A stretch of DNA of 64,000 nt from Labia minor (Eukaryota; Arthropoda; Insecta; Dermaptera; Spongiphoridae), in the NCBI GenBank assembly GCA_963082975.1, contig OY720348.1, forward strand, positions 71,139,719-71,203,718, given 5' to 3'. Positions 1 through 64,000 of this stretch are shown here, piece by piece. Within the stretch, counting starts at the first letter, position 1. Each line of letters begins with the position of its first letter. The notes beneath the pieces were generated by a model that was not told the origin of the DNA, made no database searches, and worked only from the letters and a program-made list of their open reading frames with translations. The position numbers were made by a program, and so were the translations under genes.

Positions 1-124
1 TTCTATTTTTTTTTTTGTGAAAAAAAATATAGTAGATAAAGATGTTGAAATTTTAGATGTGTTATAGATGTATTATATTATCTTAGTTATTTTTATCATC
101 CGTTTAGTTTAGTTTTAGCAAAAA

Positions 125-334
125 CATGGTAAGCCACATTTTTTTCAAAATAAATTCTAATTTTTGTAGAAAAAATGTTTTATTTAAAGAAATAATAGTT
201 GCTGACTTTTTCCCTTTAATGATATTACATATTGAGCAAATTTGAAATATATGCAGTAAACCTCATGTTTTATATCTTTTCTTTAAACTTTAAACTGCAA
301 TATCTCAACTTTTTGATTTTGTGGCTTACCACTG
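125..334. mobile_element. hAT-like MITE
   Basis: The ends are inverted repeats. The left end reads CATGGTAAGCCACA and the right end, on the opposite strand, reads CAGTGGTAAGCCACA. The interior is AT-rich and non-coding. The CAGTGG terminus is typical of hAT superfamily non-autonomous elements. No clear 8-bp target duplication is visible, so the superfamily is inferred from the termini only. Confidence 0.5.
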
Positions 335-352
335 TTTCGCTCTAAGGTCTTC

Positions 353-578
353 AATTGTATTAAACTGCTATATATAGAATTTCAGCTTGATTGAAGTACC
401 GGAATTAATTTTTTAACAAGACTGCAATTCAAACGTCAGTATAATAAATGGTATAATAAGTATTATTAATTAATTTTAATTTATAATTTATAATTAATTC
501 AATTTAATTTAAATATAATATATTATGTGATTTAATCCAATTCAAATTGCGAGATAGTCGAATGGAGACACTCCAGCT
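353..578 (-). mobile_element. Element E, copy 1 (5' part only)
   Basis: This is a truncated, inverted copy of the dispersed element called E here, whose best full copy is at 31324-31940. Recognisable blocks on the minus strand are the terminal hairpin GGAGTGTCTCC..CTCG (one mismatch here), then CGACTATCTCGCAATTTG, the AT-rich segment, and the block around CAAGCTGAAATTC. The CA-microsatellite half and the 3' hairpin are missing. Confidence 0.75.
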
Positions 579-1150
579 AATTAATTATTCTATTTAGATT
601 AATAAGAGATAATTATTTTTTTCTTCCTATCTATCTATCTGCCAATCTTTGATTTATTCTATCTATTCTTATGTTTTGTTTATTTTTCTATCCTATTTAT
701 TTAGAATTAGATAGATTAATTAGATATTAGACAGAGATAAAAAAGTTCGTTTTTTTTAAAAAATTAGCCAATTAATGGTGAGGAAGTATAGAAAAAATTA
801 ATTCATCCAAACTATAGATTAATATTTAGTAGAAATATGATTTAAACTTAAATAGAAGGGTTGATTTTTATGAATTATTTTTTAAAAAAATAACATGTTC
901 TTCTAATAATCTTTAAAAATATACAATCTCATTTGAACCTTCGTTCTCTTAACATCCATTATTTTCTTATTTGTTTGAAATCTTTATCAATTTAATAATC
1001 TATGAAATAATAAATTAGAATATCTCATCTTTCATTTTTATTAATTTATTAATTTTTCTTAATACTGTTTCTATACTACATGATAAATATGTAGTCTATA
1101 TGTAGTCTCTCCTATATTTATTCACTCTTATTTATATTCTTACTGTTTAT
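579..1150 (-). repeat. Dispersed repeat F adjoining element E
   Basis: AT-rich sequence found again, inverted, at 23030-23165 (about 145 bp nearly identical to 583-730), and at 31960-32345 and 30990-31325. It adjoins the 5' end of element E here and at 23.1 kb, so E and F may form one larger unit. It contains tetranucleotide runs such as CTATCTATCTATCT. No coding capacity is seen. Confidence 0.65.
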
Positions 1151-1164
1151 TTCTATTTCATTAT

Positions 1165-1480
1165 ACGAGGTGTGGCTATTAAATAACGAGACTGTGCGCG
1201 CAGACGGCCTCCAGGAGAGGGTAGGCGGGAACCTAATGCACCCTTGTACAGCTGGAAGGGTCTACTATTCCAGTACGAGAACACATTTCTGGCGGTGAAG
1301 TAGTTTTTTTCTGTAGCGGTTTAAAATAAACGTGTTTTTGTTCCTACGCCGAAAACGATGTGTGACGAAAAGCACGAACAACGTATCAACCCCGACCGAG
1401 TGCTATAAATTATTGAAAGAGATTTACAGTGAGAGTTCTTTATCACGTGCGCGTGTTTTTGAGAGTTTTATATTTTTTCC
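1165..1480 (+). pseudogene. Mariner-like element, 5' end with broken transposase start
   Basis: The sequence begins TACGAGGTGTGGCTATTAAA, a mariner-style terminal repeat preceded by TA. A start codon at 1358 opens MCDEKHEQR, and a different frame then reads KLLKEIYSESSLSRARVFE. Both resemble the helix-turn-helix N-terminus of mariner transposases. The frame is broken between them and the match stops near 1480, where an unrelated repeat shared with 29690-29770 (inverted) begins. The catalytic core and 3' end are absent, so this copy is dead. Confidence 0.75.
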
Positions 1481-1550
1481 AGTAAGACAAATTCATTTTT
1501 ATGTATCAATTCTGCTGAAAAGGAATTGAAATGTGTTGATATGCCCAATG
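1480..1550 (+). repeat. Short dispersed repeat shared with 29.7 kb
   Basis: About 70 bp including CCAGTAAGACAAATTCATTT and CAATTCTGCTGAAAA. It recurs in inverted orientation at about 29690-29770. It truncates the mariner 5' end. Confidence 0.6.
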
Positions 1551-1683
1551 ATATATAAAATATATATAGGATATGCTGAGAGAACAGAGAATCAGAAGAA
1601 AGGAAATTAATAAGATTAATAATATAATTAAAATAGAATACATCTAAAATATATATATTATGAAGATCGAAATTTTAATGATA

Positions 1684-2105
1684 AATATGAAAAAGGGATG
1701 GAAGGTGGGTGTTGAATGCGCGCAAGCAGCCGTAAGGCCAATTGCCTAACTCCAAGGGGCAAAGTAAAATATGACTTTCTATAAAAAAATGAATGAAATT
1801 TTATAACAATCAACCCCTATTTTTTATGATTGAATATTGTTTTAATTGATATTTAACAAAGGGGGTGTATAGGGGGAATAAAAATTTCTTCCATTTTGCT
1901 CAAACTCACCCCGAAATACGTTTTTTCTTAGAAAAACACTCTTTTTTCAATTTATTGAAATTTCTCTTAGAAATAATTGAATTAATTTCATTCTCTAGAT
2001 TTAATCTTATCTAAGTCCTTGAATTGACAATGGTTTGGTCATTTTTATAAATTCCAATTTCTTCAGGATAAATTTAAACCCTTAATTGATTACATTCAAA
2101 TTAAA
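1684..2105 (+). repeat. Dispersed repeat R, copy 1
   Basis: Diagnostic blocks are GAATGCGCGCAAGCAGCCG, CCAAGGGGCAAAGTAAA, CAACCCCTATTTTT and AGGGGGAATAAAAATTTC. Further copies are at 3968-4400 (same strand) and 33115-33632 (inverted). No open reading frame of note. Confidence 0.75.
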
Positions 2106-2106
2106 A

Positions 2107-2465
2107 AAAAAAAGCGTGAATTTTAATTAATAGTTTAGGCAAAATGATACTTTTTTAAATACAAATGTAAAATATATACATAAATACAAATGTAAAATAT
2201 TATATATCATTGTCTTCCATTTCTGATCCTAAACACGAATCAATTCATATTTTATCGATATAATCATTTTTTTCATTGATTTCATAAAAAAGCTCGAATC
2301 AGTATTTATATTTGAGGGAAAATTCTACTATTTTAAATACAAATCTAAAATTTATTTATTATATATAATTTTCTTCGATTTTTAGTTCTAAATTAGAATA
2401 TATTCATATTTCATCGATATCATAATTTTTTTCATTGATTTCATAGAAAAAGCGTGAATTTTTGT
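2107..2465. repeat. Diverged relatives of the 160-bp satellite
   Basis: Slightly over two degenerate monomers with the landmarks of the main array: AAAAAGCGTGAATTTT, CTACTATTTTAAATACAAA, CATCGATATCATAATTTTTT and GATTTCATAGAAAAAG. They lie about 3 kb outside the array and differ from it at many positions. They may be old edge copies or founders of the family. Confidence 0.65.
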
Positions 2466-2560
2466 TAATTTGTCGACTCCGACCGCTGAGCAAAGTTGAT
2501 ACCCCTAATCGGAGGGTCATCGTCCGCCAACTTTTCATAATATTGACGGTAAAAATAAAA
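2466..2560 (+). repeat. GC-richer dispersed motif, copy 1
   Basis: Contains CCGACCGCTGAGC, AATCGGAGGGTCATCGTCCG and CATAATATTGACGGTAAA. Closely related copies lie at 33953-34040 and 34175-34262. It is conspicuous in otherwise AT-only DNA. Function unknown. Confidence 0.6.
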
Positions 2561-3200
2561 ATTGAATTTTTTTAAAAAAAATAATAAATTCATTTATTTT
2601 ACATTATAACAATATTAAAAAATTATATTTTTGATATTTTGGATGAAAAAATTTTTTTTTTTGCATATTATAATACGATAGGGACGAAATATATTGATCA
2701 ATGATGAGTTATTAATGAAATGAAATTTGAAAATGAAATATGAAAATGAAATAAGGTTTTTGTTTAAAAAAATAAAATAGATTTTTTTATTCTCTTGAAA
2801 TTATATATACAATGAATATATTATTTTATTAAAATAGTAATGAAATAAAATAAAAAGAAACAACAGTTAATTGATTCTATTATAATAATAAGAAAATAAA
2901 ATATTAAACATTAATTAGATTCGACATTTATAGATAGAAAAATCAAAAACCTAAGTTATTATATATCATTTTCTTCCATTTCTAATTATATAATTTTAAT
3001 ATCTGATATATAATTATAAAAACAATAAGAATAAACCCAGTGAAACATGTATAAATGTGTATAATAAATAAAATAAGTTGACCTGTGGCCAGGTCCGAAC
3101 CGACCGACGGTTTGAAATAAATTAATTTCCAGCTACAGAAACAATTTCAAATAATTTTAATATATCTATTAATGTAATAAAAAACAGATAGGCATACATA
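2561..3200. other. AT-rich intergenic stretch, no gene seen
   Basis: Dominated by A/T runs. A short satellite-like piece near 2960-2985 and a GC island GACCTGTGGCCAGGTCCGAA near 3080 are the only landmarks. Confidence 0.6.
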
Positions 3201-3730
3201 AATAATAAATATAAACATTTTTAATTTTATTTTATTTATAATATATATGCAAGACCAGGCTGTGACGTCATGCATGGCTGGATGACGTCATATAATTTTA
3301 AATCAAGAAAAAACTAATAAATATGATTTTTTTCGAGGATAAAACCAATACAAAATGCATGATTCGTGGTGATATATAAAAAAATCTCCTTTGGTGTGAA
3401 AATAACCCTTTCCTTCCTATCGTCGATCGCTAATACTACCACTTCCGGTTTCCGGAATTGCACCAAAAGTTGATCAATTCATCCCACTGATGCATTAAGT
3501 AAATATACCAAATTTCATCAAAATCGGTTGAGCCGTTCAGGCTGTACACATCTATACGGACGGACAGACGGACAGACAGACGGACAGACATCATGCTAAA
3601 AATACTTTTTTCTGTTTAGAAAATGCATGATTCGTGGAGATATGTAAAAATCTCCACATGTGAAATTTGGTGTGAAAACAATACCTCCCTTACTATCGTC
3701 GGTCGGTAAAAATAATCTATTTTTCTATAA
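3200..3730 (+). repeat. Dispersed repeat S, copy 1 (paired TGACGTCA, acaggacgg tail)
   Basis: Repeat block with two TGACGTCA palindromes about 23 bp apart (3263-3293), then CGAGGATAAAACCAATACAAA, CACTTCCGGTTTCCGGA, AAATTTCATCAAAATCGGTT and a run of GGACGGACAGAC. A second copy follows at 4510-5015. The phrase 'atttcatcaaaatcgg' followed by GACAGAC runs is common in arthropod interspersed repeats. The class is not determined. Confidence 0.7.
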
Positions 3731-3967
3731 CTAAAGAGAATAATTATAGGATTAGTGTTGAAATAGGAATCGATAAATTCTTTTTCTATTACAGGTAAGT
3801 TGAAAGATATCTAATACACTCAGTTGGACTTGAAATGTCGTTGCAAAAACAACTCCAGAGGTTCCCTCTCTATAAACATATCCATTGGATTGAAAATTGT
3901 ATATTATGTATATATCTCAAATTTGCTTGAAATTGGATGAAAAATATAGAAATTATAGTGATATATA
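3731..3967. other. Short AT-rich spacer between repeat blocks
   Basis: Links the first S copy to the second R copy. No coding or structural signal stands out. Confidence 0.4.
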
Positions 3968-4400
3968 TATGAAAAACGGGAGGAAATTGGGTGGTGAATG
4001 CGCGCATGCAGCCGTAACCTTAATTGCCTATCTTCAAGGGGCCAAGTAAAAATTCACTTTTTCTATAAAAATATCTATGAAATTTTATCATAAACAACCC
4101 CTATTTTTGATGATTCAATATGGTTTCAATTGATATTTCTAGTAGGAGGTGTGTGTATAGGGGGAATAAAAATTTCTCATCCATTTTGCTATAACTCACC
4201 CCTAAATAGGTGTTTTTTTTAAAAAACACCCTTTTTTCAATTTATTTAAATTTTCCATAGAAATAATTAAATTCAATTCATTATCTATTCATAATCTAGA
4301 GGACTAGATTAAACAATGGTTTTTTCATTTCTCTCAAATTACTATTCCTTCAGGGTAAATTTCAACCCTTAATTCTTAACATTAAAATTAATAAAAATAT
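3968..4400 (+). repeat. Dispersed repeat R, copy 2
   Basis: Matches 1684-2105, with GAATGCGCGCATGCAGCCG and GGGGGAATAAAAATTTC. Together with the S copy that follows, it makes a direct duplication of the R-S arrangement with an offset of about 1.3-2.3 kb. Confidence 0.75.
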
Positions 4401-4509
4401 TATTTCCAATATAATTTCTTATTTTTTTTTTATTTTAAATTAATTACAAATAATTATATTTTCATATGAAATTATTATTTTTTTAAAAATTCCAATTCCT
4501 TCATTTTCA

Positions 4510-5015
4510 AACAGATATTGATATAATATAAATATTTTTAATTTTATTTTATTTATAATATATAAGGGCTGGATGTGACGTCATGAAGTGCTGGGTGACG
4601 TCATATAATTTTAAATTAAGAAAAAACTAATGAAGATGATTTTTCTCGAGGATAAAACCAATACAAAGTGCATAACACGTGGAGATATGTCCTCACGTGA
4701 AATTTGATATGAAAATAACCCTTCACTTCCTCTCTTCGATCGGCAATACTAGCACTTCCGGTTTCCGGATTTGCACCAAAAGTTGATCAATTCATCCTAC
4801 TGATGTATTAAGTAAATATACCAAATTTCATCAAAATCCGTTGAGCCGTTCAGGCTGTACACATCTATACGGACGGACGGACAGACATCATGCTAAAAAT
4901 ACTTTTTTCTGTTTAGAAAATGCATGATTTGTGGAGATATGTACCTAAAAATATCCATAGGTGAAATTTGGTGTGAAAACAATACCTCCCTTACTATCGT
5001 CGGTCGGTAAAAAAG
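4510..5015 (+). repeat. Dispersed repeat S, copy 2
   Basis: Parallels 3200-3730, including two TGACGTCA sites (about 4577-4604), CGAGGATAAAACCAATACAAA, CACTTCCGGTTTCCGGA, CCGTTCAGGCTGTACACATC and a shorter GGACGG run. Confidence 0.7.
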
Positions 5016-5403
5016 AAACGCTACTTGTATAGGTAAAATGTCACTTCCGGTAGTCAGATCATGATGAAATTTGGTATCTGAATTTTTTTCATATTTTTAA
5101 ATCTATATACAAAATATGAAGCAAATATCTAGAAGCAAACTGGTACTTTACTTGAAAGGTAAACGCAACCAGTGTAGGTAAAGTACCACTTCCGGTTAAC
5201 CGATTTTGACGAAATTTTGATAGAAATCTACAAACTGTGAATAATATCGGTGTACCAAATTTTGAAGTCCTAGCTTGATTAGTTTTTGAGTAAATTTGCT
5301 TAGAGACATTACATACATACATACATACACACAGACATAATTCGAAAAATGGTATTTTCCGACTCAGGGAGGTCTAAAACGTCAAGATCTATCGAAATCT
5401 CGA
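5016..5403 (+). repeat. Repeat with CACTTCCGG blocks, left boundary of satellite
   Basis: Contains two GGTAAA..CACTTCCGGT blocks (about 5034 and 5178), a CATACATACA run, and GTCTAAAACGTCAAGA ending at GAAGTCGAAG where the first satellite monomer begins. The apparent 77-aa minus-strand reading frame over it is a by-product of the repeat. Confidence 0.5.
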
Positions 5404-8400
5404 AGTCGAAGTTTAAATAGAAATATAAAATTTATGAATTATATATCATTCTTATTTATTTCTTATTCTAAACACGAATAAATTCAAATTTCATCGATAT
5501 CTCAATTATTTTCGTGGATTTCATAGAAAAAACGACATTTTTCATTAAGATTTTAGCGAAAATGCTACTTTTTTAAATAGAAATATAAAATTTATGAATT
5601 ATATATCATTCTTATTTATTTGTTATTCTAAACACGAATAAATTCCAATTTCATCGATATCTCAATTATTTTCGTGGATTTCATAGAAAAAACGACATTT
5701 TTCATTAAGATTTTAGCGAAAATGCTACTTTTTTAAATAGAAATATAAAATTTATGAATTATATATCATTCTTATTTATTTCTTATTCTAAACACGAATA
5801 AATTCCAATTTCATCGATATCTCAATTATTTTCGTGGATTTCATAGAAAAAAACGACATTTTTCATTAAGATTTTAGCGAAAATGCTACTTTTTTAAATA
5901 GAAATATAAAATTTATGAATTATATATCATTCTTAATTTATTTCTTATTCTAAACACGAATAAATTCAAATTTCATCGATATCTCAATTATTTTCGTGGA
6001 TTTCATAGAAAAAAACGACATTTTTCATTAAGATTTTAGCGAAAATGCTACTTTTTTAAATAGAAATATAAAATTTATGAATTATATATCATTCTTATTT
6101 ATTTCTTATTCTAAACACGAATAAATTCAAATTTCATCGATATCTCAATTATTTTCGTGGATTTCATAGAAAAAACGACATTTTTCATTAAGATTTTAGC
6201 GATAATGCTACTTTTTTAAATAGAAATATAAAATTTATGAATTATATATCATTCTTATTTATTTCTTATTCTAAACACGAATAAATTCAAATTTCATCGA
6301 TATCTCAATTATTTTCGTGGATTTCATAGAAAAAACGACATTTTTCATTAAGATTTTAGCGAAAATGCTACTTTTTAAATAGAAATATAAAATTTATGAA
6401 TTATATATCATTCTTATTTATTTCTTATTCTAAACACGAATAAATTCAAATTTCATCGATATCTCAATTATTTTCGTGGATTTCATAGAAAAAACGACAT
6501 TTTTCATTAAGATTTTAGCGATAATGCTACTTTTTTAAATAGAAATATAAAATTTATGAATTATATATCATTCTTATTTATTTCTTATTCTAAACACGAA
6601 TAAATTCAAATTTCATCGATATCTCAATTATTTTCGTGGATTTCATAGAAAAAACGACATTTTTCATTAAGATTTTAGCGAAAATGCTACTTTTTTAAAT
6701 AGAAATATAAAATTTATGAATTATATATCATTCTTATTTATTTCTTATTCTAAACACGAATAAATTCAAATTTCATCGATATCTCAATTATTTTCGTGGA
6801 TTTCATAGAAAAAAAACGACATTTTTCATTAAGATTTTAGCGAAAATGCTACTTTTTTAAATAGAAATATAAAATTTATGAATTATATATCATTCTTATT
6901 TATTTCTTATTCTAAACACGAATAAATTCAAATTTCATCGATATCTCAATTATTTTCGTGGATTTCATAGAAAAAACGACATTTTTCATTAAGATTTTAG
7001 CGAAAATGCTACTTTTTTAAATAGAAATATAAAATTTATGAATTATATATCATTCTTATTTATTTCTTATTCTAAACACGAATAAATTCAAATTTCATCG
7101 ATATCTCAATTATTTTCGTGGATTTCATAGAAAAAACGACATTTTTCATTAAGATTTTAGCGAAAATGCTACTTTTTTAAATAGAAATATAAAATTTATG
7201 AATTATATATCATTCTTATTTATTTCTTATTCTAAACACGAATAAATTCAAATTTCATCGATATCTCAATTATTTTCGTGGATTTCATAGAAAAAACGAC
7301 ATTTTTCATTAAGATTTTAGCGAAAATGCTACTTTTTTAAATAGAAATATAAAATTTATGAATTATATATCATTCTTATTTATTTCTTATTCTAAACACG
7401 AATAAATTCAAATTTCATCGATATCTCAATTATTTTCGTGGATTTCATAGAAAAAACGACATTTTTCATTAAGATTTTAGCGAAAATGCTACTTTTTTAA
7501 ATAGAAATATAAAATTTATGAATTATATATCATTCTTATTTATTTATTCTAAACACGAATAAATTCAAATTTCATCGATATCTCAATTATTTTCGTGGAT
7601 TTCATAGAAAAAACGACATTTTTCATTAAGATTTTAGCGAAAATGCTACTTTTTTAAATAGAAATATAAAATTTATGAATTATATATCATTCTTATTTAT
7701 TTCTTATTCTAAACACGAATAAATTCAAATTTCATCGATATCTCAATTATTTTCGTGGATTTCATAGAAAAAACGACATTTTTCATTAAGATTTTAGCGA
7801 AAATGCTACTTTTTTAAATAGAAATATAAAATTTATGAATTATATATCATTCTTATTTATTTCTTATTCTAAACACGAATAAATTCAAATTTCATCGGAT
7901 ATCTCAATTATTTTCGTGGATTTCATAGAAAAAACGACATTTTTCATTAAGATTTTAGCGAAAATGCTACTTTTTTAAATAGAAATATAAAATTTATGAT
8001 TATATATCATTCTTATTTATTGCTTATTCTAAACACGAATAAATTCAAATTTCATCGATATCTCAATTATTTTCGTGGATTTCATAGAAAAAACGACAGT
8101 TTTCATTAAGATTTTAGCGAAAATGCTACTTTTTTAAATAGAAATATAAAATTTATGAATTATATATCATTCTTATTTATTTCTTATTCTAAAACACGAA
8201 TAAATTCAAATTTCATCGATATCTCAATTATTTTCGTGGATTTCATAGAAAAAACGACATTTTTCATTAAGATTTTAGCGAGAATGCTACTTTTTTAAAT
8301 AGAAATATAAAATTTATGAATTATATATCATTCTTATTTATTTCTTATTCTAAACACGAATAAATTCAAATTTCATCGATATCTCAATTATTTTCGTGGA

Positions 8401-11400
8401 TTTCATAGAAAAAACGACATTTTTCATTAAGATTTTAGCGATAATGCTACTTTTTTAAATAGAAATATAAAATTTATGAATTATATATCATTCTTATTTA
8501 TTTCTTATTCTAAACACGAATAAATTCAAATTTCATCGATATCTCAATTATTTTCGTGGATTTCATAGAAAAAACGACATTTTTCATAAGATTTTAAGCG
8601 AAAATGCTACTTTTTTAAATAGAAATATAAAATTTATGAATTATATATCATTCTTATTTATTTCTTATTCTAAACACGAATAAATTCAAATTTCATCGAT
8701 ATCTCAATTATTTTCGTGGATTTCATAGAAAAAACGACATTTTTCATTAAGATTTTAGCGAAAATGCTACTTTTTTAAATAGAAATATAAAATTTATGAA
8801 TTATATATCATTCTTATTTATTTCTTATTCTAAACACGAATAAATTCAAATTTCATCGATATCTCAATTATTTTCGTGGATTTCATAGAAAAAAACGACA
8901 TTTTTCATTAAGATTTTAGCGAAAATGCTACTTTTTTAAATAGGAAATATAAAATTTATGAATTATATATCATTCTTATTTATTTCTTATTCTAAACACG
9001 AATAAATTCAAATTTCATCGATATCTCAATTATTTTCGTGGATTTCATAGAAAAAACGACATTTTTCATTAAGATTTTAGCGAAAATGCTACTTTTTTAA
9101 ATAGAAATATAAAATTTATGAATTATATATCATTCTTATTTATTTCTTATTCTAAACACGAATAAATTCAAATTTCATCGATATCTCAATTATATTTCGT
9201 GGATTTCATAGAAAAAACGACATTTTTCATTAAGATTTTAGCGAAAATGCTACTTTTTTAAATAGAAATATAAAATTTATGAATTATATATCATTCTTAT
9301 TTATTTCTTATTCTAAACACGAATAAATTCAAATTTCATCGATATCTCAATTATTTTCGTGGATTTCATAGAAAAAACGACATTTTTCATTAAGATTTTA
9401 GCGAAAATGCTACTTTTTTAAATAGAAATATAAAATTTATGAATTATATATCATTCTTATTTATTTCTTATTCTAAACACGAATAAATTCAAATTTCATC
9501 GATATCTCAATTATTTTCGTGGATTTCATAGAAAAAACGACATTTTTCATTAAGATTTTAGCGAAAATGCTACTTTTTTAAATAGAAATATAAAATTTAT
9601 GAATTATATATCATTCTTATTTATTTCTTATTCTAAACACGAATAAATTCAAATTTCATCGATATCTCAATTATTTTCGTGGATTTCATAGAAAAAACGA
9701 CATTTTTCATTAAGATTTTAGCGAAAATGCTACTTTTTTAAATAGAAATATAAAATTTATGAATTATATATCATTCTTATTTATTTCTTATTCTAAACAC
9801 GAATAAATTCAAATTTCATCGATATCTCAATTATTTTCGTGGATTTCATAGAAAAAACGACATTTTTCATTAAGATTTTAGCGAAAATGCTACTTTTTTA
9901 AATAGAAATATAAAATTTATGAATTATATATCATTCTTATTTATTTCTTATTCTAAACACGAATAAATTCAAATTTCATCGATATCTCAATTATTTTCGT
10001 GGATTTCATAGAAAAAACGACATTTTTCATTAAGATTTTAGCGAAAATGCTACTTTTTTAAATAGAAATATAAAATTTATGAATTATATATCATTCTTAT
10101 TTATTTCTTATTCTAAACACGAATAAATTCAAATTTCATCGATATCTCAATTATTTTCGTGGATTTCATAGAAAAAACGACATTTTTCATTAAGATTTTA
10201 GCGAAAATGCTACTTTTTTAAATAGAAATATAAAATTTATGAATTATATATCATTCTTATTTATTTCTTATTCTAAACACGAATAAATTCAAATTTCATC
10301 GATATCTCAATTATTTTCGTGGATTTCATAGAAAAAACGACATTTTTCATTAAGATTTTAGCGAAAATGCTACTTTTTTAAATAGAAATATAAAATTTAT
10401 GAATTATATATCATTCTTATTTATTTCTTATTCTAAACACGAATAAATTCAAATTTCATCGATATCTCAATTATTTTCGTGGATTTCATAGAAAAAACGA
10501 CATTTTTCATTAAGATTTTAGCGAAAATGCTACTTTTTTAAATAGAAATATAAAATTTATGAATTATATATCATTCTTATTTATTTCTTATTCTAAACAC
10601 GAATAAATTCAAATTTCATCGATATCTCAATTATTTTCGTGGATTTCATAGAAAAAACGTACATTTTTCATTAAGATTTTAGCGAAAATGCTACTTTTTT
10701 AAATAGAAATATAAAATTTATGAATTATATATCATTCTTATTTATTTCTTATTCTAAACACGAATAAATTCAAATTTCATCGATATCTCAATTATTTTCG
10801 TGGATTTCATAGAAAAAACGACATTTTTCATTAAGATTTTAGCGAAAATGCTACTTTTTTAAATAGAAATATAAAATTTATGAATTATATATCATTCTTA
10901 TTTATTTCTTATTCTAAACACGAATAAATTCAAATTTCATCGATATCTCAATTATTTTCGTGGATTTCATAGAAAAAACGACATTTTTCATTAAGATTTT
11001 AGCGAAAATGCTACTTTTTTAAATAGAAATATAAAATTTATGAATTATATATCATTCTTATTTATTTCTTATTCTAAACACGAATAAATTCAAATTTCAT
11101 CGATATCTCAATTATTTTCGTGGATTTCATAGAAAAAACGACATTTTTCATTAAGATTTTAGCGAAAATGCTACTTTTTTAAATAGAAATATAAAATTTA
11201 TGAATTATATATCATTCTTATTTATTTCTTATTCTAAACACGAATAAATTCAAATTTCATCGATATCTCAATTATTTTCGTGGATTTCATAGAAAAAACG
11301 ACATTTTTCATTAAGATTTTAGCGAAAATGCTACTTTTTTAAATAGAAATATAAAATTTATGAATTATATATCATTCTTATTTATTTCTTATTCTAAACA

Positions 11401-14400
11401 CGAATAAATTCAAATTTCATCGATATCTCAATTATTTTCGTGGATTTCATAGAAAAAACGACATTTTTCATTAAGATTTTAGCGAAAATGCTACTTTTTT
11501 AAATAGAAATATAAAATTTATGAATTATATATCATTCTTATTTATTTCTTATTCTAAACACGAATAAATTCAAATTTCATCGATATCTCAATTATTTTCG
11601 TGGATTTCATAGAAAAAACGACATTTTTCATTAAGATTTTAGCGAAAATGCTACTTTTTTAAATAGAAATATAAAATTTATGAATTATATATCATTCTTA
11701 TTTATTTCTTATTCTAAACACGAATAAATTCAAATTTCATCGATATCTCAATTATTTTCGTGGATTTCATAGAAAAAACGACATTTTTCATTAAGATTTT
11801 AGCGAAAATGCTACTTTTTTAAATAGAAATATAAAATTTATGAATTATATATCATTCTTATTTATTTCTTATTCTAAACACGAATAAATTCAAATTTCAT
11901 CGATATCTCAATTATTTTCGTGGATTTCATAGAAAAAACGACATTTTTCATTAAGATTTTAGCGAAAATGCTACTTTTTTAAATAGAAATATAAAATTTA
12001 TGAATTATATATCATTCTTATTTATTTCTTATTCTAAACACGAATAAATTCAAATTTCATCGATATCTCAATTATTTTCGTGGATTTCATAGAAAAAACG
12101 ACATTTTTCATTAAGATTTTAGCGAAAATGCTACTTTTTTAAATAGAAATATAAAATTTATGAATTATATATCATTCTTATTTATTTCTTATTCTAAACA
12201 CGAATAAATTCAAATTTCATCGATATCTCAATTATTTTCGTGGATTTCATAGAAAAAACGACATTTTTCATTAAGATTTTAGCGAAAATGCTACTTTTTT
12301 AAATAGAAATATAAAATTTATGAATTATATATCATTCTTATTTATTTCTTATTCTAAACACGAATAAATTCAAATTTCATCGATATCTCAATTATTTTCG
12401 TGGATTTCATAGAAAAAACGACATTTTTCATTAAGATTTTAGCGAAAATGCTACTTTTTTAAATAGAAATATAAAATTTATGAATTATATATCATTCTTA
12501 TTTATTTCTTATTCTAAACACGAATAAATTCAAATTTCATCGATATCTCAATTATTTTCGTGGATTTCATAGAAAAAACGACATTTTTCATTAAGATTTT
12601 AGCGAAAATGCTACTTTTTTAAATAGAAATATAAAATTTATGAATTATATATCATTCTTATTTATTTCTTATTCTAAACACGAATAAATTCAAATTTCAT
12701 CGATATCTCAATTATTTTCGTGGATTTCATAGAAAAAACGACATTTTTCATTAAGATTTTAGCGAAAATGCTACTTTTTTAAATAGAAATATAAAATTTA
12801 TGAATTATATATCATTCTTATTTATTTCTTATTCTAAACACGAATAAATTCAAATTTCATCGATATCTCAATTATTTTCGTGGATTTCATAGAAAAAACG
12901 ACATTTTTCATTAAGATTTTAGCGAAAATGCTACTTTTTTAAATAGAAATATAAAATTTATGAATTATATATCATTCTTATTTATTTCTTATTCTAAACA
13001 CGAATAAATTCAAATTTCATCGATATCTCAATTATTTTCGTGGATTTCATAGAAAAAACGACATTTTTCATTAAGATTTTAGCGAAAATGCTACTTTTTT
13101 AAATAGAAATATAAAATTTATGAATTATATATCATTCTTATTTATTTCTTATTCTAAACACGAATAAATTCAAATTTCATCGATATCTCAATTATTTTCG
13201 TGGATTTCATAGAAAAAACGACATTTTTCATTAAGATTTTAGCGAAAATGCTACTTTTTTAAATAGAAATATAAAATTTATGAATTATATATCATTCTTA
13301 TTTATTTCTTATTCTAAACACGAATAAATTCAAATTTCATCGATATCTCAATTATTTTCGTGGATTTCATAGAAAAAACGACATTTTTCATTAAGATTTT
13401 AGCGAAAATGCTACTTTTTTAAATAGAAATATAAAATTTATGAATTATATATCATTCTTATTTATTTCTTATTCTAAACACGAATAAATTCAAATTTCAT
13501 CGATATCTCAATTATTTTCGTGGATTTCATAGAAAAAACGACATTTTTCATTAAGATTTTAGCGAAAATGCTACTTTTTTAAATAGAAATATAAAATTTA
13601 TGAATTATATATCATTCTTATTTATTTCTTATTCTAAACACGAATAAATTCAAATTTCATCGATATCTCAATTATTTTCGTGGATTTCATAGAAAAAACG
13701 ACATTTTTCATTAAGATTTTAGCGAAAATGCTACTTTTTTAAATAGAAATATAAAATTTATGAATTATATATCATTCTTATTTATTTCTTATTCTAAACA
13801 CGAATAAATTCAAATTTCATCGATATCTCAATTATTTTCGTGGATTTCATAGAAAAAACGACATTTTTCATTAAGATTTTAGCGAAAATGCTACTTTTTT
13901 AAATAGAAATATAAAATTTATGAATTATATATCATTCTTATTTATTTCTTATTCTAAACACGAATAAATTCAAATTTCATCGATATCTCAATTATTTTCG
14001 TGGATTTCATAGAAAAAACGACATTTTTCATTAAGATTTTAGCGAAAATGCTACTTTTTTAAATAGAAATATAAAATTTATGAATTATATATCATTCTTA
14101 TTTATTTCTTATTCTAAACACGAATAAATTCAAATTTCATCGATATCTCAATTATTTTCGTGGATTTCATAGAAAAAACGACATTTTTCATTAAGATTTT
14201 AGCGAAAATGCTACTTTTTTAAATAGAAATATAAAATTTATGAATTATATATCATTCTTATTTATTTCTTATTCTAAACACGAATAAATTCAAATTTCAT
14301 CGATATCTCAATTATTTTCGTGGATTTCATAGAAAAAACGACATTTTTCATTAAGATTTTAGCGAAAATGCTACTTTTTTAAATAGAAATATAAAATTTA

Positions 14401-17042
14401 TGAATTATATATCATTCTTATTTATTTCTTATTCTAAACACGAATAAATTCAAATTTCATCGATATCTCAATTATTTTCGTGGATTTCATAGAAAAAACG
14501 ACATTTTTCATTAAGATTTTAGCGAAAATGCTACTTTTTTAAATAGAAATATAAAATTTATGAATTATATATCATTCTTATTTATTTCTTATTCTAAACA
14601 CGAATAAATTCAAATTTCATCGATATCTCAATTATTTTCGTGGATTTCATAGAAAAAACGACATTTTTCATTAAGATTTTAGCGAAAATGCTACTTTTTT
14701 AAATAGAAATATAAAATTTATGAATTATATATCATTCTTATTTATTTCTTATTCTAAACACGAATAAATTCAAATTTCATCGATATCTCAATTATTTTCG
14801 TGGATTTCATAGAAAAAACGACATTTTTCATTAAGATTTTAGCGAAAATGCTACTTTTTTAAATAGAAATATAAAATTTATGAATTATATATCATTCTTA
14901 TTTATTTCTTATTCTAAACACGAATAAATTCAAATTTCATCGATATCTCAATTATTTTCGTGGATTTCATAGAAAAAACGACATTTTTCATTAAGATTTT
15001 AGCGAAAATGCTACTTTTTTAAATAGAAATATAAAATTTATGAATTATATATCATTCTTATTTATTTCTTATTCTAAACACGAATAAATTCAAATTTCAT
15101 CGATATCTCAATTATTTTCGTGGATTTCATAGAAAAAAGACATTTTTCATTAAGATTTTAGCGAAAATGCTACTTTTTTAAATACAAATATAAAATTTAT
15201 GAATTATATATCATTCTTATTTATTTCTTATTCTAAACACGAATAAATTCAAATTTCATCGATATCTCAATTATTTTCGTGGATTTCATAGAAAAAACGA
15301 CATTTTTCATTAAGATTTTAGCGAAAATGCTACTTTTTTAAATACAAATATAAAATTTATGAATTATATATCATTCTTATTTATTTCTTATTCTAAACAC
15401 GAATAAATTCAAATTTCATCGATATCTCAATTATTTTCGTGGATTTCATAGAAAAAACGACATTTTTCATTAAGATTTTAGCGAAAATGCTACTTTTTTA
15501 AATACAAATATAAAATTTATGAATTATATATCATTCTTATTTATTTCTTATTCTAAACACGAATAAATTCAAATTTCATCGATATCTCAATTATTTTCGT
15601 GGATTTCATAGAAAAAACGACATTTTTCATTAAGATTTTAGCGAAAATGCTACTTTTTTAAATACAAATATAAAATTTATGAATTATATATCATTCTTAT
15701 TTATTTCTTATTCTAAACACGAATAAATTCAAATTTCATCGATATCTCAATTATTTTCGTGGATTTCATAGAAAAAACGACATTTTTCATTAAGATTTTA
15801 GCGAAAATGCTACTTTTTTAAATACAAATATAAAATTTATGAATTATATATCATTCTTATTTATTTCTTATTCTAAACACGAATAAATTCAAATTTCATC
15901 GATATCTCAATTATTTTCGTGGATTTCATAGAAAAAACGACATTTTTCATTAAGATTTTAGCGAAAATGCTACTTTTTTAAATACAAATATAAAATTTAT
16001 GAATTATATATCATTCTTATTTATTTCTTATTCTAAACACGAATAAATTCAAATTTCATCGATATCTCAATTATTTTCGTGGATTTCATAGAAAAAACGA
16101 CATTTTTCATTAAGATTTTAGCGAAAATGCTACTTTTTTAAATACAAATATAAAATTTATGAATTATATATCATTCTTATTTATTTCTTATTCTAAACAC
16201 GAATAAATTCAAATTTCATCGATATCTCAATTATTTTCGTGGATTTCATAGAAAAAACGACATTTTTCATTAAGATTTTAGCGAAAATGCTACTTTTTTA
16301 AATACAAATATAAAATTTATGAATTATATATCATTCTTATTTATTTCTTATTCTAAACACGAATAAATTCAAATTTCATCGATATCTCAATTATTTTCGT
16401 GGATTTCATAGAAAAAACGACATTTTTCATTAAGATTTTAGCGAAAATGTTACTTTTTTAAATACAAATATAAAATTTATGAATTATATATCATTCTTAT
16501 TTATTTCTTATTCTAAACACGAATAAATTCAAATTTCATCGATATCTCAATTATTTTCGTGGATTTCATAGAAAAAACGACATTTTTCATTAAGATTTTA
16601 GCGAAAATGCTACTTTTTTAAATACAAATATAAAATTTATGAATTATATATCATTCTTATTTATTTCTTATTCTAAACACGAATAAATTCAAATTTCATC
16701 GATATCTCAATTATTTTCGTGGATTTCATAGAAAAAACGACATTTTTCATTAAGATTTTAGCGAAAATGCTACTTTTTTAAATACAAATATAAAATTTAT
16801 GAATTATATATCATTCTTATTTATTTCTTATTCTAAACACGAATAAATTCAAATTTCATCGATATCTCAATTATTTTCGTGGATTTCATAGAAAAAACGA
16901 CATTTTTCATTAAGATTTTAGCGAAAATGCTACTTTTTTAAATACAAATATAAAATTTATGAATTATATATCATTCTTATTTATTTCTTATTCTAAACAC
17001 GAATAAATTCAAATTTCATCGATATCTCAATTATTTTCGTGG
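5404..17042. repeat. 160-bp tandem satellite array, left block (~73 monomers)
   Basis: A head-to-tail array with a period of exactly 160 bp; for example GGATTTCATAGAAAAAACGA starts at 9361, 9521 and 9681. Monomer landmarks in order: GAAAAAACGACATTTTTC, GATTTTAGCGAAAATGC, TACTTTTTTAAATAGAAATA, GAATTATATATCATTC, CTAAACACGAATAAATTC, CATCGATATCTCAATTATTT. Differences are mostly single-base changes or A-run length. From about 10.8 to 15.1 kb successive monomers look identical by eye. Twelve consecutive monomers from 15.18 to 16.95 kb carry AAATACAAAT instead of AAATAGAAAT. There is no open frame and no spacer. Length and homogeneity suggest a heterochromatic or pericentromeric satellite; that location is inference. 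Confidence 0.98.
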
Positions 17043-17242
17043 NNNNNNNNNNNNNNNNNNNNNNNNNNNNNNNNNNNNNNNNNNNNNNNNNNNNNNNNNN
17101 NNNNNNNNNNNNNNNNNNNNNNNNNNNNNNNNNNNNNNNNNNNNNNNNNNNNNNNNNNNNNNNNNNNNNNNNNNNNNNNNNNNNNNNNNNNNNNNNNNNN
17201 NNNNNNNNNNNNNNNNNNNNNNNNNNNNNNNNNNNNNNNNNN
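17043..17242. other. Assembly gap (200 N)
   Basis: Exactly 200 Ns, the usual placeholder for a gap of unknown size. It starts inside a satellite monomer and ends inside an E element, so the junction between them and an unknown amount of satellite are missing. Reading frames across it are meaningless. Confidence 0.98.
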
Positions 17243-17846
17243 ATCATGAAAATTTTCGATGTTGAGATTTTGATGTTTTTATACGTTTTGAAGGTTCCTG
17301 AATCATTTTCACTAAGGTTGAGAAAAATGTCTGTGTGTGTGTGTGTATGTGTGTGTGTATGTGTGTGTGTGTATGTATGTAGACAAGATTACGCAAAAAA
17401 CGGTTTGAGCTAGAATGATGAAATTTGTTACATGGACATTATTCAAAATTTCATAGTTTTTCTATCAACTTTTGAGAAATGTAGCTCAACCGGAAGAGGG
17501 TCATTACCTACAACGTTTTGATTTTTTTTTTCCTCTAAAGTGACCGTAAAAATTAAAAATATATGTTTGATAATTTTTCACATGATTAATAATTGTATAA
17601 AACTGCTATATATAGAATTTTCAGCTTGATTGAATTGCTGAAAGTACCAGAATTAATTTTTTTAACACTGCAAATCTCACGCGCCAAACACGTGCCATGG
17701 TGCCATCAATAAAAAGCCAAAACATGCGCTGGTTTAATATTTATTATTTATAATTTATAATTAATTAAATTTAATTTAAATATAATATATTATGTTATTT
17801 AATCCAATTCAAATTGCGAGATAGTCGAGTGGAGACACTCCAGCTA
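17243..17846 (-). mobile_element. Element E, copy 2, inside the satellite array
   Basis: A nearly full-length inverted E copy with a GT-microsatellite (17331-17380), the GAAAATTTTCGATGTTGAGA block, CCGGAAGAGGGTCATTACC, the AT-rich block, and the terminal hairpin GAGTGGAGACACTC. Its 5' end abuts satellite sequence (AATTCATTAAGATTTTTGCG), consistent with insertion into a monomer. Its 3' end is lost in the gap. It separates the two satellite blocks. Confidence 0.85.
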
Positions 17847-20800
17847 ATTCATTAAGATTTTTGCGAAAATGCTACTTTTTTAAATAGAAATATAAAATTT
17901 ATGAATTATATATCATTCTTATTTATTTCTTATTCTAAACACGAATAAATTCAATTCAAATTTCATCGATATCTCAATTATTTTCGTGGATTTCATAGAA
18001 AAAAACGACATTTTTCATTAAGATTTTAGCGAAAATGCTACTTTTTTAAATAGAAATATAAAATTTATGAATTATATATCATTCTTATTTATTTCTTATT
18101 CTAAACACGAATAAATTCAAATTTCATCGATATCTCAATTATTTTCGTGGATTTCATAGAAAAAACGACATTTTTCATTAAGATTTTAGCGAAAATGCTA
18201 CTTTTTTAAATAGAAATATAAAATTTATGAATTATATATCATTCTTATTTATTTCTTATTCTAAACACGAATAAATTCAATTCAAATTTCATCGATATCT
18301 CAATTATTTTCGTGGATTTCATAGAAAAAACGACATTTTTCATTAAGATTTTTGCGAAAATGCTACTTTTTTAAATAGAAATATAAAATTTATGAATTAT
18401 ATATCATTCTTATTTATTTCTTATTCTAAACACGAATAAATTCAAATTTCATCGATATCTCAATTATTTTCGTGGATTTCATAGAAAAAACGACATTTTT
18501 CATTAAGATTTTAGCGAAAATGCTACTTTTTTAAATAGAAATATAAAATTTATGAATTATATATCATTCTTATTTATTTCTTATTCTAAACACGAATAAA
18601 TTCAAATTTCATCGATATCTCAATTATTTTCGTGGATTTCATAGAAAAAACGACATTTTTCATTAAGATTTTAGCGAAAATGCTACTTTTTTAAATAGAA
18701 ATATAAAATTTATGAATTATATATCATTCTTATTTATTTCTTATTCTAAACACGAATAAATTCAAATTTCATCGATATCTCAATTATTTTCGTGGATTTC
18801 ATAGAAAAAACGACATTTTTCATTAAGATTTTAGCGAAAATGCTACTTTTTTAAATAGAAATATAAAATTTATGAATTATATATCATTCTTATTTATTTC
18901 TTATTCTAAACACGAATAAATTCAAATTTCATCGATATCTCAATTATTTTCGTGGATTTCATAGAAAAAACGACATTTTTCATTAAGATTTTAGCGAAAA
19001 TGCTACTTTTTTAAATAGAAATATAAAATTTATGAATTATATATCATTCTTATTTATTTCTTATTCTAAACACGAATAAATTCAAATTTCATCGATATCT
19101 CAATTATTTTCGTGGATTTCATAGAAAAAAACGACATTTTTCATTAAGATTTTTGCGAAAATGCTAATTTTTTAAATAGAAATATAAAATTTATGAATTA
19201 TATATCATTCTTATTTATTTCTTATTCTAAACACGAATAAATTCAAATTTCATCGATATCTCAATTATTTTCGTGGATTTCATAGAAAAAACGACATTTT
19301 TCATTAAGATTTTTGCGAAAATGCTACTTTTTTAAATAGAAATATAAAATTTATGAATTATATATCATTCTTATTTATTTCTTATTCTAAACACGAATAA
19401 ATTCAAATTTCATCGATATCTCAATTATTTTCGTGGATTTCATAGAAAAAACGACATTTTTCATTAAGATTTTAGCGAAAATGCTACTTTTTTAAATAGA
19501 AATATAAAATTTATGAATTATATATCATTCTTATTTATTTCTTATTCTAAACACGAATAAATTCAAATTTCATCGATATCTCAATTATTTTCGTGGATTT
19601 CATAGAAAAAACGACATTTTTCATTAAGATTTTAGCGAAAATGCTACTTTTTTAAATAGAAATATAAAATTTATGAATTATATATCATTCTTATTTATTT
19701 CTTATTCTAAACACGAATAAATTCAATTCAAATTTCATCGATATCTCAATTATTTTCGTGGATTTCATAGAAAAAACGACATTTTTCATTAAGATTTTAG
19801 CGAAAATGCTACTTTTTTAAATAGAAATATAAAATTTATGAATTATATATCATTCTTATTTATTTCTTATTCTAAACACGAATAAATTCAAATTTCATCG
19901 ATATCTCAATTATTTTCGTGGATTTCATAGAAAAAACGACATTTTTCATTAAGATTTTAGCGAAAATGCTACTTTTTTAAATAGAAATATAAAATTTATG
20001 AATTATATATCATTCTTATTTATTTCTTATTCTAAACACGAATAAATTCAAATTTCATCGATATCTCAATTATTTTCGTGGATTTCATAGAAAAAACGAC
20101 ATTTTTCATTAAGATTTTAGCGAAAATGCTACTTTTTTAAATAGAAATATAAAATTTATGAATTATATATCATTCTTATTTATTTCTTATTCTAAACACG
20201 AATAAATTCAAATTTCATCGATATCTCAATTATTTTCGTGGATTTCATAGAAAAAAACGACATTTTTCATTAAGATTTTAGCGAAAATGCTACTTTTTTA
20301 AATAGAAATATAAAATTTATGAATTATATATCATTCTTATTTATTTCTTATTCTAAACACGAATAAATTCAAATTTCATCGATATCTCAATTATTTTCGT
20401 GGATTTCATAGAAAAAACGACATTTTTCATTAAGATTTTAGCGAAAATGCTACTTTTTTAAATAGAAATATAAAATTTATGAATTATATATCATTCTTAT
20501 TTATTTCTTATTCTAAACACGAATAAATTCAAATTTCATCGATATCTCAATTATTTTCGTGGATTTCATAGAAAAAACGACATTTTTCATTAAGATTTTA
20601 GCGAAAATGCTACTTTTTTAAATAGAAATATAAAATTTATGAATTATATATCATTCTTATTTATTTCTTATTCTAAACACGAATAAATTCAAATTTCATC
20701 GATATCTCAATTATTTTCGTGGATTTCATAGAAAAAACGACATTTTTCATTAAGATTTTAGCGAAAATGCTACTTTTTTAAATAGAAATATAAAATTTAT

Positions 20801-23028
20801 GAATTATATATCATTCTTATTTATTTCTTATTCTAAACACGAATAAATTCAAATTTCATCGATATCTCAATTATTTTCGTGGATTTCATAGAAAAAACGA
20901 CATTTTTCATTAAGATTTTAGCGAAAATGCTACTTTTTTAAATAGAAATATAAAATTTATGAATTATATATCATTCTTATTTATTTCTTATTCTAAACAC
21001 GAATAAATTCAAATTTCATCGATATCTCAATTATTTTCGTGGATTTCATAGAAAAAACGACATTTTTCATTAAGATTTTAGCGAAAATGCTACTTTTTTA
21101 AATAGAAATATAAAATTTATGAATTATATATCATTCTTATTTATTTCTTATTCTAAACACGAATAAATTCAAATTTCATCGATATCTCAATTATTTTCGT
21201 GGATTTCATAGAAAAAACGACATTTTTCATTAAGATTTTAGCGAAAATGCTACTTTTTTAAATAGAAATATAAAATTTATGAATTATATATCATTCTTAT
21301 TTATTTCTTATTCTAAACACGAATAAATTCAAATTTCATCGATATCTCAATTATTTTCGTGGATTTCATAGAAAAAACGACATTTTTCATTAAGATTTTA
21401 GCGAAAATGCTACTTTTTTAAATAGAAATATAAAATTTATGAATTATATATCATTCTTATTTATTTCTTATTCTAAACACGAATAAATTCAAATTTCATC
21501 GATATCTCAATTATTTTCGTGGATTTCATAGAAAAAACGACATTTTTCATTAAGATTTTAGCGAAAATGCTACTTTTTTAAATAGAAATATAAAATTTAT
21601 GAATTATATATCATTCTTATTTATTTCTTATTCTAAACACGAATAAATTCAAATTTCATCGATATCTCAATTATTTTCGTGGATTTCATAGAAAAAACGA
21701 CATTTTTCATTAAGATTTTAGCGAAAATGCTACTTTTTTAAATAGAAATATAAAATTTATGAATTATATATCATTCTTATTTATTTCTTATTCTAAACAC
21801 GAATAAATTCAAATTTCATCGATATCTCAATTATTTTCGTGGATTTCATAGAAAAAACGACATTTTTCATTAAGATTTTAGCGAAAATGCTACTTTTTTT
21901 AAATAGAAATATAAAATTTATGAATTATATATCATTCTTATTTATTTCTTATTCTAAACACGAATAAATTCAAATTTCATCGATATCTCAATTATTTTCG
22001 TGGATTTCATAGAAAAAACGACATTTTTCATTAAGATTTTAGCGAAAATGCTACTTTTTTAAATAGTAATATAAAATTTATGAATTATATATCATTCTTA
22101 TTTATTTCTTATTCTAAACACGAATAAATTCAAATTTCATCGATATCTCAATTATTTTCGTGGATTTCATAGAAAAAACGACATTTTTTCATTAAGATTT
22201 TAGCGAAAATGCTACTTTTTTAAATAGAAATATAAAATTTATGAATTATATATCATTCTTATTTATTTCTTATTCTAAACACGAATAAATTCAAATTTCA
22301 TCGATATCTCAATTATTTTCGTGGATTTCATAGAAAAAACGACATTTTTCATTAAGATTTTAGCGAAAATGCTACTTTTTTAAATAGAAATATAAAATTT
22401 ATGAATTATATATCATTCTTATTTATTTCTTATTCTAAACACGAATAAATTCAAATTTCATCGATATCTCAATTATTTTCGTGGATTTCATAGAAAAAAC
22501 GACATTTTTCATTAAGATTTTAGCGAAAATGCTACTTTTTTAAATAGAAATATAAAATTTATGAATTATATATCATTCTTATTTATTTCTTATTCTAAAC
22601 ACGAATAAATTCAAATTTCATCGATATCTCAATTATTTTCGTGGATTTCATAGAAAAAACGACATTTTTCATTAAGATTTTAGCGAAAATGCTACTTTTT
22701 TAAATAGAAATATAAAATTTATGAATTATATATCATTCTTATTTATTTCTTATTCTAAACACGAATAAATTCAAATTTCATCGATATCTCAATTATTTTC
22801 GTGGATTTCATAGAAAATACGACATTTTTCATTAAGATTTTAGCGAAAATGCTACTTTTTTAAATAGAAATATAAAATTTATGAATTATATATCATTCTT
22901 ATTTATTTCTTATTCTAAACACGAATAAATTCAAATTTCATCGATATCTCAATTATTTTCGTGGATTTCATAGAAAAAACGACATTTTTCATTAAGATTT
23001 TAGCGAAAATGCTACTTTTTTAAATAAA
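17847..23028. repeat. 160-bp tandem satellite array, right block (~32 monomers)
   Basis: Same family and phase direction as the left block. Local variants include TTTTTGCG for TTTTAGCG and a 5-bp insertion giving AATTCAATTCAAATTTC at about 17950, 18277 and 19725. It ends at TACTTTTTTAAATA near 23028, where repeat F begins. Confidence 0.98.
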
Positions 23029-23165
23029 AATTAATAAATCTATCTAATTCTAAATAAATAGAAAAATAAACAAAACATAAGAATAGATAGAATAAATCAA
23101 AGATTGACAGATAGATAGAAAGAAAAAAATAATTATCTCTTATTAATCTAAATAGAATAATTAAT
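23029..23165 (+). repeat. Dispersed repeat F, inverted relative to 583-730
   Basis: Nearly the exact reverse complement of 583-730, including AAACATAAGAATAGATAGAA and AATTATCTCTTATTAATC. Together with the following E copy it mirrors the left edge of the window, so the satellite lies between inverted F-E units. Confidence 0.85.
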
Positions 23166-23168
23166 AAC

Positions 23169-23745
23169 CTGGAGTTTCTCTACTCGACTATCTCGCAATT
23201 TGAATTGTAAAAAACAAACATAAGATATTATATTTAAATTAAATTGAATTAATAAAAATTATAAATTAAAATTAATACACATAATATTTATTATACCAGG
23301 GCACGTCAGTTTATGTACTGACGCGTGATTTGCAGTCGTGTTAAAAAATTAAATCCGGTACTTTCAGCGATTCAATCAAGCTGAAATTCTAGATATATCA
23401 GTTTTATACAATTTTTAATGATGTGAAAAATTATCAAACATTTATCTTTATTTTTACCGTCAGTTTATTGGAAAAAAAATAAAACGTGGTAGATAATGGT
23501 CCTCTTCCTACTTGGTCTACATTTCTCAAAATTTGAAAGAACACTACGAATATTGATTAATACCTGTGTACCAAATATCATGATTCTAGTTTAAAGCGTT
23601 TTTGCGTAATCTAGTCTACATAAATACACAGACACACAGACATTTTCCTCAACCTTAGTGAAAATGATTCAGGAATTTTCAAAACGTATAAAAACATCAA
23701 AATCAAGACATCGAAAATTTTCTTCATCGCAATACCATCTCTGCG
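23169..23745 (+). mobile_element. Element E, copy 3
   Basis: Starts CTGGAGTTTCTCTACTCG and runs through CGACTATCTCGCAATTTG, CAATCAAGCTGAAATTC and CTCAACCTTAGTGAAAATG to GCAATACCATCTCTGCGCTC. The microsatellite is short (ACACAGACACACAG), and the 3' hairpin is degenerate. A few GC-rich bases that follow are not part of other copies. Confidence 0.8.
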
Positions 23746-23835
23746 CTCGAAGCACATCGGCAGGCAGGGGAGGAGAGAGGGTGGGTGGGAGTTGAGGGGT
23801 GGTGGCGGAGGGGTAAACATGGCGGCAAATCTTTG
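23746..23835. other. Small GC-rich island
   Basis: Purine-rich on the plus strand (GGAGAGAGGGTGGGTGGGAG, GGGGTGGTGGCGGAGGGG), then AACATGGCGGCAAAT, which contains a YY1-like CATGGCGGC core. It could be a relic promoter or part of another repeat. The 80-aa minus-strand reading frame over it continues into E and is not credible. Confidence 0.3.
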
Positions 23836-24154
23836 CAATCTGTCAAAATTCATTAATAATATTTAATTAACGAAGCACCGTATAATTATATAATAGTAGT
23901 GAAAATGAATCTACGTATCATAATGAATCGATTCGTAAAGGTTTTACCTGTTGTTATGAGGCAATATTTTTGTTGAACTTTAAAAATAAACCGATATTAA
24001 AATTAATTTAAAATTTCTAATTAATGATACGAAAAATCAATTTTATTTAGAATCTGGCTAAAATTATGTTCAATTGTGTTGTCTCGGTCCCATTTTACAA
24101 AATTTAGTCAAAAATTTTAATAAAATGAAAAATATGGAATTGCAGGGTTTTTCT
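23836..24154. other. AT-rich stretch, nothing recognised
   Basis: No repeat landmark, splice-flanked open frame or RNA gene was recognised. Confidence 0.4.
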
Positions 24155-24842
24155 AATTCTCCAAAGTGTAATATAAATATGAGTTCCAAATTTTCTACTA
24201 ATGTGAAGCGTTGGAGAGGTGGGTCAGGTGGGTCCTCTCAGAGGCAATCATAACAAATGTCTCACTGGTAATTTACCGGGTTTTGCTAGTTGAAAAATTG
24301 AGGTGATCTGGATATATTTGAATTAACCCCCCTTATGGAGTCTCCTATAAGGGACAAGATTTCATTTTTTTTTCTTTTTAATGAATCTATGCTAGGTATT
24401 CTCCTTCATCCAAATAAATTTGATTTTTTGAATGATCAGGGGAGGGGGGGAAGAGTAAGTGTAAGGGAATGGGTGAAAATTTGTCAACGGGTAATGGACA
24501 TGATTGGCCTTCTATGCAAGAAAGGAATCATGAGCTCACGTGAGGGCAGGGACGCTACTCCCTGAAGTAGAAATCTTTTCTATTGGGATCATAGAGAAGA
24601 GTCTACCCGTTACCCGTCAAAATCTTTCTAATATAAGTCTTACTATATATTTTTTTCTATTATTTATTGATATTTATAAGATATAATAATTATTTTCTAC
24701 TTAAAAATTATGTTATAATTGTTTATTATCTATTCTATTGGCTCTGATAATTCTCCAAAGAGTACAATAAATAGGAGTTCCAAGTTTTGTACTAGTAAGA
24801 AGCGTTGGAGAGGTGGGTCCTCTCAGATGCACTTATAACTAG
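24155..24842 (+). repeat. Direct repeat pair around a GC-richer segment
   Basis: An approximately 90-bp block (CTCCAAAG, GAGTTCCAA, GAAGCGTTGGAGAGGTGGGT, CCTCTCAGA) occurs at 24158-24252 and again at 24752-24840. Between them lies a segment with GGGATCATAGAGAAGAGTCT that resembles 38695-38720. The arrangement looks like a retroelement or tandem fragment, class unknown. The 76-aa frame at 24335-24565 has no recognisable homology. Confidence 0.5.
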
Positions 24843-26043
24843 GGCTCCGATTTCAATCTATTTGCTTTTTTTAATTTATAGGTTAAAATTTAGGCCAATA
24901 TATTATGTATAGGTTTCATGAAATTCCGAATAAAATAAGAGGCATTTGTTAGTGGCTATAATGCCTATTTTGGCCTATTCTGGGTTTTAGTGCCTATTTC
25001 ATCTATAAATGCCTTTTTTAGTGCCTATTTTAAGTTAAAATAGCCAATTTTCATTTTAATCGAGCTATACATTAAAATTTAAAATATTTTTGGGTAGACC
25101 CCCTAAATTGATTTTTTGTAAAAAATTTTTACCTTTTTGTTAAGACCCATATTGAATTGTAAGATAGTATAATATAAGTAAATAGACTTGAGATCCACTA
25201 TGGTAGGCCCTGATTTTCATTTCATGGATCCCCAAATTTTTTATTCGCTGACGTAGAGCCCTGGGGTCGATATAGAGCACATCGGGAACCTCTGGGTTAG
25301 ATGAACAAATTAAATCCCATTTTGGGGAGTTCACATTAACTCTTCGCATTGCAACCAGTAAGTGAAATTTGTAAGAGAAAAGCAATGCCGAAACCAAATT
25401 CAACCAAAGAAGTCTTATTTCGTTATTGGATAAAAGGTGATTTTAAACGAATTTAGCATATATAAAGTGAAATTTTAATAATATCCCTGTAACCATTACA
25501 GAATTAAAAGCAAGAAATCTCTCTTTGATTGAGTCTGTAAAAATATTACAGATATTTTAAGAAAATATCCTAAACCTGGTCCTATTGCCTTCGATCTCAC
25601 TAAAAAAATTGAGAAAATATTGACACAATAATAGAAAATAATAGACAATAATGGACAATAATAGAAAGAATAGCCAGGAATTTAGGAGGGTATAGTTGTA
25701 CAAAAGTAGAAAATTTAACACCATCTTAAAATTTTGTCCATTAACCTCCTTTGAAGTTGAACGCACATTTTCAATATATAAAACAATTCTTTCAGATAAT
25801 AGAGAAATAGAGCATCTTTTACCAGTGAGAATCTTGAAAAATACATAATAATAAATTGTAATGCCAAATAAATATTTAAACAATTAAACCTATTTTAAAA
25901 TTCACTCAATATTTTACTATTTTCAACTTTCACTTTGTTTTTAAAAAGCCTATTTAAGAGCCTATTTTAATAATTTTTAGTGCTTAATCGCCTACCTATT
26001 CTCAAGATTTTTAGTGCCTATAATGCCTATTAATGAGAACCCC
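24842..26043 (+). pseudogene. hAT transposon with decayed transposase
   Basis: The ends are imperfect inverted repeats (GGGCTCCGATT and, on the other strand, GGGGTTCTCATT), with multiple GCCTATTTTAGTGCC-type subterminal repeats on both sides. The interior still reads, in broken plus-strand frames, TITELKARNLSLIESVKIL, then DILRKYPKPGPIAFDLTKK, then FCPLTSFEVERTFSIYKTIL, and finally LEKYIIINCNAK with a stop at about 25875. The PLTS.EVERTFS.YK block is the hAT C-terminal dimerisation region. Several frameshifts and stops make this a pseudogene. The upstream catalytic region is missing or unrecognisable, as expected of an internally deleted copy of about 1.2 kb. Confidence 0.75.
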
Positions 26044-26064
26044 AAGTTCCATTCTTTTAATTAG

Positions 26065-26150
26065 ATTGATACAATAATGTAACATTTAATAATTGATATA
26101 AATAATTAAAGAATTGTATATCAATATTTTTAAAGGGTCGAGCGATAGGT
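26065..26150 (+). repeat. Short dispersed repeat shared with 57.9 kb
   Basis: TTAATAATTGATATAAATAA..AAAGAATTGT..ATCAATATTTTTAAAGGGT recurs in the same orientation at 57918-57985. It lies just upstream of the zinc-finger gene. Confidence 0.55.
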
Positions 26151-26298
26151 ACTGTTTAAATAATGCACCAAAATTTTTATTTGGAAACTGAATCGTTGCT
26201 ATCTTAAAGACGATGGTTGTTATTTTAAATCAAAAACGTTTATTTTACTTATTTCCAAGTATATATTTTATAAGTGATAATTCATTAATCAAATAAAA

Positions 26299-28727
26299 AT
26301 GGATCTTGATTTACAAGAAGACAGAAAATATCCAATATATATAGGTAATTTTTATTTCTATGTTTTTTCCATGTTAATTATCACTAAAATGATAATTATA
26401 TAAAAAGTTACTCCAACATGGATTTGGATAAAACTTTACCTGTGGGGTCCTTTATTTATTCTAATAAACTTTTCTTATGAAATTTTTGCGGGACGCTCCT
26501 AGTTTACGAGATAAAAACTATTAAATTTTGAATATAAATCTGTGGCGTCGGTTAAATTTAAAATATTTTCTAAAAAAATTAAATTCAATATAAATTAAAT
26601 TAAATATTATATTAAATAAAAAATATTATTTTAAACAAAATTAAATATTATTTTTAAAAGGATTAAATATTATTTGAATAAAAATAAAATATTTTTATAG
26701 CTAAAATTAAATATTTTTTATAATGAAAATTATATATTTTATCTAAAAATATTATTATTATTATTAATCCCTATAAGCAAATTGTGCCTTTAAGGACAGT
26801 GGCGTCGGGCCGGGGGGGGGGGACATGTGCCCATCCAAAAATTGTGCAAAAAATAAATTTAAAAGTGATTAGTTTTGTAACAGAGAACCCAAAAGTAAAA
26901 ACCATCTTTAAATTAAGTATAAGTATAGTCTAAACGTTATGAATAAATAATTTATTTTGTCAAAATTTTTCGGGGGGAGACCCCCGGACCCCCCTATCCC
27001 CCATAATACATCATTCTACGCCACTGTTCAAGATTGCTGAGTTGTTTTTAATTATTCAACCTACACACATTTAGATATATATTCTATTATTATTATTATT
27101 ATTAACAAGTAACATATTTTATAAAATATGAATGTGTTTTATTAATAAATAACCTTCTGCTTATAACCGTGAAAGAGTCATTGGATTTAACAAAAGACAA
27201 ATCCAAAAATCCATTTATATTCTATTTAGATTTAGCTAGCATGTTTTATCAATTGACCACCTGAGCGCGCCACTTATTATCGGTTTTTCTAAGATCGGTT
27301 TGGATTTATGAAAGTTAAAAAATTAATTAATTATATAATTTCTCTGTATCCAAAGCGAAAATTAGTGAATTAGTGAATAAAACATTACTTGAAGGCACAT
27401 TTCCCCGTAAATAACCAACTAATCTGACAGATTTCAAAAATCTTCATTAATCTCGTAAACTAGGAAGCGTCCTGCAAAAATTTCATAAGAAAACTTTATT
27501 GGAAACAAAAAAGAACGCACTGGTAAAGTTTTATCCAAATCCATGTTGGGGTAACTTTTTTGTATAATTACCAGACATATATAATGATTTAAAATAACGA
27601 AAACAACTCTTTTTTTAGGTCCTCTATATCCTTGTATATATTGTTATACAAGTTTTATAAGTGAGGAATTTTTATCGAAACATCTGAAAAAATGTATACA
27701 TAAAAAAATATTTTCCATTTTCAAAAATAAGTTAAATCTGAAAAAGGGTACAAAGAACGACGAAAATTTTAAAAAAGAAAATGATTCAAACCATACAGAA
27801 AACAGTCGTTTTGAATGTAATTATTGTAAAAAGAAATTTAATATGAAATCTTATTTGGATAGTCATTTATTAATTCATACTGGAAAAAAAGAATTTGAAT
27901 GTAATTATTGTAAAAAGAAATTTTATTTTAATTCAACTTTAAAAAGACATTTATTAATTCATACTGGAGAAAAACAATTTGAATGTAATTATTGTAAAAA
28001 GAAATTTAATCATAAATCAAATTTAAATAAGCATTTATTAATTCATACAGGAGAAAAACCTTTTGAATGTAATTATTGTAAAAAGAAATTTAATCATAAA
28101 TCAAATATAGATAGACATTTAAAAATTCATACAGGAGAAAAACCTTTTGAATGTAATTATTGTAAAAAGAAATTTAATGAAAAATCAAAATTGAATAGAC
28201 ATTTATTAATTCATACAGGAGAAAAACCTTTTGAATGTAATAATTGTAAAAAGAAATTTAATCATAAATCAAATTTAGATAGACATTTATTAATTCATAC
28301 AGGAGAAAAACCTTATGAATGTAATTATTGTAAAAAGAAATTTATTCAAAAATCTGATTTAGCTAATCATATATTAATTCATAATGGAGAAAAACCTTTT
28401 GAATGTAATTATTGTAAAAAGAAATTTATTCAAAAATCTGATTTAGCTAATCATATATTAATTCATACTGGAGAAAAACCTTTTGAATGTAATTATTGTA
28501 AAAAGAAATTGAAATTGAAATCACATTTAAAATCACATTTATTAATTCATACAGGAGAAAAACCTTTTGAATGTAATAATTGTAAAAAGAAATTTAATCA
28601 TAAATCAAATTTAAATAAGCATTTATTAATTCATACTGGAGAAAAACCTTTTGAATGTAATAATTGTAAAAAGAAATTTAAACAGAAATCTCATTTGGAT
28701 AGACATTTATTAACACATAATGTTTGA
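26299..28727 (+). CDS. C2H2 zinc-finger protein, two exons (26299-26344, 27619-28727)
   Basis: Joining 26299-26344 to 27619-28727 gives an uninterrupted 384-residue protein. The start is the first ATG after an in-frame TAA at 26278. The donor is G|GTAATT and the acceptor is TTTTTTTAG|GT after a pyrimidine tract; the frame is preserved across a phase-1 intron. Residues 1-79 hold a divergent finger-like CIYC..H..H segment and a basic linker. Residues 80-384 are eleven C2H2 fingers at an exact 28-residue period, C-X2-C-X12-H-X3-H, with HTGEKP linkers; the last ends at THNV. Helix residues (-1,2,3,6) run MSYS, FSTR, HSNK, HSNR, ESKR, HSNR, QSDN, QSDN, LSHS, HSNK, QSHR. Likely a nuclear DNA-binding regulator; target unknown. 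No KRAB, BTB or ZAD domain is seen. A run starting at the internal Met of 27843 would lose finger 1. Confidence 0.88.
26391..27572. mobile_element. Long inverted-repeat element filling the zinc-finger gene intron
   Basis: Arms 26391-26513 and 27450-27572 are inverted repeats of about 120 bp. Both contain AACATGGATTTGGATAAAAC, CTTATGAAATTTTTGC and CTAGTTTACGAGAT in opposite orientations. The element takes up 1182 of the 1274 intron bases, leaving about 90 bp of intron without it. The interior is AT-rich and non-coding and contains a separate hAT-like insertion. The superfamily is unresolved; the outer ends read near TAATTATA. Confidence 0.85.
26797..27026. mobile_element. hAT-type MITE nested in the intron element
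   Basis: Ends CAGTGGCGTCGGG and, on the opposite strand, CAGTGGCGTAGAA are hAT-style termini. G-runs lie inside both ends (CCGGGGGGGGGG, CGGGGGGAGACCCCCGGA). Flanking 8-mers TTTAAGGA and TTCAAGAT match only partly, suggesting an old insertion. Confidence 0.65.
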
Positions 28728-28806
28728 AAAACAGGCTTAATAATGAAAACAACATATTCTTTGAATATAGCTCATATACTTTATAGCACAAATTTTAGTT
28801 TAAAAC

Positions 28807-28812
28807 AATAAA
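28807..28812 (+). promoter_or_regulatory. Candidate polyadenylation signal of the zinc-finger gene
   Basis: AATAAA 80 bases downstream of the stop codon, the first canonical hexamer after the coding region. In DNA this AT-rich, chance occurrence is likely enough to keep confidence moderate. Confidence 0.5.
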
Positions 28813-28829
28813 AATATGATTAATTTATC

Positions 28830-29690
28830 TTAATATTGGTATTAATTATTTTATTTGGCCATTAATAAACACATTATTACTAATTATCCATTACATTTAA
28901 GAATCCTGTCATTTTATTTTTTATATGTTAGTTTATTTATTATTTTTTATAAAAGTCTCGAATATTTCACAATTCTCATTAAAATTTCGATATTTTTCAT
29001 CCGATTTCAAGTAAATTTTACTTCTAATCATTAAACATTTTTTATTTTGTTTTACTATTTCAACTCTTCATAATATATATATATTAAATATATAAATTAA
29101 TTTAATTATATGAATAATCTGATGAATTTCCTTTCTTCTGATTCTCTGTTGTATCAACACACACACACACACACACATCCTATATATATTATATTTTCTT
29201 CTAAGCATACCACTCCAATTAATATATTTTTACTTTCACATCCATTCATTTTATATAATAATAAAAATGACAATCCCCTCTCTCATTTTAATTATTATAC
29301 TAAAACTAATATCTCATCTTTATTTTTTCTTTTTTTGATCTTTTTTTCTATTCGATGTTCGATCTATCTGTCTATTTTATTTTTTCTAATCTTATTCTGA
29401 TTTTTCTAGCAAGCTTTATTTAGAATTCCATAGCGAATGAATTATTCACTGATTAGTGAAAATTAGAAATGAAGAAGAATTCTTATTAAATGGACTCTGG
29501 CCTCACCCCTACTTTTTTCAATATCTATTTTATTTAAAACTATTCGTCCCATTAATCGATAGAAAAACCTATTAATTGGAATGCGATTAGTTTCAACGTT
29601 CATCGAAAATTTTCATTTGCAACGGTTTCATTTCAAGAATCAAAAATATTAATTGAAAGGTGCAAACGAGTCCATCATTTTTTTAATCAT
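28830..29690. other. AT-rich intergenic DNA with a CA run
   Basis: Contains (CA)n at 29157-29177 and long T-rich tracts. The 96-aa frame at 29110-29400 is low-complexity (HTHTHT, poly-F/L) and is not credible as a protein. Confidence 0.5.
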
Positions 29691-29770
29691 TGGGCATTTC
29701 AAGACATTTCAGTTCTTTTTCAGCAGAATTGATACATAAAAATGAATTTGTCTTACTGGAAAAATATATT
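29690..29770 (-). repeat. Copy of the short repeat at 1480-1550
   Basis: On the minus strand it repeats CCAGTAAGACAAATTCATTT and CAATTCTGCTGAAAA. Confidence 0.6.
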
Positions 29771-29929
29771 TTTATAAAAATCAAATGGAACGATAAATAT
29801 GAATTTTTATATGTATATTATTATTATTATTATTGAATAAAATCTCACATCCTGTCTTCTAAGTAAAAAGAACGTTTTCTAAAATCATCTTAACAATTTA
29901 TATTATAGAATTATAGAATATTTTTTCTT

Positions 29930-30200
29930 TCAATTCCATTCGAATTATTGAAATATTTATATTAAATGATAAATAAATAAAAAGTTTGTATTTTAATAAT
30001 TATTTTCTTTCAATTAAAGTTATAATTGTTCTTATTATTAATTAACTAATTAATTTTAGTTTCCATGGAGACTATAATAGTGGAATGTTGTTGTCCATGG
30101 TGATAGTGATTGGCGTTGTTGTGAAACAGTGAAAGGCCTCACTCACTTCCGCTTAATTAGAAAAAAATAAAATATTAATAAATATTAAAAGATTCTAATC
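29930..30200 (+). repeat. Dispersed duplication related to 32570-32780
   Basis: Shared landmarks are TTCTTTCAATT..AAGTTATAATTGTT, ATGGAGACTA, and GTGAAAGGCCTCACTC here against GTGAAGGCCTCATTCC there. Diverged, non-coding. Confidence 0.5.
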
Positions 30201-30989
30201 CGATAATTGTCCTCTTTTGTTTTTGGAATAATTGAAAAATAATAATTTCAAAAGAAATAAATTTATTTTTTGAATAATAAAAATATTAAATGACAATCGG
30301 TTATACTTGGATATCCATCATTATTTAGTTTTATTCTTTATTTTTTAAGTGAAATTTCTTGCTATCTTGATATATTATTTCTATTTTTTTATTTTTTATC
30401 TATTGGATGTTTTTTATAAAAAATCTAATAATTGGATAAATAATTTCGATGTTTTATTATGAAATTTGAAAATGCTAATACTTTTTAATGCTCTACCAAC
30501 TAAAAGTAAGTTTCCATAACGAATATTTTTCAATTTTCTATTACAATATTATAATTCACATTAATTCTTCTCCATTCAGTTTTCATATTTATTTATTATT
30601 TCAGTGAGATATCCAAATATTTTATTATCAAAATAATTATTTTTTGAGTTATTATTTTTATATTTTCTAATAATTTATATATTTATTATATTTACCAAAA
30701 ATGGGTCTAATCTTAATTTTTGATATTTCAGAAAGTTAACTCCATACATCCATGAGAAAGATGAAGAATGAAAAAAAAGGGGAAGAAAGGATCTTTCAAC
30801 AAATATTGATGAATTTTTATTTATTTATTTGTTTATATTTATCATATGTAATTTTTTCTGTAATTTGTGAATTACTACTAATAATAAAGCAAACCATTGT
30901 AACCAATTATGAGTTAAAATTCCTAACCTTTCTTTTTCTATTTTTATTCCTCACCCATATAAACTCAATAAATATATATATATATATTA
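30201..30989. other. AT-rich stretch, no gene recognised
   Basis: The 80-aa frame at 30752-30994 is a chance AT-rich frame ending in an isoleucine/tyrosine run from (TA)n. No splice-flanked coding segment or repeat family was recognised. Confidence 0.4.
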
Positions 30990-31323
30990 TATAGATAGAT
31001 AGATAGGTAGATAGATAAATTAGTATAAATTAAAATGAATAAAATTTTCTAGTGAAATAATTAAATAGACCAATTAAATAGGAAAATAATAATAATTGAA
31101 GTATATATATACTGAAACATAAAAAAAAATAATAATAATAAATATAGGCAAAACAAATATAGGAGAGACTATAATACAAATAAATATATATATATTATGT
31201 AGTCGAAAAACAATATGAAAAAAAGTAGTTAATACAAATAATTAAAAAATTAATACAAATGAAAGATGAGATTTTCATTTTTATTATTTCATCGATATTT
31301 AATTTGTGAACAGATAAGAAATA
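30990..31323 (+). repeat. Repeat F-like flank before element E, copy 4
   Basis: Begins with (GATA)n at 30994-31015. The segment with ATATAGGAGAGACTATA and GAAAGATGAGATTTTCATTT is the reverse complement of the 1000-1150 region, which extends the E-F association. Confidence 0.5.
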
Positions 31324-31940
31324 AGCTGGAGTGTCTCCACTCGACTATCTCGTAATTTGAATAGGATTAAATATAATATATTATATTTAAATTAAATTTA
31401 ATTAATTATAAATTATAAATTAAAATTAATAAATAAATTTATTAAACCAGGGCATAGTTGTCTCTTTGTTAATGGCACCACGTCACGTGCTGGCGGGTGA
31501 GATTTGCAGTGTTAAAAAATTAATTCTGGCACTTTCAGTGATTCAATCAAGCTGAAATTCTATTTATAGCAGTTTTATAATATTTTTAATCATGTGAAAA
31601 TTATCAAACATATATCTTTATTTTTACGGTCACTTTTGAGGGAAAAAAATCAAAACGTTGTAAGTAATGACCCTCTGCCGGTTGAGCTACATTTCTCAAA
31701 ATTTGACAGAAAACTACGAATTTTGAATAATGTCCATGTACAAAATTACATGATTCTAGCTCAAATCGTTTTTGAGTAATCTTGTTTACATACACACACA
31801 CACACACATACACACACACAGACAGACATTTTTCTCAACCTTAGTGAAAATGATTCAGAAACCTTCAAAACGTATAAAAAAATCAAAATCTCAACATCGA
31901 AAATTTTCGTGATCGCAATACTATCTCTTACGAGATAGTA
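31324..31940 (+). mobile_element. Element E, copy 4 (best full-length, 617 bp)
   Basis: The reference copy. Order of landmarks: a 5' hairpin GAGTG-TCTC-CACTC; CGACTATCTCGTAATTTG; a 100-bp AT block; CACGTGCTGGCGGGTGAG; CAATCAAGCTGAAATTC; GACCCTCTGCCGGTTGAG; a CA microsatellite (31791-31820) followed by GACAGACA; CCTTAGTGAAAATGATTC; GAAAATTTTCGTGATCGC; and a 3' hairpin ACTATCTC-TTAC-GAGATAGT at 31920-31939. ACTATCTCG occurs near both ends. Short frames rich in CVCVC come only from the microsatellite. It is a non-autonomous element with no transposase. Subterminal repeats, a central microsatellite and a 3' hairpin recall Helitron/Helentron derivatives, but this is inference. Confidence 0.85.
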
Positions 31941-31959
31941 AAAAAGGATTTTAAGTGAA

Positions 31960-32279
31960 GAAAGGTTCAAATGAGACTGTGTTTTTTAGATTACGAAGAT
32001 TTCATTTTATTTAAAAATTCATAAAAATCAACCCTTCTATTTAAGTTGGAATTTATATTTCTACTAAATATTAATTTATAGAAGATGGAAGAATTTCATT
32101 TTTTTATACGTCCTCACCATTAATTGGCTACTTGTTTTTCAAAAACGAATGTTTTAATACTACTACTATTATGCCAATTACCAATCATCAGTGGAAATAA
32201 TCTCTATTGAATTCTAAATAAATAGGATAGAAAAATAAACCTAACACATAAGAATAGAAAGAAATAAAAAAAGAATGTC

Positions 32280-32339
<60 letters not shown>

Positions 32340-32345
32340 CTAAAT
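31960..32345 (+). repeat. Dispersed repeat F, copy after element E
   Basis: Matches the reverse complement of about 583-945: CATAAAAATCAACCCTTCTA, CTACTAAATATTAAT, CCTCACCATTAATTGGCT and AATAAATAGGATAGAAAAAT. A (TA)n run of about 50 bp (32285-32336) interrupts it. Confidence 0.7.
32285..32336. repeat. (TA)n microsatellite
   Basis: About 26 uninterrupted TA units; it would be length-variable. Confidence 0.95.
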
Positions 32346-32559
32346 AGAATAATAAAAATGAGAGATGAGATTTTCATTTTTATTATTTATTATTAATTTT
32401 TTTAAAAAATGATGATTGTATTATTGATAAGATGATGAGAGATTTTAATTCTTCATTTGTATCCAATCCTATAGATTCACACTTGAAATAAGAGAGAAAG
32501 ACAGAAGATTTAAAAATATCGTTGTGTAGTATATTAACTTCTATAAAATAAGCATAATG

Positions 32560-32880
32560 GAGAAATAAAAATTAAGAGTAGAATTCTTTCTTTCAATTCA
32601 AGTTATAATTGTTATTTTTAATTTGTTCTCGAAATCTTGGATTCAATGGAGACTAGAATTGGAATAGATTATAGAGAGGAGATGTGTGTTTCCTAGTTGA
32701 CAATTCTTGGTCAAGTGACTCTGTGAAGGCCTCATTCCAGCTTACATTGACAAAAAAAAAACTATAAATATGAAAAATCTCATCCGTTGATTACTTCTTT
32801 TGTTAAAGAAAAAAATAAAATATAATTCTAATTAATTCTTAGATTTAAATATTACTATATAATAATAATTTATTTACTTT
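32560..32880 (+). repeat. Dispersed duplication related to 29930-30200
   Basis: Shares AAGTTATAATTGTT, CAATGGAGACTAGAATT and GTGAAGGCCTCATTCC landmarks with the earlier copy. Confidence 0.5.
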
Positions 32881-33114
32881 TTTATTAAGTGCAAGTTTGA
32901 TTATTTTTTAAATTTTCGTTGTAAGCAATTGAAAAATTAATGATAATAATAATATTAATACTATTAATATTTCAAAATAATTGTACCCTGAATGCAAGCG
33001 TAACTTCCAAGGGACTAAAGAAAAAATTAATATTTCTTTCAATGAGAAAAATTATTATATAAAAAGATCAATTGTTTAAAAAAAAAAAAATTAAAAAAGT
33101 TTAATATGAATGTT

Positions 33115-33632
33115 CTATTTTTTCAATTAAATGATGGGTTGAAATATACCCTGATGGAATTGGAATTTTAAAAAATAATAATTTTATATAAAAGTATCAT
33201 TATTTATAAATAAAATAAAAAATTTTTTTTTTTTAATTATTATTGTAAATAATTTTTTTTTTTAATTTGAATGTAAAGAATTAAGGGTTGAAATTTACCC
33301 TGAAAGAATTGGAATTTTAAAAAAATGAAAAACCTATTGTTCAATAGAAGGACCTAGATAAGATTGAACTCTAGAGAATGAAATTAATTCAATTATTTCT
33401 AAGAGAAATTTGAATAAATTGAAAAAAGGGTGTTTTTCTAAGAAAAAACGTATTTCGGGGTGAGTTTGAGCAAAATGGATTAAATTTTTATTCCCCCTAT
33501 TGAGCACCACCCCCTGTAAGAAATATCAATTAAAACAATATCCAATCATAAAAATAGGGGTTGATTGCTATAAAATAGAAAAAGTCATATTTGATTTTGC
33601 CCCTTGGAGTTAGGCAATTGGCTTTACGGCAA
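33115..33632 (-). repeat. Dispersed repeat R, copy 3 (inverted)
   Basis: The reverse complement of 1684-2105: GGGTTGAAATTTACCCTGAA, CGGGGTGAGTTTGAGCAAAA, TTATTCCCCCTAT and GCCCCTTGGAGTTAGGCAAT. The next segment (33638-33790) repeats part of R in the forward direction, so the two form an imperfect palindrome. Confidence 0.7.
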
Positions 33633-33637
33633 TTGGC

Positions 33638-33800
33638 TTTTCTCTTAGAAATAATTGAATTAATTTCATACTCTAGAATTCAATCTTATCTAGGTCCTTC
33701 TATTAAACAATATTTTTATCATTTTTTTGAAATTTCAATTCCATCAGGCTAAATTTCAACCTTTAATTCTTTACATTCAAATTAAAAAAAATATTATTTC
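33638..33800 (+). repeat. Partial repeat R, copy 4 (forward arm)
   Basis: CTCTTAGAAATAATTGAATT, CAATCTTATCTAGGTCCTTC and AATTTCAACCTTTAATTC mirror 33280-33420 in opposite orientation. Confidence 0.6.
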
Positions 33801-33952
33801 CGATGATAATTTTTGAAATTATTTTTTTTTAATTATTTATAAATAATGATAGTTTCATATAAAATTATTATTTTTTAAAAAAATCCTATATTATTGATAT
33901 TTTTGATGAAAAATTATTTTTTTTTTGTTACATATTTTTATAGTTTTTTACC

Positions 33953-34262
33953 TTTTGTCGAGTCCGACAGCTGAGCCAAGTATATACCCCCAATCGGAGG
34001 GTCATCGTCCGCCAGCTTTTCATAATTTTGACGGTAAAAATATAAAAAATGAAATTTTAAAAAATTAATAATAAATTCATTCATTTTGCATCATAAAAAT
34101 ATTAAAAAAATATATTATTGATATTTTTGATGAAAAATTATTTTTTTTTTTTACATATTTTTAAACATTTTTTACATTTTTTGAGTCCGACCGCTGACCC
34201 AAGTTTATACCACCAATCGATGGGTCATCGTCCGCCAACCTTTCATAATTTTGACGGTAAAT
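33953..34262 (+). repeat. Two tandem copies of the GTCCGAC..CATCGTCCGCC motif
   Basis: Copies at 33953-34040 and 34175-34262, about 220 bp apart, each with GAGTCCGAC, CTGA(G/C)CCAAGT, GGGTCATCGTCCGCCA and CATAATTTTGACGGTAAA. They match 2466-2560. Confidence 0.65.
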
Positions 34263-34454
34263 ATAAAAAATGAAATTTTTAAAAATAAATAATAAATTCG
34301 TTCATTTTACATCATAAAAATATTAAAAACATATATTATTGATATTTTTGATGGAAATTGATTCCTTTTTAGAATCAGAAAATTAATAAAATGATATATT
34401 AAAGATAATTTTATCCCTCGTAATTAAAAAAGTACCACTTCTCCTATCATATTT

Positions 34455-34770
34455 ATAGAAAATATTTCTATTGAACAATAGGTTTTTCATTTTTTTAAAA
34501 TTCCAATTCTTTCGGGGTAAATTTCAACCCTTAATTCTTTACATTCAAATTAAAAATAAAAATTATTTACAATAATATTTAAAAAAAAAATTTTATTTTA
34601 TTTATAAATAATGATACTTTTATATAAAATTATTATTTTTTAAAATTCCAATTCCTTTAGGGTAAATATCAACCTTTAATTCTTAACTTTCAATAAAAAA
34701 ATTATTTATAAATAATGATACTTTTATGTATAAAATTATTATTATATAAAATTATATATTTCAAATATTG
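34455..34770 (+). repeat. Further R-tail fragments
   Basis: AATTTCAACCCTTAATTC and TAATGATACTTTTATATAAA are repeated several times between 34500 and 34740, matching the end of repeat R. Confidence 0.5.
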
Positions 34771-35900
34771 ATCTTAATTAGAATTCCCAAAAAACTAGTA
34801 CGTATGATTCAAATTTGTCTTGAAGGTAGTAAAGAAAGAATAAGATCCGGGAATCAACTATCGTATGTGTTAAAACAAGAAGACGCATTATCAACAATTT
34901 TATTTAATTTAGTACTGGAATATGTAATTAGATAAAGTGGGAAAATAAAACGGAATCGAATTAAAAAAAAATCAAGGATTAGGTTACGATTTAAATATAA
35001 TGACAATTAAAGATAGCGTTGAAAAATAAATCCAAGCAGGAAAAGAGGTGGGACTAGAAATTAATAATGCTAAGACAAAGTATTTAGTAACAAAGAGAAA
35101 TAATATTAACACACAAATTCTTAACATATCGTACAAGATATAGAATTTTAAAATGTAGAAAAATGTAAATACTTAGGTTCTGTGATAACGAAAGATAATA
35201 ATATTCGAGATGAGTTTAAAACGAGGTTACAATCGGGAAACGCCTGTTATCATGCAATAAATGGGGTTATCGCATCAAAATTATTATCAAAGGGGATAAA
35301 AATTAAAATATATAAAACAATTATATTACCGGTTGTATTATATGGGTGTGAGCCATGGTCTATGACCTTAGGTGACGAGAGTAGATTTAGAGTATTTGAG
35401 AATAGGATTCTGCGAAGCATTTATGGTCCAAAGATAGATGAGCTCGCCGGGGAAGGGGAAGTGAATGACCTCTAAGCATCTCCAGACAAATCCTATTGAA
35501 GCGACACTACAATTCAGAGTGTCATAACTAAATTAGTTGCGAGTTGCATGCTATGAATTTAGGATATACATATAGACTAGGGGTTAAAGCCCAAAGGGCT
35601 GGCTCTAATATTTCATTGTTAAAATTATTAAATCGAGAAGATTACGATGGGCAGGGCACATGGCTAGAATGGGAGAAGAAAGAATGGCGAAAAGTATATT
35701 GGTGGGGAGACCGAGTGGGAAACGCCCGCTTGGGAGACCAAGGACGCGGTGGGTGGATAATATGGGAAGGGACGTGAGAGAGATGGGAGAGGGGAGGAAT
35801 TGGAGGGTTGTGTTTCAGGATAGGGATACTTGGAGAGGTGTGGTTGCTGCGGTCAAGAACTTTCGAGTTCGAGCCACAGAGATAGATGGATAGATGGTAT
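34771..35900 (+). pseudogene. Non-LTR retrotransposon reverse transcriptase, 3' part, broken
   Basis: Conceptual pieces in order are PKKLVRMIQICLEGSKERI, LKQEDALSTILFNLVLEYVI, QGLGYDLNIM, AGKEVGLEINNAKTKYLV, VEKCKYLGS, an open frame 35182-35475 with LYGCEPWSMTLGDESRFRVF, then WARMGEERMAK-like and GRPSGKRPLGRPRTRWVDNM. This is the palm-to-C-terminal part of a LINE endonuclease/reverse transcriptase of the kind abundant in arthropods. The catalytic YADD box reads Y-D (34985-34990), as if two codons were lost. Stops occur at VIR* and VEK*, with a frameshift before VEKCKYLG. About 150 bp of unrelated DNA (35486-35628) breaks the C-terminal region. The N-terminal endonuclease is absent. Inactive. 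Confidence 0.85.
35486..35628 (+). repeat. Insert in the LINE, duplicated at 36118-36258
   Basis: Contains ATTGAAGCG(A/G)CACTACAATT, GTTGCGAGTTGCATGCTATG and GGGTTAAAGCCCAAAGGGCT. It is not part of the LINE protein: the LINE copy at 62 kb reads through without it. An almost identical copy lies 632 bp downstream. Confidence 0.8.
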
Positions 35901-36117
35901 GTTATAATCTCGAATGATACTAGATAATTTTAAAATCAATTAAAAACATTACAATAAAAAATAGTAATTTTTACTTTATACTAAATATATATAAGTATAT
36001 GAGGATAAAAAAAAATTAATTTTCTATTTTAATCCAATCCCAATCAAAATAGTTTTATTTTCCCAATTCAAATAAAATTTTCCTTTTAAACAAAAAAAAA
36101 AAATCAAAAACCAAAAA

Positions 36118-36258
36118 ACAAATCCTATTGAAGCGGCACTACAATTCAGAGTGTCATAACTTAATTAGTTGCGAGTTGCATGCTATGAATTTAGGATATA
36201 CATAATGACTAGGGGTTAAAGCCCAAAGGGCTGGCTCTAATATTTCATTGTTAAAATA
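36118..36258 (+). repeat. Second copy of the 35486-35628 segment
   Basis: About 141 bp with only a few differences, same orientation. The 632-bp offset suggests a segmental duplication or two insertions of one short element. CCCAAAGGGCT is partly palindromic. Confidence 0.8.
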
Positions 36259-36957
36259 AATACGCTTGGCATAAATTCTATTTGAGTTAATTCATGTTTA
36301 CAAATTTGTCTTTTAGCCTTTATGAAAATTGGAGAAACTTGTTTCAAATAGTTTGCTTATATTATTGATTTTTTTTTTTTAAAAAAAAAAGAAAATTTAT
36401 TATATTTATTTTTTGATATACTTTTTTTTACATATAATAATAAAAATAATAAATCACGGTAGAAATCATTCACCAGGTGACTATCTTAAAGTGCTCGAAG
36501 ATATTTATTTTGGAACGGTCTATATGGATAAACACGTTGACATATTATTTATTTATTTTAATGTTTAGTCAAGAAAATAAGACAAAGCTGTTGTCGGGCA
36601 ATCTACCAGTTGAAGAGCATCTATTGCCCGACAACAGCGCCACCCTGGCGTTTACTTTTTCGTCCCTGTACATATTTTGCAGTACATTTAGTATTTAATT
36701 GTACATCTTAATACATAAATATCTATATTATTTATACTTTCTATTTTCAATATTCCTTTTTTCTACAAATTATATTTACAAAATGTTCACATGATTTAAT
36801 CACATATCCATGATGTATTTACATTTATTTACAAAATAAAATCACTCAATATAAACTTCACATACACCAACAAGTCATTATCACACTCATCAAGCACGAG
36901 CTGTCTTAATTAAAAATAAAAGGAGGGAGGATTAAAAAAGGTCATTAATTTAAAATA
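36259..36957. other. AT-rich DNA with one strong perfect hairpin
   Basis: At 36587-36638 GCTGTTGTCGGGCAAT is followed after 20 bases by its exact reverse complement. A smaller CGCCA-CCC-TGGCG hairpin follows at about 36637-36650. No protein of this region is recognised; the 73-aa frame at 36477 spans the hairpin but is otherwise unremarkable. Confidence 0.6.
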
Positions 36958-37299
36958 AGCTGGAGTGTCTCCACTCGACTATCTCTCAATTTGAATTGGA
37001 ATAAATAACATAATATATTATATTTGGATTAAATTTAATTAATTAAAAATTATAAATTAAAATTAATAAATAATAGTTATTAAACCAGCGCGTGTTTGGG
37101 TCTTTGTTGTCGATGACACCACGTCACCTGCTGGCGCGTGATTGGCAGTCTACGTGTTAAAAATTTTTAAAAATTAATTCCGGGACTTTCAGCGATTCAA
37201 TCAAGCTGAAATTCTATATATAGCAGTTTTATAGATTTTTTAATCATGTGAAAAACTATCAAACATATATCTTTATTTTTACGGTCACATTAGAGGAAA
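36958..37299 (+). mobile_element. Element E, copy 5 (5' half)
   Basis: Runs from AGCTGGAGTGTCTCCACTCG to ACGGTCACATTAGAGGAAAT and stops exactly where copy 6 begins, so copy 6 inserted into it or the pair arose as a partial dimer. Confidence 0.85.
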
Positions 37300-37301
37300 T
37301 T

Positions 37302-37769
37302 AGCTGGAGTGTCTCCACTCGACTATCTCGTAATTTGAATTGGATTAAATATAATATATTATATTTAAATTAAATTTAATTAATTATAAATTATAAATTA
37401 AAATTAATAAATAAATTTATTAAACCAGGGTAAATTTGGCTCTTTGTTAGTGGCACCACGTCACGTGCTGGCGCGTGAGATTTGCAGTGTTAAAAAATTA
37501 ATTCTGGTACTTTCAGCGAATCAATCAAGCTGAAATATAGCATATATAGCAGTTTTATACAATCTTTAATCATGTGAAAAACTATCAAACATATATCTTT
37601 ATTTTTTATGGTCAATTTAGTGGAAAAAAAAATGAAAACGTGGTAGGTAATGACCCTCTGCCGGTTGAGCTACATTTCTCAAAATTTGATAGAAAACTAC
37701 GAATTTTGAATAATGTCCATGTACCAAATTACATGATTCTAGCTCAAATCGTTTTTGAGTAATCTTGTT

Positions 37770-37817
<48 letters not shown>

Positions 37818-37844
37818 GACATTTTTCTCAACTTCAAAACGTAT
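37302..37844 (+). mobile_element. Element E, copy 6 (3' end deleted)
   Basis: Full 5' half and CA microsatellite (37778-37813), then a deletion joins TTTTTCTCAAC to TTCAAAACGTAT, and the 3' hairpin is missing. Adjacent in the same orientation to copy 5. Confidence 0.85.
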
Positions 37845-38286
37845 TATCAATTGATTTCAGGATTATTTAAAAATCATGAGTTCAGCAGCTTTCTTATTTT
37901 CAAAGATATTTTGTGTACGGTTTATGACGATTGATTACGAAAACGAGGACATTGTTAATATTTTGAAGATAAGTGACAAGGGTACCTAAAGAAATCAACA
38001 CCCTTTCATTTTCACTAGCAACTGCTACATACTTCAAACGAGGCATACAGACAGACTCTCAATGACGTGTATCCAAATTGTATGATTTCTTGGACTGTAG
38101 TCTCTTCCTTCGTCTGATCAAACGGCATGTGACTTTTTCATAAGTACTGTCCGACAACACTTCATTAAAAACGTCAAGAAAACATTCGTCAAAAGATTAC
38201 TAGAATACCTCATGATATTTTTTTGGGCGCTTTGATGAATACTTGTTGATAGTAAGACGTTTGAAAACTCAAACTATTTTCACTTC
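37845..38286. other. Non-repetitive stretch, no gene recognised
   Basis: Lower AT bias than the surroundings, but no convincing open frame flanked by splice sites. A short frame at 38243-38428 runs into a SINE and is not credible. Confidence 0.35.
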
Positions 38287-38480
38287 AAAGACGACACGCA
38301 GTCTGGATGCCTCCCAGACACGATTGACTTTCAACCTCGTAGTTCGGGGTACAAATCCCAGGGTTAGTAAGGGAATTTCTCTCCGGCTGAAATCTTTGCG
38401 AACAAGAACCTCTATTCAGTTTACGTGATCAAAATTGGGAAGTCATTGGAAATAAGAAGTCTCTTTTTCTTTTACCTCTT
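38287..38480 (+). repeat. tRNA-derived SINE family 1, diverged copy
   Basis: Head AAGACGACACGCAGTCTGG, a B-box-like GTTCGGGGTACAAATCCC, then TAGTAAGGGAATTTCTCTCC and TTGGGAAGTCATTGGAAATA, matching the better copy at 47762-48040 (opposite strand). Confidence 0.6.
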
Positions 38481-38599
38481 ATTTCTTATTTGTCCATTGC
38501 AGGGCTTGCTCCAAGGGTCCATACCATCTATGATGCGAACTAGAAGAAAACCTCTGTTTATAGGATATGGCAAGGAGTTTTAATATTGAATTGATGGGA

Positions 38600-38760
38600 T
38601 TTTAGGATTTTGATTGGGGTTTGGGACGCGACTTCCTCAATTGGAGGCGAGGAGAAGTCGTGGCTGGCGTGAGCAGGGTTGCTTCCCTGAAATGGATCTA
38701 TCTCTATCTGGATCATAGAGAGGGTCCACCCGCTACTCCTGAGGCTGGGAAACAATTTTT
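38600..38760. repeat. GC-richer fragment related to 24.5 kb
   Basis: CTTCCCTGAAATGG and GGATCATAGAGAGGGTCCAC resemble CTCCCTGAAGTAG and GGATCATAGAGAAGAGTCTA at about 24555-24605. Probably a fragment of an interspersed repeat. Confidence 0.4.
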
Positions 38761-38855
38761 CTTTAAATTAAATTTATTGAAAATTTTGCTTTTGTTGGTC
38801 TCAAATAATGGACTGCTAGTTTGTTAGCAGGGTGCGCTACTAGTTAAGCTATCGT

Positions 38856-38856
38856 A

Positions 38857-38897
<41 letters not shown>
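38856..38897. repeat. (CT)n/(TA)n compound microsatellite
   Basis: A run of CT units followed by TA units. Confidence 0.85.
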
Positions 38898-38929
38898 ATC
38901 GTTTAGGTTACCCTGAAAGTTTTCATTGT

Positions 38930-39037
38930 TATGAAAACTATGAATTAAATTCCCAAAAGAAATTCCCTCGTAAATAAATACTCTTGAAAAACGTCGAGAC
39001 TCAAATCTCACAATTAAATGTGAAAATAACCCAGAAA

Positions 39038-39075
<38 letters not shown>

Positions 39076-39270
39076 GGATTAAACTTGGAATATAAAATTA
39101 ATTATTAAATAATTTTTAATACTTTGCATCCTAGATAATATATTAAGGGTAAGAATCGGATTCCCAAAATTGCCTTCAAAACATTTTCATGAAAATGGTT
39201 TCAAAATGGGCACCGAAACGTTGAGAACCAAATCTTACACGAAAATTCGGAAATAATTTTTCAAAATAAA
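38930..39270 (+). repeat. Repeat with GAAACG motif, two copies; third at 41.75 kb
   Basis: CATGAAAATGG..AAAATGGGCACCGAAACGTTGA..AACCAAATCTTAC (39190-39240) resembles TTTGAAAATGGGCCCAAAAT..CACCGAAACGGTG..CCAAATCTTAC at 41805-41860, with a poorer match near 38935-39010. Confidence 0.45.
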
Positions 39271-39564
39271 AACTTATAAGGAAACTTAAACCAACATGTA
39301 CATTATTTATATTATAATTTTATTTAAATTTTTATTAAAATGCATTGAAATACAGATAATTTATTTTAGTAAATCTTGATATAATCTAAATTTATTGTAA
39401 TATGTTTCATTTACTTATAAATATATAATAAATATAAATTACACTTTTTAATGTTATTCTATAAAATAGAATTTATTTATTTAATTAATTTATTCATAAA
39501 AAAAAGTGCTGTAGGAAATTGTTAAAAAAATAAAAATTAGGGTGTACTTTTATTAAAAAAAAAT

Positions 39565-39770
39565 TAAAAACACAACGTTTCGATTGCTCTTTCTGCAATC
39601 ATTATCAAGTAACTACACTCGTCGAACGATCGGAAGTTATTTAAACTGATGTCAGTCGGTTTTTTAAAAAAATATCACATAACTGATCAGTCGTCCGAAG
39701 AGTGTAGTTACTTGATAACAATTGCAAAAAGAGCAATCGAAACGTTGTATTTTTATATGTCCTTTAATAA
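39565..39770. repeat. Foldback repeat ending in ACAACGTTTCGATTGCTC
   Basis: Arms 39571-39619 and 39707-39756 are inverted: ACAACGTTTCGATTGCTCTT and AAGTAACTACACT are mirrored as AGTGTAGTTACTTGATAAC and AGAGCAATCGAAACGTTGT. A third, single arm is at 41955-42020. The GAAACGTTG phrase resembles the 3' ends of some retroelements; class not determined. Confidence 0.6.
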
Positions 39771-40432
39771 ATGTGTAGTAAAATATAGTCATGTGGTGTT
39801 ATTAATAAAATTCCTTTATTAATAAACATAACCACCAAAGGTTAAATAATTTAAAATATTTTCTTATTTATTATTGAATATTAATAAGAGAACTACGACT
39901 TCAATATAAAGTGAGAGATTTAAAAAGGTAATCAAAAGATAATTCTAACAATACAAGCAGAGAAAGCTCTAGGATACTCAAATAATTTAAGTCTAGGGGA
40001 AGTTTCAAGTGTCAGGAGAAAATTAACTAATTGGAAGGTTCCTGAACTGGATTAACAAAACAACTTTTTGTTAAAACATTTAACAGTTTATGAATTTCGA
40101 GAGGGGTATTGTGAGACTTTTGAATGATCCTAGTAAATTTCTTTAACAAAAGTGAAAACATTGCCAGAATAGGGTAGGGAGAGAAACATCTTTCTACAAC
40201 CATATTAAATATTCTTTTAGAGATGATAAATAAATTCTAAACATTATTATAAACTTTCTAGTTTAATTGACTTGTTGGAAACATCGGATGATGAGGGTGA
40301 TTATCACTGTTGTATGCAACGTGTAGGAAATAGAAGTTCTACCATTTCCCGACTACTTATCGGATGATTCAAAGAAAATAATTTAGTATTCTTTGATTGC
40401 ATTTAAAATTGATTTGAAAATCAATGCCATAT
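39771..40432. other. AT-rich stretch, no gene recognised
   Basis: No repeat landmark or coding signal was recognised. Confidence 0.35.
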
Positions 40433-41040
40433 AGGCAATATTTATTTATTCCCCCAATCCCATATTTCTTAATGAAAAAAACGAATCTTTTTTATGATTG
40501 TGTGGTCAATGACATTAGAGGACGGGTTTTCTAATGAAAATATAATTCTTTAAAATATTTGCAAATCAAAAAATTAATCAAATATTATAAGAGAGACGCC
40601 ATTGAAACCATTGAAACCTGCCATTGACGCCTGAAAAATGTGCATAATTAGAAAAAAAAATTCCATTAAGTTTAATGATTTTTTTTTATTTATTCAATAG
40701 TATTTAATTAAATTATATCGATGCACAAAGAAGGCAATATTTATTTATTCTCCCAATCCTATATTCTTAATGAAAAAAACGAATCTTTTTTATGATTATG
40801 AGGTGTGGTCAATGACATTAGAGGACGGGTTTTCTATTGAAAATATATTTCTTTAAAATATTTTCGGATCAAAAAAAACAAACTATAAAATAGCATAAGA
40901 GAGACGCCATTGAAACCTTTAAAACCTGCCATTAACGCCTGAAAATATTCATAATTAGTAAAAAAAAATATTCCATCAAGTATAATCAATTTTTATTTTA
41001 TTTATTGATTATTATTTAATTAAATTAATATAAGATTTAA
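40433..41040 (+). repeat. Tandem dimer of a ~299-bp unit
   Basis: GGCAATATTTATTTATTC starts at 40434 and 40732. Both units contain GAAAAAAACGAATC, GTCAATGACATTAGAGGACG and GAGAGACGCCATTGAAACC. The copies differ by scattered substitutions and small indels. Confidence 0.8.
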
Positions 41041-41699
41041 TTAAATTAAATTTAAATAAATTTAAAAGAAATACCGTATGTATATCCTTTCTATGTAGGG
41101 GTAAGAAAATGAAGACGAAATCATGATCTCACAGGAAAGAATACCTAGAAATAGATCAAAAAATCATTGTAAAGTTCAAAATACACATATGGAAGGAATT
41201 TCATTAAAGTTTGACCTGAAAAGTCAAAACAATCTGAAAAATAAACTGAATTGTTCAAAACTGGAGGAAATTCCAATCATGTATGGAGTCTTAAGGTTGT
41301 ATCGCTACTCTGGCTCCAATTAAAATTAATAATATATATATATATATCGAGTTTCTAAAATTAAAATACACAAACATTCTATCAAATAGAATAAAATACA
41401 ATACAATTGAATAAATGTTATATACAGAAAACTATTTTCATACCATCTATGTTAGATGTTGAATTAAATGAATAATTTTTTTTTAACATTTTCCTATAGA
41501 AATTGAGACAATACAATTCAATGCCCATTCTGAATACAAATATATATATATTACTCCATATATAAATGGTTTTATAAATAAACATATAATTAAGTATAAC
41601 AACAACATTTATAAATATATATTCGTTCAAGTTTCCATGAAAGTTTTTATTATTTTGAGAAGTAATGTCCAGATTATTTTCACGTTTGTATTTATTAAA

Positions 41700-42300
41700 A
41701 CTTTTATGTTTTTATTCCATAATTATTAAAGGGAAGCATTTTAAATTATCGTCACACAGATATGACCCAGAATCTCAAAAAAAATTTTCTCCTTAAAAAA
41801 CTCTTTTGAAAATGGGCCCAAAATAGTCACCGAAACGGTGTTATCCAAATCTTACAATTGTGAAAAATGTGAAAATATTAAAGAGATTTTTATTAAAAGA
41901 CCATATATTTTTATAATTTATTTATAGAATTAAATAAACGTATATTGCTTGAGTCGGTGAAAGCGTACGCTACTTGATAACGACTGCAGAAAGCAGAATA
42001 AGCAATCGAAACGTTGTGCGTTTATTTAGTTCAATAAATAAATTATAAAAATATGTGGTCTTTTAATAAAAATATCTTTAATATTTTCACGTTTTTCACA
42101 ATTGTAAGATTTGGATGTCAACGTTTCGGTTTGTAAATTATATTAGGTTGAGGAAACAGAAATCCAATATTTTTGCGCGAAATTCAAGACTTTATTTAAC
42201 ATGTTTTAGATTGTCCGATTTGGGTCACATATGCACCATTATGTTGGATAATTTGTTGCCCTGTATATCCGGAAACCGGAAGTTTACAAAGTATTAATTT
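41700..42300. repeat. Mixed GAAACG repeat fragments
   Basis: Combines the 41.75-kb copy of the GAAACG repeat and a single arm of the 39.6-kb foldback (GCAATCGAAACGTTGTGC, ATAACGACTGCAGAAAGC). A less repetitive segment follows, ending CCGGAAACCGGAAGT. No gene. Confidence 0.45.
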
Positions 42301-42434
42301 TATATTCATTGTTCCAAAATATTTCACTTAAAATATAGTAGTAATTAATAATTAATTAATTAAACTAAAAATAAAAACTAAGATAATATAATTTAGTCAT
42401 TTTAATTCAAGTTTTAAAGATAATTTTTTTTTAT

Positions 42435-42439
<5 letters not shown>

Positions 42440-42477
<38 letters not shown>
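42440..42477. repeat. (TA)n microsatellite
   Basis: Pure TA run immediately before the LTR-like block. Confidence 0.9.
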
Positions 42478-42480
<3 letters not shown>

Positions 42481-42985
42481 GGGAATGGAGATTTTTGGCT
42501 TCGGCTCGCAACTCGAGCGCCCAACCGACCGAGTCAGCCAAATCTTGGCGAATCTTACGGCTTCAGTTTCCGCCAACAGTAACGTCAAAAATCACGGAGC
42601 GCTTGTTTCCTCTCCACGCCGCTCCAACAACAAGCGCCCCACTCGCCCGTCGCCATATTCCCCCACTCCACGGCAAGCGCGGCAATTCAACGACCAATAG
42701 CAACCGCATCCCGGTCGTCTGGAACTTCTTTATAAAAAGGACCCCCGGCACGATTTTATTAATTACTGATTATCAGCTCGTTATCTCTGCACTCTGCTCA
42801 CCCATCGTTACGAAGATCTAAGAAGAAGTATTCATATATTCAAAAACTGAAGAAGTTATCTTTTCATTTACTTATCTTTATAGTGTTTTATCTTGTTCAT
42901 ATTCTTTAATCAAAACGATATTATTTTGCTATTATTTCTAAACAGAAACGATTTTTTTTGCTAAAATAACCCCTAGACACCTACA
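42478..42985 (+). mobile_element. Probable solo LTR
   Basis: A 508-bp block that begins TGTGGG and ends CCTACA, an imperfect terminal inverted repeat as in LTRs, flanked by ATAT on both sides (the left one inside a TA run, so weak). The first 280 bp are far more GC-rich than the surroundings. TATAAAAAGG at 42731 is followed 30-40 bp later by candidate start-site sequence (TTATCAGCTCG), and then an AT-rich tail resembling R-U5. No adjoining gag-pol or second LTR exists. The alternative is a host promoter with a noncoding first exon. Short frames over it (60-114 aa) are overlapping chance frames. Confidence 0.45.
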
Positions 42986-43560
42986 ATATTGTTGGAAATT
43001 AATTTATTTCAAATCGTCGGTCGGTTCTTAAAATCTTAATTTATACGGGTAGGATGAGCGTTTATTTATACTAAAAAGAAAAAAAAGATAATCATAATAG
43101 AAATAGATGATATAAACTAACCATATACGTATGTACAAACATAGTAAAACAATTTTCAAGGTGTATGACCTTGAAAGTTATTTCTCGAAAATTCTGCCAT
43201 GTTATTTAAGCTTCCACTAAAATAGATAACATGAAAATTATCATTTATTTCAAGTAAAAAAAAAACATGGGAATGTTTTACTTTGAAAGGAATAGGATTG
43301 TGTTTCGTTCTAAGTTCAAAGATAATCATCCGAATGTGTGTATATATGGATGGTTCTATCTATATATTGTATGGATGTATGTCGAGCGCGAAAGAGAGAG
43401 AGAGAGCGAGAGAGGTATATTTAGATATATATTCTATACATAGATGGTATTATTTGTATATGTATAGAATGGTTGTTAGATTGGTGCTGCAAACTTGATA
43501 CCCAACTTAATCGGCTCGTTTTGTTGTGTATTTCCAAGTTGAAGTTGAATCTTATTCAAC
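42986..43560. other. Intergenic DNA with GA run
   Basis: Contains (GA)n at 43391-43415 and AT-rich sequence. The 71-aa frame at 43283-43498 is low complexity and not credible. Confidence 0.4.
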
Positions 43561-43889
43561 GTCAATCGGTTGGAGAATTCATCCATTTAAGCTTGTTAAG
43601 GGGCAAATGAAGGTGTACCAAAGAGGAAAGGATAAAAGGAAGGTGGGAGTGATTAGGACGAGGATGGATGGCATCAGTTGCCATAAAACCATGTCCTAAT
43701 TGGAGGCCGTAGCAAGACAGACCGTTTCGTACCGGTTCATAATATGACCTGTTATTTTTATAGCAGCGTGGCTGTGTCTATTTCCACGGGTTACCTTGAG
43801 GGAGGGGAAGGTGTGCAGGAGTGGAGGGGGGGCCCTAGGAGTACACTCTCAATGAAGTGGCTTTCTCCTCCTGCGCGTGCTCAACCCTC

Positions 43890-43952
43890 TCTCTCACTCT
43901 CCTATTCTCTCTCACAGTCAGTTACCTCGTGGTCGGCCAATAGGCAACATCA
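43890..43952 (+). promoter_or_regulatory. Candidate Inr/DPE core promoter
   Basis: A CT-rich stretch leads to TCAGTT (43918-43923), an arthropod initiator match placing +1 at A43920. At +28 the sequence ACATC fits the loose DPE consensus. There is no TATA box at -30. The position leaves a 45-base leader before the ATG of the adjacent signal-peptide exon. The GC-rich, less repetitive DNA from about 43560 onward would be the proximal promoter. Confidence 0.45.
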
Positions 43953-43964
43953 CCAACGACGCTC

Positions 43965-44022
43965 ATGGCCCAAACACCTGTTCGGCTCCTTTTGCTCGTT
44001 GCTTTGCTCGTTCGTCAAGCAG
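43965..44022 (+). CDS. First coding exon of a secreted or membrane protein (partial gene)
   Basis: ATG at 43965 opens MAQTPVRLLLLVALLVRQA and one further base before CAG|GTAAGC, a near-consensus splice donor at 44023. The peptide has a short polar start, an arginine, then a leucine/valine-rich core and a small residue near the end, as in a signal peptide. A phase-1 intron directly after the signal peptide is a widespread arrangement in secreted and Ig-superfamily surface proteins. The exon lies in GC-richer, non-repetitive DNA behind an Inr-like start. The mature protein cannot be named; downstream exons were not recognised and are presumably beyond a long intron. A 134-aa overlapping frame (43744-44148) is a shadow. 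Confidence 0.6.
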
Positions 44023-44159
44023 GTAAGCCACTCGACATGGCTACACGACAAACCACCAAAACACCAGGCAGTCCATCCCCTTCGAGCCCTTAAGAATTAC
44101 CCGAGCAAGGGATGGGGGAGACATACTGCCAAGTCAACAACATCCTAGATTTATAATTA

Positions 44160-44959
44160 AAATTACCCCCACCCTACCGGTATTCTTCTCCTACTCCGAA
44201 ATACTTCATACCGCTTTCCTTCTTCCTTCCTTTCGAAGAACACACCGGAAACCTTCAAAACATTTATCTATTGATTGCTATTTACTAGTTTTTTCTTTTT
44301 TTTTTTCTTGTTTGTTTTTTTTTTTTTTTTTTTGGTAAAAAGCATTTATAGGGATTCCTTATTACGTTTTATTTCCTTCTTCTATTTCCTCATCCCACCT
44401 CCCCCCATTCCATACGAAATTCAATATAATCATCCCTTAATCGTTTGTTTGTGTTTTTTTTTTTTTTTTTTTTTTTTCTTCTTCCTTGAAATGTTGTTGA
44501 CTACTCTGATATGAAAAGGAAATGCAAGCGAAAGAGAGAAAATAAATAAATAATTCAAATAAAAAAAAATAAATAAATAAATCTAACATATTCACATGAA
44601 AGTTATTGTCACTTTCAAAAATGTACCGTTTTTGTTGTTAATCAAAAAAAAAAAAAAAAAAATCTCCCTTGAAAAGCAGGAAAGAAGGAAACAGCGCGGT
44701 TAAAAAAATACAAAAGCCAGTTGTCACCGTTAAAATAGAAATGCTTTCATCAATAAAATCACTGAAACCCATCCTGAAATAATAGATTATATATATATAT
44801 ATATATATATTTTTTCAATGGGATAAATATTATTAAATTAATCCTTAATATTAAACTTATAATAAATAAAAAAAATACTTTTTGTATTTAAAATAAATAT
44901 TCTATAAAAATAAAATACACAGAATAAATACACTCAATAAATAATTTTAGAGTAAAGTG

Positions 44960-44997
<38 letters not shown>

Positions 44998-45020
44998 ATT
45001 TTTAATATTAAACTTAATTA
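44160..45020. other. Probable intron with simple repeats
   Basis: Poly-T runs (44313-44332, 44455-44478), poly-A (44645-44662) and (TA)n at 44785-44811 and 44964-44995. If the exon at 43965 is real this is its first intron. No further exon recognised. Confidence 0.45.
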
Positions 45021-45023
45021 TCT

Positions 45024-45725
45024 ATACAGGTCATTTTTTTTCAACCTCTGATAGGCCATATATTAGAGACAAATGTATATAAAAATATAATTTTATTACC
45101 AAAAGTTACTTACACTTTTGTTTACTTTTCAACATAATCGCAATGGAGATGGAGGTATTTGTCGTACTTTGGACCAGCTTACTAATACCCTCTTCATAAA
45201 ATGTTGCCGCCAATGAGTTAAAGTAGACTATGATATTGTCTTGTAGTTTGGTTTCGGGTGTGTCATATTTGAATCCAAGTCTCGTCTCCGGTAACAATTG
45301 ATTTCAAAAAATCTACCCCTTCATTGTCATAACGGTCAAGGAATGTCAAAACGGAGCCCATTCGGCGAGTTTTGTGGTTATCTGACAATTTTTTCGGTAC
45401 CCAGCGAGCACAAATTTTTTTGTAGCCTAAATTTTCTGTAACAATAGAGTAAACAGATGAAACAAAACGATAGCCATAACAATGGATACTTCAAGACAAC
45501 ATCCTCACTTACCTTACCTACCTTACCTCATTGGCGTCAACATTTTGTGAGGAGGGTATTGGTAAGCTGGTCCAAAAGTACGACAAATGCCCCCATCTTC
45601 ACGGCGATTATGTTGAAAAGTAAATAAAAGTGTAAGTAACTTTTGTAAATAAAATTATTTTTTTATATACATTTGTCTCTAATATATGGCCTATCGGGGG
45701 TTGAAAAAAAAATTACCCTCGTATA
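45024..45725 (-). mobile_element. Palindromic, internally deleted mariner
   Basis: The ends TACAGGTCATTTTTTTTCAA and, reversed, TACGAGGGTAATTTTTTTTT sit at TA sites. About 200 bp of each side are inverted copies of the same transposase 3' end. On the minus strand broken frames read WVPKKLSDNHKTRRMGSVL, FLKSIVTGDETWIQI, then directly FNSLAATFYEEGISKLVQ and, after a one-base loss, YDKYLHLHCDYVEK with a stop. The plus-strand right arm reads STFCEEGIGKLVQKYDK and GDYVEK, stop. These are the WVPHEL-like linker, the first catalytic Asp motif (TGDETW) and the C-terminus of a mariner transposase. The second and third acids, and the true 5' end, are missing. Confidence 0.85.
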
Positions 45726-45739
45726 TAGATATCATATAT

Positions 45740-46080
45740 CTTACCAATTTTAAAATCGCATGTGTCCACCCTGAAATAAAGAAATAATTTTATTAATAAT
45801 AATCTACAAATTAATAACAAAAATAAATAAGTTTCTTCACTTTTAATATTTTTCATAAATAAAATTACCTCTCTTGAAATCAAATTTAAATAAATATATT
45901 AAAAATTTAAATGTTCTGAAATTTTTAAAAAGTTATTATTTTCCTGAATATTATAAATAATTTTTTTTTCTCTATTTTTAGTTTATCAATAAAATTAAAA
46001 TAATAATAAAATCAATGTAAATGTGCTAGATATAAAAATAATATTCTATATTAAAATTGATTATATATATATATATATAT
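45740..46080. other. AT-rich stretch, nothing recognised
   Basis: Long A/T runs ending in (TA)n at 46061-46080. Confidence 0.4.
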
Positions 46081-46275
46081 TAAGACGCCAAGCAGTCTGG
46101 GGTACAACAAGCTTGAGTCTCAAAATCGTGGAGGTGCCTATATGAACGAGATAAAACTAGGAAGTCACTTGAAATAAAAAGTAGCGCCTCTGATCAAGTA
46201 AATCAAGATAAAGTTTGTACTGATCATAAAACACCTCTAGCCCAGTTAGGCGGCAACTAACTTAAAAAGACGAAT
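46081..46275 (+). repeat. tRNA-derived SINE family 1, copy
   Basis: Starts TAAGACGCCAAGCAGTCTGG. The body AGTAGCGCCTCTGATCAAGT and CTGATCATAAAACACCTCTA matches the minus-strand copy at 47762-48040. The B box is degenerate. Confidence 0.7.
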
Positions 46276-46319
46276 AATAATATAAACCTTTGGTATATAT
46301 ATATATATATATATATATC

Positions 46320-47700
46320 ATGTTCCTATAAAATATAAATTTTCTTTCATAAACAAAATCACATAATTCACGCTGTAATTAATTAATTAATCTTGCCGGT
46401 GTTGTTATTAGATTTCATTTAATTTGCAATTTAATAAAAAATATAAACATTTTAACTTATAAGCTCCTCTGCATAAATAAAATCAGAGATATCCATGCTA
46501 AAAAAATATTTTTATTTTTTTTTTAGTACTACTTTTAAAATTAAATTTTAAAAAAATCTATTTTTTAATTATTATATATATATATTTCTATATTAAGAGA
46601 TTAAAAAAAAATTTCGGGAAGATTTCTTTCTTTTGTTGCTTTTGGAGGATAATTTTTGTCTGCTAAATCTATAGTTACTCTTTGAGGGAATTGAATTTGT
46701 GATTGAAGAATTTTCTCTCTCCAATTATTCAATCAGTAAATTAAGTTACTAATTGGTGTCTCTTTGAGTGTAGGTGGGAAGAGGGGGGGGGGGGGGAAAG
46801 TAATGTATGATGTATGGGGATTGTTCAAATGATAATTGAATATAATATTTCGAAAAAGGTAAGTAAAAAAAAAAAGCGCGCGGTGAGGATTTACTTTTTT
46901 TTATATTCCTCATTAAAAAACAAATGAAGAGAGCGTGGAGACAATCCAGTTGGGAGCCTGGAGGTCACGCGGTCAGACCATAAGGTCAAACTAAGTGTCA
47001 TACACGCTTGAAGGAATTCAACTCTTTTTATTACCAACCTGATAGTAAGGAAAGATCTATATTCATTGGATTGAAAGAAATCGCCAGGTATTCCATTTCG
47101 GACAATATGTTGATCTTTGATGACGTAATAGAACGTGTGTTGATTGTGGGAGGAGGGGGGGAAGGTGGGTGAGGATCTTGAAGCCAATACTCACCTCAAC
47201 GATTACGCATTCGATTTTTACCTGCTGGCAATGGCTTCATTTTTGTTTTTATTTTATTCACTCATCGAGTAGCAAATGAAGTGAGAAACGAGATGAAAGT
47301 GGTTTACCTTGGTTTGTCCCCTTCCTCTTTATCATGAAAAGCCTAGAAGAAATAAAAAGAAAGAAGAAAATAAATAAATAAATAAATACGAGTGAATGGA
47401 GAGGGAAAAATGAGGGAAAATTTGAAATATCATTCAATTAAAATGAAGAAAATGGATGGGTTGGCGTGAGGGAGGCAATATCAGTTCCATCGAATTCCAG
47501 CAATGAGGCTAATCATTTCTATTGTGTTCAACAAATGACGAAGCGGAATATTTAAAGAGTCGTCCGAGTTTTAATTACAAATTATGACAAATAACAGTGA
47601 AAAAGAAAGAGTCAAGCTCGGTTACATTGAAAATAATACATAATTAGAAAAAAAGCAATTCATTGCTTGATTCAAAAGAAGAAAGAATTAAAAAAAGAGG
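46320..47700. other. Intergenic or intronic DNA without a recognised gene
   Basis: Includes G runs (46785-46797, 47698-47707) and several A/T tracts. A 98-aa minus-strand frame (46891-47187) has no recognisable motif. A GAG|GTGAGT donor-like site occurs on the minus strand near 47194, but no supported exon. Confidence 0.4.
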
Positions 47701-47761
47701 GGGGGGGCGAACTTTAGCGTATATTAGACTTAATATTTGCCTTTACCTATATATATAAAAA

Positions 47762-48040
47762 CATCTGTACGTCCTACGCAAGGGCAACGCCTATCAAGTC
47801 AGTTATATCAATGAGGTGTCCTATGATCAGTAGAACGAGTCCTATCAACCTTTACCTTGATTTTCTTGATCGGAGGCGCTACTTTTTATCAAGTAGCTTC
47901 CCAATGTTGATCTCGAAGGCTGGATTGACTCCGTCCCATAGACCCCAGCTAGAGATATTCCCTTACCAGGCGCGGGACTTGAACCCGGGTCCATGTGAAT
48001 GTGAGACAGCGAGGCTACCCTCTCGACCAATGGCGTCTTC
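47762..48040 (-). repeat. tRNA-derived SINE family 1, best copy with target duplication
   Basis: Flanked by perfect 13-bp direct repeats ATATATATAAAAA (47749-47761 and 48041-48053). On the minus strand the head reads GAAGACGCCATTGGTCGAGA, with A-box-like TGGTCGAGAGG and B box GGTTCAAGTCC, so it derives from a tRNA and carries an internal RNA polymerase III promoter. The body contains GTAAGGGAATATCTC, AAGTAGCGCCTCCGATCAAG and CTGATCATAGGACACCTC. It would be mobilised by a LINE. Frames over it are shadows. Confidence 0.85.
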
Positions 48041-48079
48041 ATATATATAAAAATATTTCGATATAAATAAAAAAATCAT

Positions 48080-48662
48080 CTGGAGTGTCCTCACTTGCAA
48101 TTTGAATTGGATTAAATAACAAATATTATATTTAAATTATATTTAATTAATTATAAATTATAAATTAAAATTAATAAATAATATTTATTAAACCAGCGCG
48201 TGTTTGACTCTTTGTTGATGACACCACGACACGTGCTGGCGCATGATTTGAAGTAATAAAAAAATAATTCCGGTACTTTCAATGATTCAATCAAGCTGAA
48301 ATTCGATTTATAGCAGTTTAATACAATTGTAAAACATGTGAAAAACTATCAAACATCTATCTTTATTTTTACGGTCAGTTTAGAGGAAAAAAAAATAAAA
48401 CGTGGTAGGTAATGGTCCTCTTCCGAATGGTCTATATTTCTCAAAATTTGATAGAAAACTACGAATTTTGAATAATACCCGTATACCAAATTTCATTATT
48501 CTAGCTGAAACCGGTTTTTACATAATCTTGTCTACATACACACAGAGACATTTTACTCAACTTTAGTGAAAATGACTCAGGAACCTTCAAAACGTATAAA
48601 AACATCAAAATCTTGAAATCGATAAATTTCATGATCGCAATACTATCTCTGGCGAGATAGTA
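48080..48662 (+). mobile_element. Element E, copy 7
   Basis: Runs from CTGGAGTGTCCTCACTTGCA to a 3' hairpin CTATCTC-TGGC-GAGATAG. The microsatellite is reduced to ACACACAG, and the subterminal CGACTATCTC next to the 5' hairpin is lost. The conserved 3' hairpin stem with a changed loop suggests the stem is under constraint. Confidence 0.85.
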
Positions 48663-48679
48663 GTAAATATAAAATAGAA

Positions 48680-48836
48680 TGAGTCTTCAGTGGTTTGGTG
48701 GTTAGAACGGCAGTCTACCACACTGAAGACTCGAGTTTGGACATAAGAAAATTCAATAATTAATAATTTCTCTAAAGCTCTCCATGAACTTTAGGGTCTA
48801 TCCGGAAATAATAATAATAATAATAATAAAATAGAA
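48680..48836 (+). repeat. tRNA-derived SINE family 2 with (AAT)n tail
   Basis: TTCAGTGGTTTGGTGGTTAG is an A-box head and GACTCGAGTTTGGAC a B-box-like segment. The body contains TCTCTAAAGCTCTCCATGAA and GGGTCTATCCGG, then an (AAT)n tail. An 11-bp target duplication ATAAAATAGAA flanks it (48669-48679 and 48826-48836). A second copy lies inverted at 59823-59956. Confidence 0.85.
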
Positions 48837-49775
48837 GATTTAGGATGCAGAACAGACAAAAAGACAGACAGAAAATCCTACTTTAATTTCCGCTTTCTGT
48901 CGACGTTTCGGCTGCAAGGTCGCATCCTTTCTCAGGATTAAAAAGAATTTTGGTAGTATATAGTGCCGGAAAAAATTCAACGCTAGGATGATAACAATGA
49001 ATATATAATATTATATATCTATAATTTAAAAATAAAAAAAAATCCCCTTATTCGACATATAAAAATAGGTTAAGCCATGTTACTCTGGATCCTTAATTCT
49101 TCTATTTTGAATCTTCATATATCTTCATATTTATTTAAAAATATAAAAAAATTTCAAATAATTTAATATATATATATATATATATTTTATAAAATATGAT
49201 TTCCAAAAGATTTCGAATTTTTGTTTAAAAATTTTTTACCTTCTTTTATTTTAAATAAAATTCAATTAAAAATAAATGAAAATTATAATAAATTAGAAAT
49301 TCAAAATATTTTAGGTCAATAACAATAACCTTTAACAAACAAAAAAAAATACTTTCAATTTTATGTAATCATATAAATTGACATAGTAATTAATTATTAT
49401 AATGTATTTGTAAATAAATACATTATTTATTTATTATAGAAAACGTTTTCTACAATATAATATAATATTTGATAATATTTGATAATCTACTTATATTTAT
49501 ATAATCTATAAGTATTTTACTTCTGAGGATTCGATTTCTAACGACCTTTTCGTATTTGTAGTTTTTATGAATGACACTTCATCACCCCCCCCCCCTCTTC
49601 CCCCCATTCAATTATAATTCTTCTATTTCAATCAAATATATTAAATCAATTGAAAAGTATAAATATTATAAATGATTCAAATTTTATAATATTATATAAA
49701 AATTATAAATAGAAATATTATTTTTCTGAGATTGTAATTCTACCTGTTTTAATTTTTTTTTTTTTACATTCTTTT
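48837..49775. other. AT-rich stretch with a retroelement-like phrase
   Basis: On the minus strand 48890-48945 reads CTGAGAAAGGATGCGACC and GCAGCCGAAACGTCGACAG, a phrase style found near the ends of some retroelements. (TA)n at 49168-49185, C-run at 49587-49597. No gene. Confidence 0.4.
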
Positions 49776-49776
49776 T

Positions 49777-50366
49777 TACTATCTCGTAAGAGATAGTATT
49801 GCGATCACGAAAATTTTCGATGTTGAGATTTTGATGTTTTTATACGTTTTGAAGGTTCCTGAATCATTTTCACTAAGGTTGAGAAAAATGTCTGTGTGTG
49901 TGTGTGTATGTAACCAAGATTACGGAAAAACGGTTTGAGCTAGAATGATGAAATTTGGTACATGAGCATTATTCAATATTCGTAGTTTTCTATCAACTTT
50001 TGAGAAATGTAGCTCAACCGGAAGAGGGTCATTACCTACAACGTTTTGATTTTTTTTCCTCTAAAGTGACCGTAAAGATAAAGATATATGTTTGATAATT
50101 TTTCACATGATTAATAATTGTATAAAACTGCTATATATAGAATTTCAGCTTGATTGATTTGCTGAAATTACCAGAATTAATTTCTTAACACTGCAAATCT
50201 CACGCGCCAACACGTGACGTGGTGCGATCAACAAAAAGCCAAACATGCGCTAGATTAATATTTATTATTTATAATTTATAATTAATTAAATTTAATTTAA
50301 ATATAATATATTATGTTATTTAATCCAATTCAAATTGCGAGATAGTCGAGTGGAGACACTCCAGCT
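49777..50366 (-). mobile_element. Element E, copy 8 (full length)
   Basis: An inverted full copy from hairpin ACTATCTC-GTAA-GAGATAGT through a (GT)n run, CCGGAAGAGGGTCATTACC and the AT block to GAGTGGAGACACTCCAGCT. With copy 4 it defines the ends and length (590-617 bp). Confidence 0.9.
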
Positions 50367-50659
50367 AATTTGTCTATTTACTCGATCGCCGTAATATAAC
50401 AGTGAAATCACTGAAGGATCATGGTGCCAGTTATTTCTATAGTAGTAGTATAGTTTATCTTCGCTGATCAAAGCGTAAACCTCCCCGCTCCCGAAATCGA
50501 AACCCAACTAAGCAAAACTCCTGCGTGCCCTATGAGCGCAATTTGACACAACTTATCGAAAAAATTTTCAATTACTAAGTTAATGTTATGTGAGTAGAAA
50601 TGTAAAAGAAATATTTTAAACATAACTAATATATTTTATTTATTTATTTATATTTATGA

Positions 50660-50895
50660 AGGTTATTTGATAAATCAGTCACTTTTGGAATAAAAGATAT
50701 TTTGTTTTTGGCACAAATAAGCGTTTTTATTTCTCAACTTAGTCACCTTTTAGCCTCGATACATTTCGTTCTCTTTTTGCTAATTTTCTTTTTCTTGCAA
50801 ATAATACTTTTTCTGAAGGCGTTGTTTGAGTGACCATTCGACCTAAATCACTTACCGCCCAGTCATTTTTTCATTCACAAGGTTGCTGGTTTCAA
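50660..50895 (-). pseudogene. Mariner-like 3' end, decayed
   Basis: On the minus strand ARKRKLAKRERN and, in alternate frame, KCIEAK followed by GD*VEK* resemble the GDYVEK terminus of mariner transposases, with a stop in place of Y. The plus-strand sequence TTTATTTCTCAACTTAGTCA and TTTTAGCCTCGATACATTTC is the usual look of such 3' ends. Identity rests on a short segment. Confidence 0.4.
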
Positions 50896-51158
50896 CGACT
50901 GTCAAACACAAACTAAATAGCGCAGTTTACTCAAGCTTATACAGTTAGCTATTAATTGGTAGCAGTTGACGAGAGCAATGCTGTGCATTTAAAGTTACTG
51001 CAGAAGTAATTCAAAAGATCACTGAAACGACTGTCAAACACAAACTAAATAGCGCAGTTTACTCAAGCTTATACAGTAGGCTATTAATTGGTAGCAGTTG
51101 ACGAGAGCAATGCTGCATTTAAAGTTACTGCAGAAGTAATTCAAAAGATCACTGAAAC
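50896..51158 (+). repeat. Tandem duplication of a 132-bp unit
   Basis: CGACTGTCAAACACAAACTA starts at 50896 and 51028. Both units contain GCAGTTTACTCAAGCTTATA and AAGATCACTGAAAC, with only a few differences, so the duplication is recent. Confidence 0.9.
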
Positions 51159-51169
51159 AACTCTCTTAA

Positions 51170-51780
51170 AAATATTCACTAATATAAATTAAATATTAAT
51201 TTTACAAATTAAAATTGTTAAGTCAAGTTTATACTTGAATTCATATTTAATTGAAACTATGTTTTTTTACATTATTATGAGTTTGATAATTGATTGATTG
51301 ATTTGATTTATATATATATATATATAATTTCCTATATATGAATGTATGAAATGTCTGTAACATTATGAAGTTAGCTACAAATTATAATTTTACAATTTAC
51401 AATTTTTATAGAATTTAAAATAAAAAAAATTTGAAATACAAATTGAAATATTCTAATTTTTGATATTAATATTATTTTTTTTATCATAAAAGATAATTTA
51501 TATTAAACATAAAAAACATAAATAGAAACCAAAATTATTATTGTTACTAACTTCATTTTTTTAAAATTTTGTTTTGTTATTATTAAATATTTAAAAAAAA
51601 ATAAAAAAAAAATATTACGACGATTTGAATAAAGTTATTAATTTTATATTTAAACATTATGATGTTTTGTAAGTATTTAAAACAACTATAAATTATTATT
51701 CTTTATTAATCTCGTGCGAGAAGCCGCCTGTCCCTCTAATAAGAGTTTTATGCCGCCGGCAGCATATGGTTCCCAGAACG
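51170..51780. other. AT-rich stretch, nothing recognised
   Basis: No gene or repeat landmark apart from a GC-richer piece near 51720-51775 with ATGCCGCCGGCAGCATA, an imperfect palindrome. Confidence 0.4.
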
Positions 51781-51794
51781 GCTAGTATACAATA

Positions 51795-52107
51795 CAGTGA
51801 TTTTCAACCTTTTTTTTTACCGCGGCACACTTTTAACGGTTTAAAAATTTGGCGGCACACAAAGAAAAAGATAAGTGTAAAAGTTTACCATATTGAAAAA
51901 AGTGGTCTTAAAAACGGTTACCTTTTTTGTTTCGAACCATATTGAAAAAAAATCTAGAAAGTCGAAAATGTTTAAGAGCCTAGTCCCAAAAACGTTTTAC
52001 CTTTAAAAAAAAAAAAAAGTAGGAAATGTTTAAGAGCCTCATAATCTCGGGGCAAACTTTTGAAAATCTCGCGGCACACTAAAGTGCACAGTGGTTGATA
52101 ATCACTG
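51795..52107 (+). mobile_element. hAT-type MITE, family with 58160-58454
   Basis: Ends CAGTGATTTTCAACC and GGTTGATAATCACTG are inverted. Flanks ATACAATA and ATATAATA match in 7 of 8 bases, as expected for a hAT target duplication. Interior landmarks are ACCGCGGCACACTTTTAACG and GGCGGCACACAAAGAAAAAG. Non-coding. Confidence 0.85.
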
Positions 52108-52634
52108 ATATAATAGATATTTGTAAATTTTGTAATTTGGTCAAAAATGATTTATACCAGTGGGTAATGAAATAAAAAATAAAGAATAGTACGCGAGACA
52201 AGCCCAAACAGTTCAACATAATAATTGTAGAATGATTAAATTAAAATATTTATAAGAACAAAGAGCTGCATGTAATATCGGAGAAGGGGGGGGGGTGTTG
52301 ACAATTAAAAATAGAATCTTTATTCTTTACTCATCTTATCTATCCCCTTCCACTTTTCATACGATACAAGATTACATCTTCTTTTTGATGTTTTAATTTA
52401 TTGTCCCTTGCAATCAACCGTTTTTGATAGGATTTACCCTTTTTTATAACGGTATCTTTATAATTGACATATTTTACTTAATTTAACATTATATTCTAGG
52501 ATATATTCCTTTTTAAATTAATTTAACAATTACTAATTAGGGATCAATATTTCATGTCTGTCTAAGTGTGTGTGTGATAGGTATATCAATTTCATTTTGT
52601 TTTTTTTGTTTTTTTTTTATTTTAATATTTTTTA

Positions 52635-52748
52635 AATTGATACCGATCAAGAAAATCAAAATAAAAAGTTGAGAGGAACTGTTGTACTGATCATACAACA
52701 CCTTTATCTCAATTAAGCGGTAACCATGTCACATAGGTGCTACCTTTT
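52635..52748 (+). repeat. tRNA-derived SINE family 1, 3' fragment
   Basis: GATCAAGAAAATCAAAATAA, CTGATCATACAACACCTTTA and GCGGTAACCATGTCAC match the 3' body of family 1. Confidence 0.6.
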
Positions 52749-52749
52749 C

Positions 52750-53305
52750 ATTTTATATTCAAACTTTAGAAATTTTTATTTTAATTTTATTATTTCTCAG
52801 GATTCAAGCCCATTTCAATCGTACCATATTTACAATCATTGATAATTATTAATTAATCATGTTTATATTAAAATCATTGAATATGATGAGATTCGTTCAT
52901 TCATTCTCAAATTAAACGGGCATATCATGACAAAAGTTATCCACCTGGTATTATATTATTTAATAATCAATCAATAATTATAAAACTAAAAAAACTAATT
53001 TTTTCCAAATATTTACGGTAATTTAACACTGAATGTGAATTGTATTTTATTTTATCATTATAAATATGAATAAAGTGGCTTTATTCTTTTTTTAGGATAT
53101 ATTATTTAAAAAAAAAACATATCCTATATATTAAATACTTATTTAATTTAAATTTATTATAATGGTATAAATATATAAGTATTATTATATAATTTAATTT
53201 ATTTTGTGTTAAATATATTCATTTATTTAAATATAAATAAATTTACTTTCTTGGAAGCTTTTATTCTCCAGCATATAATACGATATATAGATATTTATAT
53301 AAATA
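52750..53305. other. AT-rich stretch, nothing recognised
   Basis: No gene or repeat landmark recognised; the 73-aa frame at 53206 runs into the mariner end and is not credible. Confidence 0.4.
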
Positions 53306-53311
53306 AAGATA

Positions 53312-53990
53312 TATACGAGGTATGTTCAAAAGATAAAGTGAATTTTGAATTTTCGATTGCTGTGTACATTCGATTATCGAAATTTTTTTTTTATTATGTT
53401 GGTACACATATGTTTAATATATGTTAACATTATCAGCTATTTTGGATTAGTAGTTTGTGTTCTTGACAACTGAAAAAGTATGTTAGTCACGTTTTGTGTA
53501 TTCTTCGAGTTTTTACCTGAATAAAATAAGGAATACTACAAGGAAGTTATGTGATGTTTGCGTGAAGCAACGATCGGAATTGTGGAATAAAAAATAATGG
53601 ATTCTGCATTACGATAATGCACCAGACCACACTTCATTGCTTGTTCGTGATTTTTTAGACAAAAAATAACATTTAATTATGACTAAACCACCGTATTCAC
53701 CAGATATGGCTCCCTGTGACTTTTTTCTATTCCCAAAACTGAAGAGACCAATGAAAGGAAGGCGTTTTGCTACAATTGAGGAGATAAAGTCGGAATCGAA
53801 GAACGAGCTGATGGCCAAACCGAAAGAACATTTCAGAAGTGTTTCGACGATTGGAAGAAGCGCTGGCATAAGTACATTTTATATATCTGAGGAGAATACT
53901 TTGAAGAAGGCAAAATGTATATGGATGAAAAAATAAATACTTTTCGTGTGTGTATGTGTGTGTGTGTGTGTGTATAAAGAGAGAAATGTA
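53312..53990 (+). pseudogene. Mariner D34D transposon remnant
   Basis: A mariner-style end ATACGAGGTATGTTCAAAA is followed after a large deletion by the transposase 3' third. From 53598 it reads WILHYDNAPDHTSLLVRDF, a TAA at 53667, then PPYSPDMAPCDFFLFPKLK. Between the Asp at 53613 and the Asp at 53718 there are 34 residues, which identifies the D34D mariner family; both acids are intact. Further on GRRFATIEEIKSESKNEL is normal, then a one-base loss moves QKCFDDWKKRWHKYI out of frame. A (GT)n run at 53945-53972 follows. The first catalytic Asp region and N-terminus are gone. Confidence 0.9.
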
Positions 53991-53999
53991 TTTTTGTTA

Positions 54000-55150
54000 T
54001 TAAATTATTATATTTTCTATATTAATTAAAGATATTTATGTCTTGTCTTTTATGATGTATTTGATATAATAGGTTTCCTATTATATTAATAAATAAGTTA
54101 TTTGATGTAACGGAAATGGTAATGCCCTAATCCGGATTGTGCTGGTTGAAGAAGAGAAAGGATTTGACACTCAAAAGAAGTCTTTCCAGTGTTAAATCCT
54201 CTATTGTTCAATTATTTATTATTTTTATTTTTTTTTTTTTATTTTTTTACTTTTCTTTTCTTTTTGTTATTTATTAAAATTTTTATGTGAATAATAAAAT
54301 TTTAAAAAATTTAATTTATTATTCAAATAATGTTTAAAAAAATACATTATACTTGTATATTGATTTATATTATTAATTTTTTTAAATGCCCTTTGAAGAA
54401 AAAAATGAAATATATTTGATATAATGGTTATTTGTAATTTTGCATTTAATTCTCGGAGATAATATGCTGAATATTTTATTTTTGAATTTTATTCATTCAT
54501 TAGTAAAGATTAAGTGAAATTTATTTATATATATGTATATATATATATTATAGGTTATTGCTTAATAATACTTTAAACAAACAAAGGTTTAATTTTTAAC
54601 CCTAAACATCAACATAAGATAAGCCTAACATAACAAAGTGAATCAAACTTAACTACAATCCATGTATGTATATTCAAAAAGGTGGCATTGAAATCGCCTA
54701 TAAGCAGCGCCCTCAGTGTATATAAAATTGAATCACTAAATTTAAATTATTTCTTACATTAAATATATATTCCCAAATAATGAGTGAATAAGATAAGAAA
54801 ATAAATAAGATTTATTAATTAACATGATACTTATTAATTAATTTATCTCTCTAATTATTTATTAATTTAAATTCATATTTTAATTACATTAATAATATTA
54901 ATAGTACCTGGTTCACCGAGCCGCGGCTAGGTATTTTAAAAAAATTATTTCTTACGAACTATGAATATTTAAGATTAAGATTATTATTTAAAATAAATAA
55001 ACGACAAAATATAGGAAACAATTTCAATTAATTTAAAAGAACATAAATTTTAAAAAATAGTCATAAAACATACAGCCCTTCAATGTACGTATTAATGCAC
55101 CGAAAGACAGAAAAGTATGGCCTGTGGATATAACATAATATATATTTCGT
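54000..55150. other. AT-rich DNA with a small imperfect hairpin
   Basis: 54160-54199 folds as GGATTTGACACT with AGTGTTAAATCC (one G-U pair) plus an inner AAAGA/TCTTT helix. The rest shows no recognised gene. Confidence 0.4.
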
Positions 55151-55159
55151 AATTGTAAA

Positions 55160-55390
55160 ACAAAATATTATTAAAATAAATATTTTTAATTTTATTTTAT
55201 TTATAATATTTTGTCTTTAAGGAAGCGTTGTTAAGTGTTGCCCGGCGCCATTTTTTTTATTATTAAAATTCCTATTTTATATTAAGAAAAAATTAACAAA
55301 AATGATTTTTCCCGAGGCTGAAACCAATACAGATCGATTTTTCTTTATGAATATTATCTCTGGTGTGAATTTCAAAAAAATCCTTCAAGA
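55160..55390 (+). repeat. Fragment of repeat S
   Basis: AGAAAAAATTAACAAAAATG and CCGAGGCTGAAACCAATACA parallel the segment just after the paired TGACGTCA sites in S, which are themselves absent here. Confidence 0.5.
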
Positions 55391-56250
55391 GGTTTAATAA
55401 ATTCAAAATAACATATATTTATAATTATATACTAGCAAATATATCTTATATATATATATTTCATTGTATTTAATAAAAAAAAAAATTAAATTAAAAATGT
55501 ATGTTATTTACATTTATTCCATATATTCCGCTTAAATTGAATAAAATTTAGAAAGTTTTTAGAAAGCATTTTCATGGATAAATCAACTCCCATGTTTCTG
55601 TCTATTTTATCACTAATTATTTTTCAAACTATCTTTTCATATATATAAAAATTTTATTTGTGATCGTGGTGTTTCAGTTTGTTTTATAATAGAATTAAAA
55701 AAAAAGATATTAAGCAAAAACAAACAAAATTAGAAAATAAACTGAAACAAATTAGCAAAAATTATCATCTGATAGGTAAATTTTTTTTTTTATTTTTCTA
55801 TGAGGGTGAAAATGGAAAGATAACTATTTTATTTTTCTTTTCGTATCTGAATTTTAAAAATATAAATAATAATTATAATAATAAGTATAACAATAAATTA
55901 ACAAACTAAATTATATTTTATTTTTGATATACTTTAAAATTTTTTTCATTAATATTTAATATTCACATTACCACATTAGTATTGGATTATTTATTCGATT
56001 TTTAAACAATCTACAAATAAATTTCTATTTATTAATAAAGTAAGTATTTATTCATTTATTGATTTATTTATAGTATAATCTTTTCGATGAAAAATATCAA
56101 ACTTTATTTTGGAAAATTTATAATTAAATAAAATATAAATAATTGACAATTTTTCAAACATTTAATTTTTAATAGAAAATATTTATTTATTATTTACGAT
56201 TTAAATAAAATAGATAGACATTTCTATTATATGATATGTATCTTCTAATA
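55391..56250. other. AT-rich stretch, no gene recognised
   Basis: The 76-aa frame at 55679-55909 is lysine/asparagine-rich AT sequence with no motif and no splice context. Confidence 0.4.
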
Positions 56251-56254
56251 TTAG

Positions 56255-56366
56255 TATGGTAAGGTATGGTATAGTATAGTATACGGTATAGTATAGTATA
56301 CGGTATAGCATAGTATGGTATAGAATAGTATACGGTATAGCATAGTATGGTATAGTATAGTATATA
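56255..56366. repeat. TATAG-type minisatellite
   Basis: Irregular tandem pentamers (GGTAT, AGTAT, ACGGTATAG, CATAGTATGG). The hAT-type element that follows inserted at its right edge. Confidence 0.9.
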
Positions 56367-56619
56367 ACAGTGATTCCCAAACTGTGTCATGGGGGAGATG
56401 CGAAAAATTTTTTGAAATTTTTTGGTTCTAAAAAAAAGTTAAGATGATTTTATGGTGAAACTTTGGAACATTTTCGATTATTATTAAAATTTTTTCAATT
56501 TGTCTGTAAAAAAAAAGGTCAAACGTTTGTCCCGGTTTGGTGTTTTCGAAAATGGTCACCCCGCGGAAAAAATCCGATGTATAATGGGAGCCGTATACCG
56601 AAAAAGTTTGGGAACCTCT
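56367..56619. mobile_element. hAT-type MITE with perfect 8-bp target duplication
   Basis: Inner termini GTGATTCCCAAACT and AGTTTGGGAACCTCT are inverted. AGTATATA flanks both sides (56359-56366 and 56620-56627). Non-coding interior with CACCCCGCGG. Confidence 0.85.
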
Positions 56620-56627
56620 AGTATATA

Positions 56628-57020
56628 CGATGGAATGGGGAGAGGATAGGAGATGGATGGATAATGATAAGCATTTCCGAGTTTAGCAGAAATAGATAGA
56701 AAGAAAGTTTTATATATTATATAACTCAGATAATAATTATTTTAATAAAATTGATCATTTTGATAAATTAGTTAATAAATTTTGAAATTTTGTTATAAAT
56801 AATTAATTAGGTTTTCGCCAATTTATTATATTATATAATAATATTTTTTTTTCTCAGCCAGCTTCTTGATGCACATTCCACGATGGTCATTGGAGATGCA
56901 TAACACATAAAAACTTGTTCCAAGTCTAGATTTATTTATTGTTTATTGCCCGATTCAATTTCATTGGGTAAATAAAATTAATAACAGTTTTTATATTATC
57001 TTATTAATTAGATTTATAAG
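56628..57020. other. AT-rich stretch, nothing recognised
   Basis: No landmark apart from a short GC-richer piece near 56860-56930. Confidence 0.35.
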
Positions 57021-57024
57021 CTTC

Positions 57025-57098
57025 CACGCACCCTGTTCTGATCATACAACACCTTTACTGACTTGATAGGCGCTGTCCTTTCAAATGATGCATAAAAA
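57025..57098 (+). repeat. tRNA-derived SINE family 1, 3' fragment
   Basis: CTGATCATACAACACCTTTA and CTGACTTGATAGGCGCTGTC match the end of the family 1 copy at 47.8 kb. Confidence 0.65.
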
Positions 57099-57361
57099 GT
57101 CAGTTTATTTTAATGCAATTTTCTTTAACTATATATATCTTATCTTATTATGCTAGCTAAAATTGTATATATCTATATTTCTATATATATTGGTTCTCAA
57201 AAACAGCTCTAACGATTTTTTTCAAATTCACACTAGATATAGTATTTATAAAGAAAAATTGAGTTTTATTGATCACATCTCTTGAAACATACAGCTTCAT
57301 TATTTATTTCTTAATTAAAAATTATATATGGGTGACGTCAATGGCATCCATTTTGAAATTT

Positions 57362-57700
57362 TACTCCCGCCTTTTTTTAAAGGATATTGTATTAATATTT
57401 TTTTTATATTTAAAATATTTTAAAATTTATTATTTAATTTCGAAATAAAATTAAAAATATTTATTTTTAATAAAATATATATATATTTATTAATCTCTCT
57501 CAAAAAAAAACAACAAAATAAAATACGGTTGGTTGACTCCCGCTTTTTTTTAAATGATATTGTATTAACATTTTTTTATATTTAAAATATTTTAAAATTC
57601 ATTATTTAATTTCGAAATAAAATTAAAAATATTTATTTTTAATAAAATATATATATATTTATTAATCTCTCTCAAAAAAAAACAACAAAACAAATAAATG
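57362..57700 (+). repeat. Tandem duplication of a 174-bp AT-rich unit
   Basis: ACTCCCGC starts at 57362 and 57536, and both units continue to TTATTAATCTCTCTC and a short A run. Nearly identical, so recent. Confidence 0.9.
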
Positions 57701-57742
57701 TCTTTGAAAGATGGTAAAAATATGTTTGTTATTATCAAAATA

Positions 57743-57810
57743 TCTTAGACCAGTGGTAAGAACAATTGTTTTTACTCCCCGAGTTCGAAGGATCGAAACT
57801 CGCCGCGTGC
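57743..57810 (+). repeat. tRNA-like SINE head, family 3
   Basis: TAGACCAGTGGTAAGAAC resembles an A box and GGATCGAAACTC a degenerate B box, in tRNA-like spacing. No cloverleaf with a proper acceptor stem was found, so it is a derived repeat or tRNA pseudogene. Confidence 0.5.
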
Positions 57811-57917
57811 ATTTTTTTTATCTATTTTCGTGATTTATTTATTCATTGTTCTTTTATTAATTCAGTTTTAGATAGTTTTATAATTTTTAATATTTTTTCA
57901 ATAAAATATTATTTAAT

Positions 57918-57985
57918 ACATTTAATAATTGAAATAAATAATTAAAGAATTGTTTATCAATATTTTTTAAAGGGTAGAGCGAGAG
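57918..57985 (+). repeat. Copy of the short repeat at 26065-26150
   Basis: TAATTGAAATAAATAATTAA and ATCAATATTTTTTAAAGGGT match the sequence upstream of the zinc-finger gene. Confidence 0.55.
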
Positions 57986-58159
57986 CTCGGTGTCCCAGGT
58001 ATTAATATTACCAGCCAAATCCAATAATAATGAATCATTTTTTTTAACTTAAGTACCGAGCCGAGGCTCGGGGTCCCGGTACTGTATCATTAAACTAATT
58101 GAAAATCAAATTTTAAGAAATTTCTAATTTGCTTTTATTTAACCGACTTCTTTCTAATT

Positions 58160-58454
58160 CAGTGATTCTCAACCACTCTGCTGCGGAATTATGAAGCTCT
58201 TAAACATTTCCGACTTTAATGTTTTTCGATTTGGTTCTTAAAGAAAAAAATGTAAAACCATTTTGCGACTAGATTCTTAAAAATTTCCGACTTTCAATTT
58301 TTTCAATTTGGTTCTAAATAAAAAGGTAAACCGTTTTTTGGACCACTTTTTTTCAATATGGTAAACTTTTACACTTATCTTTTTCTTTGTGTGCCGCCAA
58401 AATTTTAAACCGTTAAAAGTGTGCCGCGGTAAAAAAAAAGGTTGAGAATCACTG
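58160..58454 (-). mobile_element. hAT-type MITE with perfect 8-bp target duplication
   Basis: Ends CAGTGATTCTCAACC and GGTTGAGAATCACTG. TTCTAATT flanks both sides exactly (58152-58159 and 58455-58462). The interior is the inverse of 51795-52107: CTTTTTCTTTGTGTGCCGCC and AGTGTGCCGCGGTAAA. Confidence 0.92.
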
Positions 58455-58640
58455 TTCTAATTCAATGATACCAATCAAAAAATAATAAGACATAGTAATA
58501 ATTGTTAAATGAGAAGTCACTGCAAAAATTAATTTGAATCTTTTGTGCGGATCATTTATTTCAGCAAATGGAACAAATTCTGATTAATACACACATGTGT
58601 GAATTAGATAAATATAAATTTCAAAAACATCAGTCTAGAT

Positions 58641-58814
58641 CAGTGTTTCCCAACCTTTGTTGTGCCATGCCCTACCTAAGCCCTTCTAAAATTCTTATTC
58701 CCCCTTATGTAACTTATACATAATTTTTCATATTAAAAGTCCATTTTCGAATTGCCCCCCTTTTCAATCCAATTGTCCTCTTGTGGGGCATGGGCCCCAC
58801 ATTGGGAAACACTG
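58641..58814. mobile_element. hAT-type MITE (second family)
   Basis: Ends CAGTGTTTCCCAACC and TTGGGAAACACTG. Flanks GTCTAGAT and GTCTTGAT match in 7 of 8 bases. C-rich interior (CCTACCTAAGCCC, GGGGCATGGGCCCC). Confidence 0.88.
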
Positions 58815-58989
58815 GTCTTGATATGCACTATTTTGTTTCTTTAAACACTCTAGAATAAATATCTTTAAACCTTTCTGTATTTTTCTTTTATTTTACAAAA
58901 TAATCCATTATATATGGATATTTATCTATGACGTATATTAACAAAATTAATCCTATTGTATGTAAATAATAAAATTATATAATATAATA

Positions 58990-59023
58990 TCTATATCTAT
59001 ATATATATATATATATATATATT
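58990..59023. repeat. (TA)n microsatellite
   Basis: Preceded by TATCTA units. Confidence 0.85.
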
Positions 59024-59029
59024 CATTAT

Positions 59030-59820
59030 CATGTTATTAATTTAAATGGTTTAAATTTTTTTCTCCCCCACTCTTTCAAACAAAGAATTTTATTTAAAAG
59101 CACTTTAAATGATAATTTCATAATATAATTATAATAAGAATAACAATAATAATTATACTAATACTTATAGTAATAGTAATAATAATAATGATTATGATTA
59201 GATGATTAGGATTATGATAATAACCTTCAATAAATAACTATAAAGTTAAATTTATTCGAATCCTATTTAACATGATTTGAATGATTTAATTAGTAGCTAA
59301 TTGCTATAACATCAATATAAATAAGGAATAATTGTTCCTAAAAGATTATGTATGACACTTTCATGATGTTGAATGGCTTTCCTCAAATCAATGTTCATTG
59401 TTCGGAAAGCATTGTTCAGCTTTTAGAAGCACCAGCAAGCGGAAATCATAAATGAACCCTCCATTTCAACTCAACCAGAAGACCTTCCCATTTACCCATA
59501 AAAGTCGTGACACAATCTACAAATCACAAAGATCACCAAACTTGATTTAAAAATATCTTATATATCTATACATATACACACATATATAGATATAAGTATA
59601 TATATATTTTTTTTTTTTTTAAATTTTTATAAATGATCTTTTTCCGAATAGCGGAACGAATTATAAACACGAAATATTAAGTATAAGTATACTTCGTTTA
59701 GAATAATATTGATTAAAAGTATATTAAAAAAAATGGAACGTCTATTCAATGCAATGCCCTTGGCTGGAAATTGATTGAATCTTATCTCACTACATTATTA
59801 TATCGATAAATAACTCGATT
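59030..59820. other. Intergenic or intronic DNA, no gene recognised
   Basis: 59340-59530 is less AT-biased and not matched elsewhere in the window, so it may be single-copy, but no splice-flanked open frame was seen. Confidence 0.4.
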
Positions 59821-59822
59821 TA

Positions 59823-59956
59823 ATTATTATTATTATTTGCGGATAAACCCTGAGGATCACGCAGAGCTTTAAAGATAAATGATTAATTATTGAGTTTTCC
59901 TATGTCCGAACTCAAGTGTGGTAGACTGTCGAGCTAACCACTAAACAACTAAAGAG
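59823..59956 (-). repeat. tRNA-derived SINE family 2, inverted copy
   Basis: On the minus strand: TTTAGTGGTTAGCTCGACAG, ACACTTGAGTTCGGACATAG and TAAAGCTCTGCGTGATCC, then an (AAT)n tail. Matches 48680-48836. Confidence 0.8.
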
Positions 59957-60120
59957 TATATATATGTGTATTTCATACTTTCAATCTATTTAGGTAAAAG
60001 TAAAATTTAATTTAATTTTATTTAAAAAAAATAACAAAAATATTTTATAAATAACAATACGTGTGCTTAGAATATAATTTTCTCATTGAAAAATATATTA
60101 CCTATTTAAGGACACGCAGA

Positions 60121-60190
60121 CCGAGTAGAGCTGAGTAGAGCCGTGTAGGGCCGAGTAGAGCCGAGTAGGGCCGAGTAGAGCCGTGTAGAA
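60121..60190. repeat. 10-bp GC-rich minisatellite
   Basis: Seven tandem units of CCGAGTAGAG with variants CCGTGTAGGG and CCGAGTAGGG, exact 10-bp period. Unusual in such AT-rich DNA. Confidence 0.95.
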
Positions 60191-60324
60191 CCGATACAGC
60201 GTGAAGCGGAGTATATAGCCGAGTATTTGCTATCTATTTCAAAAATGAATCAAAGAAAAACAACAAATGATAATCGAGATTATTAGATATTTTATCCTCC
60301 AAGGAATTCAGATTTTATACCTAT

Positions 60325-60490
60325 TCCTATCTTTCTATCACTTAAGTGTTTCAGAACTCGAAAATTATTAGTCGCAGTAACTCTTTATCCAGAATTGTCC
60401 CCATTTAATTTCTATCTTCTTCTAATTCCCTTATATCTACTTTTATATAGTCTGTTGATTGCGTGTTTGGTCGTTTCCCAATTGGTTAGC
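60325..60490 (-). pseudogene. LINE 3' end fragment
   Basis: On the minus strand ACCAATTGGGAAACGACC and TTACTGCGACTAATAATTTT followed by CGAGTTC align with the tail of the LINE at 61930-62425 and at 35830-35880. Strongly diverged. Confidence 0.6.
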
Positions 60491-61929
60491 CTATTAATGG
60501 GGTATATTAAATAAAGATGAAGTGGCATAATTTAACTATAACTCATATAAATAATTGATAACAGTTTAACCAATTAAACTTTTTCTTATTCTTTTTCTCT
60601 TTTTCTTATGATTATTTCTTTAAACTGGAATTCCATATGGAGATGTTAAAGAATAACATTAGCACTTCACTCTTATTTGTTATTCCACCTTGTCTCATGG
60701 ACAATTTCCATGATTTGCAATTATTTAGAATTTTATTTGACAAATGCCTGTAAATTTTTCTTTCTTTTCTTCATGTGGCTGTCAAGCAAGGAGATAAATT
60801 ATTATAATAAAATATAAAAAGATCTTACAAGTATTTTATATTATAAATTAGAATAAATTTTATATCATAATAGAATCTGCTTCACTGAATAAGAACCGAA
60901 AGTAGGATAAATTATCTCCTATTTAGCCTGTAAATTGGATTGGTATGTGTTTTTATACGAAATGTGGGGGATGGATTGTACTCATCATAATTTGCCATTG
61001 GAATACACAAAAGGGAGGAAATTTCATGTTAACGAAAATATCTATACCAACTATATATACAGAGGTTGTTGTTGTTGTTTTTAATTTCTCTTTTAAAATT
61101 TATATTTTCAATAAATTCTACCCCATTTTTAATATGATTTCAATAATAATAATACTAATAATAATAAAAAAAAAGATTTTTATTCCTTAAATTATATATA
61201 TATATAAATAAAATCTAGAAGTATTTCATATTTTAATATTCTATTTGATATTGTAATTCATTAATTAATTAACCAGCCATTTTCCTTATTATTAGTAGTT
61301 TCTAACTTTCAAACTTTTCGATTACTTGAAAATTTTTTTAAAGAATTTGATAAATTTTTATAAATTTTCATAAGGTCTAGTTAAAATTCCGGTCTAACAA
61401 TAAAAATCAAATCCTAAATAAATAGAACAATGAAGATTCAAGATGCTCTGTAGTCATTTTGATTGTAATTGGTTAATAAATAAGGGTAGTTTATATATAG
61501 ATTTAAATAATTCTATTGATTCTATCTTCAAGCTATAAATTAATATTGGTTCTCATTATACATATAATATATAATATGATATAATATAATATGATATTCA
61601 TTTATCAAAAATTATATATATCGAATAAAAGCGATTATCAGAATTATAGATTGTTCTTAGTTTTTGATAAGACAATTTTAACAAAAAACATTAATTAATG
61701 GAAACATTTAAATTTTCAACATTTTTATTTAAGTCGAATAAAAGATCAAATTATTAATCATCTATATATATTGAATGTTTAAAAAATATTTATAATGATT
61801 CTTTTCTCAAATATGCTTAAAAAAAAACTTAATTTTGTTATGCTATGCTTTGCATCTTTGGAAGGTCTTTATTTTAGGAATTTATTAAATTTGATAAATA
61901 AATTAATCAACAATGTATGTTTCTCTAAT
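60491..61929. other. AT-rich stretch, no gene recognised
   Basis: The frame at 60945-61190 lacks motifs. Short GTT and AAT repeats at 61065 and 61143. No exon recognised. Confidence 0.4.
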
Positions 61930-62425
61930 TATCTATCTATCTTAGTACCTCTACGGAACTCGAAAGTTTTTGGTTGCAGCAACCACATTCCTCCAACTCC
62001 CCCTATCCTAAGCCAGACCCATCCAACTCCTACTTTCTCCCATCTCCCTCACGTCCCTACTACATTGTCCACCCTCCGCGTCCTTGGACTTTCCAAGCGG
62101 ACCTTTCCCAATCGGTATCTCCACAAATATACCCTTCGCCATTCTTTCCTCTCTCATTCTAGCCACGTGTCCTGCCCATCACACCCTTCTGGATTTTATA
62201 ACCCTACTGTTAGTGTGGATAAAAGTCATGCAATTCCTCGTTATCCAGTCACCGCCATTCCCCAGTGATCTCATATTTCTATAAATGCTGCGAAGAAACC
62301 TACTCTCAAATACTCTAAATCTACTCTCGTCCCCCAGAGTCATAGACCATGCCTCACAATCATATAACACCACCTGTAAAATAATTGTTTTATATCTTTT
62401 GATTGATAATAATTTTGACGAGATT
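61930..62425 (-). pseudogene. LINE C-terminal region, decayed
   Basis: On the minus strand the open frame 62373-62179 includes LYDCEAWSMTLGDESRFRVF and ends in TNSRVIKSRRV, a stop replaces the next codon, and WAGHVARMREERMAKGI and RDVREMGESRSWMG follow in shifted frames. It is the same LINE family as 34771-35900, but without the 150-bp insert. Plus-strand frames 61795-62284 are antisense shadows. Confidence 0.8.
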
Positions 62426-63175
62426 TAAATGATTTAGATGATTTAAAATAAATAGTTGATAGATAAGAAAATTTTATGAATAAAATTAAAAAAAAAAGGC
62501 AATTGGAAACGAGAGAGGGTGAAGTAAAGATCTGTATTTGAACATAAATAACCTGCCTGATGAAACCCACCCAACTCTCTCATAACATCATTTATTTATT
62601 TGTTTCTTTTCATTTTCCAACGGGATTATACAAAAAGTTTCTAGTTTAGTCTTGTCGACGTAAAACCTCTTTGTTATTTTTTTTTTAATTCCCAAATAAG
62701 GTTTTATAATATCGTTGTGAAGTTAAATAAGAACTGTCGTTCACTTAAAAAGAAAACTTTTTTTTTATGAGAAATATACCAAAAGATGTGTGCCTAATTC
62801 AATAAAATCTATTAAATGACTTCTAGGACAACAGAAAGTTGTAGATTAACTAAAAGAAATGCGTTCTTTAATTAACTTCTTGATGAATACAGGTGTCATA
62901 TATTTAAAAAAAAATATTTGTCTGTCAAGTTTTTATCACGATACAACTAAAATTATTTATTTCTTAAATTATAACGGAAAAATAAATATAAATTTAGACA
63001 CTCATGAAAATCATTAATTTTTATCCAATCATTTTCAATATATTGTATAATTCCTAAAATAGAGTATATTATGATTTTATCTCTTAAATCATGCATTATT
63101 AAACATTATTTACGTAAATAATTATTATATATTTGAAACCTGTGACTTTCACCGCATCTATTAAATCGTTTGTCG
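62426..63175. other. AT-rich stretch, no gene recognised
   Basis: No motif, repeat landmark or exon recognised. Confidence 0.35.
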
Positions 63176-63177
63176 TT

Positions 63178-63268
63178 TCAGCGTGGTAAAGGTGTTATAT
63201 GATCAGTACATCGGACCTTTCAAATTTTATCTTAATTTTCTTTATTTCATGTCTAGTAGTTCCCAATT
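63178..63268 (-). repeat. tRNA-derived SINE family 1, 3' fragment
   Basis: On the minus strand: TTGGGAACTACTAGACATGA, AAATAAAGAAAATTAAGATA and CTGATCATATAACACC match the family 1 body. Confidence 0.6.
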
Positions 63269-63273
63269 TTAAA

Positions 63274-63304
<31 letters not shown>
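63267..63304. repeat. (TA)n microsatellite
   Basis: Pure TA run; another at 63459-63479. Confidence 0.9.
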
Positions 63305-63309
<5 letters not shown>

Positions 63310-63456
63310 TTATTTAATTATTACAACTTTTTTTAATCCATCACAAGAAAAAATAGTTTTTTTTTTTTATTTTCATATATTTCATAGTATATATTTTTTT
63401 TTAATAAATTAAATATTTTAATAAAACACGTTCTAAAAAAATAAATACAATATAAG

Positions 63457-63487
<31 letters not shown>

Positions 63488-63959
63488 TGAATTTGAATTG
63501 AAGGGTTGAGCTTTAAATTTATATATGTATGTACATAAAATTTAAATATAGATGCGTATGATGCGAGAATCAAGGGTGGAGGTAGGTCAAGGAGAATTCG
63601 TTTGACATGAATTTTGTTCTCATATATGTATGCATAGTCAGAAACATTGAAACATCTCTCCCTCCTCTGAACCATTAGTATATGCTACCATCACTTCCAC
63701 TTTGTTATCATTATTATCGTATCTATGTACAAAAACTCGGCTTCAAATACTAACATCTCACGGGTAAATGGAGGGGGTTATTGATATATCCTTGCCAATA
63801 CAATATTATAATTAAACTAAAATTACGAATATTCATTTATAATAAAAAAATGCAAGTCGATTCTAAATTATATAAATGACAAAAGTTTTTAAATAATAAA
63901 TAAAATTTATTTATCATTTTGTTTGATTTTTTTTTTTTTTTGAATTTCTAGTAAAAAAC

Positions 63960-63960
<1 letters not shown>
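63305..63960. other. AT-rich stretch, no gene recognised
   Basis: An 80-aa minus-strand frame (63433-63675) contains an IYIYIY tract from (TA)n and is not credible. Confidence 0.4.

Positions 63961-64000
<40 letters not shown>
63961..64000. repeat. (TA)n run at window end
   Basis: The window ends inside a TA tract, which may continue. Confidence 0.9.

What the first reader, a model, noticed from the sequence alone, without database searches (positions are those of the whole stretch)
5404..23028. Large 160-bp satellite, about 105 visible monomers
The period is exactly 160 bp, near nucleosomal length, with very high copy-to-copy identity. The array runs into a 200-N gap, so the true array is probably longer. 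A homogeneous AT-rich satellite of this size is a centromere or heterochromatin candidate.
Basis: partly seen in the sequence, partly recalled or inferred. Interest (0 to 1): 0.7.

Follow-up and report, generated by a model that had tools for sequence, protein, structure and literature searches.

The report
Earwig satellite DNA near chromosome ends
A run of about 105 nearly identical 160-letter repeats on the X chromosome of the lesser earwig belongs to a repeat family that also sits near the ends of other chromosomes, and is more likely packed chromosome-end DNA than a centromere.

Summary
The array is real: 105 monomers of 160 bp (72.7 + 32.3), 99.6% identical to consensus, 20% GC, at 5412-17042 and 17848-23031. 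A 200-N gap and a 605-bp mobile element (17243-17847) split it; that element has the architecture of a non-autonomous Helentron (HINE). [quoted passage not shown] all seven chromosome lengths match the published assembly to the base. The satellite is not confined to this locus: an exact 50-mer occurs 3,302 times. The 20 places I could locate (capped lists) are on all seven chromosomes, each within 15 Mb of an end. A 75%-identical 161-bp relative and a second 161-bp satellite occupy 7 of 14 sampled scaffold ends. The heterochromatin idea fits but is untested. Best reading: a recently homogenised subterminal satellite, spread between chromosome ends and invaded by HINEs; a new member of a known kind. 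A pairing-centre-like role is a speculative possibility.

The parts
5412..17042 (+). Array A of the 160-bp satellite (SatA160), 72.7 copies; left edge variable, middle (A22-A56) uniform
   Evidence: TRF; monomer table
17043..17242 (.). 200-N assembly gap of unknown true size; expected to hold the last ~26 bp-worth of E's 5' end and the array/element junction
   Evidence: E 5' ends
17243..17847 (+). Element E: 605-bp dispersed HINE-like insertion (subterminal inverted repeats, 3' hairpin-like end, TG microsatellite, no ORF of note), inserted in the satellite
17848..23031 (+). Array B of the same satellite, same strand, 32.3 copies; contains 3 private 165-bp monomers next to E
   Evidence: TRF
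10661..15138 (+). Stretch of exact 160-bp periodicity (4,318 bp of matches to the next monomer)
15139..17042 (+). Block of monomers A58-A68 (and the cut last one) carrying G47C, the state also seen in SatC, in the short monomers at 2148-2468 and in chromosome 1 arrays
   Evidence: start computed from the interval list
5040..5414 (+). 3' part of dispersed element F, whose copies end exactly at 5414: the left edge of the array is a transposon end
   Evidence: 38 of 39 other scored copies end at 5414, one earlier
23032..23148 (.). 117-bp spacer at the right edge, also found beside an E fragment at 576-722
   Evidence: (23032-23413 matches 722-353 at 84.7%)
23149..23743 (-). Diverged E copy (78%) at the right edge, inverted relative to 17243-17847
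2109..2468 (+). About two diverged SatA-like monomers inside a dispersed composite repeat
2513..2664 (+). SatB-like segment directly after the SatA-like monomers, same composite
1660..2112 (+). Body of the composite repeat (first-look 2,710 candidates genome-wide for the 1660-2690 query)

Best explanation
[quoted passage not shown] Shown: tandem arrays of one 160-bp unit, on all seven chromosomes, each located place within 15 Mb of an end; relatives SatC and SatB at scaffold ends; local private variants and a homogenised middle; HINE-type insertions at and inside the array. Inferred: unequal exchange within the array homogenises the middle and leaves variable edges; exchange between non-homologous chromosome ends moves blocks between chromosomes while tending to keep their orientation relative to the telomere; short SatA/SatB composites dispersed in the genome are either the seeds or the fossils of the arrays; the 10.0-bp AA/TT phasing (16 helical turns per monomer) favours regular curved or nucleosomal packing. 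Element E is a later passenger that landed in a T-run of a monomer, not part of the satellite.
For: Array and identity. 3,302 exact 50-mers, reversed control 0. 20 located places on 7 of 7 chromosomes, 20 of 20 within 15 Mb of an end (35% of chromosome length), 18 of 20 within 10 Mb (23%). Orientation + at left ends and - at right ends in 16 of 20 (two-sided binomial 0.012 if independent). SatC orientation 4 of 4 and SatB 3 of 3 consistent with chromosome end. SatA160-SatC identity 75% against 55% mean and 63% maximum for 200 shuffles. 165-bp variant 3 times in the genome, all next to E; G47C shared with chromosome 1 arrays, 447 copies. AA/TT 10.0-bp signal: 0 of 1000 dinucleotide shuffles, 1 of 288 control segments. 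Terminal satellite heterochromatin is known in holocentric bugs (PMC13427858 passages).
Against: No chromatin, FISH or read-depth data. Place lists were capped (100 of 3,302; 100 of 447; 100 of 155), so arrays elsewhere may have been missed; 3 of the 20 places rest on a single 44-mer match. Places on one arm are not independent, so the p-values are optimistic. 4 of 20 places, the window itself among them, have the opposite orientation. Up to 14.5 Mb from an end is subterminal only in a loose sense. The 10.67-bp period gave no signal (150 of 1000 shuffles), and SatB has no 10-bp peak.
Confidence: 0.72

Rival explanations
1. Localised centromere of chromosome X built on SatA160.
For: Near-nucleosomal 160-bp unit, high homogeneity and AT-richness are usual for centromeric satellites (general knowledge). 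Two old cytological reports of constrictions in Forficula are cited in PMC4359364.
Against: Earwigs are reported holocentric and CenH3 was not detected in two earwig transcriptomes (restated in PMC11471171). Several separate arrays lie on one arm, e.g. three places on chromosome 1 and four on C5. No CENP-B-box match with up to 2 substitutions. Neither CenH3 nor kinetochores were tested in this species.
Confidence: 0.04
2. Holocentromere unit, like the 172-bp Tyba arrays of Rhynchospora: many 15-25 kb satellite blocks along each chromosome seed the kinetochore, spread by Helitrons.
For: Array size (about 17.6 kb), unit length and a Helentron-type element in the array resemble the Tyba case described in PMC10264360 (passages).
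Against: Tyba has 448-727 units per chromosome; here chromosome 1 lists no exact SatA160 50-mer before 117.12 Mb, and located places cluster near ends.
Confidence: 0.05
3. The array is the expanded central repeat block of a giant Helentron/HINE: array B lies between inverted E copies.
For: E copies flank array B in inverted orientation; E 3' ends also abut SatA-like repeats at L078; HINEs with central satellite-like repeats are known (PMC7492417 abstract, PMC12628747 passages).
Against: The same satellite continues left of the gap (array A) outside the pair; the two flanking E copies are only 78% identical; E is a complete element on its own, with 6 of 7 other fetched copies carrying full 5' ends and none of the 7 carrying the satellite.
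Confidence: 0.07
4. Assembly artefact: array length or uniformity produced by the assembler.
For: A gap lies in the array; 34 consecutive single monomers are identical; HiFi coverage is about 24-fold and X is at half coverage (PMC11937785).
Against: The unit occurs with other variants in separate arrays and contigs. QV 57.7 is reported. Only true length, not existence, is in doubt.
Confidence: 0.04

Closest known systems
Terminal-heterochromatin satellites of holocentric insects (Edessa bugs, PMC13427858; passages seen)
   Same: Abundant satellite families concentrated near chromosome ends of holocentric chromosomes, with recent homogenisation.
   Different: Different order and sequence; here blocks lie up to 14.5 Mb inside the arm, and heterochromatin is not shown.
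DINE-1 / HINE non-autonomous Helentrons (PMC4067079; passages seen)
   Same: Element E: subterminal inverted repeats, inverted repeat nested in the 5' one, 3' palindrome, microsatellite, T-rich target, no coding capacity.
   Different: The 3' hairpin is not more stable than shuffles (19 of 200 as stable); no autonomous partner was sought.
Cg_HINE central repeats of oyster (PMC7492417; abstract seen)
   Same: Satellite-like tandem repeats found both as arrays and next to or inside dispersed elements, here the SatA/SatB composites.
   Different: The composites' ends were not shown to be HINE ends, and E carries no central satellite array.
Tyba of Rhynchospora (PMC10264360; passages seen)
   Same: About 170-bp unit, 15-25 kb arrays, holocentric host, Helitron involvement proposed.
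   Different: Tyba arrays are spread along chromosomes and carry CENH3; SatA160 lies near ends and earwigs appear to lack CenH3.
Pairing centres of C. elegans (PMC9071541; passages seen)
   Same: Repeated motifs near one end of each holocentric chromosome.
   Different: 12-base motifs bound by zinc-finger proteins, not 160-bp satellite arrays; no binding protein or meiotic role known here; C4 has places at both ends.

Membership tests
Satellite DNA | Long head-to-tail arrays of a non-coding unit | tested here: met
   105 copies of 160 bp, 99% matches
Satellite DNA | High genomic copy number beyond one locus | tested here: met
   3,302 exact 50-mers; places on seven chromosomes
Satellite DNA | Location in constitutive heterochromatin | not testable with these tools
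   no chromatin data
Centromeric satellite | Association with CenH3 or kinetochore | not testable with these tools
   CenH3 reported undetected in two other earwigs; not examined in L. minor
Centromeric satellite | One main site per monocentric chromosome | tested here: not met
   several separate places on one arm on C1, C2, C5 and C6
Centromeric satellite | CENP-B box (present in some centromeric satellites only; motif recalled) | tested here: not met
   no match with up to 2 substitutions, both strands
Subterminal/subtelomeric satellite | Concentrated near chromosome ends | tested here: met
   20 of 20 located places within 15 Mb, 18 of 20 within 10 Mb of an end; lists capped
Holocentromere satellite (Tyba type) | Arrays spread along the chromosome | tested here: not met
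   chromosome 1: first listed exact 50-mer at 117.12 of 126.26 Mb
HINE (element E) | Subterminal inverted repeats | tested here: met
   ACTATCTCGC / GCGAGATAGT in other copies; the 5' one of the window copy is in the gap
HINE (element E) | Palindrome near the 3' end | tested here: inconclusive
   GTGGAG-ACA-CTCCAG present, but fold z -1.41, 19 of 200 shuffles as stable
HINE (element E) | T-rich/TT insertion site | tested here: inconclusive
   T-rich flanks seen by eye in the fetched copies; no empty-site test
HINE (element E) | Shares ends with an autonomous Rep/Hel Helentron | not tested
   no search made

The most novel reading that the evidence does not exclude
SatA160 clusters mark one end of most of these holocentric chromosomes and act like pairing centres: landing platforms in the outer arm that help homologues find each other or give the chromosome one active end in meiosis, kept similar between chromosomes by exchange among ends and bound by a sequence-specific factor that reads the phased A/T tracts. 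Among the six chromosomes seen in the lists, five (C1, C2, C5, C6, C9) have located places at one end only and one (C4) at both; C10 is known only from the window.
Probability: 0.05. Interest if true: 0.85.

Novelty: new member of a known kind. Interest (0 to 1): 0.42.

Why it matters
How holocentric insects that lack CenH3 organise repeats is little studied. This gives a monomer, relatives and located arrays in a chromosome-scale earwig assembly, and a clear question: why does this satellite cluster in outer arms, often of one end, instead of spreading along holocentric chromosomes? I found no paper on earwig satellite DNA in the held open-licence library: 'earwig' + 'satellite DNA' gave 7 papers and 'Dermaptera' + 'satellitome' 2, none on earwig satellites as judged from titles and abstract beginnings; subscription journals are not covered.

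Tried and rejected
Considered and rejected or left open. (a) A TIR-type transposon with a satellite inside: suggested by the inverted E copies, rejected because array A continues beyond the pair and the copies differ by 22%. (b) X-specific satellite (cf. Drosophila 1.688): SatA160 itself is not X-specific. (c) CENP-B box: none. (d) RNA genes: no Rfam match at gathering scores, no tRNA in the window. (e) Genes beside the array: of 7 ORFs given to Pfam, out of 13 listed, only 27588-28727 matched. (f) Monomer as a DNA query returned 0 candidates because the tool skips very common words; this is uninformative, as the query is in the genome. (g) Alignment attempt one search was unusable and script one search failed; one search replaced them. 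(h) Pattern counts for the G-type monomer, for SatC and for variant A27T were asked but did not complete (124, 134, 137; 125, 127, 131, 133, 136). (i) The right-edge query window:23000-23165 was asked once and not answered.

Correction to my own note: entry says 40 of 40 copies of F end at 5414; the recount is 38 of 39 other copies, one ending earlier.

Full report
Observation. TRF finds period 160 at 5412-17042 (72.7 copies) and 17848-23031 (32.3 copies), 99% matches. Of 98 anchor intervals 79 are exactly 160 bp. The whole has 60 differences in 16,320 bp from consensus, and 60 of 94 single monomers equal it. GC of the monomer is 20%; the published chromosomes have 26-26.5% (PMC11937785). The finding is confirmed in place, copy number, period and homogeneity.

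Anatomy. The array is split by a 200-N gap (17043-17242) and by element E (17243-17847). E is a complete dispersed element: the genome search gave 2,625 first-look candidates, of which 40 were scored; 41 long places were listed, 38 of them starting at base 1 of the query. Other copies show a 26-bp 5' end that the window copy lacks, in 6 of 7 other fetched copies, and three copies in the window have it too (31314-31949, 48064-48662, 49768-50380). So the gap hides the 5' tip of E and the junction, and the simplest reading is E inserted into one array; this is inferred, not shown. The left edge of the array at 5412-5414 is the 3' end of another dispersed element, F: 38 of 39 other scored copies end exactly at window 5414, with 89-99% identity, on all seven chromosomes. 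The right edge at 23031 is followed by a 117-bp spacer and a diverged inverted E copy.

Internal evolution. Single monomers vary at the left edge (13 of 19 in A1-A21 differ) and not at all in A22-A56 (0 of 34). Monomers A58-A68 carry G47C; the C state is also that of SatC, of the diverged monomers at 2148-2468 and of the single monomer in L011, so the G of most window monomers is probably derived. G47C occurs 447 times in the assembly, and the first 100 listed are all in two chromosome 1 arrays. A 165-bp variant occurs 3 times in the genome, all in array B beside E. This is the pattern expected from unequal exchange inside arrays with occasional exchange between chromosomes (inference).

Organism. 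The window is C10:71139719-71203718 of a 604,477,936-base genome. Lengths of C1, C2, C4, C5, C6, C9 and C10 equal those of chromosomes 1, 2, 3, 4, 5, 6 and X of Labia minor in Table 1 of PMC11829193 (main text read in part 1 of 2). C10 is X. The (TTCGG)n telomere I saw at four sampled ends is already published there.

Distribution. The monomer as a DNA query gave nothing because common words are skipped. As exact patterns: a 50-mer occurs 3,302 times (1,081 forward, 2,221 reverse); the first 100 places, listed in contig order, begin at 117.12 Mb of chromosome 1. An 8-A variant occurs 155 times; the first 100 fall on C1, C2, C4, C5, C6 and C9. Joining places closer than about 0.5 Mb and adding the window gives 20 places, of which 3 rest on one match. 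All 20 are within 15 Mb of an end, 18 of 20 within 10 Mb; 16 of 20 read + at left ends or - at right ends. The window is one of the 4 exceptions. What lies in the unlisted 55 of 155 and 3,202 of 3,302 I did not see.

Relatives. Of 14 sampled ends of the seven chromosome scaffolds, 7 are filled by a 161-bp satellite, SatC (C2 left, C5 both, C9 right) or SatB (C1 left, C10 left, C2 right), 4 by telomere repeats, 3 by neither. SatC is 75% identical to SatA160; 200 shuffles reached 63% at most. SatC and SatB keep one orientation relative to the end in 4 of 4 and 3 of 3 cases. Of 49 sampled unplaced contigs (of 64; first stretches only), 4 begin with SatA160 (C12, C41, C64; C22 a 94%-identical form), 16 with SatC or a diverged form, 3 with SatB. 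C12 carries other variants than the window array, so it is a different array. Short composites of about two SatA-like monomers followed by a SatB-like segment occur at window 2121-2664 and in L076 and L078, with mixed orders in L077 and L017. The window copy and L076 are duplicates of one longer stretch (96%), so the composites are not five independent cases. Whether composites seed arrays or derive from them is open.

Physical property. AA/TT steps in SatA160 have a 10.0-bp period, 16 turns per unit: 0 of 1000 dinucleotide shuffles reach it, 1 of 288 window segments does. SatC has a weaker 10.06-bp peak, SatB does not. It fits curved or rotationally phased DNA; it is not proof of function, and I looked at several harmonics.

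Centromere question. PMC4359364 (passages) reports Dermaptera as holocentric on several species, notes two dissenting reports for Forficula, and found no CenH3 in two earwig transcriptomes; PMC11471171 repeats this (passages). A single localised centromere on this array is therefore unlikely, and a Tyba-like spread of units (PMC10264360 passages) does not fit chromosome 1. In holocentric Edessa bugs amplified satellites make terminal heterochromatin (PMC13427858 passages), which is the nearest parallel.

Element E. It matches HINE architecture as described in PMC4067079 (passages): inverted subterminal repeats, an inverted repeat nested in the 5' one, a 3' palindrome, a microsatellite and T-rich flanks. 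Against: the hairpin is not unusually stable (19 of 200 shuffles as stable), there was no empty-site test, and no autonomous partner was sought. I call it HINE-like.

Verdict. It is a new satellite family of a known kind with an interesting distribution. The bold reading, a pairing-centre-like cluster at one end of holocentric chromosomes, rests only on position (five of six listed chromosomes one-sided in capped lists) and gets 5%.

Noticed in passing
window 27588-28727 (+); L011:3943-4931: An open frame of 379 aa with about ten C2H2 zinc fingers (Pfam zf-H2C2_2 E 2.8e-89) made of 84-bp units; a second 84-bp tandem zinc-finger-like array lies in L011, left of the window.
   Followed up: partly
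query window 1660-2690; C10 59.21-59.25 Mb and 66.28-66.30 Mb: The composite's body looks X-enriched: 11 of 12 clusters among the 40 scored candidates are on C10 (X), against 6 of 41 places for E (5.2 expected). It also forms tandem arrays of about 981 bp and 3,105 bp. Caveats: best 40 of 2,710 only, query from X, local duplication.
   Followed up: partly
window about 1460-2900 and L076 (C10:70369213-70370617): Inverted segmental duplicate about 0.77 Mb away on X, 96% identical over the queried 1,031 bp and similar beyond it.
   Followed up: no
unplaced contigs C7 and C8 (L019, L020): 151-bp shortened form of SatB fills the first 10 kb of each.
   Followed up: no
unplaced satellite contigs (23 of 49 sampled): The genome note expects a Y chromosome that is missing from the assembly (PMC11937785); satellite-only contigs could include Y sequence. 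Coverage would tell.
   Followed up: no
L078:1-186 (C2:10.0758 Mb): A truncated E 3' end lies about 15 bp from SatA-like monomers, a second E-satellite neighbourhood.
   Followed up: partly
window 35152-35475 (+): 107-aa open frame that looks to me like the C-terminal part of a non-LTR reverse transcriptase (by eye and recall); no Pfam match.
   Followed up: no
window 60121-60194; 56252-56364; 33887-34357: Other tandem repeats: 10-bp CCGAGTAGAG x7.4, a TAGTA-rich minisatellite, and a SatB-like 221-bp unit x2.1.
   Followed up: no
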